Below, piece after piece: positions 1 to 64,000 of a DNA stretch of 64,000 bases (positions within the stretch are counted from its first letter, which is position 1; every line of letters begins with the position of its first letter). Source of the DNA: Clavelina lepadiformis (lineage: Eukaryota > Chordata > Ascidiacea > Aplousobranchia > Clavelinidae); the NCBI RefSeq assembly GCF_947623445.1, contig NC_135245.1:19475501-19539500 (forward strand). The letters are read 5' to 3'. The notes below the pieces were generated by a model. That model saw only the letters and a list, made by a program, of their open reading frames with translations, had not been told where the DNA came from and searched no databases. The position numbers and the translations under genes are program-made.

Positions 1-2733
1 ATTTTACGTTTTGACAAATCCTTGCCGACATTCGTCGAGACGGCCATGTTTGTTGTGGAAGAAAAGATTCCTGCTTTTCGGCTCACGTCAACAGTTTTTG
101 GCTGAAATACGACATCGACAACTAATTTAACGCGAACATCCCCTTAATATTTTAAATCTCAATCTACGTGAGAAGCTTCTTGTGCTTAGGATGTTATTTC
201 CGTAGAAGAAAGATTATGTAGAGCAAAAGAGGTAATAATATAACAAAGACATTATAGCAAAATTAATATTATAAAATGATAAACCATACATATAATATAT
301 ATATATACATAGAATTGGTTGATTTCACACAAAATACCATGCATGCAACGTGGCTTCTTGAAACAATTCTTATACCTGCTCTTTGCAGTTAAAGTGAAAA
401 GGAGGGAAATAATAATAATATACGACTGAGTGCGTTATTAATCATTATTGCATCAGCATTAGCACAATAAGTCACCTTCTCTCTTCTTGGGCTTTTGATT
501 ACGCCCAGTCCACCTCTATGCTTATCTTTCGCCTGATTTTTCTGGCAAAATAATGGTTGATTGTTGGAAGCGTCGTCGCGCTGAATAGAGTCGAAGGGAA
601 GATGTATGGGTTGTCGGGATGAGGTGGGATGCTCGAGAGGAAATCTCACGACATCATACAACTCATCCCATTCCTACACGCAAACAATTAACTTCACTGT
701 GAAAAGACCTCATGTTTACGGATAAAACAATAAAAATAGCAAATTTAATAACCGGTTAAGACAATTCAAAAGCACAATTTTAAGGTGGTAGTTGATCAAC
801 TGAGTGACAGTTCATTTGAGTGACACATTGGTAAGTACTGTTCAAACTACAGTAATGGGTTAGGGTTAGGGTCACTCGAATGAATAATTTATGTCATAAT
901 TATGTCACCCAAATACTGTCACTCAAATGAACTGTTACTCAGATGATATACTCCCTTTTAAGGTATAGTATTATTTCAAATGCAGCCAATTGACCTTATT
1001 CTTTGGGAGAAAAAAGTTCATATCGCGAGGCATTGGGGCAAAGTTTTCATCGACACATTTTATCCCGAGCACGCGAGCCTGTCGCACAGACAGGCGGGGG
1101 TCGTACGAGAGGTCAGAGGTGAAGCAATTCTTAACAAGCAAGTTGGCACACAGCCTAATGTTCTTCAGGTGGGAATACTTCCTGAAAATTTAGAACTTGC
1201 ATTATACTTAGAACTTGTACATTATCTGTAACTCACATTTTGAATATATCTAACACTAATTCTTTAACAGTAATGCGACAATTATTTCCTCTTCCTTCAA
1301 ACCTTCTACCAATTCAAACCCAAACATTAAAACTAAACCTTATTGTCGAGTTAGAATTGTTGTGCTACCTGTTCAACATACTGGCATATTAAATAACATA
1401 ATCTACCCTATATAAATAAGATATAATAACCAATTCGTTTACTAAAAAAATTCGTTACTGCAGTTGATCAAAAACACAACATTAACCTGTTAATGTACAT
1501 GGACAGAATGTAATGCAGGTCCAAGACCAGCATAGTCCACTTCTGAGCCAATGGAGCTGGGCCCATGAAATCTTGCTTGGCTCCAAGAGAAGCAAAATGC
1601 TCAACACTGCCTGCAAGTGCAAGTATATGCAACGTGAGTTGACGACAGTTCATAAATTTATGTACTTTGAAGCGAACGCTTTTTAACTTAAAGCTGAAGA
1701 GACTAGTTCACAACTTCAGTTGTGCAAATGATTTATCCAAAGATAGGAAAGTTGACATTACTGCACAACAATTTTTCTGAGGCTTAAGGTAGATTTATAG
1801 TTTTCCAAAAGTTGAAGTGAATCAGATTTAGGTGATCGCACTGTGCAGTGAACAATACAATAATGACCAATACGGACCTTTCGCTGCGTGACATGCGAAT
1901 GGAAACTGCAGCCAAGTTGAAGTGGACTTAAATTCCTTAAAAAGATTAGAGAAAGAAATCCTAACAACGAGACCATCCTCTGCAACTGTGTCAACATGGA
2001 CAACAAAATATTTCGTGGGGATGGGCTGAAAAGAAATTGAAAGTTTCAAGAACAATTCAAGCTTTTTCCAAGCACATACTGTCAAGAAAAGTACTTTGAA
2101 CAAGATGTACAGATATCTCCCGGTTAAACCCAACGACTGTGTTGTTGTTCGAGGAAATTGAATGTAATTTCCTGCTGGCACAGAACCTAGCACCAAAAAA
2201 GGTAAGTCTTCAAATTAAAGTGTTTTTGTCTTTTTAACACATTTTCAAATAGTATGTAATATCCAAGTCAGTTTCCGCAAAACCTTTTTGTACAGACCTT
2301 GAATTTTATAAACTGTACATTTCAATATCTTGTCAATAGTCGACGTGACGTCGCCCTCCTTGCTGGCTTTTTTCCAATCTTCTATTTTAAATTGCTTGAA
2401 CACATTGACATATGGGTGCTGCCACACTGCAAAAAATTACCAACTCATATCGAGATAAAAGTATTAAGAGTGACAAATTCAAATTACAAAACTTCTGAAA
2501 GAAATGCAATGTTTCTTAGACATTGCAATTTAGCACGACAGACAATTTGAAACATGGTATTACCTACAAAATGAATAAAGCAAAAGAAGTCAATAATGAC
2601 CTTCGACCACAAGAACCGGACTGACAACTTGATAATACAAATTTTAATCAATTTGTCATTAACAAACAAGAACATTTACAAAGAAATGAAAATAAAACTT
2701 ACATAATCGTTCTGTTTTCTGAGCAGCATTCAT
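1..2733 (-). CDS. WDR90: WDR90 orthologue, N-terminal part (CFA20/DUF667 domain), 5' end complete, 3' end outside window
   Basis: Exons in transcription order: 2703-2733 (ATG at 2733), 2298-2426, 2095-2186, 1878-2025, 1487-1610, 995-1181, 476-673 and 1-101 (still open at the edge). All splice phases agree. The second exon reads WQHPYVNVFKQFKIEDWKK. Later come SLGLTGRYLYILFK, VRISFSNLFKEFKSTSTWLQ and YSHLKNIRLCANLLVKN, which match the N-terminal CFA20-like domain of WDR90/POC16 from memory. That family is a centriole and cilium wall protein, with WD40 repeats further downstream that would lie outside this window. The EWDELYDVVRFP start of exon 7 matches the end of the human domain. The first exon has a strong gtaagt donor and gives only ten residues before the conserved part, as expected for the family. 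The two last exons (476-673 and 1-101) are less conserved and less certain. Family identity is recognised, not searched. Confidence 0.88.
795..947. mobile_element. Short inverted-repeat element (MITE-like) with a TTAGGG-like core
   Basis: The left arm (795-828) and right arm (914-947) form an imperfect inverted repeat sharing CTGAGTgACAGTTCATTT. Inner copies of GAGTGACA/TGTCACTC are also present. Position 857-871 holds GGGTTAGGGTTAGGG. No open frame is seen. It lies in the WDR90 intron between exons 673 and 995. No clear target-site duplication was found, so the family is unknown. Confidence 0.55.
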
Positions 2734-4390
2734 TTTGATTTCTATTGTCCACGGTTAGGCTGGAGTAATCTTCCAAAGCGCTGACAGTCTGACACCCTCA
2801 GCTCATTTAAGATGTTAACAACTCAATCTGTTGGTGCCACTGCACTATCAAGCAAAACAACCTAATGTCTAATACATAGAGTTTTCTAAGAAACGTCGGA
2901 CATAAAACTTTTAGACTACGCTTGAACTGTGACTGAGAAATATTTGCGTAGATATAAACAGTTAACGACGAAAAATAAACAATACAATTGCATAAAATCG
3001 TTCAAGAATAAGTTTACATCGGGAAAGACTTTATTTTTTGAGCTATGCCCACCACGATTACTTTCTGAGTTCCTAACTACCGCAATTTTCATATTTAATT
3101 GTTTGGTCACCCACGATCTTGCTGAAAACCGCCATACTCAGCAGACCGGTCTGCCAATAGGCTAACAAAACAAAATTTGCTGCTAGCCTAGTATGCAACA
3201 ATCGCGACAAAAACTTTTGCCTACTAGGCTATAAAGCAAAACATGGCATAGAACTACTTGTGTATTGCTTTAGACACCTTAATACTTCATACTGCACAAC
3301 AGGTACCTCTTCTTTTTAACCGTATTACCCGCCAGACCGAATTCGTTAACAATTATCAAAACAAACCGAAATGTCGTTGGTGCGTGACGTCAGAGCATAG
3401 AAATCAGCTTTGTTGGTCTTATCATAGATATTGCATTACAATGCTCTCTTGCACATTAGGGTTGTTTAGAGAAATTTGAAAATTCAATTCAATTAATTTA
3501 AATTCCTTCAAAATTTCCTTGGAGAACAGTTTATAAAAATGATTTGGTAGAGTCATTTAGCCGCGTCACTTTAGTTTCTTCTCTTGGTTTGAAGGTCCAA
3601 AGGGAAAAGGTATACCTGGCACTATGAACCTGGCAGTTAGGCTAAATTAACTTGTAACGTTTCTATAAAAGCTACCCCACTGCGCTAAAATAACTATGTG
3701 ACTGCTTAACATTAACATATGCTTCAGAGACGACATTTTATAGACATACTGCACAACACAATTACACACGTAGATGATTCTCTCTTTAAAAGGCACAATT
3801 CTAATTAGGACTGTAATAATATTGCGAAAATGAGTTTCAACCACAAACCATACCGTGAAATTTAGTTGATTTGCAAATCGCTGTTTAATTTAGGGCAACA
3901 AAATAAACAGACCTGTTACATTACTGGAGGCGGCGAGCACAAGAAACAACCGCTAGGAACATTTGGTGTGCACGTTACCAGCGAGTAATAATTTGAACCA
4001 AGCAAACCATAAGTTTAATTCGTTTGTTTAGGCAAATGCATCTTCTATACAAACATCGCCGGCATAAAGACCTTAAAAAATTATGCCAACTTATGAAATG
4101 TACAGAATATTTCCGAGAAAATGTGCACTTCGATTAACACAAAGTCATAACCAAAGGCACGGTATAATACAACAACAGTGTTTACGTCCAGAATTGAATA
4201 AATTTCGACAAACTATAAATATAATGTTTTTTGAATTAACCTGATGGATAAGCGCTAAGTTATTTAAGTAATTGATTGATACTATAGATATTATACTATT
4301 GATACTATAAATTTGTTTTCAGTTTTTGTTAAATAAATTCTTCTTGTTCGCTCCAGACCGACAAAACGTGGATGACAGTCCTTTCTCCAC
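2734..4390. other. Intergenic spacer between WDR90 and POR
   Basis: AT-rich spacer between the WDR90 start codon and the POR stop codon. It should hold the WDR90 promoter and the POR 3' UTR. I see no coding exon with consistent splice sites and no recognisable RNA gene. The open frames near 2916-3165 and 3258-3479 have no recognisable family features. Confidence 0.5.
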
Positions 4391-7300
4391 TTAAGACCAC
4401 ACATCAGCAGAATATCGCCCTTTGTTCATGAGACCCTTCACAAAATCAGTCGCCTGTTGCTGGCTTTTACCTCCGCACTCTACCACGATATCCACAATGG
4501 CGTCATGCACCTCTCTTGCCATATGACGTGCGTCCCTGCGTCATAATGACGTCATATTTACAATATGAAAGTTAAGAACATTGGTTAATCGAACCTGAAG
4601 CTACTTTATAAAACAATCGGTTAAACGTACCCGCAGACATATATATGTCCGTGGTTTTGAATATTTTCCCACACTGACTGTTTGTTCTCAGCCAGAAGAT
4701 GTTGAACGTAGACTTTTTTGGGGCCGTCGCGGGAAAACGCGATTTTCAGTTCGGTCAAAACATCGTCTTCTTTCCTGAGGTTTCGAAAACACTCAGTAAA
4801 TGCTCCAGATCGAAGCCAGTGGTTGTCATCAATACATATTTCCAAGAGCATGTGTAGTTCGTGGAATAACATCAGGTCAAAAACATACGTTTTCCCAAGT
4901 AATGTTTTCAAATGGGAACAAAAAACAGGGCGCAAGATAAAAAATGCTGCAACAAGCGTAAACGGAACAAGCGTACTGGAAACCAAATGTTCATAGGACT
5001 TGGTAAATATACCACAGCAGTTGCTACTCTAAGAGTTACATTATGCAACTGCTTTTGCATAAAGCAGACTAGAGTTGGTTAAAGAAAAGGTTCTTATTGT
5101 GTGTAACATGTTCTGCTTAAACCTACCTCTCAGTAGCATTGGTGTATGGTACATCTACTTAACTAAGTTATAGCTATAAAGCAATGCAAGACCGTAAAGT
5201 ATCGAGATGGACTTGCCACTTTGTTAAGTGTTCCTCATAAATGAAATCCTCTTCCCGCTTCCGGCATCCAAAGTACAAGGTAGTTTTTCCCACGTCCTTG
5301 CCCGCCTCCTTGTGGTAGGCACGATCCTGAATGAAACCGATAAACGGGGCAAGACCGGTACCTGGCCCCACCATCATGACGGGATGCGACACTTTAAATG
5401 GAAGTCGGAACTGAGACCTGACAACATAATCAAACTAGGATCGGGCAAAATAAGCAACCTAAGCTAGTACAGTCCCTGGTATGGTCTGGTGGGTCAAGCA
5501 ACAAAACTCAATTCCCATTGTTGCAATGACACTTACTCGGTGCAAATGAAACTTGAGACACTAACAGGCAAGAGACAGTTACCATAACTTTATATACAGG
5601 TGCCTTGTTATGTAAGCATAGCGGCTGATGACATACTTTCGGACATATATGGGTACTCGTGGTTGTACGAAAGCCTCGCTGCCCGGTACCGGTATCTTAG
5701 TCTTCAGCCAGTTGGTCGCCACTCCTAAGTTCGTCCTCCCGGATGATGTGTCGTATTCTACGAGGACGGCGCAGATATGGATGCTGGTCGGGTGCATCTG
5801 GTGTTAAAATGGAAACGTTAAATCCAAACGAAATAGAAATAGGATTAAATGGAGTCTGAGTATGTGACGAAACCCTGTTTCGAAACTGAAACGAAACAAC
5901 GTGACTCGTATTGCCAAAGAAAAAAAATTTAAAGTTGTTTATGAAAACTTAACTTGAAAAAAAAACTTAAAATGTGTGAAAAAACTTTAATGCAAAATAC
6001 ACTTTTCTGCCATGAAAAGCAAAAAATGAATGGAAAGAACGCTGAATATGAAAGCGAAAACCCATTGAATAACGCTCAATAACCAACTTAGCCGACATTG
6101 CCCCACTTTAACTGTGAACGTGAGTACACACAGGGGCAAACAGGTTTGCGTTCAGTAAATATTTGTTTTAAAGCATACTTCGTACATTAACCCTAATAGC
6201 TAGTATATACATAGTTGAGAAAGCCGAATTACCGTAACTGGCAGGGAAACCGAGGTGTAACTCGCCAATCGTGCTGTCGTGCGTTTGGTACTTTTGCTGT
6301 GACAAAGACTGACCAAAATGGTTCGAACCAATAACAATCTTTTTACAATTACTGTATTCTCCCAGGGGAGCATGGATGCTACTAGCAAGAGCAAAATTGA
6401 TGGCTGGTCCCGTTAGTGGGCGCCATGGATAACAACAAAGGTCGCTATCAGCGTTAACACATCGATGACGTCATAACAATTTCCCAGCTTTTAAACGAAA
6501 GCTATTACTGTTCACTAATTGGCCGTGTATAGGAAGAGGCCATAGTCCACTTCACCCAAGACCGCATCGTTTGAAAATACTTCCCACAAGGGTTAATATT
6601 GCCGGTGTTGACACATTAGTCCTCCTTCTTTGTCCAAACGTGTTAATGAATTACTACGCATGAAGGGCCTATGTACATGCGATCGACTGACTGGTAAAGA
6701 AATTTTTGGGGCCAGGTTGTGTGACATCATATATGACGTTTATGCCACGTCTTTTGAAATACTGCGTGATAAACCAATAGGCTTTGGCCACGCAGACCAT
6801 GTAGTTGCAACTGGGCTTTCAAACAACTTTCCGCTTATTTTATTCTACGAATGCGCGTGATCTAGTCACAAAATCATATGCGACCCGCGTCTAACCTCCG
6901 CGAATTCGCGACTACATTTGCGTAGCGGTTCTCAGTCACTCTGAAAATAACTTGTACAGCTTAACAAGACCAAGTGTGAAAAATTGCACGCAAGCACTTG
7001 GTTCTATGAGCGCAACTTTCCATGAAATAACGCAAACAAAAAGTTTTTCGTAACATATTAAAAGCGATTCAATGTTAATGGGAGTTGCTAACGAGAGAGA
7101 TTAGTTTCTGATTAGCATTAGATTAGAGATTAGTATTAGAAAAGAGATTACTTTTTGCGACAACATTTAAAACTTCGCAGTTGCACGAAGGACAGTTGTA
7201 AACAAGCGCGTTGCGGTGACAAGTGCGTCGCAATAAAAGATATCGCTTTGGGCATTTCTGTACGAGATTTACATTTTTTCTTCTCTTTACTGGGATGTAG

Positions 7301-10300
7301 TGTCCACACTCTTTTGGCTTGCGAGAACTTTTGAAATGGTCTAATTCACTTACTCAAGCAGCGCTCTTACACAAAATGCGAAGATATTTAAGCAAGCTTA
7401 TATTTGTGCTGCTACTTCAGAAACTTGGGTTTTGATTTAGCAAAATTTTAAGCAACTGCAAAGCGGTCTTTCGTCAAGTAAATATAATACCATCGCAGAT
7501 AAATGTCGACAAATTTTTGAACGTCGTTAGATCCATCAGCATTGCTTCTGCCATCGAAGGACGACGCACTGCGCAGTCCTTTTCTTTTTTGATGGCATAA
7601 CTTCATTGTTGCCAAGCGCCAGGTCATTTTGTGACAAAAGCTGGAAAGCTTTTCTGTTGGATGGTTTGTTATTAACGCACGTGCCCGTGGGAGCATACAA
7701 CTGGGCAGGAAGACGCACCGACATACGCGTGTAGGAAAACGATTTGTCTCCTACTCCTTCACCTTACCCAGTTAAGGAGTTGTTAAAAATGTAATTCAAA
7801 AGGGTTTTTATCGTAACAATAGTTGGAACCTGGGACCGACAGCTCCAGGAAAACTGCCGGGACATTGTTTCCAATCTCTAAAATCTGTTCAGCGTCGAAT
7901 TGAACTTTCTGTGAAATTTTGACGTCTTTTAACTCGACCGTTAGGTGGTTTGTAACTAACACACTGCCTTATCAAATGAAATGGTAGAGACATGATCACT
8001 GCGTAGAATGTTTAGCGGATCAATAGGTCGCCCACCCTGTACTGTCAGATACATGATCAAGGCAGAAGCGGTTTAGAAACTGCGAAACCCCGAACTATAC
8101 GCAGCGGTGCAAAGAACGAGTTCATCTTACCTTGGGCGAAGAAGCGATGGAGTAATAACGAGCTTGCAGATGAGGAAGAAGCTCGCAGATATGATCCATG
8201 GCAGGATTACAGGATGGGACGTCATCTAGGATAGCCAGTAGGTTCCTGCGGGCATCCATCACCCACTCCTGGTACTTTTTCTGCAAATGAAGATGTGATG
8301 AAACCCTAATGAACTGGTAACACGAAGCCGCGTACCGATGTCTTGTCACGTCTACATTGACCGGTCAAAGGTCAATTCCTTGCGCATTGTTGTTTAACAG
8401 GTACGTAGCACACACACTGCGCGTGCATAGTACACACATTTTGCTACTGCCGCTCAACGACAAAATTGGGAATGAGTTAAAACGGAATTGAAAAATTGAA
8501 ACATATTCAAGCTAAGTATAAATAAACACAAGGTTTATCAACTTGGCTGGTTACTTGGCTAAAATCTCTACCTTTCCCTCAGGTGTTGGCGAAGAGAGGA
8601 GTGTGAGAAATTCTTTGTCTTTTTCATCGCTCGTGTATTCGACAAACTCGCTTAAAACATTGGTGCGAAGTGGACTTGAGATGTCCAGGTAATGCAAAAG
8701 CGCTGTTCGAAATGTTGTGGGGCATGGAAAGGGATGACGCTTGCTTGCATCCTCTGATAAAATACATGGGCGTGTGGTTAAAACCGTCAAGTATAAACCA
8801 CGTGGCACTGAGAAAGCGGGTAAAAATTTGTCCGTGGATTTTAAGCAATTCTATTTTTATGATGGATATTGTTACATCCAACTGTTCTTAAAGCCAAGGT
8901 TATAACAAACTCTTTCCACGGAAATTTCAATGCCCGGGATATTTTTAAAACCAAATAGTTAGCTGATGCAAGGTTATCTTGCTGAATACCGTCAATAGCA
9001 TCCAAAGTGAAGAATGTATCCAAATCAACATCAAGTCTCTTTGCTATCTTTTCTACCATCGTGACGTCATTGGTAGGGTAAACTGCAACATGATCGCCAG
9101 CCTCGTATCTTCAAAGCAAATATCTCGTTTAGTGCTTCGTTGAATCAGAATTTGCATAATTTTCGACGCCAGACGATGTAGGAAAATTGTCCAATTTTGA
9201 ATCACTAATAACTTAATGCCGGACACATTTACTGCTACTTACAGCCAGAAATTGCTATGGTGTTCTTACATGAACGAACACTTCTATGCGTTGCCAGCTC
9301 TTACCAGGCCGTTTATCAAAAACTGATTGTACGTTTTCATCGCAGCAGGAATTATCCTGGGGCGCTGGTGGTTACGTTTGATTGGTCAATTGCTGCTACC
9401 ACCACCAATATAGAAAAGTTATCATTGCACCCGCCGCTGTGTAAGCTCACATCTAATTAAGTTTGTTAAACGAAATTCTTCAGAAAATAGTGAGATGTCG
9501 TTTGGTATGTGGGGACCATAACGTAATTAATTCTGTGTGTACGTGAGCCGAGTCTTTCTGTGTACACTAGACGAACGCGAATAACTTAGTTTACGAAAAA
9601 GGTCATTGATCGGAAACGCAGTGGTTCGGGCATAATATGCTTCGCTAAGTCAAAACACTGAAACGACCATACGTGCGGCAATAGTAACTCCATTCAAAAG
9701 TACACGCATCGCAGCCTGCTAAATAAACGGGAAAAACCGCAGATAAAAGAGAGAAAATAGGCCACCAGCAACTTTCATGGACGCTGGAGTGGATGAAACA
9801 GCCACAAAGTCTGGCATTTAACTGTGTTAATTCGTGGCAGAATTTCTAAGCACGTGCTAAATTCCTTAGACGGGAAAGATTCATGATATCACGGAACTAA
9901 ACCTTTAAAATAGCCTGAACGTGTCGTCGTTTATTGTGTGTTGGCCTGGCTTTCATTATGCACGCACTGATGTGTCAAATGTTGTATACGTTACTCCAAA
10001 AAACCGGCGCAATACGTGCACTACGCTGACTATATGCATATTCCGGTTCGTATGTTGTCAAAATAGTCTCAATACCTAATCTTTGTGTCCGTGATGTCGA
10101 ACTCAATGTGCATGCAAGATCGGCCACCGCCTTTGTGGAGTTCTCTGTTCACCAATACAGGTGAAAGATATGGGTTCTTCGCATCATACGGCCTGCAAAA
10201 TAAACAGATGAACAAGGGGATCTAGGCTTTGGTAAGTAGGTTAAGTGAAGTCATTGCATAGGTTCCCTTATAAGGAAGGGAATGTTTGTTTTAAAGGAGA

Positions 10301-12324
10301 AAAGGTGGGTCAGTAGTTCAAGCAAATAGGAGACTTGCGCAACTTTAGAAGCGGGCAAGAAACTTTTTTCCAGGAACTCACGGCCTTTGGTTCTTGTAGG
10401 AATGCAGACGCGCCACTTCACCGCTATAAACAGTCTTCTCGTCAATATCATCTGGTTCGTATTTGGTGAAGGAGTAAGACCGGAACGAGCCTTCCTGCTT
10501 TGAAACTTCAATGCCAAACTTCTCACAAACAGTCGGCCATAGACCTTCCTTCCATGTCACAAAATCCTCTTCAATGCTAAATTCACAAATAAACAAACCG
10601 ATGTTAAAGACTAAATTTAGACTGAAAAAAACCTGTAATAAGGTTAAGTTAAGAAAATACAAAACACAAACTTTGACTCATAACATGAAACTTGTGTATA
10701 TAAACATCAGGATAACTTAGTGATAACTGATAACATATGCTTTGTTCAGACCACAATACTCCTGCACAGCGGCAGGAAATACCACCGCATATGCAGCATC
10801 ATCAAGCCGCTGATTGCTTCACACACACACACAAGTGGCATAAAAAAGAGTTCACTAAACCACAGAGTCACTGACTTTGTGTCATCGTCTCCGAGTCCGA
10901 TCTCATAGACTCTCTCTGCTCCAAGTTCTTCGAGTCTCTTGTCCACATATATTCCCGTTGAATTGTAATGTTCGTAGGTCTTGTTGCCCAGCCCAAACAC
11001 CTTTATGTGACAAAATTAGTTGGTGGTGGATAGTTGGTTTTGATGGTGATAAAGAGGCAGGGTACTCTTGACAGGAGGTAAAGCATTCTCTTTCTGATAA
11101 AACCTTACGCGTTGACGGCTGTCAGTTGTTAACTGAACTTGCATGTAAAAAATAGCATTTTGCCTAATCTGCAACACATGCACTAAGTATATGCCGTAGC
11201 AACATTCAACTTTGCGGAAATACTTACGGCAAATTTGAGTCCGTCGAGTTGTGTATCTCCTTGCTGGAGCCAATCATAGAAATCTTGAGCATTATCGGTG
11301 GGATCACCTTCACCATACGTGGCCATGCAAAAGATGGCGAGAGAATTTTCAATTTGATGAAGTTCCGCTAACTCCTCCATGTTACATTCTGTATGAAATG
11401 TTACACAAACATTTTCAAATTTATTTTTACATATTTCAACATTTTTTTTGCAATACAATATGACATAAAAGAATTGTTCTGAAGCAAATGAATGCTCTGG
11501 AAAAATCTAAGCCGGACACATGTTTGATTAACCTTCAGGGTCGACAGCTAATGCTTTCATTCCATATCTCTGTGCATCTTTTGCCAACCTGGTTGCAAAC
11601 TCTTCAGCCGTACCAGTTTGTGAACCATAGAATATCGCGATGCTTCTGCCCTGAAACAGCATTTTAAAATTGCGGGTTAACAATTAAGTGGACGAATGTT
11701 TTAACAACTAGAAACACTTTCAAATAAATATTAATACAAAATGTATCGTATGTGCTAAACTTGCACTATGGTACACTTTTAACTATGGCAGTAGACAGTC
11801 TAGCTGTAAAATATGTTGGAACACATTTCGTACAGATTTTTTCATTCGAAAGACTATTCCTGAATCTTCGGATTCACTTCTGTTTAATGTTGGTTGTCTG
11901 CAAAAGGGAAATGATAATTAGATATACAACAGTTACAAACAAGAGCATCTACACTAGTTACTGGCTAACTCCACTCTACGTGCAACTTTCGTTGTACATT
12001 GGTTTACTGCTGTGAAATCTGCAGCATATTTTGCGAAGAAAATCGTTCCAGACATTTGTATAGAACATACACAGGAGAATATTTGATTCATTTTCAGCTA
12101 GAGGGCTTTAGCATGTTGATTAGCAGAAAGCAAGATAAATGGAACTACTGTTCACATTTCACGTACACAACAGACAGTCTCTTGAATTCCTCGTCATTCG
12201 GTTTTTCATCTTTTCTAAAGAAGAACCAATAAACTACGAATCCTATAAGCGCAGAGAGCAAAAACAAATCAAAGGTTGACATCATTGGTGCCGGTTCTTC
12301 TGCAATTTCTTCGGTACCAGGCAT
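4391..12324 (-). CDS. POR: NADPH-cytochrome P450 reductase, complete, 14 exons, 673 aa
   Basis: Diflavin reductase of the endoplasmic reticulum that passes electrons from NADPH through FAD and FMN to cytochrome P450s and haem oxygenase. Exons in order: 12167-12324, 11834-11879, 11533-11650, 11228-11388, 10876-11000, 10382-10576, 10076-10192, 8990-9108, 8572-8753, 8131-8280, 5637-5797, 5217-5417, 4631-4774, 4391-4535; total 2022 nt including the stop. An N-terminal membrane anchor spans about residues 16-36. The FMN site is FYGSQTGTAEEF near 75-86. FAD contacts are RYYSIASS near 448 and GVAT near 482. The NADPH loop is VGPGTGLAPF near 527, and YVCGDAR and the C-terminal DVWS (Trp672) complete the active site. 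Length is close to the vertebrate enzyme (about 677-680 aa). The 46-nt exon 2 was placed by phase and by its KKSGRSIAIFYG junction. The intron at 4775-5216 has a GC donor. This is a confident orthologue. Confidence 0.97.
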
Positions 12325-14667
12325 TTTTCTTTTAATTATTCAAAAAACTTAAAGAAAATTAACTACCGGTAACTAAGTTATCCTTATAATCTACAATGAC
12401 ACGCATTTGTTGAAAATATAATCAAGATGGCTAAAACACACCACAAACTAAACATAATACTGTGCAGTAAATTATTCAAACATTTTGCGACCATTTATAT
12501 AATAATGGCAATACATCAAATATAATTTATGTTGTAATTTATCATTGACGTGCAAAATGTTGTATTGTGAAACTAACACCTAATCTTGGCTGCTAAAATT
12601 CATTGTTAACTTAGCACCAAACAGTAATAGGCAATCTTTTTTAAAAACTACCTTCATGATTTGACATTATTCATGACGACAACAATGACAAATCCTGTGT
12701 GCCAAATAACACTGTTTCCGCATGATTTACAACTTTCATGTATAACGTGATACATATCCACAACAAAATAGCGAAGTAAGTGCTTTCAATAATGCAGCTT
12801 GTGTTCTAAACTTGCTGGGACTGCTGTTAAATATCCTTGGGCAAAGAAACACCATTTTAAGTTGAAGTAATATAAGCAAACTAATTAAAAAAAAATGTAA
12901 GAAATGCTTTTGTTCATCTGAACTTGCACAAAGGCTAGCTCAATACTGGGGCTTGAGGGATGAGGAATCTTTGCCAAGTTTAAATTGTGCAAAAGCTTTT
13001 CTCAATCCAAGGATAAAGGTTATGATACCACCATATGGCACCAGACTACAAAGTTTTAACTATATGTATATAAACACCAAAAGCACTTCACAGTAAACAC
13101 CATTTTATGTGTCAAATATTTAGGCAATTTTATGTTCCACATTTAAATGGAAGTAAGTTTTTAAATTGAATGTGGTATATCCCAATCAAATATGACACTA
13201 AGCCCAACTGGAAAGTACTGCAGTTATCGACGAGAACTCCTGTATGCAAAGCCACGAATTTTGGCATGCACTAGCCTAGTTTTATTTAATGCCAATTTTT
13301 TGTTTATTTATGATCAAACCGGCTTGAAGATAAAATATTTCGTGTGCACATTCATGAACCTCATGTGTGCAGCTGCCACACTTTCACTCAATAAATAACA
13401 GAAATGTATAATGGCAAGTTAGGCCTATAAGGCTATCAGTATACCGGTATGTACAAATCTTAAAAACGCGAGTTAACTGGTATTAAATAACAAATTATGT
13501 GTTCTTCTTTTTGTATATAAAGAAAAACTAAATAAATAACCAGTACATACGGTATCTTATAGTTATATATAAGGTTAAGGTATCGCAAAAAATGTCACCA
13601 TTAATTGTTAAAAACCATATCTGCCTAGTTCGAAAGGGCACAACCTTGTTAAAAAGACATAGTGAGGTCACGCTTAGGACTGGTATGACGTTCAAATGAC
13701 TCATGACATTTCAGGCAAGACACTGTTAAGGCCTGCATTGCGCAATCTGGCAACTTTAGCAATTTGCATTTATTGCCATAACACTGTGACCTACTCACCG
13801 GAATTCAGTGCATGACCTAGGCCGTATCCGCTCTGTCTCTTTCGCCTGAAGTTCCTAGCACTAGCCGTTATCACAGCTACAATAACCCACTGCAGACTTG
13901 CGACTTTACCTAATCTCAATACAAACTGGACCTTGCACTTGGCCATACACAAGACGGAGATACGAACTAGAATTTGCGCTACAACTCACTCAGCTGATCT
14001 AAGGAAGTCGACATCAGTTACACTTACCACATCCAGGAACGTGTTTTACCACTTCCACAAACAAATGTGTAGGCCTTAACTTAAATTGCGCTTTTAATTT
14101 CGCTTCTTTCCACGAATCTGCAAAGTTAAATTGCAATCACAAGACAACACTTTTGTACAGTTACCGCAGTATTCACATGGTGCAGATTAGGAAGGAGGCG
14201 GTTTTTAAAGTCACACAAACGTCATACAAATGAACGTGGAAGAAAGTAAACGAAACAAACTCCTCATTTCCTCACTTTAACTCATCAACGCTTAGGCAAG
14301 AGTTTTGCAACAATTCTGTGACGACAACGGCAATTTGGCATATCATGACGTCATCCTATACGGTTGACTGATTATAAGATTATGCAATGAGGAGAGCGCC
14401 CACACCAATTCAATCAAAATTTATAATATGGCAAAGAATGTCATATAGAAATTAATCCTTTGCTGGAATTTATTCCAGATTTCCAGTGATGGTTACGCTA
14501 TTGTGAAACGCATGTAAGTATCTCATTAAAAACTCGAAATCCTGTCGAAGAATAAAACTGTAGATTTGGAAACTGTGAAAACTTTCATAAGCAAACGAAA
14601 TTCTTTTTTCTCCCCACAGTCACAGTCACGGGGAAAAAATAAACGATGCGATACGGAACAGTGTCAG
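12325..14667. other. Intergenic region upstream of POR
   Basis: AT-rich region that should contain the POR promoter and any 5' UTR exon. I could not recognise either, nor any coding exon. A somewhat less AT-rich patch around 13720-14050 is the most promoter-like part by eye, but no motif supports it. Confidence 0.35.
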
Positions 14668-14814
14668 CTGGCACACAGATAATACATGACGCAAGATAGC
14701 GGGCAGTGTTACGTTTATTCCATACCATAGGAATTTTGCGTTGGCATCTTGCAACCGCGGGAAATGGAAATACAGTCGTTTTTTACTATTCGTGTCAGTG
14801 TTTCCATTGAACAT
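14668..14814 (-). pseudogene. Orphan discoidin (F5/8 type C) C-terminal exon fragment
   Basis: Read on the minus strand, this stretch gives MFNGNTDTNSKKRLYF, then an AKFLWYG segment and NVTLPAILRHVLSVCQ. The last exon of the discoidin domain at 57880-58017 starts IFAGNTDTTSKKTTVFP and ends ALRLEYLSC, so the block FxGNTDTxSKK is shared. An AG precedes the ATG, as an acceptor would. No partner exons for the rest of a discoidin domain were found on either side, and the frame runs past the expected end. It is therefore more likely a relic than a working exon. Similarity is by eye only. Confidence 0.4.
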
Positions 14815-16516
14815 CTTCCCCGCGAAATATTCAATCGTTATCAGTATTGGAATAAATTGAGAGCACATTGACTGGGTGCTAGTAAGGACATAATATGTTT
14901 GCGAAGTGAAGGCGAAAGCAATGATACCAACGATCAGTGACCTATCTACAATTTTGGGTTGAGGGGAAGCATTGGTTTTTAAAAGCTGAGTTTAAAATTC
15001 CCGTGTTTGTCTGTCCTGCACATAATGCGCGAAGCGCAAAACTTTTAGATTTTTACGCTTCAACAAATGCCTTTGAATAATAATGTATTCTTATATATAT
15101 ATGTATAAATACGTATATATCAGATGGCAATTTATGTTGTAGGCTACACGTTTTAAGCGCCACGTACAACGTTTCTATAAGGCCCTATACCGCTTATAAC
15201 ATGTATTTCCTGAAGTTATACACCAAATAAATAGTTGCAAACAAAGTAGTGTGACAAACAAAATAGAATGAAGACGAAAAATATCCATGGCTCTCAAAAA
15301 TTTGGGCTTGTGAGGGGGCCATGTCCCAATGCCTCTCTCCCTAAATACGTCACTGCCAGCAATAAAAGACATAGGCTACATACTACAGCCAGCACAACCT
15401 AACCCCTAACCTTGCAACCAAGAACTTTAGTTCCGCTTATTGCACTTTGGAACTCAACCGAAATTGGTTTTAAAAACATTCAGACAATGCAAAGCCATCT
15501 CATACAGGCGATTGTAATTATTAGAATGGTTAACGCAAAACAAAACGCTGCAAGTTAAAATAATTAAAGAAAATATTTACAGATTTAAACGTATTATCAT
15601 ACTGATAAAATCTCAACACATAGCAAAGCTTACAGGGAAAAATTAATGTCGATATAATCCGAACGTTCTTCAACAAAGATTTGATATTTGTCACAATTTA
15701 GCAAATACCTGAAGTTCAATTTAACTAACCGTGCATTTCAATCAAAAACTAAATATATACTAGATGTGTTGATATGATGATGTGATGTGAAGCGATATTT
15801 GTTACAATTTAGCAACAACTAGAATTTTAATTTTAATAACCTTGTATTTCAATCAGAAACTAGATATTGGCCTACACTAGATGTATAGCCTACATTAGCA
15901 AAAGTAATAATCGTTGTGTTTACAACGTGCTATATGTAGGCTACTCTTTGAACACAGCAACTGTCCAAGTAATACTTGCTGGTTATGTACATGCAATTGT
16001 TCAATTACTGTAGTTAGAATTAAGCTATCCGTTGATGTTGTAGACAATAGCAAAACCATGCACTTTCCACTTCTGCAAAAGTTGAAAATGCCCAATCAAA
16101 AAAATAGTCGAATCCTGTTTCGTTTGAGCTCGACAATAGAACCAACGGGGACCTTTAAATTCTGGAAAAAGATGAGTTTGTTTAACTTTTAGTTGTTTGC
16201 CGATGACGTCAACCTTGTAGAATTCTAAAGGAGAGTATTCCTTCTAAAGATACGTGAGATTTTGCAACACAAACAACTATGTTAATTTTTAAGCTGAAGT
16301 CTCACTTTGTATACAATTGACCGTTAACACCACCGTTGGATTACAGCAAATATAAAATATGCTTAATTATTGATACATTAAAACACGTTGTATAAGTTAT
16401 ATGAGGACAAATCTTCCAGCTCAACAGCAAAAGGCAACAATAATAACTTTATAATATAACAACTTTCTTCAGTAAAAGGTAACAATCGGTCTATAAAAGT
16501 AATGGCTTATAGAGCC
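14815..16516. other. Intergenic region
   Basis: Apart from the tandem duplication at 15682-15890, I see no gene here. Open frames at 15175-15372 and 15895-16192 show no conserved motif. Confidence 0.4.
15682..15890. repeat. Tandem duplication, two units of about 100 bp
   Basis: Two diverged direct copies start with GATATTTGT(C/T)ACAATTTAG at about 15682 and 15793, and each ends near CTAGATG. The spacer contains GATGATGTGATGTGAAG. No coding content. Confidence 0.6.
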
Positions 16517-18275
16517 TTATACCGTGTCTTTCATTTTATCCAAGACATCAAGAATTTTGATCCTTTCTGACTTAGATGGATCTCGAAAATTTCCTTGGCC
16601 ATCGTCGAAGCTTTTAGCTAAGTCCAATTGGGTTTTCACAACTTTTAGCAATCCAATGATGTCATCCACATTTGTTGGGTCAAGTTTGTTTTGAATTAAA
16701 TTCAGATTTGCTATCTACATTACATCTACATTAAAACAATTTTGTCGATGCTCATAGACAAATTTTACTTTACAAAACATTAAACGTTTTTTTATGTTGA
16801 TGTTTTTAATGTTAATTAAATCTTCATTGACACAAAAAATCATACCTGGCCCGATTTCAAAGTTTTTATTGCAGAAGCGATTTGGTGAAAACTTTCCTTC
16901 TTCAAATTGCAGTTGGATAAATCCAGCATCTCTATATTCTTGGTAACGTGTTTTAAAACGAAGCAAAATGCTAAAATTTGATCGTTTGTCAACCAGATGC
17001 CAAATAAGCTAAGCGATGCTGGAAACCCTATGACTGCTATATCTCTTAAGTGTTGTTTTTTCTTCTTAAAAGCTTCCACCCAAAAATCTAACAGCTTTGC
17101 TGGATTATCTGCATAAATATTTTATACGTGAGTAAAATAGGTTTTTGCATATTCAGTATCAAAAAACTGATATTTCCTAAGCATTTCCTTTTGATGTTTT
17201 TAATTAAAATTACAATTCCGTGTATATGGGTGCAATTGGACCTACGATGCGTGGTGTGAAACACCGTAGATACAATAACTATGGAATCATTTTTGAATAG
17301 TCTATTTATTTTCAATACGTTATAATTAGCTTTATGCATATACCGGATGGGATTGTAGTAACACGGTTTATATCTTCAGAGATTGCATTTTGGTTTTCCT
17401 GAACGAAGCTCTCATCATCAAGGACTTCTGTACAAAACATTCCGGAAAATTATGATTGGGTTAGCCCATACAATATTATTTCAAGTAAAATGTCTAGTTT
17501 AGTTCTATATAATTTTTCCATCAAAGGCTTAGAGCAGTATAAGCGTATGCTTGTCAACTCTTTTCTGGCTTAAGTTATTTGGGGTTAAACCTGATTTCTC
17601 TCACCTTTATCACTATATTCCGTAAGAGAAATGTCGGCTTCATAACCATGTCTAAGGTCTTGAAGGCTCTAAATTTAATAAACAATAATGGTTGAAATAT
17701 GGCTCCAAGTATGTTAGGAAATTCGATGTAGACCAAAGGGACCCTTTCTAGGCTCTTTTTCAATCATTTTGCAGTTATTTCAATAGTTATTAAGCGGCGT
17801 GTTTGTTTGTTAGGGTGCTCGTAAATAATGTTTTTGACCTTTTCTAATGCTTTTAACCTTTTTCTGATCTAACCAAGAAGCGCAAACAATCGATTTCACT
17901 GCGCTAATTTGCATGGTCGAGTCGAAACGAAGCTCGTGTCAGTTTAAAAAAACGTTAAGTGTCAGATTCGACAAACGTTTTATTTATGAATCCAATGAAT
18001 CAAATGCTTGTACTAAACCAGCGTAAAAAGCGTAAAAATCGTAAAAAGCTCTTCCGCGAATTGCCGTAAATAGTATTACAAAGAAAAAAATGAAATGATT
18101 CAAATATTTTAGAATTTGCATTTAATTTTTTGACAATATATTTAGAAATAAGTTAATTGAAACTCACTTTGCTTTGCTGATTCTTTCCTTTTAGATGCGA
18201 TTTGGAGGGATCCACTTTTAAATTGATTTCTACATTTGCCTGACTCATGCTTGATTGAAATTGGTTATCCGACAT
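16517..18275 (-). CDS. Small leucine-rich-repeat protein resembling an NLR C-terminal tail, 5 exons, 238 aa
   Basis: Exons in order: 18168-18275 (ATG at 18275), 17605-17668, 17344-17427, 16846-17108, 16517-16714; total 717 nt including the stop, all phases consistent. The N-terminal 85 residues are polar and of no known family. Residues about 90-140 (LLDFWVEAFKKKKQ, then a hydrophobic LTNDQILAFCFVLKH) resemble the linker before the repeats of NLR proteins. They are followed by ribonuclease-inhibitor-type repeats: IEMLDLSNCNL near 144-154 and IANLNLIQNKLD near 174-185. No NACHT ATPase, CARD, death domain or membrane segment is present. There is an ATG shortly after a TAA and an in-frame stop at the other end, so the gene looks complete rather than cut. 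Function is unknown; it could be an NLR-derived regulator, or the surviving 3' end of an NLR that gained a new start. Confidence 0.7.
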
Positions 18276-18739
18276 TTTGTTTGCGACTTATCATTAGCCT
18301 CGCTATGGAAAACATTCGATAATTTGTTACATTGAAGAGTGTTAGGTTATAAAATCTACCTTTAACTTCATACCTGCTTAATCTTAACAAACAAAGACAT
18401 TCCTTATCAAAACAATTTATTGTTATTAGTTATTACACTTGCACAGCAGCAACTTGAGTCACTTGACTATCACCGTAACAGTTGCCTACATATTGTTTGT
18501 TAGGGGAACCATTTGCGGAGAAACAGAGATTTTCAGGAGAACATCTACAGTCTACACCGTATATATTTACACGATTATGCCGTCGCAATAAACTACACGA
18601 GCAAACAACTTTTAATGTTGTATTTAACTAAAGCGAGCTTTAACAGCTCTTATAAAGTAACCTTTTATTTTCCAAGCGAGCACACATTTATGGAAGTAAG
18701 TTGCGTTCTTGAACCTTCAAACTGTTTCCCCTTTCTTGC
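18276..18739. other. Intergenic region upstream of the LRR gene
   Basis: AT-rich, presumably holding the LRR gene promoter. An open frame at 18513-18743 on the plus strand has no recognisable feature. Confidence 0.35.
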
Positions 18740-18743
18740 TTAA

Positions 18744-18857
18744 AGTGAGGGGCAAGTCCAAAAACTGCTATTTTATTTAAATTATTATTTTACCAAACTG
18801 TTCAGTTAATAGTGTTTTTCTTATAAGATCAACTTATTTTTGGACTTGCCCCTCACT
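18744..18857. mobile_element. 114-bp MITE with perfect terminal inverted repeats and TTAA target duplication
   Basis: The ends are AGTGAGGGGCAAGTCC and its exact reverse complement, continuing into an A/T run. TTAA flanks both sides (18740-18743 and 18858-18861), which is the target site of piggyBac-type elements. The two arms are still identical over more than 20 bp, so the copy looks young. No coding capacity; it would have been moved by an enzyme supplied elsewhere. Confidence 0.8.
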
Positions 18858-18861
18858 TTAA

Positions 18862-20107
18862 GTTTCTAAAAAAGTTGACCGAAGTGAAAAATCTTTAAAG
18901 GTTGAAATTGTTTTTTTTTTCAAAACAACAATAAATTTTTATTTGAATAAAATAAACATTTGAATAATCTTTTCTATCCGTAGATTTTTCAAACTTTTGT
19001 CTCGACAGAAATTTTGCACCTTTCGCAGAACACTTGTAAACCAAAGCTAGCAACGTAGTGTTCTGTCCAAACCTAACCTTTACAAGTCGTCTTGAGATAC
19101 TATAAGTTTGGCGGTATTAAAAATCTTTATTCACCTGTTTTATGATATCAGCTTGTGAGTTTGAAGCCATTTACATCCCATAAATACAAAGAAGAATTTT
19201 CATTGTTACTTATTAACTTGACATATAAAAAAATTAGCCCTCCCGTTAAGACTTCATGCGCAAATAATCTTGTCTTAACAAGACAGTTTGCGTTTGGCGA
19301 CAACTGGTAGAAGTTGAAAGTGCTTTAAAATAATCGCCATAATTGTTGAATTACGATTTGTTAGCTTACTTCCCCAGTCCAAAAGTCTCGGCAACGGTTC
19401 TCCGCCTATGATTTATTCGCATTTCAATGGAACAAATGTCTTGTCCAGGTTAAGTAACAAAACTAATTCACTATTGACTACCAAAGTGGTTTTCTTGAGC
19501 GCACATCGTAATATATGATTATTACCTGATGCTGAATGTGTTTGCTTCCAACTATCAATCGGCATTAGATTCAAATTTCCTTCTTTATTATTGCACTGCG
19601 GTATGAAACCTTTCCGAGTTACGACCGCCACTTTTTTGGGATGGCAAACATTTTTCGATCGCCTATGCCCTATACTTAACAATGGAAATTGTCGACCCAC
19701 TTTGATTCTTTTTAAATTGCAAGCGTTTTGGACATCGGATTGTAAAGATTTTGCTCAGGTGGGTGGCATGTGAATTCCTTTACACGATAAAGACAAATCA
19801 TTGAAAATACGTTGCCTAGTATTTATTTTACAGCGGTTTGAATCCTACGCACTGGATATAACGTATTGCCAGTTATTATTATTATCGTAAATATTAAAAA
19901 TCGTAAAATCAAAATAAGGAAAGTTCAGTAAAATGATAAGAGATGTTGGCATTTATGACATCACAGTGACCCATTAGCAATGAGCGAATGTTTGGACGAA
20001 CTATGAATAGAAAGCTTGTAGTGCAAGAGACGAGAATAAAATTATTATTAAAAAATAAAGGTATTAAAATGAAGTGGTGTATTGCTTGAAAGAAAAGTAA
20101 AGTTGCC
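18862..20107. other. Intergenic region
   Basis: I see no gene. A minus-strand open frame of 95 codons at 19413-19700 shows no family motif and no clear splice sites that would link it to a neighbour. Confidence 0.35.
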
Positions 20108-20640
20108 TTAAAGATTTGGTAGGTTACAGCTAAACATTCCCTGCGACCGCCTTCTCTTAAAGCCAGGGGGAGTCCGCCCAACCGTTGACGATCGTTTCAT
20201 TTCATGTAATTACCTGTAACCTGTAAATAACCGCCGCAATCGCGCAAAAATGAAACAACGAGGTTGGGCGGACAAGCATTTGGGGACCCAAGAAGAAATA
20301 TTTTAAAACTTTTTTATAGAGGAAAAGGCAGCAAAAGTAAAACAACAACTCATGACCCTACCTCATCTAGCAAATGTTAGAAGGGCCAAGCCTGTTCAAA
20401 CTATTCGATAATTCGCCTCGGATCTTCCAAACGTCACCTCAGGTACAACTGATATATACCCGGGGTACCTGAAACAAATTTATCATCGCATTTGCTTTAA
20501 CGCCCTCTACCGACGACAAACAATTAAAGAGAAAAAAAAAAGAAGTAGAAAAACACACAAAAATACAAAACTTACGCTCATAAAAGTTATTTAGTCCGAT
20601 AGCAGAATGTTCCTTCGATACGACAAAATATTTACGTCCA
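20108..20640. repeat. Dispersed repeat, copy A (about 530 bp, uninterrupted)
   Basis: It matches 32478-32740 and then 33975-34260 almost end to end. Shared blocks include CTTCTCTTAAAGCCAGG, GGGGACCCAAGAAGAAAT, AACTCATGACCCTACCTCAT, CGGATCTTCCAAAC and ACGCCCTCTACCGACGAC. In this copy the two halves are directly joined; in the other they are 1.2 kb apart. The family is not recognised and there is no coding content. Confidence 0.75.
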
Positions 20641-21852
20641 TGTTTGCATTTTGAAATTTATTGCGTCAACTTGGTTGATTTTCATTTCATTTCCACAGAC
20701 ATCATAGATTGCGGGTTTAAGCTCAAAATTACTTCTCAGCTTTTTACGCGGATAATTTTGGAAGGAATCCAGACTTTAATTAACGCGCGCCGCGCCGAAT
20801 GCCAGGTGACGTCACAAAAAAATAAAGAAACTCGTGGTCATTTTATTTTGACGGTGGCTGAGAAGGTCGCAGCTGTGAGAAGTTGTGCGTTGGCTTGGTC
20901 AGTTCAACATTACAGCGCAGAGTGAAAGCTTGTACTGGTATGTTTGGTGAGTTTAACATTCAGTATTTTGTTGGTAGCGATAAACATGCTAATGATAGTG
21001 GTATATTTTGTCCAAACTTGTTAGCTTGATCCTAACTTAATATGATGTAGCACAATTGTATTGTTGGCATCTTGCATGTTTTATAAAAGTTCGAGTTTTA
21101 CCACTTTTTCCTTTTCGTTAATTGTGCGTGAGCATGTTCTTTATTGTGCTATGACTAAATGGCTGAAGTTTATGAGACTGTCAGTTTGAAATTTTGGCTT
21201 ATTGAATACATTTTCGGTTGACGTTTATATCAGTTATTTAAACTGGTTTATAGCGTGCTAGGTTATATAAGTACAAGTTAGCTCTCAAACTGTCTTTGGT
21301 TGGTTATATTTTTGTAAACAATATGACAACATTTTTGATCAAATTTTGTAAGCTACCATTATAGGCTTAAGTTTTTGTTGTAAAATATAATAAGTTTTTA
21401 ACTTGAAAACTTTAGATACAAAATAGCGTAAACGATATCTTCAATCGAGCCATTATGTTTGTAGGTTCAAGCGATGATACTCGGATCAACAAGCCGCCAA
21501 TGACGTACACTTTCTAGAAAGGTTCTGTCTTCCAGCGGACCAAAGTTTTCATTCTTATGCAGCTAATTCTCAGAATTAGGGGGCTGTAGCAAACTGTAGA
21601 ACTGTTTATTACAGTTCACAAAATTAAACGTTTGTTTTCTGTAGTGGATCAGCTTTGTTCATGTGATTAGTGAAGTTCTCCAATCATAGAGTATTCATGA
21701 AATTTCAACTATTTTTGGTGTTAATTTTTGAGCTGTCGCTTTTTCAACGAAAACATCGTACGTTCATAATTACCTTTCCATACCTCACGTTAACTAAACT
21801 TCAATGTTTTATCATATACTGCTGATAACTAAACCTAACTATATATGTTTTC
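20641..21852. other. Region between repeat copy A and the 3.9-kb transposon
   Basis: A plus-strand open frame of 93 codons (20644-20925) and a CRE-like TGACGTCA at about 20807 are present. Nothing supports a gene. Confidence 0.3.
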
Positions 21853-22374
21853 TACACTGTCATTCATGTGTTTAAAATTTAAACACAATTTTACTTCTTT
21901 AAACATGTTAAAGTGTTTAATTATGTGTTTAAGTGTATAAATTTTGTTAATTTGACAAAATTTAAACACTTTATGGGTTAAACACCACAATCCATTACAC
22001 GTTTAATAATGATTTAAGCCTATTGTACACTTTTTCCACGCTTTAGGCGTTTAAATGTTAAACACATAACACAAAGATTACAAAATGTGTCAAACAAAAA
22101 GGTGTTTAGGAGGAATGTGTTTATTTTGATTAGTTTTATTGAATTATATCTTATACTTTAAGTTGCTTTAGAAAGAATCTATCAAAAACAGTTCGGTACT
22201 ATATGCTTTAGAATTGTTCGCATTACCCAATTACACGAGCTATTGTTCAGTATAAATTTGTATCTCGGACTCAATTCTTAGGTTTAAAGTTGGCAACTTG
22301 TAGTCGTTTTAAAAATTTTCCTGTATGGAGTGGCTGAACACTAAATTGTATTGTTCAGGCCTTACTGTAGGCTA

Positions 22375-22547
22375 TATTTCAAAGGGGTGAAAGGGGCCTT
22401 GGCCACCCCGCCCCCATATTTTGTGTCTATAGGTTTCTACATCGGGTGGTGGTGTCTTAAAACCAACAATTTGTATAGTTCTCTTTGTAATTTCATGAAA
22501 TATTTGACCCCCCCCAATTTTTTTCTGGCTACGCCACTGGCTATGAT
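22375..22547. repeat. Fragment of a dispersed element ending in CTGGCTACGCCACTGG
   Basis: C-rich, with a poly-C run and the terminal word CTGGCTACGCCACTGG, a common end of degraded interspersed elements in many animal genomes. The matching opposite end was not found, so I treat it as a fragment. Confidence 0.35.
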
Positions 22548-22710
22548 TGGTTTTCAAGTAAAGCCATTCACCCAGGAATGGAGGGTGAAAAACCAATTAC
22601 CATACTTTGCCCATCAAAGTTTGAAATTACTCGGGCATAGCCTAACGTGGGCGTTCTCTTCTCGTCGTTTGATTGAAAGGTAAATGATAAGCGTTCACTA
22701 TCAGTTAGTG

Positions 22711-23031
22711 CAGGGGTGGGCAACATACGGCCCGCGACGGGATTTTGCGCGGCCCGCAGACAGTTTCCGGTCTTACATAATAATGTGGCCACATTCTGCC
22801 GCAATCCCTGTATTGCGTCACTGAATAAGTCCAAGTTTGCCAACCTGAGAAAGATGGCCATAAATCTACTTGTTCTGTTCGGGTCTACATAGCCTACATT
22901 TATGAGCAAACATTTTCGACCATGAACATTAATAAGACAAAGCTGTGTTCCAATCTATTCAGGAATCCGGCCCGCCAAGTACTTCATTTTCTCATATCAG
23001 GCCCGCCGACCGAAGAAGTTGCCCGCCCCTG
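22711..23031. mobile_element. Non-autonomous hAT-type element, 321 bp
   Basis: It starts CAGGGGTGGGCAAC, ends with GTTGCCCGCCCCTG, and has GGCCCGC blocks just inside each end. An exact 8-bp target duplication AGTTAGTG flanks it (22703-22710 and 23032-23039). Terminal CAGGGG with an 8-bp duplication is typical of the hAT superfamily. It has no transposase. It sits inside the 21853-25718 transposon, so it inserted later. Confidence 0.9.
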
Positions 23032-25317
23032 AGTTAGTGGAACGTCTGAATAACGTTTGTTCATATAATGTAGATTGTGTATCTGAAAATAGTAAGTTAT
23101 AACTATTTATTCCATGTTTAAATAACTCAAAACCTAAAATATTAAAATAAAAAAACTTTCATAACATTACATTAAACTTTATGTTTTACATTAGAACAAG
23201 TAATTGTTGTTTTTATTTGCTTTTTATCCAGCAAGTTTGCTATTTCAAAATTATTTTAAGTTCTATGAAATAATATGTTAAGTTCTACCATTGTCAAAAA
23301 TGTGGGCGCGCAATTACCACCTTCAGACGGCTACAAGATATCTCTAAAATCTGAATTCTGAATCCTCTTTTCAGCTTACATAAAGACAGCGAATTGTTTT
23401 ATGACGTTTCGTAGGGCTGTAGCTTATTGTCACAGTTTGTTTTCTGTAGCCTATATAGGTAGCCTGGTGTAGCATATTTCGCTGTATGGTTCAGGTTTGT
23501 TACTGCAAGGCCTAGGCTATATTCCAGGCATAAAGGTTTACAGAGTTACAGACGATAACAAATACTTATAGCATGTTTTCGATACCCGATGGTGCCAAAC
23601 CGTTGTAATGCTCTTGGGAAAGGCAATGGCCTTCGGTAAGCATTTGATGTTGATAATTTATTACTGTAGAAAGAAAATTGTTGTAATAACTGTAATGATA
23701 AATGTCTTAGCCTACAATATAAAATATTTTGTACTCAGTTTATACTAAGCTGTTTCTTTACAGGCGTTTTCTGTAGAAAGTTATTGGAAAAACTTAGAAA
23801 CTTATGTTGGAAGAGAAGCCATCCACCTGTGCCATCACTTATGGTATAGTAAACAACCCTCATCATTAGGTTTCCTTCAGCTACACTGGCAGGTGATGCA
23901 GAATTATATATTTATGATCCACATGACATTTTTATTATTAACAATATTGAGTTAATTTTAAAATATACTGTGCATGCCAAAAAGTGTTGCTTCAGTGGTG
24001 GATTTGCTTAGCACCAGGTTCAAACAATGCGAACTTATTGAAAATGTCCAGTGTTACTACTTTTGTAATGTTCTTGGGTAAGGCATTATTAATCTTTACT
24101 CTTCTGGTCCTGGTGAGCAGTGTCAGGGTTGGTCAATATGTTATAAAATTCAATAAACAAATGAAAATTGAGTTTTTGTGGAAAACTGCAGAGAGTGGAG
24201 GAATAATTGCCGAGTCCGAGTCTTCCAAAGACGTTCGAGAAGAAAGATTCTGACACCTTATCAAAAACCTTGATTACATCTCACTACTGTTTTAAAAGCT
24301 ATATTGTTTAGTTTTATATTTTTAATCACTGTAGATTCAGAATGGACAAAAAAGGGCTACTGAAGCTATTAGACAACATTTAGAAAAGGAAGAATCAGAA
24401 TGGGAATACGGTCTACTAAAACAGGTATTTAAGACCAATGTCTGTCTTTCACCAAGAAGCAATTAGTTTAATGTAAAGATGGATGCATTAGCGGAATCAT
24501 TGAAAAGTTTTCATTATTAGGACAAATGTTAGTGTTTGAAAGAAACTTATTATAAGGTGTTTTAGATTTTCATGCTTTTGTAAGAGAATACAGTTGTAGA
24601 TCATGTTTAGAGGCTGCAACACGGTTATTGATATAATGATAAATTTTGCAGATTGAGGAAAAATTCAGAAATGTTTATCAATTTGATTACAATACGATTT
24701 AAGAGGCTTGCGTAAGCATGCTAACCACGCTAGACAACAAATGTAACAGCAATGTTGAGCGGCAATGCCGTAAGAATGAGGTGAGCAATCTGAGCATTCA
24801 TCCAGCAATTAACAAAAATCAAATTTGGTTGTTTTTGTATTAGTTTATTGCTTTGTTGAAGGATAATGTGTTCGGATGCTTGATATATATTAAGGGAAAA
24901 ATAAAGTCATTATTATTAACAGTGTAAAAACCTAACGCAACTTTTGACATAGGATCCATCATCAGAGAAAGAACTTAATCTCATTTTGAGGTCACAAAAA
25001 CAACTTTGGCCAATCCACAAAACAAATCTTTATGATGCAATGCAGACTGTTAATGTGAGTTGTAGTTGCTTTATTTAACTGGTGGCTTTACAGAACAATT
25101 TGTATACATTGACATTTTTGTTTTAATTTTTTAGGCATTTCGGAATAGTTTAAACTTCAGAAAGAAAACACTGCCAAGTTTGCTTGTTTCTTATAACGAA
25201 GCCGGAACCATGAAAACATTCATTGTTGCTGATTCAATCCACGTCAGATGTAACAACGATTCGAGGGTGGTGTTAGGCTATTTAATGCAATTTATCGGTT
25301 GTTATTATTATTATTAC

Positions 25318-25449
25318 TCACGGATGCCGGAAGAGGAAGCGCAGAGAGGCCATTGCCCCCTTTTCTTTCTTTATTTTCCAAAATGACATTCAAAAAGTGC
25401 CCTTTTATCGAATTTTGCCCCTTGCCAAAAATAATTCCGGCGCCCGTGA
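25318..25449. mobile_element. 132-bp MITE with TCACGGgcGCCGGAA-type inverted ends
   Basis: The left end TCACGGATGCCGGAA and the reverse complement of the right end TCACGGGCGCCGGAA form imperfect 15-bp inverted repeats. It lies directly after an ATT/ATTACT run and interrupts the last open segment of the surrounding transposon. No convincing target-site duplication was seen. Confidence 0.6.
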
Positions 25450-25889
25450 TTGTACCTGCCTTGTTTCTGTTGCACTGCTGTAATAAACGCTATTTTGGAA
25501 ATTTTGACTGCCAAGTAACAATACGCATAAAATAGTAAACACCTAGTTAGTAAACACGTAAACACCAAAGATAATAAACACCTAGTTAGTAAACACCAAC
25601 AAAATTTAAACACAAAACAGAATAAACATGTGCGATTTAAACATGTAACCATTTTAGGTGTTTCTTTTAGGCCTCACTTTTCGTGTTTAATTAAAGTGTT
25701 TAACAAAATGACAGTGTAGACTAAATCAAATACGCAGTAAAATCAAAGCAGCTTCGAAGACTGGCTGCCTGACCTATTTCGAGTTCGGCTGAGAGTGAAA
25801 TAGTCACTTATTTTTTTGCGGTCCATTTAACAAAATTAAAGACACATTTAATTCGTGTGAATTATATGGTGGGACTCTAGTGGACACCG

Positions 25890-27430
25890 AATCACTCAAT
25901 ACTAATAGTGTTTTTGGAGTTTTCAAGAAATTTTCCATGTTTATGAGGTTTTGCCACGCTACAAAACGCTGTTCAAATTTTTTTCAAGCTTGTCGTTTGC
26001 TGACCTGGACGTCGTACATGTTGGTTTGGTGGAGCTGCTTCGTATCCTGCTTCACCTTGTGGTTGAAACGCAGGAGAGATCGACCAATGGGCCTGGATCT
26101 AGAGATGAGTTCACTGTGAAAGATGTCCTTTGAAATTCCGACATTGGGAAGTCAGCGGCCTTGCCTTAGGTTTTTGATTTGGCGAGCTTTCATCTAATAG
26201 AGTAGAGAGCTGCAGCCAGTGCGCTCCATCACACTGCTGTTCCTGATCTTGGTGCGCCACGTGACTCCTCAGGTGTCAAACACCTAAAACTAAGATCTCT
26301 ATGAATTTGTTGGACGTCCTACGTAGGGCTTTAAAAAAATGTTTAGACCAATCAGAAGGCAGCATGGTTGGTGTTGTTTTCTAGCCTGGGAATTACCCTA
26401 GCAGTTGGCGTGCTTCAATATCCCAGCTCGCGTACAAAATTTGGCTAAAACTTAGCATGAAAGTAGCTAAAATTGTGTTTTTTAGACCAAAAATTCTAGT
26501 GTTTATTTTGGGCCTCTGTTAAAAAAGTTTGAACCATGGTTTTTTGATGGCATTTTATGGAATGGCAGTTCAACGCATACTAAATTGACATGCAAAATTT
26601 CAGAGAGCCTCATGGAGGATTTTTAGAGTAAACAGTCTTTTAGTAAAGTCACTGTATAATAAAACAAACAAAGATTTTATGGCATTTTTTGGTGTTTGAC
26701 CTTAACTTTCTTCAACTTTCTCTTCTGTCACGTACATGTAAGACTTCTCATTTACTATAGGTTGTTTGCTTTCATTACGATTTCGTGGCAGATGTTCAAC
26801 ATCGGTTGTTGGTGCTGATGACCATTGAGAATCTCCCACATTTGTTTGCAAAATCATTCATGAGTGTAAGGGCGCTTGTACACTTAGGCAAAGTTCTCTA
26901 AAATGTATCCTTTAGTTGTACACAAACTTTCGTGCCGTCAGTTAAGGGTCTAATGAGCACGATGGGCCGTCCTTGTTCTCGATACTTTTCTGGGTTAGTC
27001 GGATAGAGAAAATAAAATCAATTGATGACCTGTTTCTATAAAGCCGCTTTATAATTCGGGATAAAAACTGTCTGCTAAAATTTATAAACGTTCAAATTGT
27101 ACTCTGGCAATAACTTCGCCAACAACGCTCGGCAAAGAGATATCTCTACGGTTGCTATAATCTCCCTTTACCAGCGCTTTTTTGTTACGATCTCTGCGTC
27201 CCTCATCCTTCAGTGTTCCAGCACTTGCACAGGACCGAGTAAAGAAATGGAACGATGTGTTTGACACATTTCAGGGGATCAACCGGGATGCCGTACAAAC
27301 AAGAAGTTTTTCCTGTAGCTGTTGTTGCCACGGCACTTTTCAGCTCCTCGCGAGTTGTCAATTGTTTAAGCTCGTGCATCGGTGGAAAACTTTGTGTTTT
27401 CCCCCCGGCATGTTTTTGTTTGCTCATTAA
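25890..27430 (-). mobile_element. Decayed LINE (non-LTR retrotransposon) remnant, reverse-transcriptase and C-terminal pieces
   Basis: On the minus strand 27203-27427 reads LYGIPVDPLKCVKH, close to the GxDGIPxExLK block at the start of LINE reverse transcriptases. Next, 27082-27200 reads RRDISLPSVVGEVIARV, close to the YRGISLLSVVGKVFARV block. Near 27040, NRSSIDFIFSIR matches the block before the palm motif. Around 26850, MNDFANKCGRFSMVIST matches the NDFAxxCxxFGLTIS block. Around 26000-26150, KDIFHSELISRSRPIGRS matches the usual C-terminal GELxxGxRxIGRP block. The blocks are in the correct order but in changing frames and with the palm region missing, so the copy is dead and internally deleted. 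The clade was not resolved. Confidence 0.75.
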
Positions 27431-27970
27431 TTGCCGCTGTTCGGTTTCATCACAGTAGTTATTTCAAAATTATTTGCAAAACAACGTCACACCTTTTGCG
27501 GATTCGTGCTCAGACATTGGTCTGTTTCTCGATGCTCCTCCACCTACTCTACTGTTAGAGATGTTAATGTGCAGTGGTGTTGCTATCGATGTAGCGCTTT
27601 TAAGTTTTCTCTGGTCCAGTTAGTTTGAGACTTTAGGCAGTCAACAACTTTATCGGTCTCGTACATGGACACATATTAGGTTGAGGGGAAAAGGCAGTGC
27701 TGGCAGCCAAGATAGGTTCAGAAACATGTAGCCTACAGGCGTGCTAATTTTAGCAGACGTCTTCGATTAAGGTCGTGGTGGCATCAGTAGAAACGGTGAT
27801 CGGTGGTCTAGTTTACGAAAGGATCTGTTAATCCCAGCAAATCAGCTAGCGTGTTAAGGTCGGTTTAAGTTGCTTACGTTGCTTAGGTTAAGGTCGGCTG
27901 GACGGGATATGTTTTGTATGGCCATCTAGTGGACGCCTAAACATTTTATGACTCATTGGCGCCATAAATA
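27431..27970. other. Unassigned region upstream of the tRNA-like array
   Basis: No gene seen. It may include more of the LINE body, too worn to identify by eye. Confidence 0.3.
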
Positions 27971-28235
27971 ATTTTACTGCATCTGCTGCACTAGCTGGGT
28001 ATCGAACCCGCTACCTCCATGCTAGCAGGCAGATTTTATCCAAAAGGGCTATACACAGGAATTTATTTTGCTTAGAATTTCAAATATATATTTTTCGAAA
28101 GCACTCAAAAATAAAAAAACACTGCACGCAAACTGAATCGAATTCTCTCGTCCCTCCCCAATCTTGCAGGACCTTCGGTCCTACATCCTGTTAAGTGGTT
28201 TTTCACCTTCCTGTATTGCATTCTTTTCTACCATG

Positions 28236-28310
28236 GCCGGGGATCGAACCCGGAATCTCTAGCACCGAGTGCAGTGACCAAGCACACGAGCTATGAAGTT
28301 GCACATGTAT
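28236..28310 (-). ncRNA. tRNA-like sequence with intact T arm
   Basis: The minus strand gives TAGCTCGTGTG as A-box-like word and CCGGGTTCGATCCCCGG as a perfect T arm. The CACTGCACTCGGTG anticodon-arm segment is weak and the acceptor ends do not pair, so a functional tRNA is unlikely. A diverged second copy lies at 29169-29235. Confidence 0.45.
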
Positions 28311-28875
28311 ATGATGTGGTGTAACAAATATAACCAACGACGATGCATCAGTTGTTAAATTTTGAAAAGGGAAAGACACAGGTCATATGGCTCCACAGAG
28401 ACCTGAACTCGGTAACTTTTGCTCAGATTTCTGTGATAAACGTCGCAAGCTACAACGCGTCTGGCCTAATAGATAATTATTAGCACGGATATCATCATTA
28501 TATCAGCTGAAAAAATAAATAAGTTGAAATTTGTGAGGAATCAAAGCCAGAACCTTTGCACCGATATCAATGACGGAAGGCGCGACCATTTCTGTGAGGT
28601 ATGCCTTGCTCCTGTTCTGCGTATAACCCTTTGTTCGTCAGGGAGGCCGACTAACCGTTCATTTCAACTCACGGTCGATTCAACTCTGGAACTCAACCAA
28701 CGTAAGATGAAACCAAGGGTAATTGAGTCCAAGGTTTCAATCCACACATGTCGGTTGGGTCATCCTGAGCTTAATTGTTTTAGATTCTAGAAGTAGATTC
28801 TTCCTCGACTGTACAGAAATTGAATTGACCTGAAACCGTTCCTCAGTTTGACAACACTGAGATAAAAGGGTAAGT

Positions 28876-28946
28876 GACTCCGACGTGGTTTGAACACGAA
28901 ATTTTCTCATCTGGAATGAGACGCGTTACTGCTGAGCCACGGAGTC
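28876..28946 (-). tRNA. tRNA-Trp(CCA)-like sequence, probably a pseudogene
   Basis: 71 nt on the minus strand. The acceptor stem GACTCCG/CGGAGTC pairs over all 7 bp. The anticodon arm TCTCA-TTCCAGA-TGAGA pairs over all 5 bp with CCA at the anticodon position. The T arm is CGTG-TTCAAAC-CACG with a mismatch in the first pair. The D arm is poor: the expected GCGC stem has become GCTC/ACGC. This resembles eukaryotic tRNA-Trp, but the D arm damage and its place in a worn repeated array argue for a pseudogene or tRNA-derived repeat. Confidence 0.5.
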
Positions 28947-29168
28947 GTCATGTTGACAAACGTTGTAGCAAGATAAATGATGACGTTAAAGGTATACATG
29001 TAATCATTACACACATTATGTCGTGATGTCAGAAAGCTAAGTTTATACGATCATGTTAAATACATATTTTCAGTTTCGAAGATTACTATCAGTCGGAATT
29101 ACGTTACACTTGTGACCGTGGACCAGGCTGTTTACGTTTTATTCACGCATGACTGGCTTAAGAGCTTA

Positions 29169-29235
29169 AGGCGGGAATCGAACCTGGAACCTCTAGCACC
29201 GAGTGCAGTGTCGAGTCACACGAGCTACGAATTAA
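29169..29235 (-). ncRNA. tRNA-like sequence, second copy of the 28236-28310 unit
   Basis: Shares TCTAGCACCGAGTGCAGTG (plus strand) with the unit at 28236-28310 and has the B-box AGGTTCGATTCCC. The T stem has lost pairs. Confidence 0.4.
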
Positions 29236-29318
29236 CTCATGTAAACGATGTTGTGTAGCAAATGTGACCAATGCACATGCATCAGTTCGAAAAAATAAAG
29301 ACACAACCATTCCACTGC

Positions 29319-29390
29319 AGGGGGATCTGAACCCAGGAACCTTCGCACCGAATCCTGCGATTCCTATCGCGAGCTACAAATCGTCTGGCG
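29319..29390 (-). ncRNA. tRNA-like sequence
   Basis: The minus strand shows TAGCTCGCGATAGG as A-box-like word and CCTGGGTTCAGATCCC as T arm. It corresponds to the unit at 28395-28465 in the first block. The acceptor stem is not convincing. Confidence 0.35.
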
Positions 29391-29564
29391 AGCGTCCTTA
29401 ATCAACACTGATATCTTCACCAGGTGACAAAATTCAAAATAAATTAAGTTCAAGATTTTAAAAAATCGATTCCAGAACATTTGCACTGATGTAAACAACG
29501 ACTTGTAGGTTAAGTCGTCCAGGAACCGTTCGTCAGTACCAAAAAACTGAGATGAAATATCAAG

Positions 29565-29635
29565 TGCCCGCTTAAGATTTGAACACGCCACTTTCTGATT
29601 TGTAGTCAGTCGCGCTACCGTTGCGCCATAGAGTC
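29565..29635 (-). tRNA. tRNA-Trp-like pseudogene, second copy
   Basis: The minus strand has a perfect A box, TGGCGCAACGGTAGCGC. The anticodon stem is CTGA/TCAG with loop CTACAAA, so the anticodon is no longer CCA. The 3' side no longer pairs with the 5' GACTCTA. Clearly related to 28876-28946 and further decayed. Confidence 0.45.
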
Positions 29636-29830
29636 GTCATTTTTAAAAGGTAGTACCAGCACACTCGACGACAATGAAAAGTATACATGCAATAACATCA
29701 CATGCTATGTGTTGATGCAAAAAGGCAGAATTTGTACGACCCTGCTATAGATTCATTCTTTTGTTTTGCCTTAAATTGCAAACACGTGTATTTCGGAATA
29801 GACGATCCAAAAAATTCTCACCACTGCACC

Positions 29831-29897
29831 GCCCCATATCCTAATTGAACCCGTCCTAGCAGGAGCATCAGTTCCAGGAACGTAGGTGGCTTGGGGC
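29831..29897 (-). ncRNA. tRNA-like sequence with paired ends
   Basis: 67 nt whose ends GCCCCA/TGGGGC pair over 6 bp, with a B-box-like GACGGGTTCAATTAGG. No good D or anticodon arm. Confidence 0.3.
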
Positions 29898-30197
29898 AGT
29901 TGACCAGATTTCTCCTCCCTGCATTGCGTTTTATTCACCCATGAGCTGGCCGTCTATAATAATCTATGTCATTGGATCAGGGAATTGATTTTGGTACATC
30001 ACATTGTGTCTGTATTATTACATTTGTAATGGTGCATTCATGGTAAAATGAGCCCACAGCTACATTCTTGAAGAATAAAAATACGCTTGCAAGCAATTAG
30101 ACACTACTGGCATATGCGACCCCTTGATGGGTAGCCTACACGTTAATGATATTAAAACTTTCAAAGGAATTATCTTAACTATTAAAGAGAAACATGA

Positions 30198-30270
30198 CTG
30201 CCAAGGAATCGAACTCGTGACCTATTGAACGACGAGGAGTTGTTTAAGGTCTGAACTACAAACCGGCTTC
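30198..30270 (-). ncRNA. tRNA-like sequence
   Basis: The minus strand shows TTGTAGTTCAGACC and, at the proper distance, ACGAGTTCGATTCCTTGGCAG. Other arms are weak. Confidence 0.35.
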
Positions 30271-30329
30271 CGTCAATGCCGTTAATTTCAGTACATCCCT
30301 ATCAGATGTAAATGGACAAAAACATACCC

Positions 30330-30410
30330 AGCGTGGAAGGGAATCGAACCCGAAACCTTATTCGAAATTCCATTCAGAAAGATTGTGCTTGCACTACATT
30401 TTAGGGCTGT
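30330..30410 (-). ncRNA. tRNA-like sequence
   Basis: The minus strand shows TAGTGCAAGCACAATC and TTTCGGGTTCGATTCCCTT. The B box is intact; acceptor pairing is not seen. Confidence 0.35.
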
Positions 30411-31340
30411 TGGGATCTGCTTTGACACGGTTATTTTTTGTTTATATTTGTGACATTTGACTCATTCTAAGAAACCGATTCTTGAACAACATGTGACAAG
30501 GTTTTCTTCTTCACAATATATTTCTCACTTTTTAAGCAGTCAAGTTGGAAACTTTACTGATTTTAGAGCGAAATACACAAGTCATAACATTATCAATTAA
30601 TATAACCCACACACAAAACATACAAAATGTACACAGTAAATGTAAAACTGAATACAATGAAACAGAAATTAGCGCAATAGATGCAAAATAAATATGATGA
30701 CAACAGAAAACAGTATGAAAAACTTAATTGTAAATTAATTACTAATAAGCCGTGCCATTTATAAAGACGCGGGTTCCAATGTTTTATTAATAAAGCTTCC
30801 ATCACTAAGCTGTTATATTCCCAAATTGCTATATATTGTTTATATGTTTTCGATAGATATGTTTCCCTATTCGTTTTCTTTGATGCAAAAACCATTACTC
30901 ACGAAGTGACGCGCAGTGTCACTGATGAAAGCTCGTTATCAATCAATCATCGGGCGGCTACGACAAATTTATTATTTATTTACTAGGTTTAAATCGTGCA
31001 CGAATAATGGTATTATTTTGCGGACGATAGCGAGCAAGTTAAGTTGATGAGATGTTTGTTTCAGCAAAAATGCCAAATACCAGCAAATAATCATGGTCGA
31101 AAATCGAGCGATTTGCTACGAACTTTGTTGCTACCGCAACTAATCGATTTGTTATATTTATATTGTTACAAAATTCTATATTAGAACTTTGATACATTAT
31201 ATTTTATTATATCGAACCAATGATTTTGTTTTGCGGCCACAAGTTCGGAAGCACTTAAACCGTACGACTATTTTTACGAGCTAATATATTATTTTATCAT
31301 ATTACAGTGACCGTCAATGGGACTCCAGAACACAGGAAAG
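30411..31340. other. AT-rich region without a gene
   Basis: Apart from the possible retroelement fragment at 30730-30930, nothing recognisable. Confidence 0.35.
30730..30930 (-). mobile_element. Possible fragment of a GIY-YIG-type retroelement C-terminus
   Basis: The minus strand contains SDTARHFVSNGF and, further on, LVMEALLIKHWNPRL. The second block resembles the EALLIKxxxPxLN end of GIY-YIG nuclease domains such as those of Penelope-like elements. It is a short, decayed piece with no recognisable reverse transcriptase nearby. Identification is tentative. Confidence 0.3.
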
Positions 31341-31860
31341 AAATAGAAATGACCTTTATCCTGTTTCCAATCACCAATCACCAATCACCAATCACCAATC
31401 AGCCGTATGTCGATTTCGATTACGGTTTTTAACAAGTGACAAGTGTTACTTCGTTATGTATCATGTTGTTTGTTTCATTTATATTGCATTAGCATTGTGT
31501 ATTTTGTGTATTTTATTAAAGAAATCAAGTTACCGTGAGACTTTATTGGTTATGAGGATGGTTAACAAAACAGTGTTTCCCAGTGATTTACTTCCAACCA
31601 ATTTATATTGTTTTGTGCGGAAATATTTGGAAATGACCTTTAACCTGTTTCCAGTCACCAAACAGCCGTGTGGCTAATTCGATTGCAGTTTGTTGACGAT
31701 TTCCATTTTATTATGTTATTATTATTATTATTATTATTATTATGGATAGTTCATTATTTCTAGAATTATGTATAGAACTTCCGTATTTTGTATATTTTGT
31801 GTATTTTATTGTACGAATTAAGTTACTGTGATCTTTTAACCGATGGTAATTAGGGTAATC
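31341..31860. repeat. Tandem duplication of about 280 bp with a 7-bp minisatellite and an ATT run
   Basis: Unit 1 starts about 31341 and unit 2 about 31630. Both contain GAAATGACCTTTA.CCTGTTTCCA, a CAGCCGT word, and later TATTTTGTGTATTTTATT followed by AAGTTAC. Unit 1 carries about five copies of the 7-bp word ATCACCA (31372-31401), which unit 2 has only once. An ATT run lies at 31716-31741. Confidence 0.7.
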
Positions 31861-32477
31861 TACAAGATTAGCCAGAACCTGTAACCAATAAGAGCCGAGG
31901 ACCATCAGTCAGAAATTATGTCCATTTAGAATGGAACATGTAAGGATTTGTGACGTAATATGCAGTGCGACGTGCAATGCAGTGACGTGATAAGTGATAC
32001 GTTTACACAGCAACGGTATAAACATTGCAAAGATAATATAGAACACTTTCATAGAAAGTCATGTTGTCGTCGTTCCATCAGAGAAGCTTGAGCGTACGTC
32101 TTAGGCTCAGGATCAAAAGTCTACTTGTTTTGGCTGAAAAAAATATAGAACAAAATCTTGATTAAAAGTACGAAGCCATAGAATTAAAGCTGATGTATGC
32201 CTACTATAGCATCAACGTTAAAAACTTGTAAACTTGCTGGTAAAAGTTTAAAATTGACTGCGTTTGGTGATGTTACCAAAAAGTCGACTGCTCTTAGTTT
32301 TTGAAGCCGTTCCACCGCGTCAAGGTGGCAGTCGTCGGAACGGTTCTTTGGGAACGGAAAGAATCCCCCACTTCGCTACCGATGGGTGTAGAGAAGCGGG
32401 ATAAAGACCGTTGTTACAAGTCAAATGCCGAATTCTACTTTTGTATATATTATATATTTTATACTGTTTTAGTATAA
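31861..32477. other. Unassigned region
   Basis: No gene seen. A G/C-rich patch at 32305-32410 can form short hairpins but matches no RNA family I know. Confidence 0.3.
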
Positions 32478-34260
32478 GATTTGGTACGTTACGATGCGAC
32501 CTCCTTCTCTTAAAGCCAGGGGGAGTCCCCCCAACCGTTGACCATCGTTTCATTTCATATAATTACCTGTAACCTGTAAATAACCGTCGCAATCGCGCAA
32601 AATGAAACAACTAGGTTGGGCAGACAAGCATTTGGGGACCCAAGAAGAAATTTTTTACATTTTTTCTATAGAGGAAAAGGCAAAAACAAAACAACTCATG
32701 ACCCTACCTCATCTATGAAATGTTGGAGGGACCTAGTCGGTATCGCGCGGTGTGGTGTGTTGTGATAATTTTATACAAGGCATTAAGAGAAGGTCGCGTT
32801 AAATGTTTTGGCCTATTGTTGTTGTTGTTTTAATTTTATTTGACTGAAAATGCAGTCAACAAGACCGAAGTGCGGTCACCCTAGGATTGTTTTACTCTAA
32901 TACTTTACCTGATAGCCTGAAAAAAAGGAGTTAAAACCAACACCGGTAACTCAAACCGGCCATACAGTATGTGAATTATTTTTTTGAGGTTGTTTGTTTT
33001 AGGTTGTGTTGCGCGCGAAGGCACCGATCCAACCGCTGCATTAGGTTGGAGTGCCAGAATAAAGGAAAGTATAGAGTCTTATGCCTAAGATTAGATACAG
33101 TATATATAAAAAATAGAAATATAACTGCACTGGAGTCGATGGACATAATGGGAATGAAACTAAATAGAATTGTGTGGTTCCGAAAACTAAAATCCTAATT
33201 GTTTATGCGCAAGGTTGAAATAAAATAGTGCTGGATAACCTAAGCGAGCTACACCCTAGGAGCACTATTTTATCTGGGGACCCAAAACAAACCTCATAAG
33301 CGTCGAATTGTTTGTCTGTGGCCTAATGCCCCGTCGGACCTACTTGTTTCATTCAGTGCCGTCATCTAGGGGAGGCGCAAAATGTCGGAAGTCCCTACCC
33401 TATTCTACACGGCACTTTGTCCCCCTAGGATAAGGTTATGAGAATGCAGGCTAGTATAGGGGCGCGAGGGCAAAATGTTCATAATTTGGGCCGGGGACAC
33501 TGGATCGCTTTGGGCTTGGCGAACCCAGTGCTGCATCGGGTCCTGCACCCTCCCGACGATAAAACACAGTCAAAACACAACAATATAAGACAGAAGAACT
33601 CACTAACTATGAGAGAAATAAGACAAGCGATAAAACAATACACAACAACAATCCCATCAATTTTAAGAGATAGAGAAAGTCATTATGCCATCGACTCCAG
33701 CACCTGCACTATCTTATTGTAGGCCTATATAAGGTAATCCCAGTAAATTTGTTACTGGTTTTAGATAACTGTCCTTTGGTTAAATTGCAAAACAGTTATA
33801 TTGAAAAAATGTTTAAAAATTATGTTTGCATTAATGGTAAAATGTAAATGTAACAGGTATCAAAATAAGCAATAGTTAATCTGCTCCATATTATTATTGC
33901 TATTATGTTAACACCCTCAATTAATAGCAAAATTATTGTAACAAAAATATATCATTATAAACTATGCAACATATAAAGGGCCTAAGCAAACAAGATATTT
34001 GAAAATTCACCTCGGATCTTCCAAACTTTACTACTTCAGGTACATTTGGGATATACCCTACCTGAAAGAAAATTACCATCGCATTTGCATTGACGCCCTC
34101 TACCGACGACAAAAATAATAGAAAAAGAGAAGGAAGGAAGGAAGTAGTAAAACACACAAAAATACAAAAATACGAAATGTTCCTGTCTTTCATAGAGGTG
34201 AATTTAATGAATTCTTATAGAAGTTATATTAGTCTGATAACATGATGTCCCATTGGTATA
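32478..34260. repeat. Dispersed repeat, copy B, split by about 1.23 kb of extra sequence
   Basis: 32478-32740 matches the first half of copy A (20108-20640) and 33975-34260 the second half. The junction words AGGGACCTAG (about 32735) and AGGGCCTAAG (about 33976) are similar, as a 9-10 bp target duplication would be. The 1.23-kb middle has no visible inverted ends. It holds a plus-strand open frame of 94 codons (33438-33722), charged in its second half, of no known family. Either something inserted into copy B, or copy A is an internally deleted derivative. Confidence 0.6.
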
Positions 34261-37200
34261 GAATGTCCCTTTTTGCTGCACTACAAAGTTTAACATTTCT
34301 ACACCAGGGGCGCAATGTGCGATGGTAATGCCGCCTGAACCGTAACCTACGATGCACTGGCACGCCGGCAACTTGTCGTCGGAAGCTTCCTCTCTCTTCC
34401 GTGTTTGTCTCATCGCTACTTCTTCTCATCGTCCCTCGTTGGTTACCAGCGCGCTCCTAACATTATAGCCTAATGCTCTGCCACTAAATATTGCTTTGGT
34501 TGGTTGGTTGATTGGTTGTTGGACTTCCATGAGACCTTAAAAGTAACACAATGGTCAACCCATGCTTACAAAGCAAAGCCATCACCCATGATTAATAGCT
34601 TGATACCAGCAATTGATTATTTTAATTCAGGAAACTAGTTGCTCAAATGAGACCTACCGATGGCGAGTTATAGCTGGGTTGAGGCCGCACCGCCAGTTTC
34701 TTGATATTGAACAAACTCTATCCAAGTTATTGAAGTGGAATTGAATGTTGGCAAAGAGTCTGAAACAATATTGTTATTATTAGTTGACGATCGAATACAC
34801 TTGCTAAAACTTTGAAGTAGCTTTTAATCGTAGATATGTGTCTAATAATTTCATTACTGTTTTGGTATAACCACCCACCACTGAATTTTTGTAGGGTCTT
34901 GAAGCTTGTGTAAGATGTCACAATGTTTGGGAAATGTGAAAATGTTTGGTTTATACGAGAAACTATCAGGGAAATGACCTGCAAGAAATTAAAACCAGGA
35001 ATGAAAATAAACAAATATCAAAACCGATTCTCGGGAAAAGCGATATTTAACATGGTGAGAATTAGATACGGGCCCAAGAAAGACAGTACATTACCACTTA
35101 CTATGGGCGTAACCACTATTAGCTACTGGTTGCACGGAAGTAGATGAAAGTGACTAGAAGACTTGGAACTTCAAAGTAGAACCTTCAGCTGATGGAAAAA
35201 ATATCTTGGGAAACGAGTATGAAAAAGTCTAAGTTTTATTTTCAGCAATAAAACAAACTCACCTGGGCTATAAATTATCGTAGGATGGTGACGACTCACA
35301 AAAGGGCAATGACATCATAGTTGTATTGTTGGCAATTATTAAGGCCCTGGAACTTTTATGAAATAGAAAAATTCCTAAAAATATTTACAACATACCTTGC
35401 AAATGTTAATGTTGTCGGAGAGTAGCCTATGCTTTACACGTCACCACTTGTGTCATCTGAAAAAGGTGAAATTTTGGTAACGTGACCGTAATGTTAAATA
35501 AAGCATAAAATACACCCCCAACACAATCTTACTGAATTGAACAAAGCCAACGCAGATTTCCAAGTTTCTATACTGCCTACATATACTTTAGTTCTGGTAA
35601 AAATCTTGACATCTTCAGTTCACAGCAAGAAATGTTCAGATTTGCAGATTCCAGATCAGCTTTGAGGGAACAATGTTCCATAAACTCCAGATGCCAGATA
35701 TCTCGAGCTCAAATTTTGAACAGAATCCAGAGAAACTGAACATATTTAAACTGAAGGTCACTGCATGGCCAGGACAAAATAAATCAATAACCACCAACAA
35801 CAACAAAAAAACAAAAAAACCAACAAAACAACCAAGAAAAACCCAAAAAAGTCACCAATTCACAGGCACCAAATATACTCTTTAACACAAACGGTACAAA
35901 CGCCAAAGCGCAGAAATGCAACAACAAAGACGCTAAAGCGCGCGCAGAGAGCAGCAGCAACAAAGCAGGAACTAAGGTTAACAACAAGAACATCGAAGTG
36001 TACAACAAAGGTCAAACAAATACCAAACTCAGCAACAAGCGCGAGCTGTGTTTCAGCATCAAACAAAATACAACTTGCGGCCCTGACCAAATCTCTATCG
36101 TTATAAAACAAGTCAGACAAACAAATATGAGCCTTTTCAAATATGAATCTTTTTAATATAAGGCAAGCAATGCAGTTTCAATTCAACATGGACAAGCTGT
36201 TGGACTTCAAACTGGATTACACTTGACTTTTTTAGTTGAGGCACGAAACTGAACTCCGCTTTATTGTAAATCCATTTCTCCTAAGCTACACCAACCAACC
36301 ATCTCAACTCAACTACACGAGGTAAAAGAATGGAATTTTGGAACGAACACGCGCAGTGAAAATTCGAGAAATCTCGCGCAAATTCCTCAGCTGATGAAAT
36401 AAGCGCGAAACTTGCTCCAAGGTTGACTCGAAGCAAATAGGTGCCAATTTCTTGCTGGAAAACTTGCCACAAGCTCTCCTATTGCTTAACAATGCGACAG
36501 CACTACACAATAATGTACTATATTGTTGTGAATTATGATTCAACTGAATCCTTTGAAACTGGTTTGAACGGAACAACGAAATGGTTTCCGAGTTTTCAAA
36601 GTATTAAAACGCTCTTGCTAACATTAAATGAAAGCCAATCTGACAAATTATTTAAGCATCAGAATGACGGTGCTTATATATATGGTATTTGCTAAAGAAA
36701 ATGTCCGCTAGACGATGAAGCGGAGCTGCACAACTGGCGCTGATTTATAAATGAGATAAAAGAATGACGGAGCAAAAGTTCCAGTTTTCGGTTTATTTGA
36801 TTAAAATTAGCAGTTAACCTTTAAAATTTTATTAAATATTTTAACTTTCGCCGAAGTCAAACCTGATGCTCTGTCTTTGGCTGCTGCTTCATAATCATAG
36901 CTGTTACGTCATTAACGATCAGACAATGTTTACAAATGTCATCAACAACTGATGCTTACAAATCACGTGACCTTTGTTGGAAATAGCTCAGATTACTCCA
37001 AACGACTGTGAAGTTGTCTCTGATGACGACTGATCCAGATGATAGATGATCTGATTTTGTTCCATCCGTAAATCGGTTTTGCTTCTAAACTCTTTTCGAC
37101 AATTTAATTCAAAATTTCTGAAGAGATAAGTAGAATGCTTTGTATGAAGAGCGATCAACTTCTCCGTAAAGTTTAAAGTCAAATTCCATTTTCACTCGGA

Positions 37201-38326
37201 TCCGCACATGGCAACGTACATGGCAACGCACAATGCAATGCACATGGCAACGCACAATGCCAGAATAATCCATACATGTAAGATTCTTAACAACAAAATC
37301 CTCGGAACGGTATCTCTTGCAGAAAGGAGTTTTATATTTTGGTGTTATTGCTTTTACGCGTTTCCGTTGGTTTCCATCGCTTCCCAACTAAGCGCAAAAA
37401 GGATGATTGTGAATGGACGTTTTTGGTATGAACATCGAAGGTGGAAAATACAACAAAAGAAAAGAGTACTTTTGAAATCTCTTTCATTTTAATCTGGTTA
37501 CTTTTAACGTTACATTCCCACAACTGTTTACACCGGAGATAAACTCACGCTGTGCAATAAAGCTTAAGCGTAATATGCGAATGTTCCATTAATCAACCAA
37601 TTTTCCAAAGCTGCTAATCACAAGCTTCTACATTTAAACAAATTGATTTTAATTTTTTCTGCTTGCACGACTGTTTATACTTATTATAGCCTACATCGTT
37701 TGTGGAGGATTCGAGCTAAAGGCACATTCAGTTAAGAAATTAAATTAAATCCATTAAAATGTTCTTTGTTTGTTCTTTTCATTACATTTTTTCTATTGTG
37801 CTTGTAGTGACGTCATTTTTTTCGTCATGATGACGTCGTGACGTCTTACTTACTCTAGCGGCGAGCAGAGCATACGGATAATAGCAAACGTTTATGTATT
37901 TGAACGAAAACTCCGGCTCCGCTACTATTTGCAACCACTCGTCTATTTGCACACCTTGTCCTTCATGCACTTGTCGCAAGCAACTACACGCCAGCGTGAA
38001 GTTCATGATTGCTTCGCCGTAATATGTGAAAAATATCGCAACGCGCTCATGGGAAAAGTGACGACACATCAAGAAAGTTGGCGACTTAGCACTGCAAAGG
38101 TGCTTTTACACGGAACTCAAAATTTGTACATTTTCAATTATTGGAAAGATTTTACATGCTACCATCGCGAAATGTTACTGCTTGTTAAATATTAAAGAAA
38201 GGAGCGTGTAGACGAATTTGCAGTTAATTTACATTCAGGCTACTGATTATGCGAGCCAGACAGGAAAACAAGAAATTGACATTTGGAAAACCGCCCGATA
38301 AGACAAATGTGCTTAAAATTTCTCCA
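34261..38326. other. Gene-free region downstream of the Ly6-sushi-VWA gene
   Basis: No coding exon recognised. It holds CAA-rich low-complexity DNA (35785-36010), a short repeat of CATGGCAACG units (37204-37264) and a cluster of CRE-like TGACGTC words (37807-37840). The hydrophobic minus-strand frame at 35784-36008 is only the antisense of CAA-rich DNA. Confidence 0.4.
37204..37264. repeat. Short minisatellite of CATGGCAACG(CACAATG) units
   Basis: Three to four direct copies of CATGGCAACG, alternating with CACAATGC. Confidence 0.6.
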
Positions 38327-41300
38327 CTAATGGTGCTCGGGTTCATCGTAGCAGGGGTCATGACAAACAGCATCAGAAAGTTCCATTGCAAAGTCCTCGG
38401 TCAAACTGGCAAAACCTTCGCGGAATACAAAGAGATGATTCTTCACGCCGACTATGCTTTCAAGCTGGTCGACGTCAAGTTTACCGCGCGAGGACTGAAC
38501 TCCAAGCGCAAATATCTGAAAATTATATATGTAGAGAGTTCTGTTACCACGTGAGAAATTTACTGGTAAAAATATTCATAGGTTACAAAACTCAGCTTGT
38601 ATAGTACGGAAGCCTATGACGCAACACTACGCGCCTATGACGCAACACAATAATTTCAGGTCGTTGCTTGCTTATTTAGAACTTTACCAGGACACCCTTG
38701 TTTCGAAGTTTCATCGCCGGCACCGCCACGTCATCCTGAGATTTTCCATCAGTCAGCACAATCACCACATCCTTTGCGTCTTCTCTGCTTCCCATACGTG
38801 AGGAAAATACTCTGTTCAGGGCGTACCTTAAAGCCCCGCCAGTATTTGTTCCTATGTCGCAGATAGAAGCCGTTAAGGTCGAAGGTCACGCTGGTAAATG
38901 CATACTAATGTCCATGACCAAGGCACTTACCGCTTCCATCATAAGGCATGGCTCCTATCTTATTCAACAGGGCGGCTTTGCCAAATCTCTTTCCGTAGTT
39001 GAATGGCACAAAACTCTTCCTATCAACTTTACTGTTGTACCGCATCACAGCAAAGCACGTACCGTCTTCCATGATCGCGTGCGCTCTGAAATGTCAGTGA
39101 AGTTGTTATTTAATGACGTCGTAACTACGTCATTATTTTGCTCTACCAGTTTAAGCTTTAACTTGCCTGACTATAGTTTGGACGAAGTTGACCATAATTC
39201 TCCAACTCGACAAACCGACTGACGACGACGAGTCGAGAATGACAAGCACATCCATCAGAGGGTTGTCAGGACAAGGCACTGCAATGAAACAAAGTAAAAA
39301 CTTTGACGCAACTTTTCACAAGGTTCAGATTATGCTTCAAAGTTCTACTGTAACAGCCGATTCCCGGGGATGCATTGCAGGTGATTCTGTTGGGACAAAA
39401 GCTTGTAATTTCCAGTATTGTTTCTATATATGTCGCATTTCGTATTTTAACCGAAGATCGCAAAGCTGTCGGCGCTCCGGCAAACACCGGTAGCAATGCA
39501 CTCCCACCATTTCCTTCAAAGCATCCGAAGTTGAACCTACTTGAGCAGCATGGCGTTATCTCCGACCAAGTTTGATCCACGAGACAGGTCGTTGTTGGTT
39601 CATGGAGAGGGGCGACTCTGTATTTTCCCAAGCAGGAGTAGGTACATTTTGAATCGACGAGCGCGTCCTCTGTACACGTCCAGTTACCGTTCGTCACAGG
39701 ATTCAATTCAGGGCAGAAGTTCCCTGTAAAAACAAACCGTTGACTTTAGGCGCCAAACGACAACGTTCAACGTCACAGGGACCATCAGGCGAGATGGTAT
39801 TCTACAAATAACGGGAAGTGATTGAATCTGCTCTATAAAGATGCGAAAAATATCGACTTACTTTCACAAACTGGCAGCAAGTTCGTCCACGTGGCGTCAC
39901 CTTCGACATTTTCAATGCAAGTGCTTCTTGATGACCCAATCAAGCTCGCAACTTCTGAGCATTTGAAATTACACGTGGAACCCACCGTGTCGCCATCGCA
40001 CTCGACGCTACCAAGGGGCAGAGTTAGCGGCGGACAACGCTCTGGAAAAATGGAGAAAATATGTCGAATTTTGAGAAACTTCTACGAAGTTGCTTATATG
40101 GCACTGGATAAAGATCTTTATGCAAGCAATAGTCATCGCATAGAAGAACTTGAGTCATTTACGTTTAAATATATTTTATGAAGTTTCTTGAATAATTATT
40201 CATTTTTCAAATACATTGCAATGGGCAAACATCGATAAAGTATGGCAGACTTGAAACATGAATGATGCCAATTTGCCGTTCGTGTTTCCCATGTTAATTA
40301 AGGGTTTTGATCACAGATATTTCAAAACTTACTTATGCAGGCTGGTATCTCCGCGGACCATCTTGTATTTCCGTCAAACTGCTCTTGACAAATTACTGTC
40401 TCGGACCCGATCAGACCATACCCAGGGTCGCAAGTAAACTCACAAAGAGTCGATGGCGTGTAAATCTCAGACGAGCATTGCGCCTTTCCACTTGCCAGCG
40501 TAAATCTCCGACAACGTTCTGTAAAAGAAGATTTTGCATCGTACAAAGTGTTTGCTGTTTCCTTGCCTGCGATTTTTAGAACAATTTTGATCTTAGCAAG
40601 CGAGTAAGAATGATACGTATATCGGGAGCTAAGCTTCATATGTAAAACGAATACAAAAGCCGAAGCAAAAAAAAAACATATATTTTGCTGAGTTGTTTGT
40701 GCAGGGTATACTACATCATAAATGTATGAAAAGATTGCAGCATGGACGGAAATGTTTACATTATGATTGTGTTTTCCATTATACCGTTGGTAGTTTCGCT
40801 TTGTGAATGCACAAAAGAACATCTCGGCTTTAAATTGGATAACTTATATAACTTTCAACTCACTTTCACAAATCGGCGGTGACGTTGACCACGTGGCCAC
40901 ACCTGCCTCATTCTCAATGCATATCGCACTTTCCTGACCTACCAACACTTCTGTTGGTGGACATTCGAAATTACAAACTGCTCCTACGTGGCCGCCATTA
41001 CAGGTGAGGCTTCCACTCGGGAAATAGAGCGACGGACACAATTCTATGGGTTATAAAAATTTATAAAAAGTGCTTTAAGAACATTTCTTTGCTTAATATG
41101 ATATAAGCTGTTGGCGCTCAAAATGAGCTCGTAATTGTATGTTAATATCGATGATTGAAAGAAAATCGTTCAGAGCAAGTTACTTTTGCAAAGTGGCGGA
41201 TCTTCAGACCAAGCGGCCATTCCTTTATCTTTATCTTGACAAGATGCGACTCTGGTCCCTACCAACTGGTAGTTGTCGTCACAGGAAAAGACGCAAAGTG

Positions 41301-44300
41301 TATCCACGCTTGGAGTAATGGACGTGCACACCCAATTTCCGTTGTCCATTTCGATTTGGGGGCAGTATTCTACGATAACGATGTTGTAACTGATTTACAA
41401 ATTCAGTTAAACGTATTTTGAAGCGTGTGTTGCAACATTTTCCGATACTATGAATTAAGTAACTAATTGCGTCTTATTGGTTCCAACACTTGTGCATCGT
41501 TGCACTTACTTTCACAAACCGGTGTGGCATTACTCCACCTTGCATCACCGAATATATTGTCAACACAAGCTGTCGCTCTTGCTCCGTTCAAAGTGTACAG
41601 CTCTTCGCAACTGAAGCGACAGACTGAGTCCAGCTTCTCAGTGTCGTCACACTCGACGAATCCGTTGTCAATATTTAGGACAGGACAAAATTCTAAAATC
41701 AAACACATCTACGTTTGTCTCAGAATGGGAATCTGAGATTAGGCCCTACTGTATTTGAAACAAAGTATAGTTTATCGTCTTTAGTCATGCGGAACCTGTT
41801 CAATGTTTAGCACAAGAAAGCAGTCCTTTGTTGGTCAGTGTACTTCGTTCATTTTACTCATCAATCGATTAACCATTCCAAATACTTAGTATATATATAT
41901 GGTTCTTTGATCACCTGATGCAGTCTTCTTAAAGGCGTACCAGCTTTAAGAACGCAACACCACTAAATTCCCACTGCATACCATACCCTGACACGAGATC
42001 AATAGTTACTCATGATAATTAATTACTTGTACACATCGGTGCAGCGCTGCTCCAAGCCGCTGTGCCGTCGGCCGATGCCGTGCATTCAATCTGCCGCTGT
42101 CCCGCCAAAACGAAACCGTTTTCGCAGTCGTAAGTGCAAACGGTGCCAAGAAAGTTAGAGTTAGTGCACGCCACGGTACCAGTAGGGAAATCCCCAATTT
42201 CGGAACAAATTTCTGCGGAGGAAATTTGTTCAAAGATTTCGCCATCGTAGTTAGGATGTTAGAGTTAGCTTTGCTACCGCACTTGTCACGTGGTTAGTAA
42301 AACACGTACAGTACAGGTTAGGTTATGTGCAAATGCAATACAATTAGTTCTACGTTGCGTTACGCGACAATCCATGATATGACAATCTCATATCATGGCT
42401 AAAACGCATTCAGTAAAAGGACTCCTACAATCTTGAAAGCAAAATAATACTTCACAGTTCACACACACACAGATGCCAACGTGCAAAAAACACGTGCTTT
42501 GCCATTCGGTTTTACTTTGGCAGTCTGCCGGTGAAGTGTCCCAGGCAACCTGTCCGTCTTTTTCGATGCAAGTCGCTTCATATTTTCCGACCAGGTCGAA
42601 GTCTCTTCTGCAATTAAAGCTGCAAGTCGCGCCCAGAACTTTTCCATCAAGACATTCGATCAAACCATTTTCGATTGGTGGGATTTCCGGACACTCTCCT
42701 GTGACGTCATAATCGCTGTTAGGCTAATGTGCATATAAATGATGTTTAGAGAAAGATAAATGTCATATCGATAATGGGCTTGGTATGAAATTTCGATCTT
42801 GATATATCTACAAGAACATAAATTCTCGTCTGAAATGTCATCTTTTTTGTGAATAAGCTTAGTTTCTGCCCTTAATGGAGTTGTAAAAATATCTCCCAGT
42901 TTAACGTCAACTGATTCTGATTCACCAAACTTTAAAATCTTTCTTTTGGATACCATCAGTATCGGCTTCAATATTACTTATGCCTTCAATATTGAATATT
43001 GATGTCTGTATGTTGTCATCTTTTTGCCAGTTGTTGCTGGGTTTTTGTTCTAAACTTATTTTAAGATTGTGACGTTCTAAATATTTTGGGGATTCCTCAC
43101 GTCGCGCGTCACATTGACAATTACAGACCGCTTATGATGAAAGATAAAACTTATTTTACCATATACAATAACATACAACCTGCTGATATCGTTTCAAAAT
43201 TTTAGATAAAGGTTGTCTCTACAAATATCTTACTTTCACAAGTCGGCCATTGAAAATCCCAGACTACTTTCCTTTCTTCGTCTTGCTTGCATCTCAATTC
43301 ATCATCTCCTATTAATCCGAATCCTGGACCACAACTTATCCGGCAAGTTGTACCCACTTGGACGCCTTGAGTGCAGTCCACCAAGGCATTCGGCATATCT
43401 TTGAAAGTCGGGCAAGTTGGCAAAATTTCTGCGGAATATCGTTTATTTAATGAAAACATTGACGCTACTGTGTGTCTCGCACTTAACAACCCACAGAACG
43501 TTTTTTAAACTCTGTAATGACGTTTTCAGAAATATTTCAACTTGCAAACGTGTTGTTCAATTAACCGTTTCCCGTGTTTTCGGTCGCATACACTCGAACA
43601 CTTGAGATCGTTTTGACTCACCTGTGCAGATGAATCCATCCCCGGAGTAACCTTCGTTGCACGAGCACTTGTAACTTCCGTGTGTGTTTGAGCATTGGGC
43701 GTTTCGGTCGCAGTTTGATTCCAGAGTGAAGCATTCGTCTTCATCTATTAAGATGGAGAGAAGGTTCTAAGTCAACGAGAGCACAAAGAGAAGAACTTAT
43801 GAGATGGTTTAATCAAGTGAAAAGGTTTTAACCTCGACAGCTTAGACCGTTCCAAACAAAACCGGCCTCGCAAACGCACGTGTAGTTTCCATCGGTGTTG
43901 GCGCATTGAGCGGTTTCGGCGCATTTGTGCGCGTTTGTCTTGCATTCGTCGATATCTGCGTTACAAGGGTCATCTTATGGTTGCATGTTATCAGGACTTA
44001 CTGTTCTTCGGTGATAACTTTGCCCTTTTTTAGCTTAAGTTTTTTTATAACCGTTTTGTAACTTTTTTCAACATGTCTTTAAATTTCCGGTTTTTTATAT
44101 GATTTCTATACCTTTACAAGCTGCGGCTCTGTTGTTCCACGAGGCAATTCCGGATCGGAACAAGCAAGTTGTACTGGCCGCTCCGTTGCGCCTGTATCCC
44201 GGCAAACAGGAGAAAGTACACCTCGATCCCCCTCTGTTTCTTCTAGTACATGATACCGCTCCATTGTCAGGCACTTGCATAATGGAGCAACGCGCGCTTC

Positions 44301-47300
44301 TGGCGATATCTTTGATGTGACATGACCGTGTTAAATGGCTTTAAAAGCGCTGGAGATCATTTGTGTAAAGCTTTCAATATGAAAAGATGTTTGCTATGAA
44401 ATTTTTTGTGTTTAAGATGCTTTTGTATTTTAACATCAACAATTTGCAAACAAGCCAAAGTTAACAATCAGTGAAATAGTTTGTTAAATATTTATTTTTT
44501 ATGTAATGTATTTTACTCCTACCGTATAACATAAACTTGGCCATGGTTTAAAAGAAACAAAGATGCTTTTCGCGAATTTGACGTAATTAAGTTTTTAAAA
44601 ACCAAACCAGTTAGTAGAATAAATCCAGTTTAAACGTGACTGCAATCACAGCGTGATCATGACATGATATTGTAACCTTTATGGCCGTTGTAAGCTTGTA
44701 CGACACAAACATGAAGATTTGTAGCGTGAAAAAATCTGTTGTTTTGTGGTTTTTGCTGAATGGCATGCAGTGAATATGTCATCAAACAATAATAACGTTT
44801 TGCTTTTGACGGTTATACTTTACGTAGCGCATTATATTATACAGTATACAGTCCTGTGTAACTTGTGCAGTCAGTTTTAAATTTTGTCTCCTACTGTACA
44901 TAGTGGCTCACGGAACTGTGCAGAATCACAAAATGTTACACATCAAAATCTAAAAACAATTTTATCCTTATAAGTTTCACTTACTAACGCATCGAGGTTT
45001 GGCGTGACTCCAGAAAGCTTGTCGTGCATTCACCAAACAAGTTGCCTGGTTTGTGCCAATAAGTCTGTTTCCAGGCTTGCAGCTGTACCTGTCAGAAGCA
45101 AGTTAGGACGAATTAATGGAATAGGATTGCAGTATATGTGAGTTCTGGTGATGATTGTACCAAACATTTACTCATAAGTTGAACCAAGTTGTTTTGGATA
45201 AATTCTAAGCAGATTGGTCGGGACCTGTATGCTAGGGATTGCAGTCATGGCCATAAAAACCGATAACATCCGTAGATCACGTGCGTATAGGCTGCAGGAA
45301 TTTCTGTTTTTACATATTTTGATAAGGTGAAATCTATCAAACTTTCCCATGCGAACAAAAGTTCTTTTCTCGCTTTATAAGCTACCTCGACGCGTCGAAA
45401 GATCGATTAGACGCTGTAAGTGAAATGTCACCCAAATGAGAGATTTTTTTATCGATTTTCATCGCAGTGGGTTTTGCTCATGGAGGCTGAATTACAAGTT
45501 CCATGAAACTGTTCCGGTGTTCCTACGTATAACGGGGCTAAAAACAGCAGATTGCCGTGAATTTGATTTTGCCGTTTAATAAGACATTTTATAATGCAAA
45601 GTATTTTTAGGAAAATCGCAAACATGGTCTTATCAGAATAGAACAACAAAATGCGAGAATAGAAGTTTTTTGTTATAATATAAGCCTCATTAATTATAAG
45701 CCCGGCAACTACATCGACAGACTACTCGCAATTTTACGGAGATAAAACCTTCGAAATACTTCCTGGCTACAACCGATTTGCCCGCGGTGTAACAAGGACG
45801 TTAAAAGCATAAAATAACATCAAATTAAAGCAATCTTTTATCACTTTATCAATGTTGCAAAAACCAATATGGCAGACGTAGCGTAAACAAACGCAACAGT
45901 GCTGTCACGCAAAATCTGCTCTGCCGGGATCGGGGCCATTTTTATAAGATGCTTTAATCGAGAGTTACGTCTGAGTTATAATCTATGGCCCCAAACGCCC
46001 CGTTTTGAGTAATGCTTGGTAACTTTAACATTTCTTGTATAGAAATATAAACGTATTCACTAATTCATTGAAAAAAATGCGCGTTTGAAGTTATTGTTTA
46101 CAGTTTTTTGATCTGACGTAAAGTTTATAACACAGTAACATAAATTTACCTTCTAAAATATTTCTTATGTCAATTAAACCTTAAACATAAAAATTTAGCT
46201 TTCTACGTGCCCATTCTCCCAACCTAACCGACAAAAACTTTAACAACAGGCTGCATAACTTATACATATGGTGAAATATTCACTTTCTGTATCAAAAACC
46301 GCCGATTGTCGAATGTCGCTAAAAATTTCAAAATTCTTGTTTTAAATTTTTTTGAAACTTTTCGATCATTTTTTGAACTAAAACAAAACTTTCCGGCGAC
46401 CGCTTACCAAAGACATTGTATTGATGAATTCTTGTACTACAACTAACTCCAAGTGTGTGTTCCACGGCTTAAATAAGCAATCACCAAAATTAAAGTTTTT
46501 GTGAATTTTCGAAGAGTTATTACAATGTATAGACTATGTTATCATATGGTATTACGCGATATATTGTAGGACTATGCTATTTATGTATTGTTTCCCTATA
46601 GTCTATACAATCGTAAAACCCGCAAAAACCACGAAATTTAAAACGTTTTCGACCAAAAAACTACGACAAGTTTTACGACCATACCAACATGTTTTAACTT
46701 TGTTTACATAATAATTAGCGACCCAGCTATTTCTTTATGAGTGATATGTCGATATTACCAGTAAATGATAACTGATCAACGCTAATATGTTCGTTATTTT
46801 GCCTGCAGCGTGTACGCGCGGGCCTAAATCGTGTTTCCATGCTGAGGTTTAGGCCAAAAAAAAGGTTTTGCAAAATTTTAAACTGTTCGAAAACCGTATT
46901 TTGGAAGAATATTGTAAATTTTCAAACCTTAACTCTTCACTGTAATGTTTGTGCAAGTTCTTTTGAATCGAAAAATGACCAGATACTTGCTCAGTCCCAC
47001 AAATGCAATCTAGCCGGCCATTCAACATGTTTACTTTGAACCAAACAAACCTGCAAGTGCTTCGAGGTGCGTTTGCTCGTGTGCAGGAGACAAGGCCGTT
47101 TACCAGGCTGGTGTATTCGTTGGAGCACGTCTGTTGCGCGCAGGTTGGAGGGACCCCGGCCCATAAACCACTTTTTCCTGCATAAAAAAAAGACAGAAGT
47201 TTTGTAAAACAGAAATATCAAAGGCTCATGATGTAATAAGGTCCCTGTTTACGTTTTACAGATTACTGAGCTATGACATCATCGCAACGAGGGTGCCTTC

Positions 47301-49765
47301 ACCTGGGGCAATAATAAACAAATAAAGCTTAGGTTTTGTGGTAAACAAATATATTCGGTCCGCAAGTTTAGCATCCAAAGCATGTGGGTTGCTATACATC
47401 GGAGTTTGTTCGTTATTTTTCGGTCTTCAGGTATCAGAGCGTGTGACATAACGTGACACTAAACTTTTGCAGCTGCTACAATACATACGCGAGTGGTGTA
47501 AGTCAACGACTCTGACAGATGTGAACCAATTGTAAAAACTAACACGCAGCTTAAAATATCCCCAATTATACCCACTGGGGGACGAACTACGCTTTTGTAG
47601 AAGATGAGCTTGCCTGACGGCCATTATCAAGTATCATGTGTTTAGTGATAAAATCAGGGATCTTTTGCTTTGAATTTGACTCCTGGATTTGTGTTTATTC
47701 AGCATCGGGTATACACGTCATGGTACCGACCCTCAAATAGATGCTATTTCTATTCAAGTCTGCTCCACCAGATGGAAGTTTCCAGACACAGTAAACTATA
47801 AGTAAAATGTCAAGTGGAAACATGACGGGGTGTGACGTGATACAAGACGCCAAATGGTTTCTGCTTACTTATTGACGTCATCATATTTTCATCACATTAC
47901 ATATTAAAATGAAAGCAAGCACGATGAATAGCTCGGTAAGACTTATAATTTGACCACACGCAACGCATCATGTTCTAAGGAGAATTGACTGGAAAACTTG
48001 CCGTTTGCGCGTCCACCAAAGAGCCGCACGTCTGACACGACGCAAAGCGAAGCGGTTACTAGTAATGGTATCCTTTTGTTTACGCGAAATTCGAACTGAA
48101 GCACAAACTTCAAGAAGCGTTTCCGCTTAAAATCGCGTCCTTTCTCACCCCTAATCGACCTCTTAATTAAAGATAAAACAATTCAAGGAACTTACGGCAG
48201 ATCAAAGACTCCTCTCCGCGCAATACGTAATCCCTGTCGCAAGAGAAAACGCATCTGCTCCCTGGGAAGTTGTTATCGGAGCATCTCACGCTTCCGTGAA
48301 AAGGATCAACAAGATGAGGGAGACAGGTTCCTCCTCTGGAAGTCAGATCGTCCGTGAGGACTTGATCCGAGAAAGGAAGCGGCCTCGGAAGAGCTGAAAT
48401 TTCGCCAAATCATTGTTGAAACATAAGCACTAAGTAGACAATTGCGTTTAATTGAATTGGAAGATGAACATCTTGGGAGCCCAAATGAATGAATATTTCA
48501 ACACTTTCTGGTTTCAAACTGTTTTTAAAGCGCTTTCTGGTTTGTTGTCTTGTTTTACTCTGATGTAGACTTGTAACTGATTTTAATGTAAGAACAATTT
48601 TAAACATTCTATGTTCAAACCGTCATAATGATGTATATTCAGTCGTAAAACCAACGGCGAAAATTTAAACGATTAACAAACGATTCTTAAGAACGGTGTT
48701 GTCCGTGCATTAGACAGACAGACAGACAGAAACATATTTTCACATATTTTACTTCTGTCGAAATTTCCTCTTGTTCCGTCAGAGAATAAACCTTGACTTC
48801 CTTCACGCGATGGAAAACAACTCAAACCTCCTCTGTTGCATCCGTCTCCGTCACAGCAGCAGTAACATTTGGAATTAGAAGGTTGAGACTCACAGAACGC
48901 CTGTTTTTATCACAACAACGGCCGTGACTTTTCAATCAAAATCGGTTGAAATTTTTCGTGATTTACAATCCCTTGTATTAAAAATCCGCTGATTTTCAAG
49001 CACTCACTAATCTTATATTATTGATGCAAGCACTTCTTTGTTTGCATCCTTTTGTGATGTGTTTCCGCCCATTGTCTATCACCCTGATCTCTGTCTTGCA
49101 TGCGTCCTGCGTTTCAAGACATTACGATTAGCCAACATTAACTCAATGCGCCTTATTTTAATTAGACAACGACGGATTGATTTTTGTAAATTTAAGTGGC
49201 TTTTGTTGTAGTCAAAAGACCAAAATCCAAGGTAATAGTAAATTCTTAACGGGACACCGGTGTAAAAACTTTAACTTTGACACTTACACTTTGGCCCGTG
49301 CACGTTTCGTTTCTTCCGATCCTTTCACATTCATCGTTCGATGCCGCATTTTCACATCGAAGACAAACCAAACCTGACATAAAGACATATGCGTGATATC
49401 ACCAACAAGAGAGCTCGTTTCAAACTTGATGGTTTATTTTTTGAAAATTTAAAGCTTTTGACTTAAAAGTACAAGCATTCTTATTGTTTAGAACATCCAA
49501 AGGAATCGAATCGCAAAAGAATTGAACAACTAAAAGCTACAACAACAAAACCACTTCGCAATTTTATTTGAGAGGTTTATGGAGATTTTCAAAATCACCG
49601 TTGGCGCGCAATAATTCTATAAAAATTTAGAGCTAAACAGTTTACTTGATTGTTGCGGTTATTATAGAAAAACTTCTTAAGAGCTGCCCTTTCGTTTTCT
49701 TTCTTACCCTTGCATGTCGGGATCAACAACGGAACAAAAACCACAAAAGTTATCAACGTTTTCAT
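38327..49765 (-). CDS. Secreted Ly6/three-finger, sushi, EGF, sushi, VWA protein; 23 exons, 1181 aa
   Basis: Exons in order: 49708-49765, 49288-49373, 49008-49106, 48753-48900, 48196-48393, 47051-47177, 44985-45088, 44112-44309, 43833-43955, 43622-43744, 43234-43428, 42516-42698, 42027-42212, 41510-41692, 41184-41369, 40864-41043, 40333-40518, 39862-40041, 39541-39723, 39167-39278, 38931-39085, 38688-38851, 38327-38515; total 3546 nt. Residues 1-19 are a signal peptide. A three-finger domain follows (GLVCLRC to CYCCCDGDGCN, about 20-103). Then come three sushi domains (two of them shared over exons 5-7), two calcium-binding EGF domains (DIDEC near 340, DEDEC near 381), nine single-exon sushi domains flanked by phase-1 introns, and a VWA domain from 976 with MIDAS DSSSS near 991 and VLTDGKS later. 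No membrane span or GPI signal is seen, so it is probably secreted. SVEP1-like proteins share the sushi/EGF/VWA modules but not the Ly6 start or this order. Start: the Met that directly opens the signal peptide. Confidence 0.9.
46526..46609. repeat. Inverted repeat (about 12-bp stem) in an intron of the VWA gene
   Basis: The arms TGTATAGACTAT and ATAGTCTATACA lie about 60 bp apart. It could be a worn MITE; no target duplication was identified. Confidence 0.4.
48711..48729. repeat. Microsatellite (CAGA)n
   Basis: About four and a half copies of CAGA, just beyond the donor of the fourth exon of the VWA gene. Confidence 0.6.
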
Positions 49766-51857
49766 AATTTTCTTCGGTAACAAATCACACAACATAAGTC
49801 TCTGCTCTTTCAATTGGCTTCTCATGTTAAAACATTCTGTTAAAAACCAAATTTTGCCAGGAAGCATTTTTTTCTGGTTTTAGGGCCTAAAACAAATTTC
49901 CGGGTAGACTAGTACCCCCCCAGGCCGTTGCTAGGAACCGCTGTTTTTGGCCAAAACACGGTCTAAAGATCGCATTTGGGGCCATTACGGTAGAACGTCG
50001 CGATGTTAAAGTCTCTCAGGCTAATTGTTGTCTTAAGCAGAAGCTTTTCTCTTTCGTTTTTGAAAGTAAATTCGTAAAATCACCGCCAGCGTCGTACCGA
50101 GACAGATTGATAATATGTTACTGGAACAAAAGCATAAAATAAAAAAAATAATCCTGTAAAGTCCCTTTCGTAGGCTATAGCTTTTCAGATAGTCGGAAGT
50201 ATTTCAAAGTCACAGCTTTGAATTCGTTGAAATTTTACGTCGTTACAATTTGTTGGTGATTTAATACGATTTCATTCATTTTAATTCTATCAAATTGACA
50301 TTGCTGTTTTAACGAAAAGATTACTAAAAGCACGTTAATGAACCAAACCAATTTGATAAAACCAAAAGATGTAAAAGTGAACTTCGCATTATTCGAAGTT
50401 TAGTTTACGCTGAATTAACCACTCGATGGTTGCAATCACCATGTTTCAAACTTTTATCAAACTGTTTTTGCAATTATAGATTTTAATCTATTAGCTCAGC
50501 TTGGCTTAACCTTATCTTTATCTTACAGATACTTAAACAACGGGGACATTCAACCTCTATAAATGCATATTCCAGACGTTCTGCTGTAACGGCATTACTG
50601 CATATGCGTTTGTGATCGTTGTAAAAATAAATATCTTCAATTGGCGATGAAAATCACAATAATTGTGCATCAATGTGTTTATTACAGATTCGATCAAGAA
50701 AAGGAAACTTAAAAACGTGAGGTTGACTAAATCTCGAAAAAACGCTGACATTTGATCTGTGCGAGTTCATCAGCCCAATTGTAGATCACAACATACAAGA
50801 TCAGAATACTGTTTCATAAAAATGTCACATCTGAACTTTTTTAGACAAGTGTTTAAGTTTTGTTTGACCTAAGCAGCTTTGAGACCTGTTTTCACAGAAC
50901 CATATTTGTCAGATTTTTAATCTGAGTAAAACGATCCTGTTTAAGCTATTCTTTACTGACACCTAGTAGGCTGATGATGTCAACATTTACAAAAAGTCTA
51001 TGAGTGGTCTTGTTTACGTGTGTACGAGCAAAATGCACATTTAGGCATTTCAAAAAGTATTTTGTTGTCAATACATTTCTTTAGAAAACGGTGATTCAAG
51101 AATTCGTATTTTCCAAGCAACATTCTACTGTTCATGAAACCAATCATGCGATTTGTGATTTGGATGAAATAAAAATTGTGTTTTTCTGTGTTAAATTGTG
51201 TTAAAAACATCATAGGATTTTGAAGCTTCAAAACGTATAAATATTTTGATTTTATTTATAAAACCACAATCGTTTATTTCCTGGCGGACCATCCAAGCCT
51301 TGATTTCAGTAAACAGAGCATAAAGATGCATAAAGCATAACAAAAATAAAGATGAATTCTAATTTGAAAACATTTAGAAGTGCCAATTATTCACAAAATT
51401 AATTTCATCATTTTCTACTTAACGTGTTTGTATATTATGCTCATGATGTTCAGCCTTTATATACTTTCATAAATTCAAGTTCAAGTTCTTTCTAAGGTTG
51501 GCTTTGTGTCAGCGACCCAACCACCATCGAAGATTAAAATGCCGCAAATCGACGATTTTCTTTTAAGTCAGTCAGCGCTTGTGCTTCAAGTTGGTCATCT
51601 CCCATCTTAATCCGTGATTAAGATTTGCCCGAGTTATTTTTCACCTCGAATCCGGTCCAAACACATTTTAAGCTCTCACAAAACCAGTTTGATGAACTTC
51701 CAAGATTTTGTGACGTTTGATCGTTTGAAGCACGTTTTGAAGTTATTAGTTCGGCTGATCAAAACTCAATCGACTTGAAAAGCGAAGCACTCGTGGTTCA
51801 TATAACAGCAACTAAAGGTTTCCGACTTGGGGGCAATTATTGTCTTTATAAACCGCG
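49766..51857. promoter_or_regulatory. Shared spacer between the two divergently transcribed Ly6-sushi genes
   Basis: 2.09 kb between the two start codons must hold both promoters. A TATA-like TTTATAAA lies at 51845-51852, close to the plus-strand start codon. No coding exon was seen. Whether control elements are shared cannot be read from the sequence. Confidence 0.55.
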
Positions 51858-54800
51858 ATGTTTTGCCGGTTTGTTCATCTCATGGTGTTGTTACTGTTTG
51901 CGGATATAAGCCAAGGTAAGGATTTGTGACCTTGTTTCAGTGAAGTTGAAAATATTCATTAATAAATATATGATTTGGAGTGATTTTTCGAAATATTAAG
52001 AGGTAATTATGAAAAGCATGTAAAAGTTAGTATACGATTACCATAATGCTTTTTCTAAGCTTTTATTTTACCATAAAATATAACTTTTACTAAAACACAA
52101 ACTTTTATTAAACCTTTTACTGCTTTACATTCGCTTCGCTGTTCAGAAAAGTAATTTTATTTGAATAAAGAAACATTTTTGGTGTTTTAATTTGGAAACT
52201 ATGTTGTCTATGTATGTTATTCTCTTAATCATATGTGTTCATTATTTTGTAATTGCATCAAAGTAGCATGCCGGATAAAAACATCTCCAAAACTTGAAAA
52301 TTTGAGCGAATAAATTAGGTTTTTTGTCTTAAAATCATGTATTTACGCTTAACATGAAGTACTTGTAAATATGGATTCTAGAAATGATTGTATTAACTGA
52401 ACGGTGTCAGGTATAATATAAATTTAAATAATTAGCTTATACAGATTTTCATCCCAAAGACAACATTGAGTATCTATATAATGTCGTCGGAATTTGTGAA
52501 GTAATATTAAAAAATTGTTAAATATTCTCCAGGTTTGGTTTGTCTACGATGCACAAATGCGCCCTCACACGAGCAATGCGACAAAAGCGCTCAACTTCAG
52601 CTTTGCACCGGGATCAATGTGAGCAAATCTGTCAAAACATAGCATTTTCTTCAAGACCTAACCTCTGTAGTTATTGGTTTCTAAAGATTGTTGAAAGAAC
52701 ATGGAAAAATGCACTACATACAATTTGCATGTATAATATACATATATACTGTACATATAATGTAGGCTACACATAAAGTTTTGTGATATTTAACCGGCTA
52801 CCAGAAGTTGATTGCAACTTTTCTTTGTGGCGAAAAGTATTATTTTTTTCTGTGACATTGTTTAAGCTTATCGTTGTAAGTATACCACTGATTCAAGTTG
52901 GACAAATATATTTCGAGCTATTAAAATTGTATTAGACTTAGTTAAATTTTGACCCAGTTAAAGTTTCTTACATGACGGCAACTTAAACTGCCGGGTTTTA
53001 ATTTTTAATGAGTGGAAAGTGATTTGGCCAATTTTATTAAGTATTCGTGTAGAATTCCCCATTTCATAAACACTTGGGCATATTTCATACCAATTAGCGC
53101 GTTCGAGTTAATGCGATTAAAGTATAAACTTTCTCGGCGATTTCAGAAGATTGTTTTGAAAACAAATAGTTGGAACCTTGAAAAGGCTTATCTTAACCTA
53201 TAGACTAAAATACCTTTCACGTTATCTAATTAAACAATATTTCTTGAAAGCGGGAATTGAGTTCAACCAATTTACTTTCTCGCTTGTCCATTGTGTAGCA
53301 AACGCTACAAATAATTGCTTTCAGTTTTACTAGAAACGTTATCTTTTTCATATAATTTTCTGTAACTGTAAATCATCGACGTAATTTTTTCGTATTTACC
53401 ACCATAAATGTGGCATTTATTTCAATAGGACGCGTGCGCTACCGCGGTGAGGACGGATTGGTCAGGTGGCCAGAGAATAACCAAGTCATGCAAACAGAGA
53501 CTCGCGTGCATGAATCAGCAGAATGTGGTGAGATTTTAGTGTAATATCGTACAACGTTTCAACTGGGTCTTCGTCGAACTATAAGCCTATCACAAAACGT
53601 GTATCAATGTTTTGAGGAAAGTAAATACCTTTTTAAAATGAGCGAACTTAACCGATGAATCTTGTATCTAGTTGAATATCTCAGTAAATTTAAAAGTATA
53701 CTTTGGATTTTCTTAAATAGAAATACTGCTCCATGCCTCGTCCGGTCAACAAAGTCTGCTTCTGTTGCTGCGACAAGGACCAGTGTAATATGGGGAACAG
53801 CAGTTGTACGCAGGGCGAGCTTGGGATGTACGGTGACGTCAAAGAAGAACTTGGCACCAACGTTAAACTGGAAAACACCGAATCAGGTTTGAAGCGAGAC
53901 TTTTCGCGATTTCCTTAATCTATTTTTATTGGTGATGTCTTTTGAGTAGTGATATATCAGACTTATAAAGATGAAGTAATTATTAACAAATATGAGTTAA
54001 CAGTGCCCAATAAATCACATGTTTACCAATTTATGCTCGGGTCATGCATATATTACAATAACGTCAAACTTCATACAACTATGTATCATTTTGTTCAGAT
54101 AAGCTTTACACTAAACGACGCATCAAATCAATTTCGAGGGCGTTATAACACGCGTATGCGTCGTAGGAAGAGCACAGGCGCCTATAGAAGTTGTATGATG
54201 GTTGTATACCTTGAGTCCAACCTATCTAAAAGTGTTATAAATCGTCTGATCGTGATGGAATTTCAGTTCTTCCACGCCACGCTATTTTAGTCTAAACTCA
54301 TGTAGAATTTTATAATCCTTACATTTCTGCTGCATGAATATACGTTAATAGTTAATACCATAAACATTTCAATAAAGAAATCCTGATTGATCTTTAAGGC
54401 TCGCCACAATGTGTTGAGCCGAAGCAAATAATACCAGCTTAAAAATACACTTCTGTGTGCTTGAATCACAGCCTGTCTGCCACCTCCATCCATCTTGCAC
54501 GGAACAACCTCTCGTTCTAACTCCGGCTCCTTACTTTTCGCCAAGGATTCCAAGGTGATGTACGAATGCGAGGATGACTTTGCTCTTGTTTCTGTGATGG
54601 GATCAAGCGTCACCGTTTGTAAGGAGGATGGAGCGTGGAGTTTGCCGTTCGGGAGTCTTCCCAGTTGTAGAAGAAGTATATTCATTGCTTTGCACAGGGT
54701 TTCTAGATGCTTTAAAATCTTCATAACAGATAATGTATAAGCATAAGTTTATCACTGAACGATTTTACTTAGACCGTTCTCAAGCAACTAATTTTGTTAT

Positions 54801-57800
54801 AACATTTTTTATTCTACGCTCAGCCTGTCCAACGCCACCGTCGATCGAATTTGGTTTCTTGATGCCACTAGAGCGAGCCACGCCATACTTTGAAGGTGAC
54901 CTGATCGTTTATAAATGCAATGATGGATTTGAAATAAATGGAGACTTTGTCGGAGTCTGCCAGGCTGATGGATCTTGGTCTTTGGCCAAACTTCCATTCT
55001 GCGGCGGCGGTGAGTAAACTAAGATCTCTTTGTAGCATTTTTACTCTCGATTTTTGATTCCAAGGGTTGATGTTGGTTTTAGAACCTTGAGAAAATTTGA
55101 AACAATATTTTCTATGAATGTTATGTATAATATTTATCTATTCATAGCATAAACTCTATTTTCATTTTATAAAGCAGTCTATTTTTGTGTGATGTTTAGT
55201 ATGTCATCATCCGCTCCCACTTGAAAGAGGAAAAGTCTCGAACCCCAATCCATCCAGACCATATTTGGAAAAGGACAACGTCATCTACATTTGCGACGAC
55301 GGTTACAACCTGATTGGACCAAGTGTAAGCACCTGTCAATTAGACGGCCAGTGGAGCGTGACGGTGGAAAATTTTCCTGAATGCATTGTTGGTGAGTTTG
55401 TCTGGAAAGAGTCCTTACAGAACAGACACAGAGTCCTATGTTAACGAGACACAGAGTCCTTACAGAACAGCCTTATTAAACCACACATCAACAACGTGTT
55501 TACTGTGCAGACTATAACAAACGCTATGATTTGTTGTAGGTTGTGGGGAAAAACGAAAACTTAAAGAAGATTATATCAGTGCAATGTTTACATGTTAGCA
55601 AATTTAGTGTTATGTGTTTTAATCTTCGGTTCATTTAGCATTGTCTGCATCAGAATGACGTATCCTGTGTGGCCGATGATTCCAGGCCGAATCAACCAAC
55701 GGACGATCAAACCCAAAACGGCTAAACCCAGGATGACCCAACTAAAATCTGTGGGTTGAATAGCCGTTGAGTTTGATCGTACGTTGATTGAGTTGTCCGA
55801 CCTTGACTTAATGGCTTTGCACTTTTAAACGCCGCTCAACTGGTATAAATTGGAACGAATCCGGCTGCAAATGCTAACTTCTCATTGTTCTTTATAGGAT
55901 GCCCGGAGCCGATGACGATAGATCACGGGAAGGTGATGGAGAGGCATCCACCTCCTCCTCACTTCCAAGGGGATCAGGTCTCTTATCACTGCGATGAGGG
56001 ATTCCTCCTTCTCGGCTCCAACATCAGCACTTGCCTCGTGGATGGCTCCTGGAGTTTGAGAGGAGTTGATCTTCCGGTGTGCAAGAGAAGTAAGTCACAG
56101 TATATGAAGGTATAGCATGAGACGCTGAACAAGCGCACAAGAGCAAGTGTAGCCTGTTTATGTGTACGGCAGAATATGTATTTTATTGCTTGAATATTGT
56201 GTAGTCTAGTTTATTAGATGCATGAGGCTTAGATGAAACTACTGTGTTTTAGTCAAAGGTTAAGCTATCAAAAGATGTTCATTGAGGCAGATGTTGTAGA
56301 TCTATAATGATTTCGCATAAGCAAATTTTATCCTATTTTCAAAGCTTAGTCAAGGGAATTAAATGGATTAATTGCAGTCATTGATGAACGTAACATGTGA
56401 ATAAAATCTTTAATCTTTTGTCCAGCTTGCCCCAAATATCCGATGCTCGCCAACGGTCAACTCATAAACCGTAAAATCGTGGAACCCTATTACGAAACTG
56501 AAGAAATCGCGTTTGCGTGTGACGATGGTTACGTTCTAAACGGCCCAGATAGCACGACCTGTCAATCAAACGGAGATTGGGATTCACAATACGGGGTGCC
56601 CTGGTGTAGAAGAAGTATGTTTGAGGGCTACAGTAAATTTACAAGCTGCGTATTGAAATATATGCTGAAAATAATTAATAAACGTTTTTGGTAACTATAC
56701 TTCGCCAGCCTATCACAAAACAAATCAATAATTTGACAAATGTAAATTCAGTGAATCACTTCGTAAGTCAGGAAATGAGAAATGTCGAACATAACAGAAT
56801 CTTTCGATGTTTCTCCTGCGAGTTTAAAATGTAAGGAACTATTTTTCAGTCTGTCCAGATCCGAAGCAAATCGCACACGGGTCTTTTAAGGACCAGCATC
56901 CCCCATTACCATATTTGGAAAACGAACAGATTGTTTACTTTTGTGACGACAAGTTCGTATTAATCGGACGTAATACCAGCACATGCCAGGCTGATGGGAC
57001 TTGGACGCTGTCGAGAATGGACACGCCATCTTGCGAGTGTAAGTAACAACCGGTTTTCAGGATAGAAATTTTTAGCTTTGGGACTGTTCCAGAACTCGAT
57101 ACATCAGGTATTAAGACCTATCGTCGACAGATAAACGTTTAGTTAATTTCTTGCTGATAATGTTTTAGCGATTACATCATGATGGTTCTTCATGATTGAA
57201 AATGCAACGTTTATAAAAAAACTCTTAACTTTAAATAAGTAAGAGCTAGAAACATCAAGCCACTTATTTTTTCAGACACTCACTGTCCGATAGGGATCAA
57301 GGAAGGGAAAGTACCAGACAAAGCGATGACTGCCTCGTCATACTTCTACAAAGGCCATGAAGCTTACAGGGCCAGGTTGGAAAATCAAAAGAGTCACGAC
57401 CACATTGGTGCCTGGATTCCACGACGAAGTATAAGTCTGATTATAAATTCCTGATAAAAAAATTTAACAACATTTCATTTATTTTTAACGAGCTGTCTTG
57501 TGAATTTTACAACCACCGAAATCTTAATTCCAGACTTAATTGGGGAGTGGCTCCAAGTGGACTTAGGCTACCCCATGAAAATCACCGGGGTTATGACGCA
57601 GGGCAGGCCGACTGACATCCCAGCCTGGATCACAAGCTTCAAAATATCATACGGAATTTCCCCGGACCGGATGCAGATGATCAAACGCGGCGGAAGGGAC
57701 GTGGTGAGATTTTGTTATGACGTCGTATTCTTTTAACTAAGTAACTCAATCTGCGTTTTGTGCGTTTACCTTAAAACGCTTACGTCATCAACTCATGGTA

Positions 57801-58017
57801 TCCTAACATGCCTAATCTGACGTCATGTAGACAATTTTACCTCCACGAAATTCATCCATTTTTTACAATACTTTTTCAGATTTTCGCTGGAAACACTGAC
57901 ACGACCAGCAAGAAGACGACGGTATTTCCAACTCCCGTATTAGCGAGATACATACGGTTGGTTGTCCGCTCCTGGCAAGCTTTTATAGCTCTCCGCCTAG
58001 AATACTTGTCCTGTTGA
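51858..58017 (+). CDS. Secreted Ly6/three-finger, 6x sushi, discoidin (F5/8 type C) protein; 13 exons, 673 aa
   Basis: Exons: 51858-51915, 52533-52618, 53429-53527, 53721-53886, 54472-54675, 54824-55009, 55200-55391, 55898-56089, 56426-56614, 56850-57038, 57276-57428, 57534-57703, 57880-58017; total 2022 nt including the stop. Residues 1-19 are a signal peptide. The three-finger domain runs from GLVCLRC to CFCCCDKDQCN. Six single-exon sushi domains follow (about 137-520), each with four cysteines and flanked by phase-1 introns. A discoidin domain of three exons closes the protein (about 521-673): MTASSYF and HIGAWIP, then EWLQVDLG, then a final ALRLEYLSC. No membrane span or GPI tail is seen, so it is probably secreted; discoidin domains usually bind membrane lipids or glycans. 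Exons 1-3 equal those of the divergent neighbour in length and phase, so the two are paralogues at their 5' ends. The start was chosen because it opens the signal peptide and gives the same 58-nt first exon. Confidence 0.9.
55687..55795. repeat. Fold-back repeat in an intron of the discoidin gene
   Basis: The arms 55687-55730 and 55752-55795 are imperfect reverse complements of about 44 bp sharing ACGATCAAAC and AACGGCTA, with a 21-bp loop. It is probably a MITE remnant. Confidence 0.6.
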
Positions 58018-58933
58018 TATGACCTGTGACCCCATTTGCTAGCCCTTTGTACTGTAGCCTACATTTGTTCTGAGACAATCTCAAACAAATTTAAATTCCG
58101 AAATGTAATGTCAAATTTAACGCTAAATAGTTTGTTAGCGTTTGCATGACTCATATTTATACGTATAATTTCTAAAAAAATTTGTATGAACACGTTGTGT
58201 CTTGTTATATACGCTGTTTGTTTTTCCATTTGTTCTGCTGGCGCAAAATGTAAAATCAGGTTTAACGATTGTCGGTACAGTAGCCTTCATTCAACGGGCA
58301 TGTTACAATGTTGTAGATGACGTATGCCATGTCCTGTTTTTATGGAAGTCTTGCATTAAACCTGACATAAACCTGTGACAACTACTTTTACGATCATATT
58401 TACCCATATATTACTTTTTAAAACCATATGTACACACTTAATTCAGCAAATTACAAGTCACTCAACAAACGATGTACTAACTAATATATAACATATTATT
58501 ATACAGTAATGTATAAAAATGTACACGAAACATTAAAAATACAGAAACCGAGTTTTGAATAAACCACGCCATAAAAATGTACAAAAGTTATTTTATCACA
58601 TAAAATATCGAAAGAGTTAACATTCTATATAAACATTTTACATGCACAAACGTAAAAGATGAATTACATTGTAAAACAATTGAACAACAAGTATCAAGTT
58701 TTTATTTAAAATTTATTAAATACAAACTATTTTGCATACGATTTTCTTAAGTGTGAATGAACTTGCTAAAATGCATGCATTTATGTAACACATAATAAGC
58801 CTTCATAAATTACCTTTGGAATTGATGTATGTACGTCAATCATGATGCAATCATGTAAGTCAATCATGCAAGAAATCCGAATGATACAAAGATATCTGTT
58901 AAAGTATTTTTCATTGTTGTCACTCTCACAAAT
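58018..58933. other. AT-rich region between the discoidin gene and the TPR fragment
   Basis: 3' flank of the discoidin gene. No gene seen. Confidence 0.4.
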
Positions 58934-59567
58934 TCAAGTCTTGCAGGCAGGAACGGGCCAAATCTTCTTACCCAACGTTGTCTCAGCCTGAAGCTTAAAG
59001 TTACCTCCTCGAGCAGTTTGGCAAAGTCCAATATTGTATTTCACACGTGCAATGCTCTCATCACTCTCGTTTGTCTTCTGGAACCATCTGATATCTCAAA
59101 CGGAGCTCATCGTGAAAAAAAGTGGACGCTCTTTCATAATTAGCTTTGTAGTAGGAACAGACACCCAGGCACTGAAGACAGGCAGCTTTCTTTTCTGGTA
59201 AGTTTTGCTCAGTAAAAACCTTTAAAGCTTTTGTTGCGTATACTATAGCGGAGTCGTGGTCGCCCAACTCAACAAGGCCAAATGCCCAAACCTCTAAAGC
59301 ATTTGCTTTCTCTAATTTTTCTTTTGGCTTATCATCAACATTTACATGTAGATGTAGATCCACCACGTCTAGGAGGCCGCCTAGCATAGATAATCCATGA
59401 CCATGTTCTGCTTCATCCATATTATGAATCGTTTCCAACACTTTCTGCTTTTCATCATCACCTAATTTACTTTTCTGAGAAACCTTAAGCTTGACTTCTT
59501 CTGTGTAACGACGCGATTCACTTTTCTCACCAAGCTGATACAAACAGTTTTTGATCGCGTTCGCAAT
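58934..59567 (-). pseudogene. TPR-like gene fragment with a reading-frame break
   Basis: An uninterrupted minus-strand frame (59061-59567) encodes about 168 residues with helical, TPR-like spacing: ALEVWAFGLVELGDHDSAIV, then KKAACLQCLGVCSYYKANYE. It stops at 59061. The next frame, overlapping this end and running to 58934, continues in the same style with ESIARVKYNIGLCQTARGG. A single +1 shift therefore separates the two halves. At the 5' side the frame begins just after a stop, without a convincing ATG or splice acceptor in frame. This suggests a 5'-truncated, frame-broken copy of a TPR-protein gene. A real gene with an unrecognised splice, or a sequencing error, cannot be excluded. The family was not identified. 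Confidence 0.5.
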
Positions 59568-60047
59568 TCACGTACACGCTGAAAAAAGTGAATTCTGACA
59601 CATATGGTTAACCATAGACGTTTAATGGTTATGCAAGTAGTCCGCTGTATTACAGACATAAGCACGCAAACTCGCAGAATTTAGGTTGGCATCACCCTTT
59701 TTCAGTGAGAATTATCAGCGATGTTAATAAGAAATATCTTTACACATTTCTGTTTTGCAGTAACTGTACGCGCGTAAGTAACTGCACAGGCACAAACGAA
59801 ATTGTTAGATGGCCCAAGTTTATACAGATGACGTCATGTTCTGGTGTGAAATCCACTGACACGATCATTCGACAACAGCGCTGTATGCGGATGGTCAACT
59901 TACTGGGCATTTACTGTACGAGCTTCTTTACGACATTACTGGAGCTAGGTTCACACGGATTTTCTTTGTGTTTAAAATATTAACAAAACAATTAGGATGA
60001 AGCGGCGAAGATGAACGCCTCAATCTCTGCCCATTCACAACTCGTAA
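59568..60047. other. Spacer between the TPR fragment and the claudin-like gene
   Basis: No gene seen. It should contain the 3' UTR of the claudin-like gene. Confidence 0.35.
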
Positions 60048-61577
60048 CTATAGCGATGGTGGATTTCTGCGCACTGCCGTGTAGGTGCTCTTTTGTTTCT
60101 GGCACAGGGCGACTATTCCAACCATGACGGCGATCAAGCTCATGATTGCCCCGCAGATTAGAAATCCTCCTCCGATCCAACCGTAGTAGATACAGCTTCC
60201 CCGCTCGTAAATTGGCCTATAATGGAGGATTATCAAAAAACGACTTCTATTCATTACACTTAACCTGTCCACCAACAATATCCGATTATTTTGTAAAAAA
60301 TTAAAGCATTCAAGTCACGAAGCAATGACAATAATTGCAAGAAGCTTCGTATCACGTTTACCCTGCAGAGAATGGAAGATAAGCCTGATTGTCCTTGGTA
60401 ATTTGGTTGTCATAGATGGTGACCGCGTATAAAATGGTCCCAGCAGATACGAGGGCTGACAAGAAATTTGCCATTAGGGAAATCACCTGCTCGGGCAGAA
60501 ATAACTCACTTGTTTTAGAAAATAATAAAAAGCAACTAAATCTACGTTTTAAACCTTTTTTAACAAATTAAATCAAACTTTAGGGTTATATTTCAGATGC
60601 GCATTCACTAAAGTATGTCTTACCATTAATATTTTCAAACACATCCAATCTTTCCTCAGGCAAAGAACACGAAACAGCAATCCAGAAATTGTTGCAGCCA
60701 CAGACATAATAGCGCTTGCCATTGAAATTATGCTGAGATATCGAGCTGCAAAAATATTTATGGAAAATCATAATTGTAGCTTGATGAACGCAAACAAGTA
60801 CTTAATATTGTTGATTTCAGTAAAATATGAACAATATTGGTCTAAGTTTGGTCAATAATGAAAGCAAGAACGTTCTCTTGGATTTTGGATTATTAGGTAA
60901 CTGTTAATCAGGACAATTCATGAACATAAGAAAACTTGCGCTATAACTTCACCAAGTTGTAAAATCGCTGGAAGGCCCAAGAAAAAATCGTCGTAATCAT
61001 CGCAGAAATGCGTTCCAGTGTCTGAGTAGGTAACACATCTTTTCCACAGTCCATTGTTCTGCAGTTGTAAATTGAAGAGATTAGAATTTCATCCTAATCT
61101 TTCGATCTAGTCAGTCATGAAATTTGTTGTTAGTTGATCTGGGTTAGTGAAAAGATAAGCAAAAAGCAGTAACTTGTTTCAAAACGAATTAAGGAAAAAA
61201 ATTTGTTTTTAGATTTCATTCGGTTAGCTTTGGTATAAAATGTAAAACAACTTAGTTTCGTTAACATTCATCCGAAAAAAATGTTTTGACCGTACAATAT
61301 AATTTTTATAAAAAAATCAATTAATTTAATGAATTCAAGAATGTATTCCAGAATATTCAAGAAATTTCAAGTCATCTCATAAATTAGAAAATAACTCTGA
61401 GACAATTACCCTTTGCATTGATGCTTTGATAGGTCCAATGATCTCAGCTTCTTCAATTACCGGTTCTAGTACTTGCCAATAAGGCAGGAATGTGCACAAA
61501 CAGACCAGAACTAAGCCTGAAAGAACTAGAACTAGACAGGCTGCTGTAATTATGACAGGAGCCTTCATAGAAGTCAT
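60048..61577 (-). CDS. Claudin/PMP22-family four-span membrane protein, 5 exons, 229 aa
   Basis: Exons in order: 61410-61577, 60953-61058, 60624-60745, 60362-60486, 60048-60216; total 690 nt including the stop. There are four hydrophobic spans: about residues 7-31, one in exon 3, one in exon 4 and one in exon 5. The first extracellular loop shows the claudin signature W...GLW..C...C: W34, G59-L60-W61, C64 and C75. The tail after the last span is short and basic (QKQKSTYTAV...) with no obvious PDZ-binding end. Claudins form paracellular barriers or pores at cell junctions; related PMP22/EMP/TMEM proteins have the same signature, so the exact subfamily is open. The second loop is rather long. 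The start is the first Met before the hydrophobic segment; Met4 is an alternative. Confidence 0.85.
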
Positions 61578-63435
61578 GTTGCCAACTTTTCTTTAACTTT
61601 TTTGATAAAGTTAAGATTCTGAACCTAAGAACATAGCAGCTGCATTACTTGATAAAATAAACAACTTGATTCTATAACATTTCTATGAATACACGGAGAT
61701 AATTCATTGCTTCATTTTCTGTTCTTTATGCTGCAAGAAAAGCAGTTGTGAAATCACACGCCCTGGGGGCTTATGATCGAGTTTAGCATCTCATTAATTT
61801 GAAAACCTCGGTATGTATTGATGCATTATTATCACAGTATATGTGCATTTAGCTTAGAAGGAATGAGTTTAATGACTTGTAAATACTGTACAACAATTCT
61901 GTCTGGATTTAACATTCCTTTTATGACTGATACACTTCTCTACTAACTATAACTTTCCCTGCGCTGGCTTAAAGCGAAATCCTACCATTGCGCGCGAACA
62001 AAGCTGCTTACGTCATGGTTACTGAACTGAATCAAAGGCGAGTTAATGTGATCCGTGAAATGCGAGTGTTTTTTTCTGTAACATATTGTTTTTTTGTATT
62101 TTTTATATCTTGACTTCATTTAACTCTCTCATAACTTTAGTGAAGGTATTTTCATTTTAAAAACACTCTTCATGTTACATGGGCCTACTGAAACTAACTT
62201 GTTAACGTTTAAAAGAATGCTGCTAGATGTTCCCTTATTAATCATAGATAACACATATGCATATCCATATATATTTGTTATCTATGATTTAATGAACTGC
62301 TGTCATCAGCCTTTTCTTCAAACTGTTTCGAAACTATCAGGTGTGGCCACATCCAATTTATTTTCTGCGAAAAGTTCCACATGGGGCTCCATGAAATTTT
62401 GTCATGTCGCTTCGGTATACCTTGTACTATTATTTGATGAAATCCTATTAAAATCGCATATCTCTAACTCTTGAAAAAAATGTTAAGTTAAGACAGCAAT
62501 TTTGGGCCAAAAAAGTCAAATTTCATCAATTTTCTCCTACAATTTAGACTAACCTAAACATGCGATCTGCCAGTTTTTAACACGCCATTTGCTAGGGTAA
62601 TCCCCGCACTGAAAAAAGAACATCTGACGTACTACCACCTGTTACATAGAACAAAACCATGGAAATCGCAATCGTTTTATCTTTAACAGATGAACGCTGT
62701 CTCCAAACACAGGTTGTTTGTTGCAATCTTCAGAGTATTTTATCTGGCTGCAGCTACAAGTTGTTGAGCGTCAAGAATCTGGCAGAATAGACCGACGAAA
62801 TCCCATTACAGTTGTGAAGACAATTTGTGGCATCAAGGTAAAACCCTAGTCCTCACCACCAAGATTATATAGTCAGGGGGCAGGCCGAATATTGCGAGGT
62901 AATGTGTCAGTTTAGTGAAACTATTTAGCTTTACACTGTAGCCCGCTTAATTCCATTTCTTCGTTTTTACTATAATATTGCACGAAAGTTTTTATTTGAA
63001 GAACGGAAATGAAACGAACTGAAGTTGAATATGCTGTGGTACCGATAACAGATACAAAGAAACTGAATAGCATGCATAATAATGAACCGCGGTTTGACGC
63101 TAGCCGTTTCACGGAGAGATTTGTTCTCATCTGCTAAATACTAATGTACAGTTGGTGGACAACTTTTCCACCAAGTCCCTACAACGCAGGCAACTAATAC
63201 CGAAGAATTCCGACCGAAAATCGTTACAGCGCAGCGGGGAAGATAACATAACATGAAAACGTTTAAAAAAGGAATTTCTTCAACATAACAAGGCAGTATT
63301 GGCTCACAAACCAGCCATTGGCTGAAACTTGTTCACGATTTGCAAAAGGTTTAAAAATAAGCGGTTGCTATAAACAAGCTGAAGTAGTAAAGTTTGCATT
63401 CCCGCTAAAATGCGGGTCTGTGAGAACAAGTGGGT
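61578..63435. other. Intergenic region between the claudin-like and PIWI genes
   Basis: Holds the claudin promoter and PIWI 3' flank. A hairpin is at 62240-62289. No other gene recognised; the open frames at 62172-62474 and 63318-63705 are respectively unsupported and antisense to the PIWI exons. Confidence 0.4.
62240..62289. repeat. Perfect 14-bp hairpin
   Basis: AATCATAGATAACA and its exact reverse complement are separated by 22 bp of AT-rich loop containing ATGCATAT. It could be a MITE remnant; its length is too small to judge. Confidence 0.5.
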
Positions 63436-64000
63436 TCACAGGAAGTAAAGTTTGTCCTGAAGTGTCGCTGACACCGGTTGGTGGACGCTCTGTCCGATCA
63501 AGAACGCCAACTTGTGGGCGTAGAGACAGGGTGCCGGCACGCGGATAGTTCCCTGAAAAGAATTACAAACTGCTGTGAGTTTGAAGAAAACGGCGGCTAT
63601 GATCAGGCTGACGATGCGCTAATGCCCGCATTCTCATGCCCAGTATTTCATAGAATATCTACAACTGAACACTCTCTTCTTTTAAATGGTGGAAAAAAGT
63701 TTTAAGCCTGCAAGCAAGGTTCAAAATCACCCAACCATAACCATTCTCTCTCATTGTAACGGGATGAGGCTCCGTTCTCAAGTCTAACTCACCGGCCAGT
63801 TGTAGTACAAGTGGCAGAGTTTGTAGGCGAGCTTCTGCATGTGGTCCGGTTTTAACGTCGACGTGTCGTAGATGACGTTGTAGTGCGTCGGCGTCACCGT
63901 ACCCTCGCGCACCGATTGACTGACGACGAAGAAATCGTACCTGTACGAGAGAGAGTTACGTCGTAATAACCTATTATATCGTAGCTCGACTTGACGCGGG
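63436..64000 (-). CDS. PIWI: PIWI-clade Argonaute, C-terminal end (last two exons), 5' part outside window
   Basis: The last exon 63436-63552 gives [17 protein letters not shown] and ends LYFL-stop; the exon before it, 63793-63940, gives [20 protein letters not shown], then [13 protein letters not shown]. This is the end of the PIWI (RNase H-like) domain. The His of YAHKLAFL is the last member of the DEDH slicer tetrad, so this end is compatible with an active nuclease. The C-terminal YFL is typical of PIWI proteins. PIWI proteins bind piRNAs and silence transposons in the germ line. The two exons join in phase (splice GT at 63792, AG at 63553). 63941-64000 appears to be intron. The codons are more GC-rich than in neighbouring genes. 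Confidence 0.96.

Follow-up and report, generated by a model that had tools for sequence, protein, structure and literature searches.

A head-to-head gene pair of Clavelina lepadiformis within a wider predicted family joining a Ly6/uPAR-like three-finger domain to sushi arrays

Gene pair in the window

The window, a 64,000-nt stretch of chromosome 6 of the ascidian Clavelina lepadiformis, contains two head-to-head genes, here called A and B (Table 1). According to the splice models, gene A is composed of 23 in-phase exons encoding 1181 aa without an internal stop, with GT-AG splice sites except for one GC-AG donor at exon 20. Gene B comprises 13 in-phase exons (673 aa), also without an internal stop and with GT-AG sites throughout. 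The initial annotation had noticed that the genes share first exons of 58, 86 and 99 nt with the same phases and the same GLVCLRC and DAC starts, as well as a fourth exon completing a CxCCCDxDxCN motif, and both splice models bear this out; they also terminate precisely at the positions given in that annotation. The domain orders that it gave for the remaining parts of the proteins, sushi-EGF-sushi-VWA in A and sushi-discoidin in B, were likewise recovered by Pfam together with the splice models: the A protein contains 12 sushi, two EGF and one VWA domain (residues 985-1151 of 1181), and the B protein six sushi domains and F5_F8_type_C.

Table 1. Predicted features of the A/B locus (positions in the window)
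Feature	Position	Strand	Basis
Gene A: signal peptide, three-finger (TFP) domain, 3 sushi, 2 EGF, 9 sushi, VWA	38327..49765	-	splice model, Pfam
A exon 1, signal peptide, 58 nt, ends in phase 1	49708..49765	-	splice model; hydrophobic maximum at residues 4-22
A exon 2, TFP part 1, 86 nt, begins GLVCLRC	49288..49373	-	splice model
A exon 3, TFP part 2, 99 nt, begins DAC	49008..49106	-	splice model
A exon 4, TFP part 3, 148 nt, CYCCCDGDGCN and tail SCFPSREGSQGL, ends in phase 1	48753..48900	-	splice model
A exons 5-8, sushi 1-3, the first two each split over exons	44112..48393	-	splice model, Pfam
A exons 9-10, two EGF	43622..43955	-	splice model, Pfam
A exons 11-19, sushi 4-12	39541..43428	-	splice model, Pfam
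A exons 20-23, VWA	38327..39278	-	splice model, Pfam
Gap between start codons, 2092 bp	49766..51857		inverted homology not above chance
Gene B: signal peptide, TFP, 6 sushi, F5/8C	51858..58017	+	splice model, Pfam
B exon 1, signal peptide, 58 nt, ends in phase 1	51858..51915	+	splice model; hydrophobicity
B exon 2, TFP part 1, 86 nt, begins GLVCLRC	52533..52618	+	splice model
B exon 3, TFP part 2, 99 nt, begins DAC	53429..53527	+	splice model
B exon 4, TFP part 3, 166 nt, CFCCCDKDQCN, ends in phase 1	53721..53886	+	splice model
B exons 5-10, six sushi, one in each exon	54472..57038	+	splice model, Pfam
B exons 11-13, F5/8 type C (discoidin)	57276..58017	+	splice model, Pfam

As both proteins begin with a signal peptide and a hydrophobicity scan revealed no membrane-like segment after it in either of them, A and B are taken to be secreted. 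Pfam found no Ig domain in A or B. The F5/8C domain of B is closest in the PDB to those of factor VIII/V, neuropilin and lactadherin.

The MIDAS residues are DxSxS, T and D; all of them are kept in the VWA domain of A, the first as DSSSS. Among the PDB matches listed, this domain is closest to collagen VI, PTMP1 (a byssal thread matrix protein), integrin alpha-2 and the VWF A domains. In complement factor B sushi domains stand beside a VWA domain, and in factor B/C2 a serine protease follows it. The sushi domain adjoining the VWA in gene A, as in factor B, could thus point to complement-type proteins of the factor B/C2 build. However, the coding sequence of gene A stops behind the VWA, exon 23 ending in the stop codon, no match to a protease was obtained, and factor B is absent among the matches listed for A's VWA (60 of 104, PDB). 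Membership of gene A in the factor B/C2 group was rejected because no serine protease follows the VWA (Pfam, splice model), and we consider a complement-type protein very unlikely here.

The three-finger domain and its distribution in the genome

The N-termini of A and B are identical at 51 of 119 positions (E 8e-31 in a single comparison). When the TFPs were compared alone with UPAR_LY6_2, A matched with an E value of 2.5e-6 (28.1 bits) and B with 0.017 (15.8 bits), both scores lying below the curated cut-off of 31.5. A profile of 17 TFPs found LYPD1 (3e-10), LYPD6 (2.3e-7), LYPD6B (1.5e-6) and SLURP1 (0.0037) in the PDB. In the alignment of these 17 domains, 12 cysteines are invariant and the final N is kept in at least 90%. 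On statistical grounds, exons 2-4 are assigned to a predicted Ly6/uPAR (LU) three-finger domain resembling LYPD1/LYPD6. The likeness to LYPD1/LYPD6-type proteins extends to the cysteine pattern ending CCC..D.CN, the phase-1 exon set and the profile match; unlike them, the Clavelina TFP heads long sushi proteins. According to the available text of a 2019 review (PMC6600238), most LU proteins consist of a single domain or of LU domains alone.

Phase-1 introns flank the TFP exon set on either side in both A and B, and a phase-1 acceptor precedes the TFP at 19 of 21 loci. Used as a genome-wide probe, UPAR_LY6_2 gave three weak matches only, which we think is because the domain is split over exons.

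The C. lepadiformis genome (209.06 Mb, 95 contigs) was searched with the nucleotide pattern TGYTGYTGYGAYN9TGYAA, which matched at 13 places versus one for the reversed control; the TFP signature is therefore not regarded as a product of chance. Ten of the 13 matches were kept as family members, judged by eye. C9_6.24 was dropped, as by eye it resembles the three-finger domain of a TGF-beta receptor, and so were C4:17.64 Mb and C7:16.87 Mb, whose frames look unlike those of the family. With the TFPs of A, B and one further gene as queries, protein searches returned 42, 26 and 71 matches. Those with E below 1 (40 of 42, 25 of 26 and 65 of 71) were clustered together with the ten pattern matches, which were given a nominal value of 0.01, into 35 loci plus nine single weak ones. 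A locus was defined by a best E of at most 0.01 or by two pieces, and the 35 include weak cases such as C2:26.15 Mb (E 0.0056, internal stops).

The DNA was read around 26 TFPs, about 2.7 kb or more of downstream sequence being in hand for 22. In 19 of these 22 genes (window pair included) sushi exons lie downstream in the same orientation. Two of the 22, C4_4.77 and C3_7.77, were chosen for sushi already listed nearby; if these and the window pair are set aside, 15 of 18 genes have sushi. No sushi was found in the stretch read at C5_14.27, C7_15.323, where the TFP occurs with EGF and VWA, and C8_0.226, where it occurs with somatomedin-B-like pieces. In the 22 stretches from outside the window, one of which (C9_6.24) gave no match, all 99 sushi, 28 VWA and 16 EGF matches shared the strand of the TFP and the opposite strand had none, the profiles having been built from genes of the TFP family and hence not being independent of it. 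A C-type-lectin-looking piece of locus L041 had no Pfam match and is not claimed.

The order TFP-sushi-VWA was observed at ten loci: gene A, C1_9.57, C1_24.555, C3_5.20, C3_7.77 (where the VWA match is a single piece with an E of 0.002 at the margin of the DNA read), C4_7.31 (where the TFP pieces come from the searches and lie just beyond the stretch read), C6_19.615, C6_2.25, C6_2.26 and C9_2.68. In a scan with 57 VWA matches and a limit of 13 kb, chosen with the coordinates in view, 17 of the 35 loci had a VWA exon downstream in the orientation of the TFP, and none had one in the opposite orientation; the weak loci had a downstream VWA in 4 of 9 cases. Of the 35 loci, 7 had a same-strand VWA upstream as well, because of tandem clusters. 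The VWA of A matches those of other loci in like blocks, covering approximately residues 1-38, 38-90, 90-145 and 145-199. For the last sushi of A, each of the six best matches is the final sushi detected at some other locus, and the double cysteine that closes A's last sushi is present in the last sushi at other family loci as well.

It might be argued that the Ly6 exons represent separate short genes, merely located upstream of sushi genes, and the distance of about 2 kb between the TFP and the first sushi found at C5_1.73 is compatible with such an arrangement. Against it, exon 4 in both A and B ends in an in-phase donor ahead of any stop, and the same order and strand are repeated at many loci; we regard separate genes as very unlikely. 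At each of the other loci the modules are taken to form one gene in view of their order, strand and spacing, splice models having been built for A and B. Judging from its sequence, gene A is an ordinary family member of the TFP-sushi-VWA type. The A/B pair is not unique, and it is the wider family that constitutes the real finding. We are highly confident of the architecture of A and B and of their place in this family.

Relationship between A and B

The initial annotation had proposed that the pair was born by inverted duplication and that the two N-termini are closest paralogues. Closely related TFPs are carried by two tandem genes on chromosome 3 (C3:22.834 and 22.845 Mb), in which they are followed by TSP1, VWD, TIL and sushi pieces (Pfam on pieces of both); this pair also has a tail similar to that of A exon 4. 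In trees of 17 TFPs, with about nine others left out (including those of C6_2.24, C1_9.57, C6_13.70, C6_19.615 and C7_15.32), the four genes A, B and the chromosome-3 pair group together (90/81 and 91/90), B having a long branch and the bootstrap being unsettled in the tree that gave 90/81. The best trees join A with the chromosome-3 pair (84/87 and 84/80) and leave B outside, while the reduced set leaves a three-way split open. A constraint uniting A and B is worse by 4.6 to 6.8 log units (AU p 0.235, 0.148 and 0.049). Exon by exon, A is identical to B and to the two chromosome-3 copies at 14/29, 14/29 and 14/29 positions of exon 2, at 16/33, 18/33 and 18/33 of exon 3, and at 20/46, 23/49 and 25/49 of exon 4. 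The trees and the AU test thus disfavour, yet do not firmly reject, A and B as closest paralogues, and that part of the earlier proposal was not borne out.

The DNA comparison gave 11 inverted matches within window positions 48000-54500, two of which run from exon to exon (exon 2, 52 nt, 79%; exon 3, 39 nt, 72%); the other nine are of 18-23 nt each. Outside exons 2 and 3, no A-B homology beyond short matches was detected in introns or promoter, and inverted 11-mers between the start codons were at the chance level (10 seen versus 7.1 +/- 5.4 in 200 random sequences). None of the 12 sushi of A has a module of B or of the chromosome-3 pair among its six best matches (87 other modules compared), and the best matches of the six sushi of B are all B's own or those of the chromosome-3 pair. 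The sushi arrays of A and B are of different lineages.

With the DNA match confined to exons 2-3 and arrays of different lineages, the origin of the pair by inverted duplication did not find confirmation. A recent event is unsupported by the sequence comparison, and an old one possible. In the latter case a gene start carrying the TFP would have been duplicated locally in inverted orientation, perhaps leaving both copies under one divergent promoter, and an A-like copy would later have given rise to the chromosome-3 pair. It would agree with the head-to-head position of A and B, with 2092 bp between their start codons, with the grouping of both genes with the chromosome-3 pair, and with the compatible tree order (B,(A,pair)). 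On the other hand, the restriction of homology to two exons and the separate descent of the arrays speak against it, and we hold this scenario as a tentative one, somewhat improbable on balance.

A seems to combine a head of the chromosome-3 type with a stalk of the general family, and B to carry a related head on a stalk resembling the pair's. Exon shuffling fits this mosaic better than one duplication. Of the initial view that one N-terminal module was placed before varied effectors, the module itself is retained, in A and B by matching phases and at many other loci by co-linearity, and what falls away is an origin specific to this pair.

Copies of the 3' end of gene A were also encountered. 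A 3.2 kb copy of window positions 38124-41289, introns included, lies at C9:10.617-10.620 Mb with 92-94% identity, and shorter copies (91-93% identical) occupy six more places on chromosome 9. The flank past gene A (window 36000-38330) gave 40 matches, its own among them; chromosome 9 accounts for 19, and those running on to the end of gene A are only at the seven chromosome 9 copy places. Next to the end of the long copy is a stretch present approximately 40 times, which by eye resembles a retrotransposon pol fragment. In the TFP protein searches no TFP was found at any of the seven places. Sushi-VWA or VWA ends of gene A have thus been copied in the genome, and this may plausibly be a source of new combinations.

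Possible origin, function and significance

We suggest that A and B belong to a large secreted multi-domain family built of a TFP head, a sushi stalk and an adhesive C-terminal domain, most frequently VWA. Shuffling through phase-1 introns would have set the TFP exons before sushi arrays, and the tails would have been swapped later: F5/8C in B, TSP1-VWD-TIL on chromosome 3, and EGF or somatomedin B elsewhere. By analogy with known domains, the proteins might act as secreted linkers, in which the TFP head binds one specific partner, the sushi chain serves as a spacer, and the VWA or F5/8C tail anchors the molecule to matrix, a cell surface or glycan. Taken as a whole, with the adhesive function included, this explanation is in our opinion about evenly balanced between right and wrong. 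A role in matrix or adhesion (tunic, stolon, body wall) is our first choice, with roughly an even chance, and a blood-borne recognition role, likewise argued by analogy, is less probable.

SVEP1/polydom has an N-terminal VWA and a pentraxin domain. It resembles gene A in uniting sushi, EGF and VWA modules, and differs in that the VWA of A is C-terminal, that Pfam found no pentraxin in A, and that A has a TFP head. The family may already be annotated elsewhere, e.g. under SVEP1-like names. A further parallel is offered by the Oikopleura house proteins (oikosins), which are secreted tunicate matrix proteins with CCP, VWA, TSP1, VWD and EGF domains according to the available text of PMC3390340; the words Ly6 and uPAR are absent from its main text as available, and the oikosins are likened here by domain content alone.

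The Botryllus fester/FcoR genes are, in the portions of PMC12065747 at hand, large tunicate families with sushi domains, and their logic is comparable to that of an alternative reading, in which the Clavelina family would be a blood or allorecognition system with the TFP head or the sushi array as the variable ligand-binding part. That the family is large, both tandem and dispersed, and that tunicate recognition genes carry sushi domains (PMC12065747, same portions) would be in line with this. Unlike fester/FcoR, which have Ig domains and membrane spans, A and B have neither an Ig match nor a membrane-like span, and the VWA of A is closest to matrix and integrin types among the matches listed.

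The selection data point in both directions. The TFPs of the most similar chromosome 6 pair, tandem copies C6 2.25/2.24, differ by 7 synonymous and 0 non-synonymous changes in 98 codons, which argues against strong diversifying selection there. In TFP exon 2 of C6 2.26 versus 2.25, however, 14.2 non-synonymous and 2.8 synonymous changes were estimated, and because of this faster exon a recognition loop, and with it the recognition reading, stays open. The dS of 2.8 for the TFPs of the chromosome-3 pair means that synonymous sites are near saturation, and selection figures for the sushi arrays were not used, as modules of the chromosome 6 copies pair badly across the mosaic arrays. In summary of this evidence we find a recognition system rather unlikely. 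One haplotype was analysed here; an alternate haplotype assembly of C. lepadiformis is named in the available text of PMC10884593.

No description of a TFP-sushi family was found among the open-access papers listed. The descriptions of fester/FcoR (PMC12065747) and of the Oikopleura house proteins (PMC3390340), as far as these texts were available, contain no TFP head. Sushi proteins are mentioned in the accessible parts of PMC10962819, PMC12212465, PMC8495957, PMC9953650 and PMC13409769, the last of which mentions three-finger proteins besides, and a TFP-sushi fusion was not found in these parts.

The 2019 review considers the LU domain as probably no bona fide mobile module (PMC6600238, available text), a view which the Clavelina loci appear to counter, in this species. 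Here the phase-1 TFP exon set is accompanied by no fewer than six kinds of domain, and A and B are two of dozens of such loci; this suggests that a domain regarded as largely solitary is now a reusable building block of large secreted proteins. With about equal chances for and against, Ly6/uPAR would be a true mobile module in an aplousobranch tunicate, present at approximately three dozen loci, where it heads sushi stalks whose tails can be exchanged (VWA, F5/8C, TSP1-VWD-TIL, EGF, somatomedin B), and forming an undescribed modular, secreted adhesion or recognition system. Whether and when LU became mobile is a question that can now be put directly to other tunicate genomes, and the family might constitute a tractable set of secreted proteins for studies of roles in tunic adhesion or immunity.

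DNA copies of the gene A 3' end

The 3' end of gene A, on the side encoding the VWA module, is represented by DNA copies with 91-94% identity at seven places on chromosome 9, and a retrotransposon-like pol fragment adjoins the end of the longest of these copies. The flank beyond the gene gave 40 matches genome-wide (the self-match included), 19 of which lie on chromosome 9.

Coordinates of the features described in this part
Feature	Location	Strand
Gene A 3' end with flank, source of the copied DNA	window 36000-41289	
Flank beyond gene A	window 36000-38330	
Possible F5/8C remnant	window 14752-14814	-
Reductase-like open segments	window 5177-11506	-
Claudin-like segment	window 60051-60314	-
Tandem TFP-sushi copies (L033-L035)	C6:2.235-2.265 Mb	
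TFP with EGF and VWA (L050)	C7:15.3195-15.3235 Mb	
TFP with somatomedin-B-like segments (L045)	C8:226001-227000	
Three-finger domain outside the family (L038)	C9:6.24 Mb	

Other segments in the window

One short segment may be what is left of the final exon of an F5/8C domain; its match to the last exon of gene B is weak (57% over 21 aa, E 0.43). By eye, a series of open segments resembles exons of NADPH-cytochrome P450 reductase, and another segment a claudin-type membrane protein.

Settings of the three-finger domain across the genome

The three-finger domain on chromosome 9, which by eye resembles a TGF-beta/BMP receptor ectodomain, was rejected as a family member. On chromosome 8, somatomedin-B-like segments flank the TFP (E 4.7e-7 and 0.003, the latter below the cut-off). 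The chromosome 7 stretch reads TFP, EGF, VWA, EGF and second TFP on one strand, with a TFP placed between other modules rather than N-terminally. Three TFP-sushi copies stand in tandem on chromosome 6, two of them with a VWA within the stretch; their sushi arrays appear mosaic-like, and between copy 2.26 and the others TFP exon 2 has diverged faster than exons 3-4.
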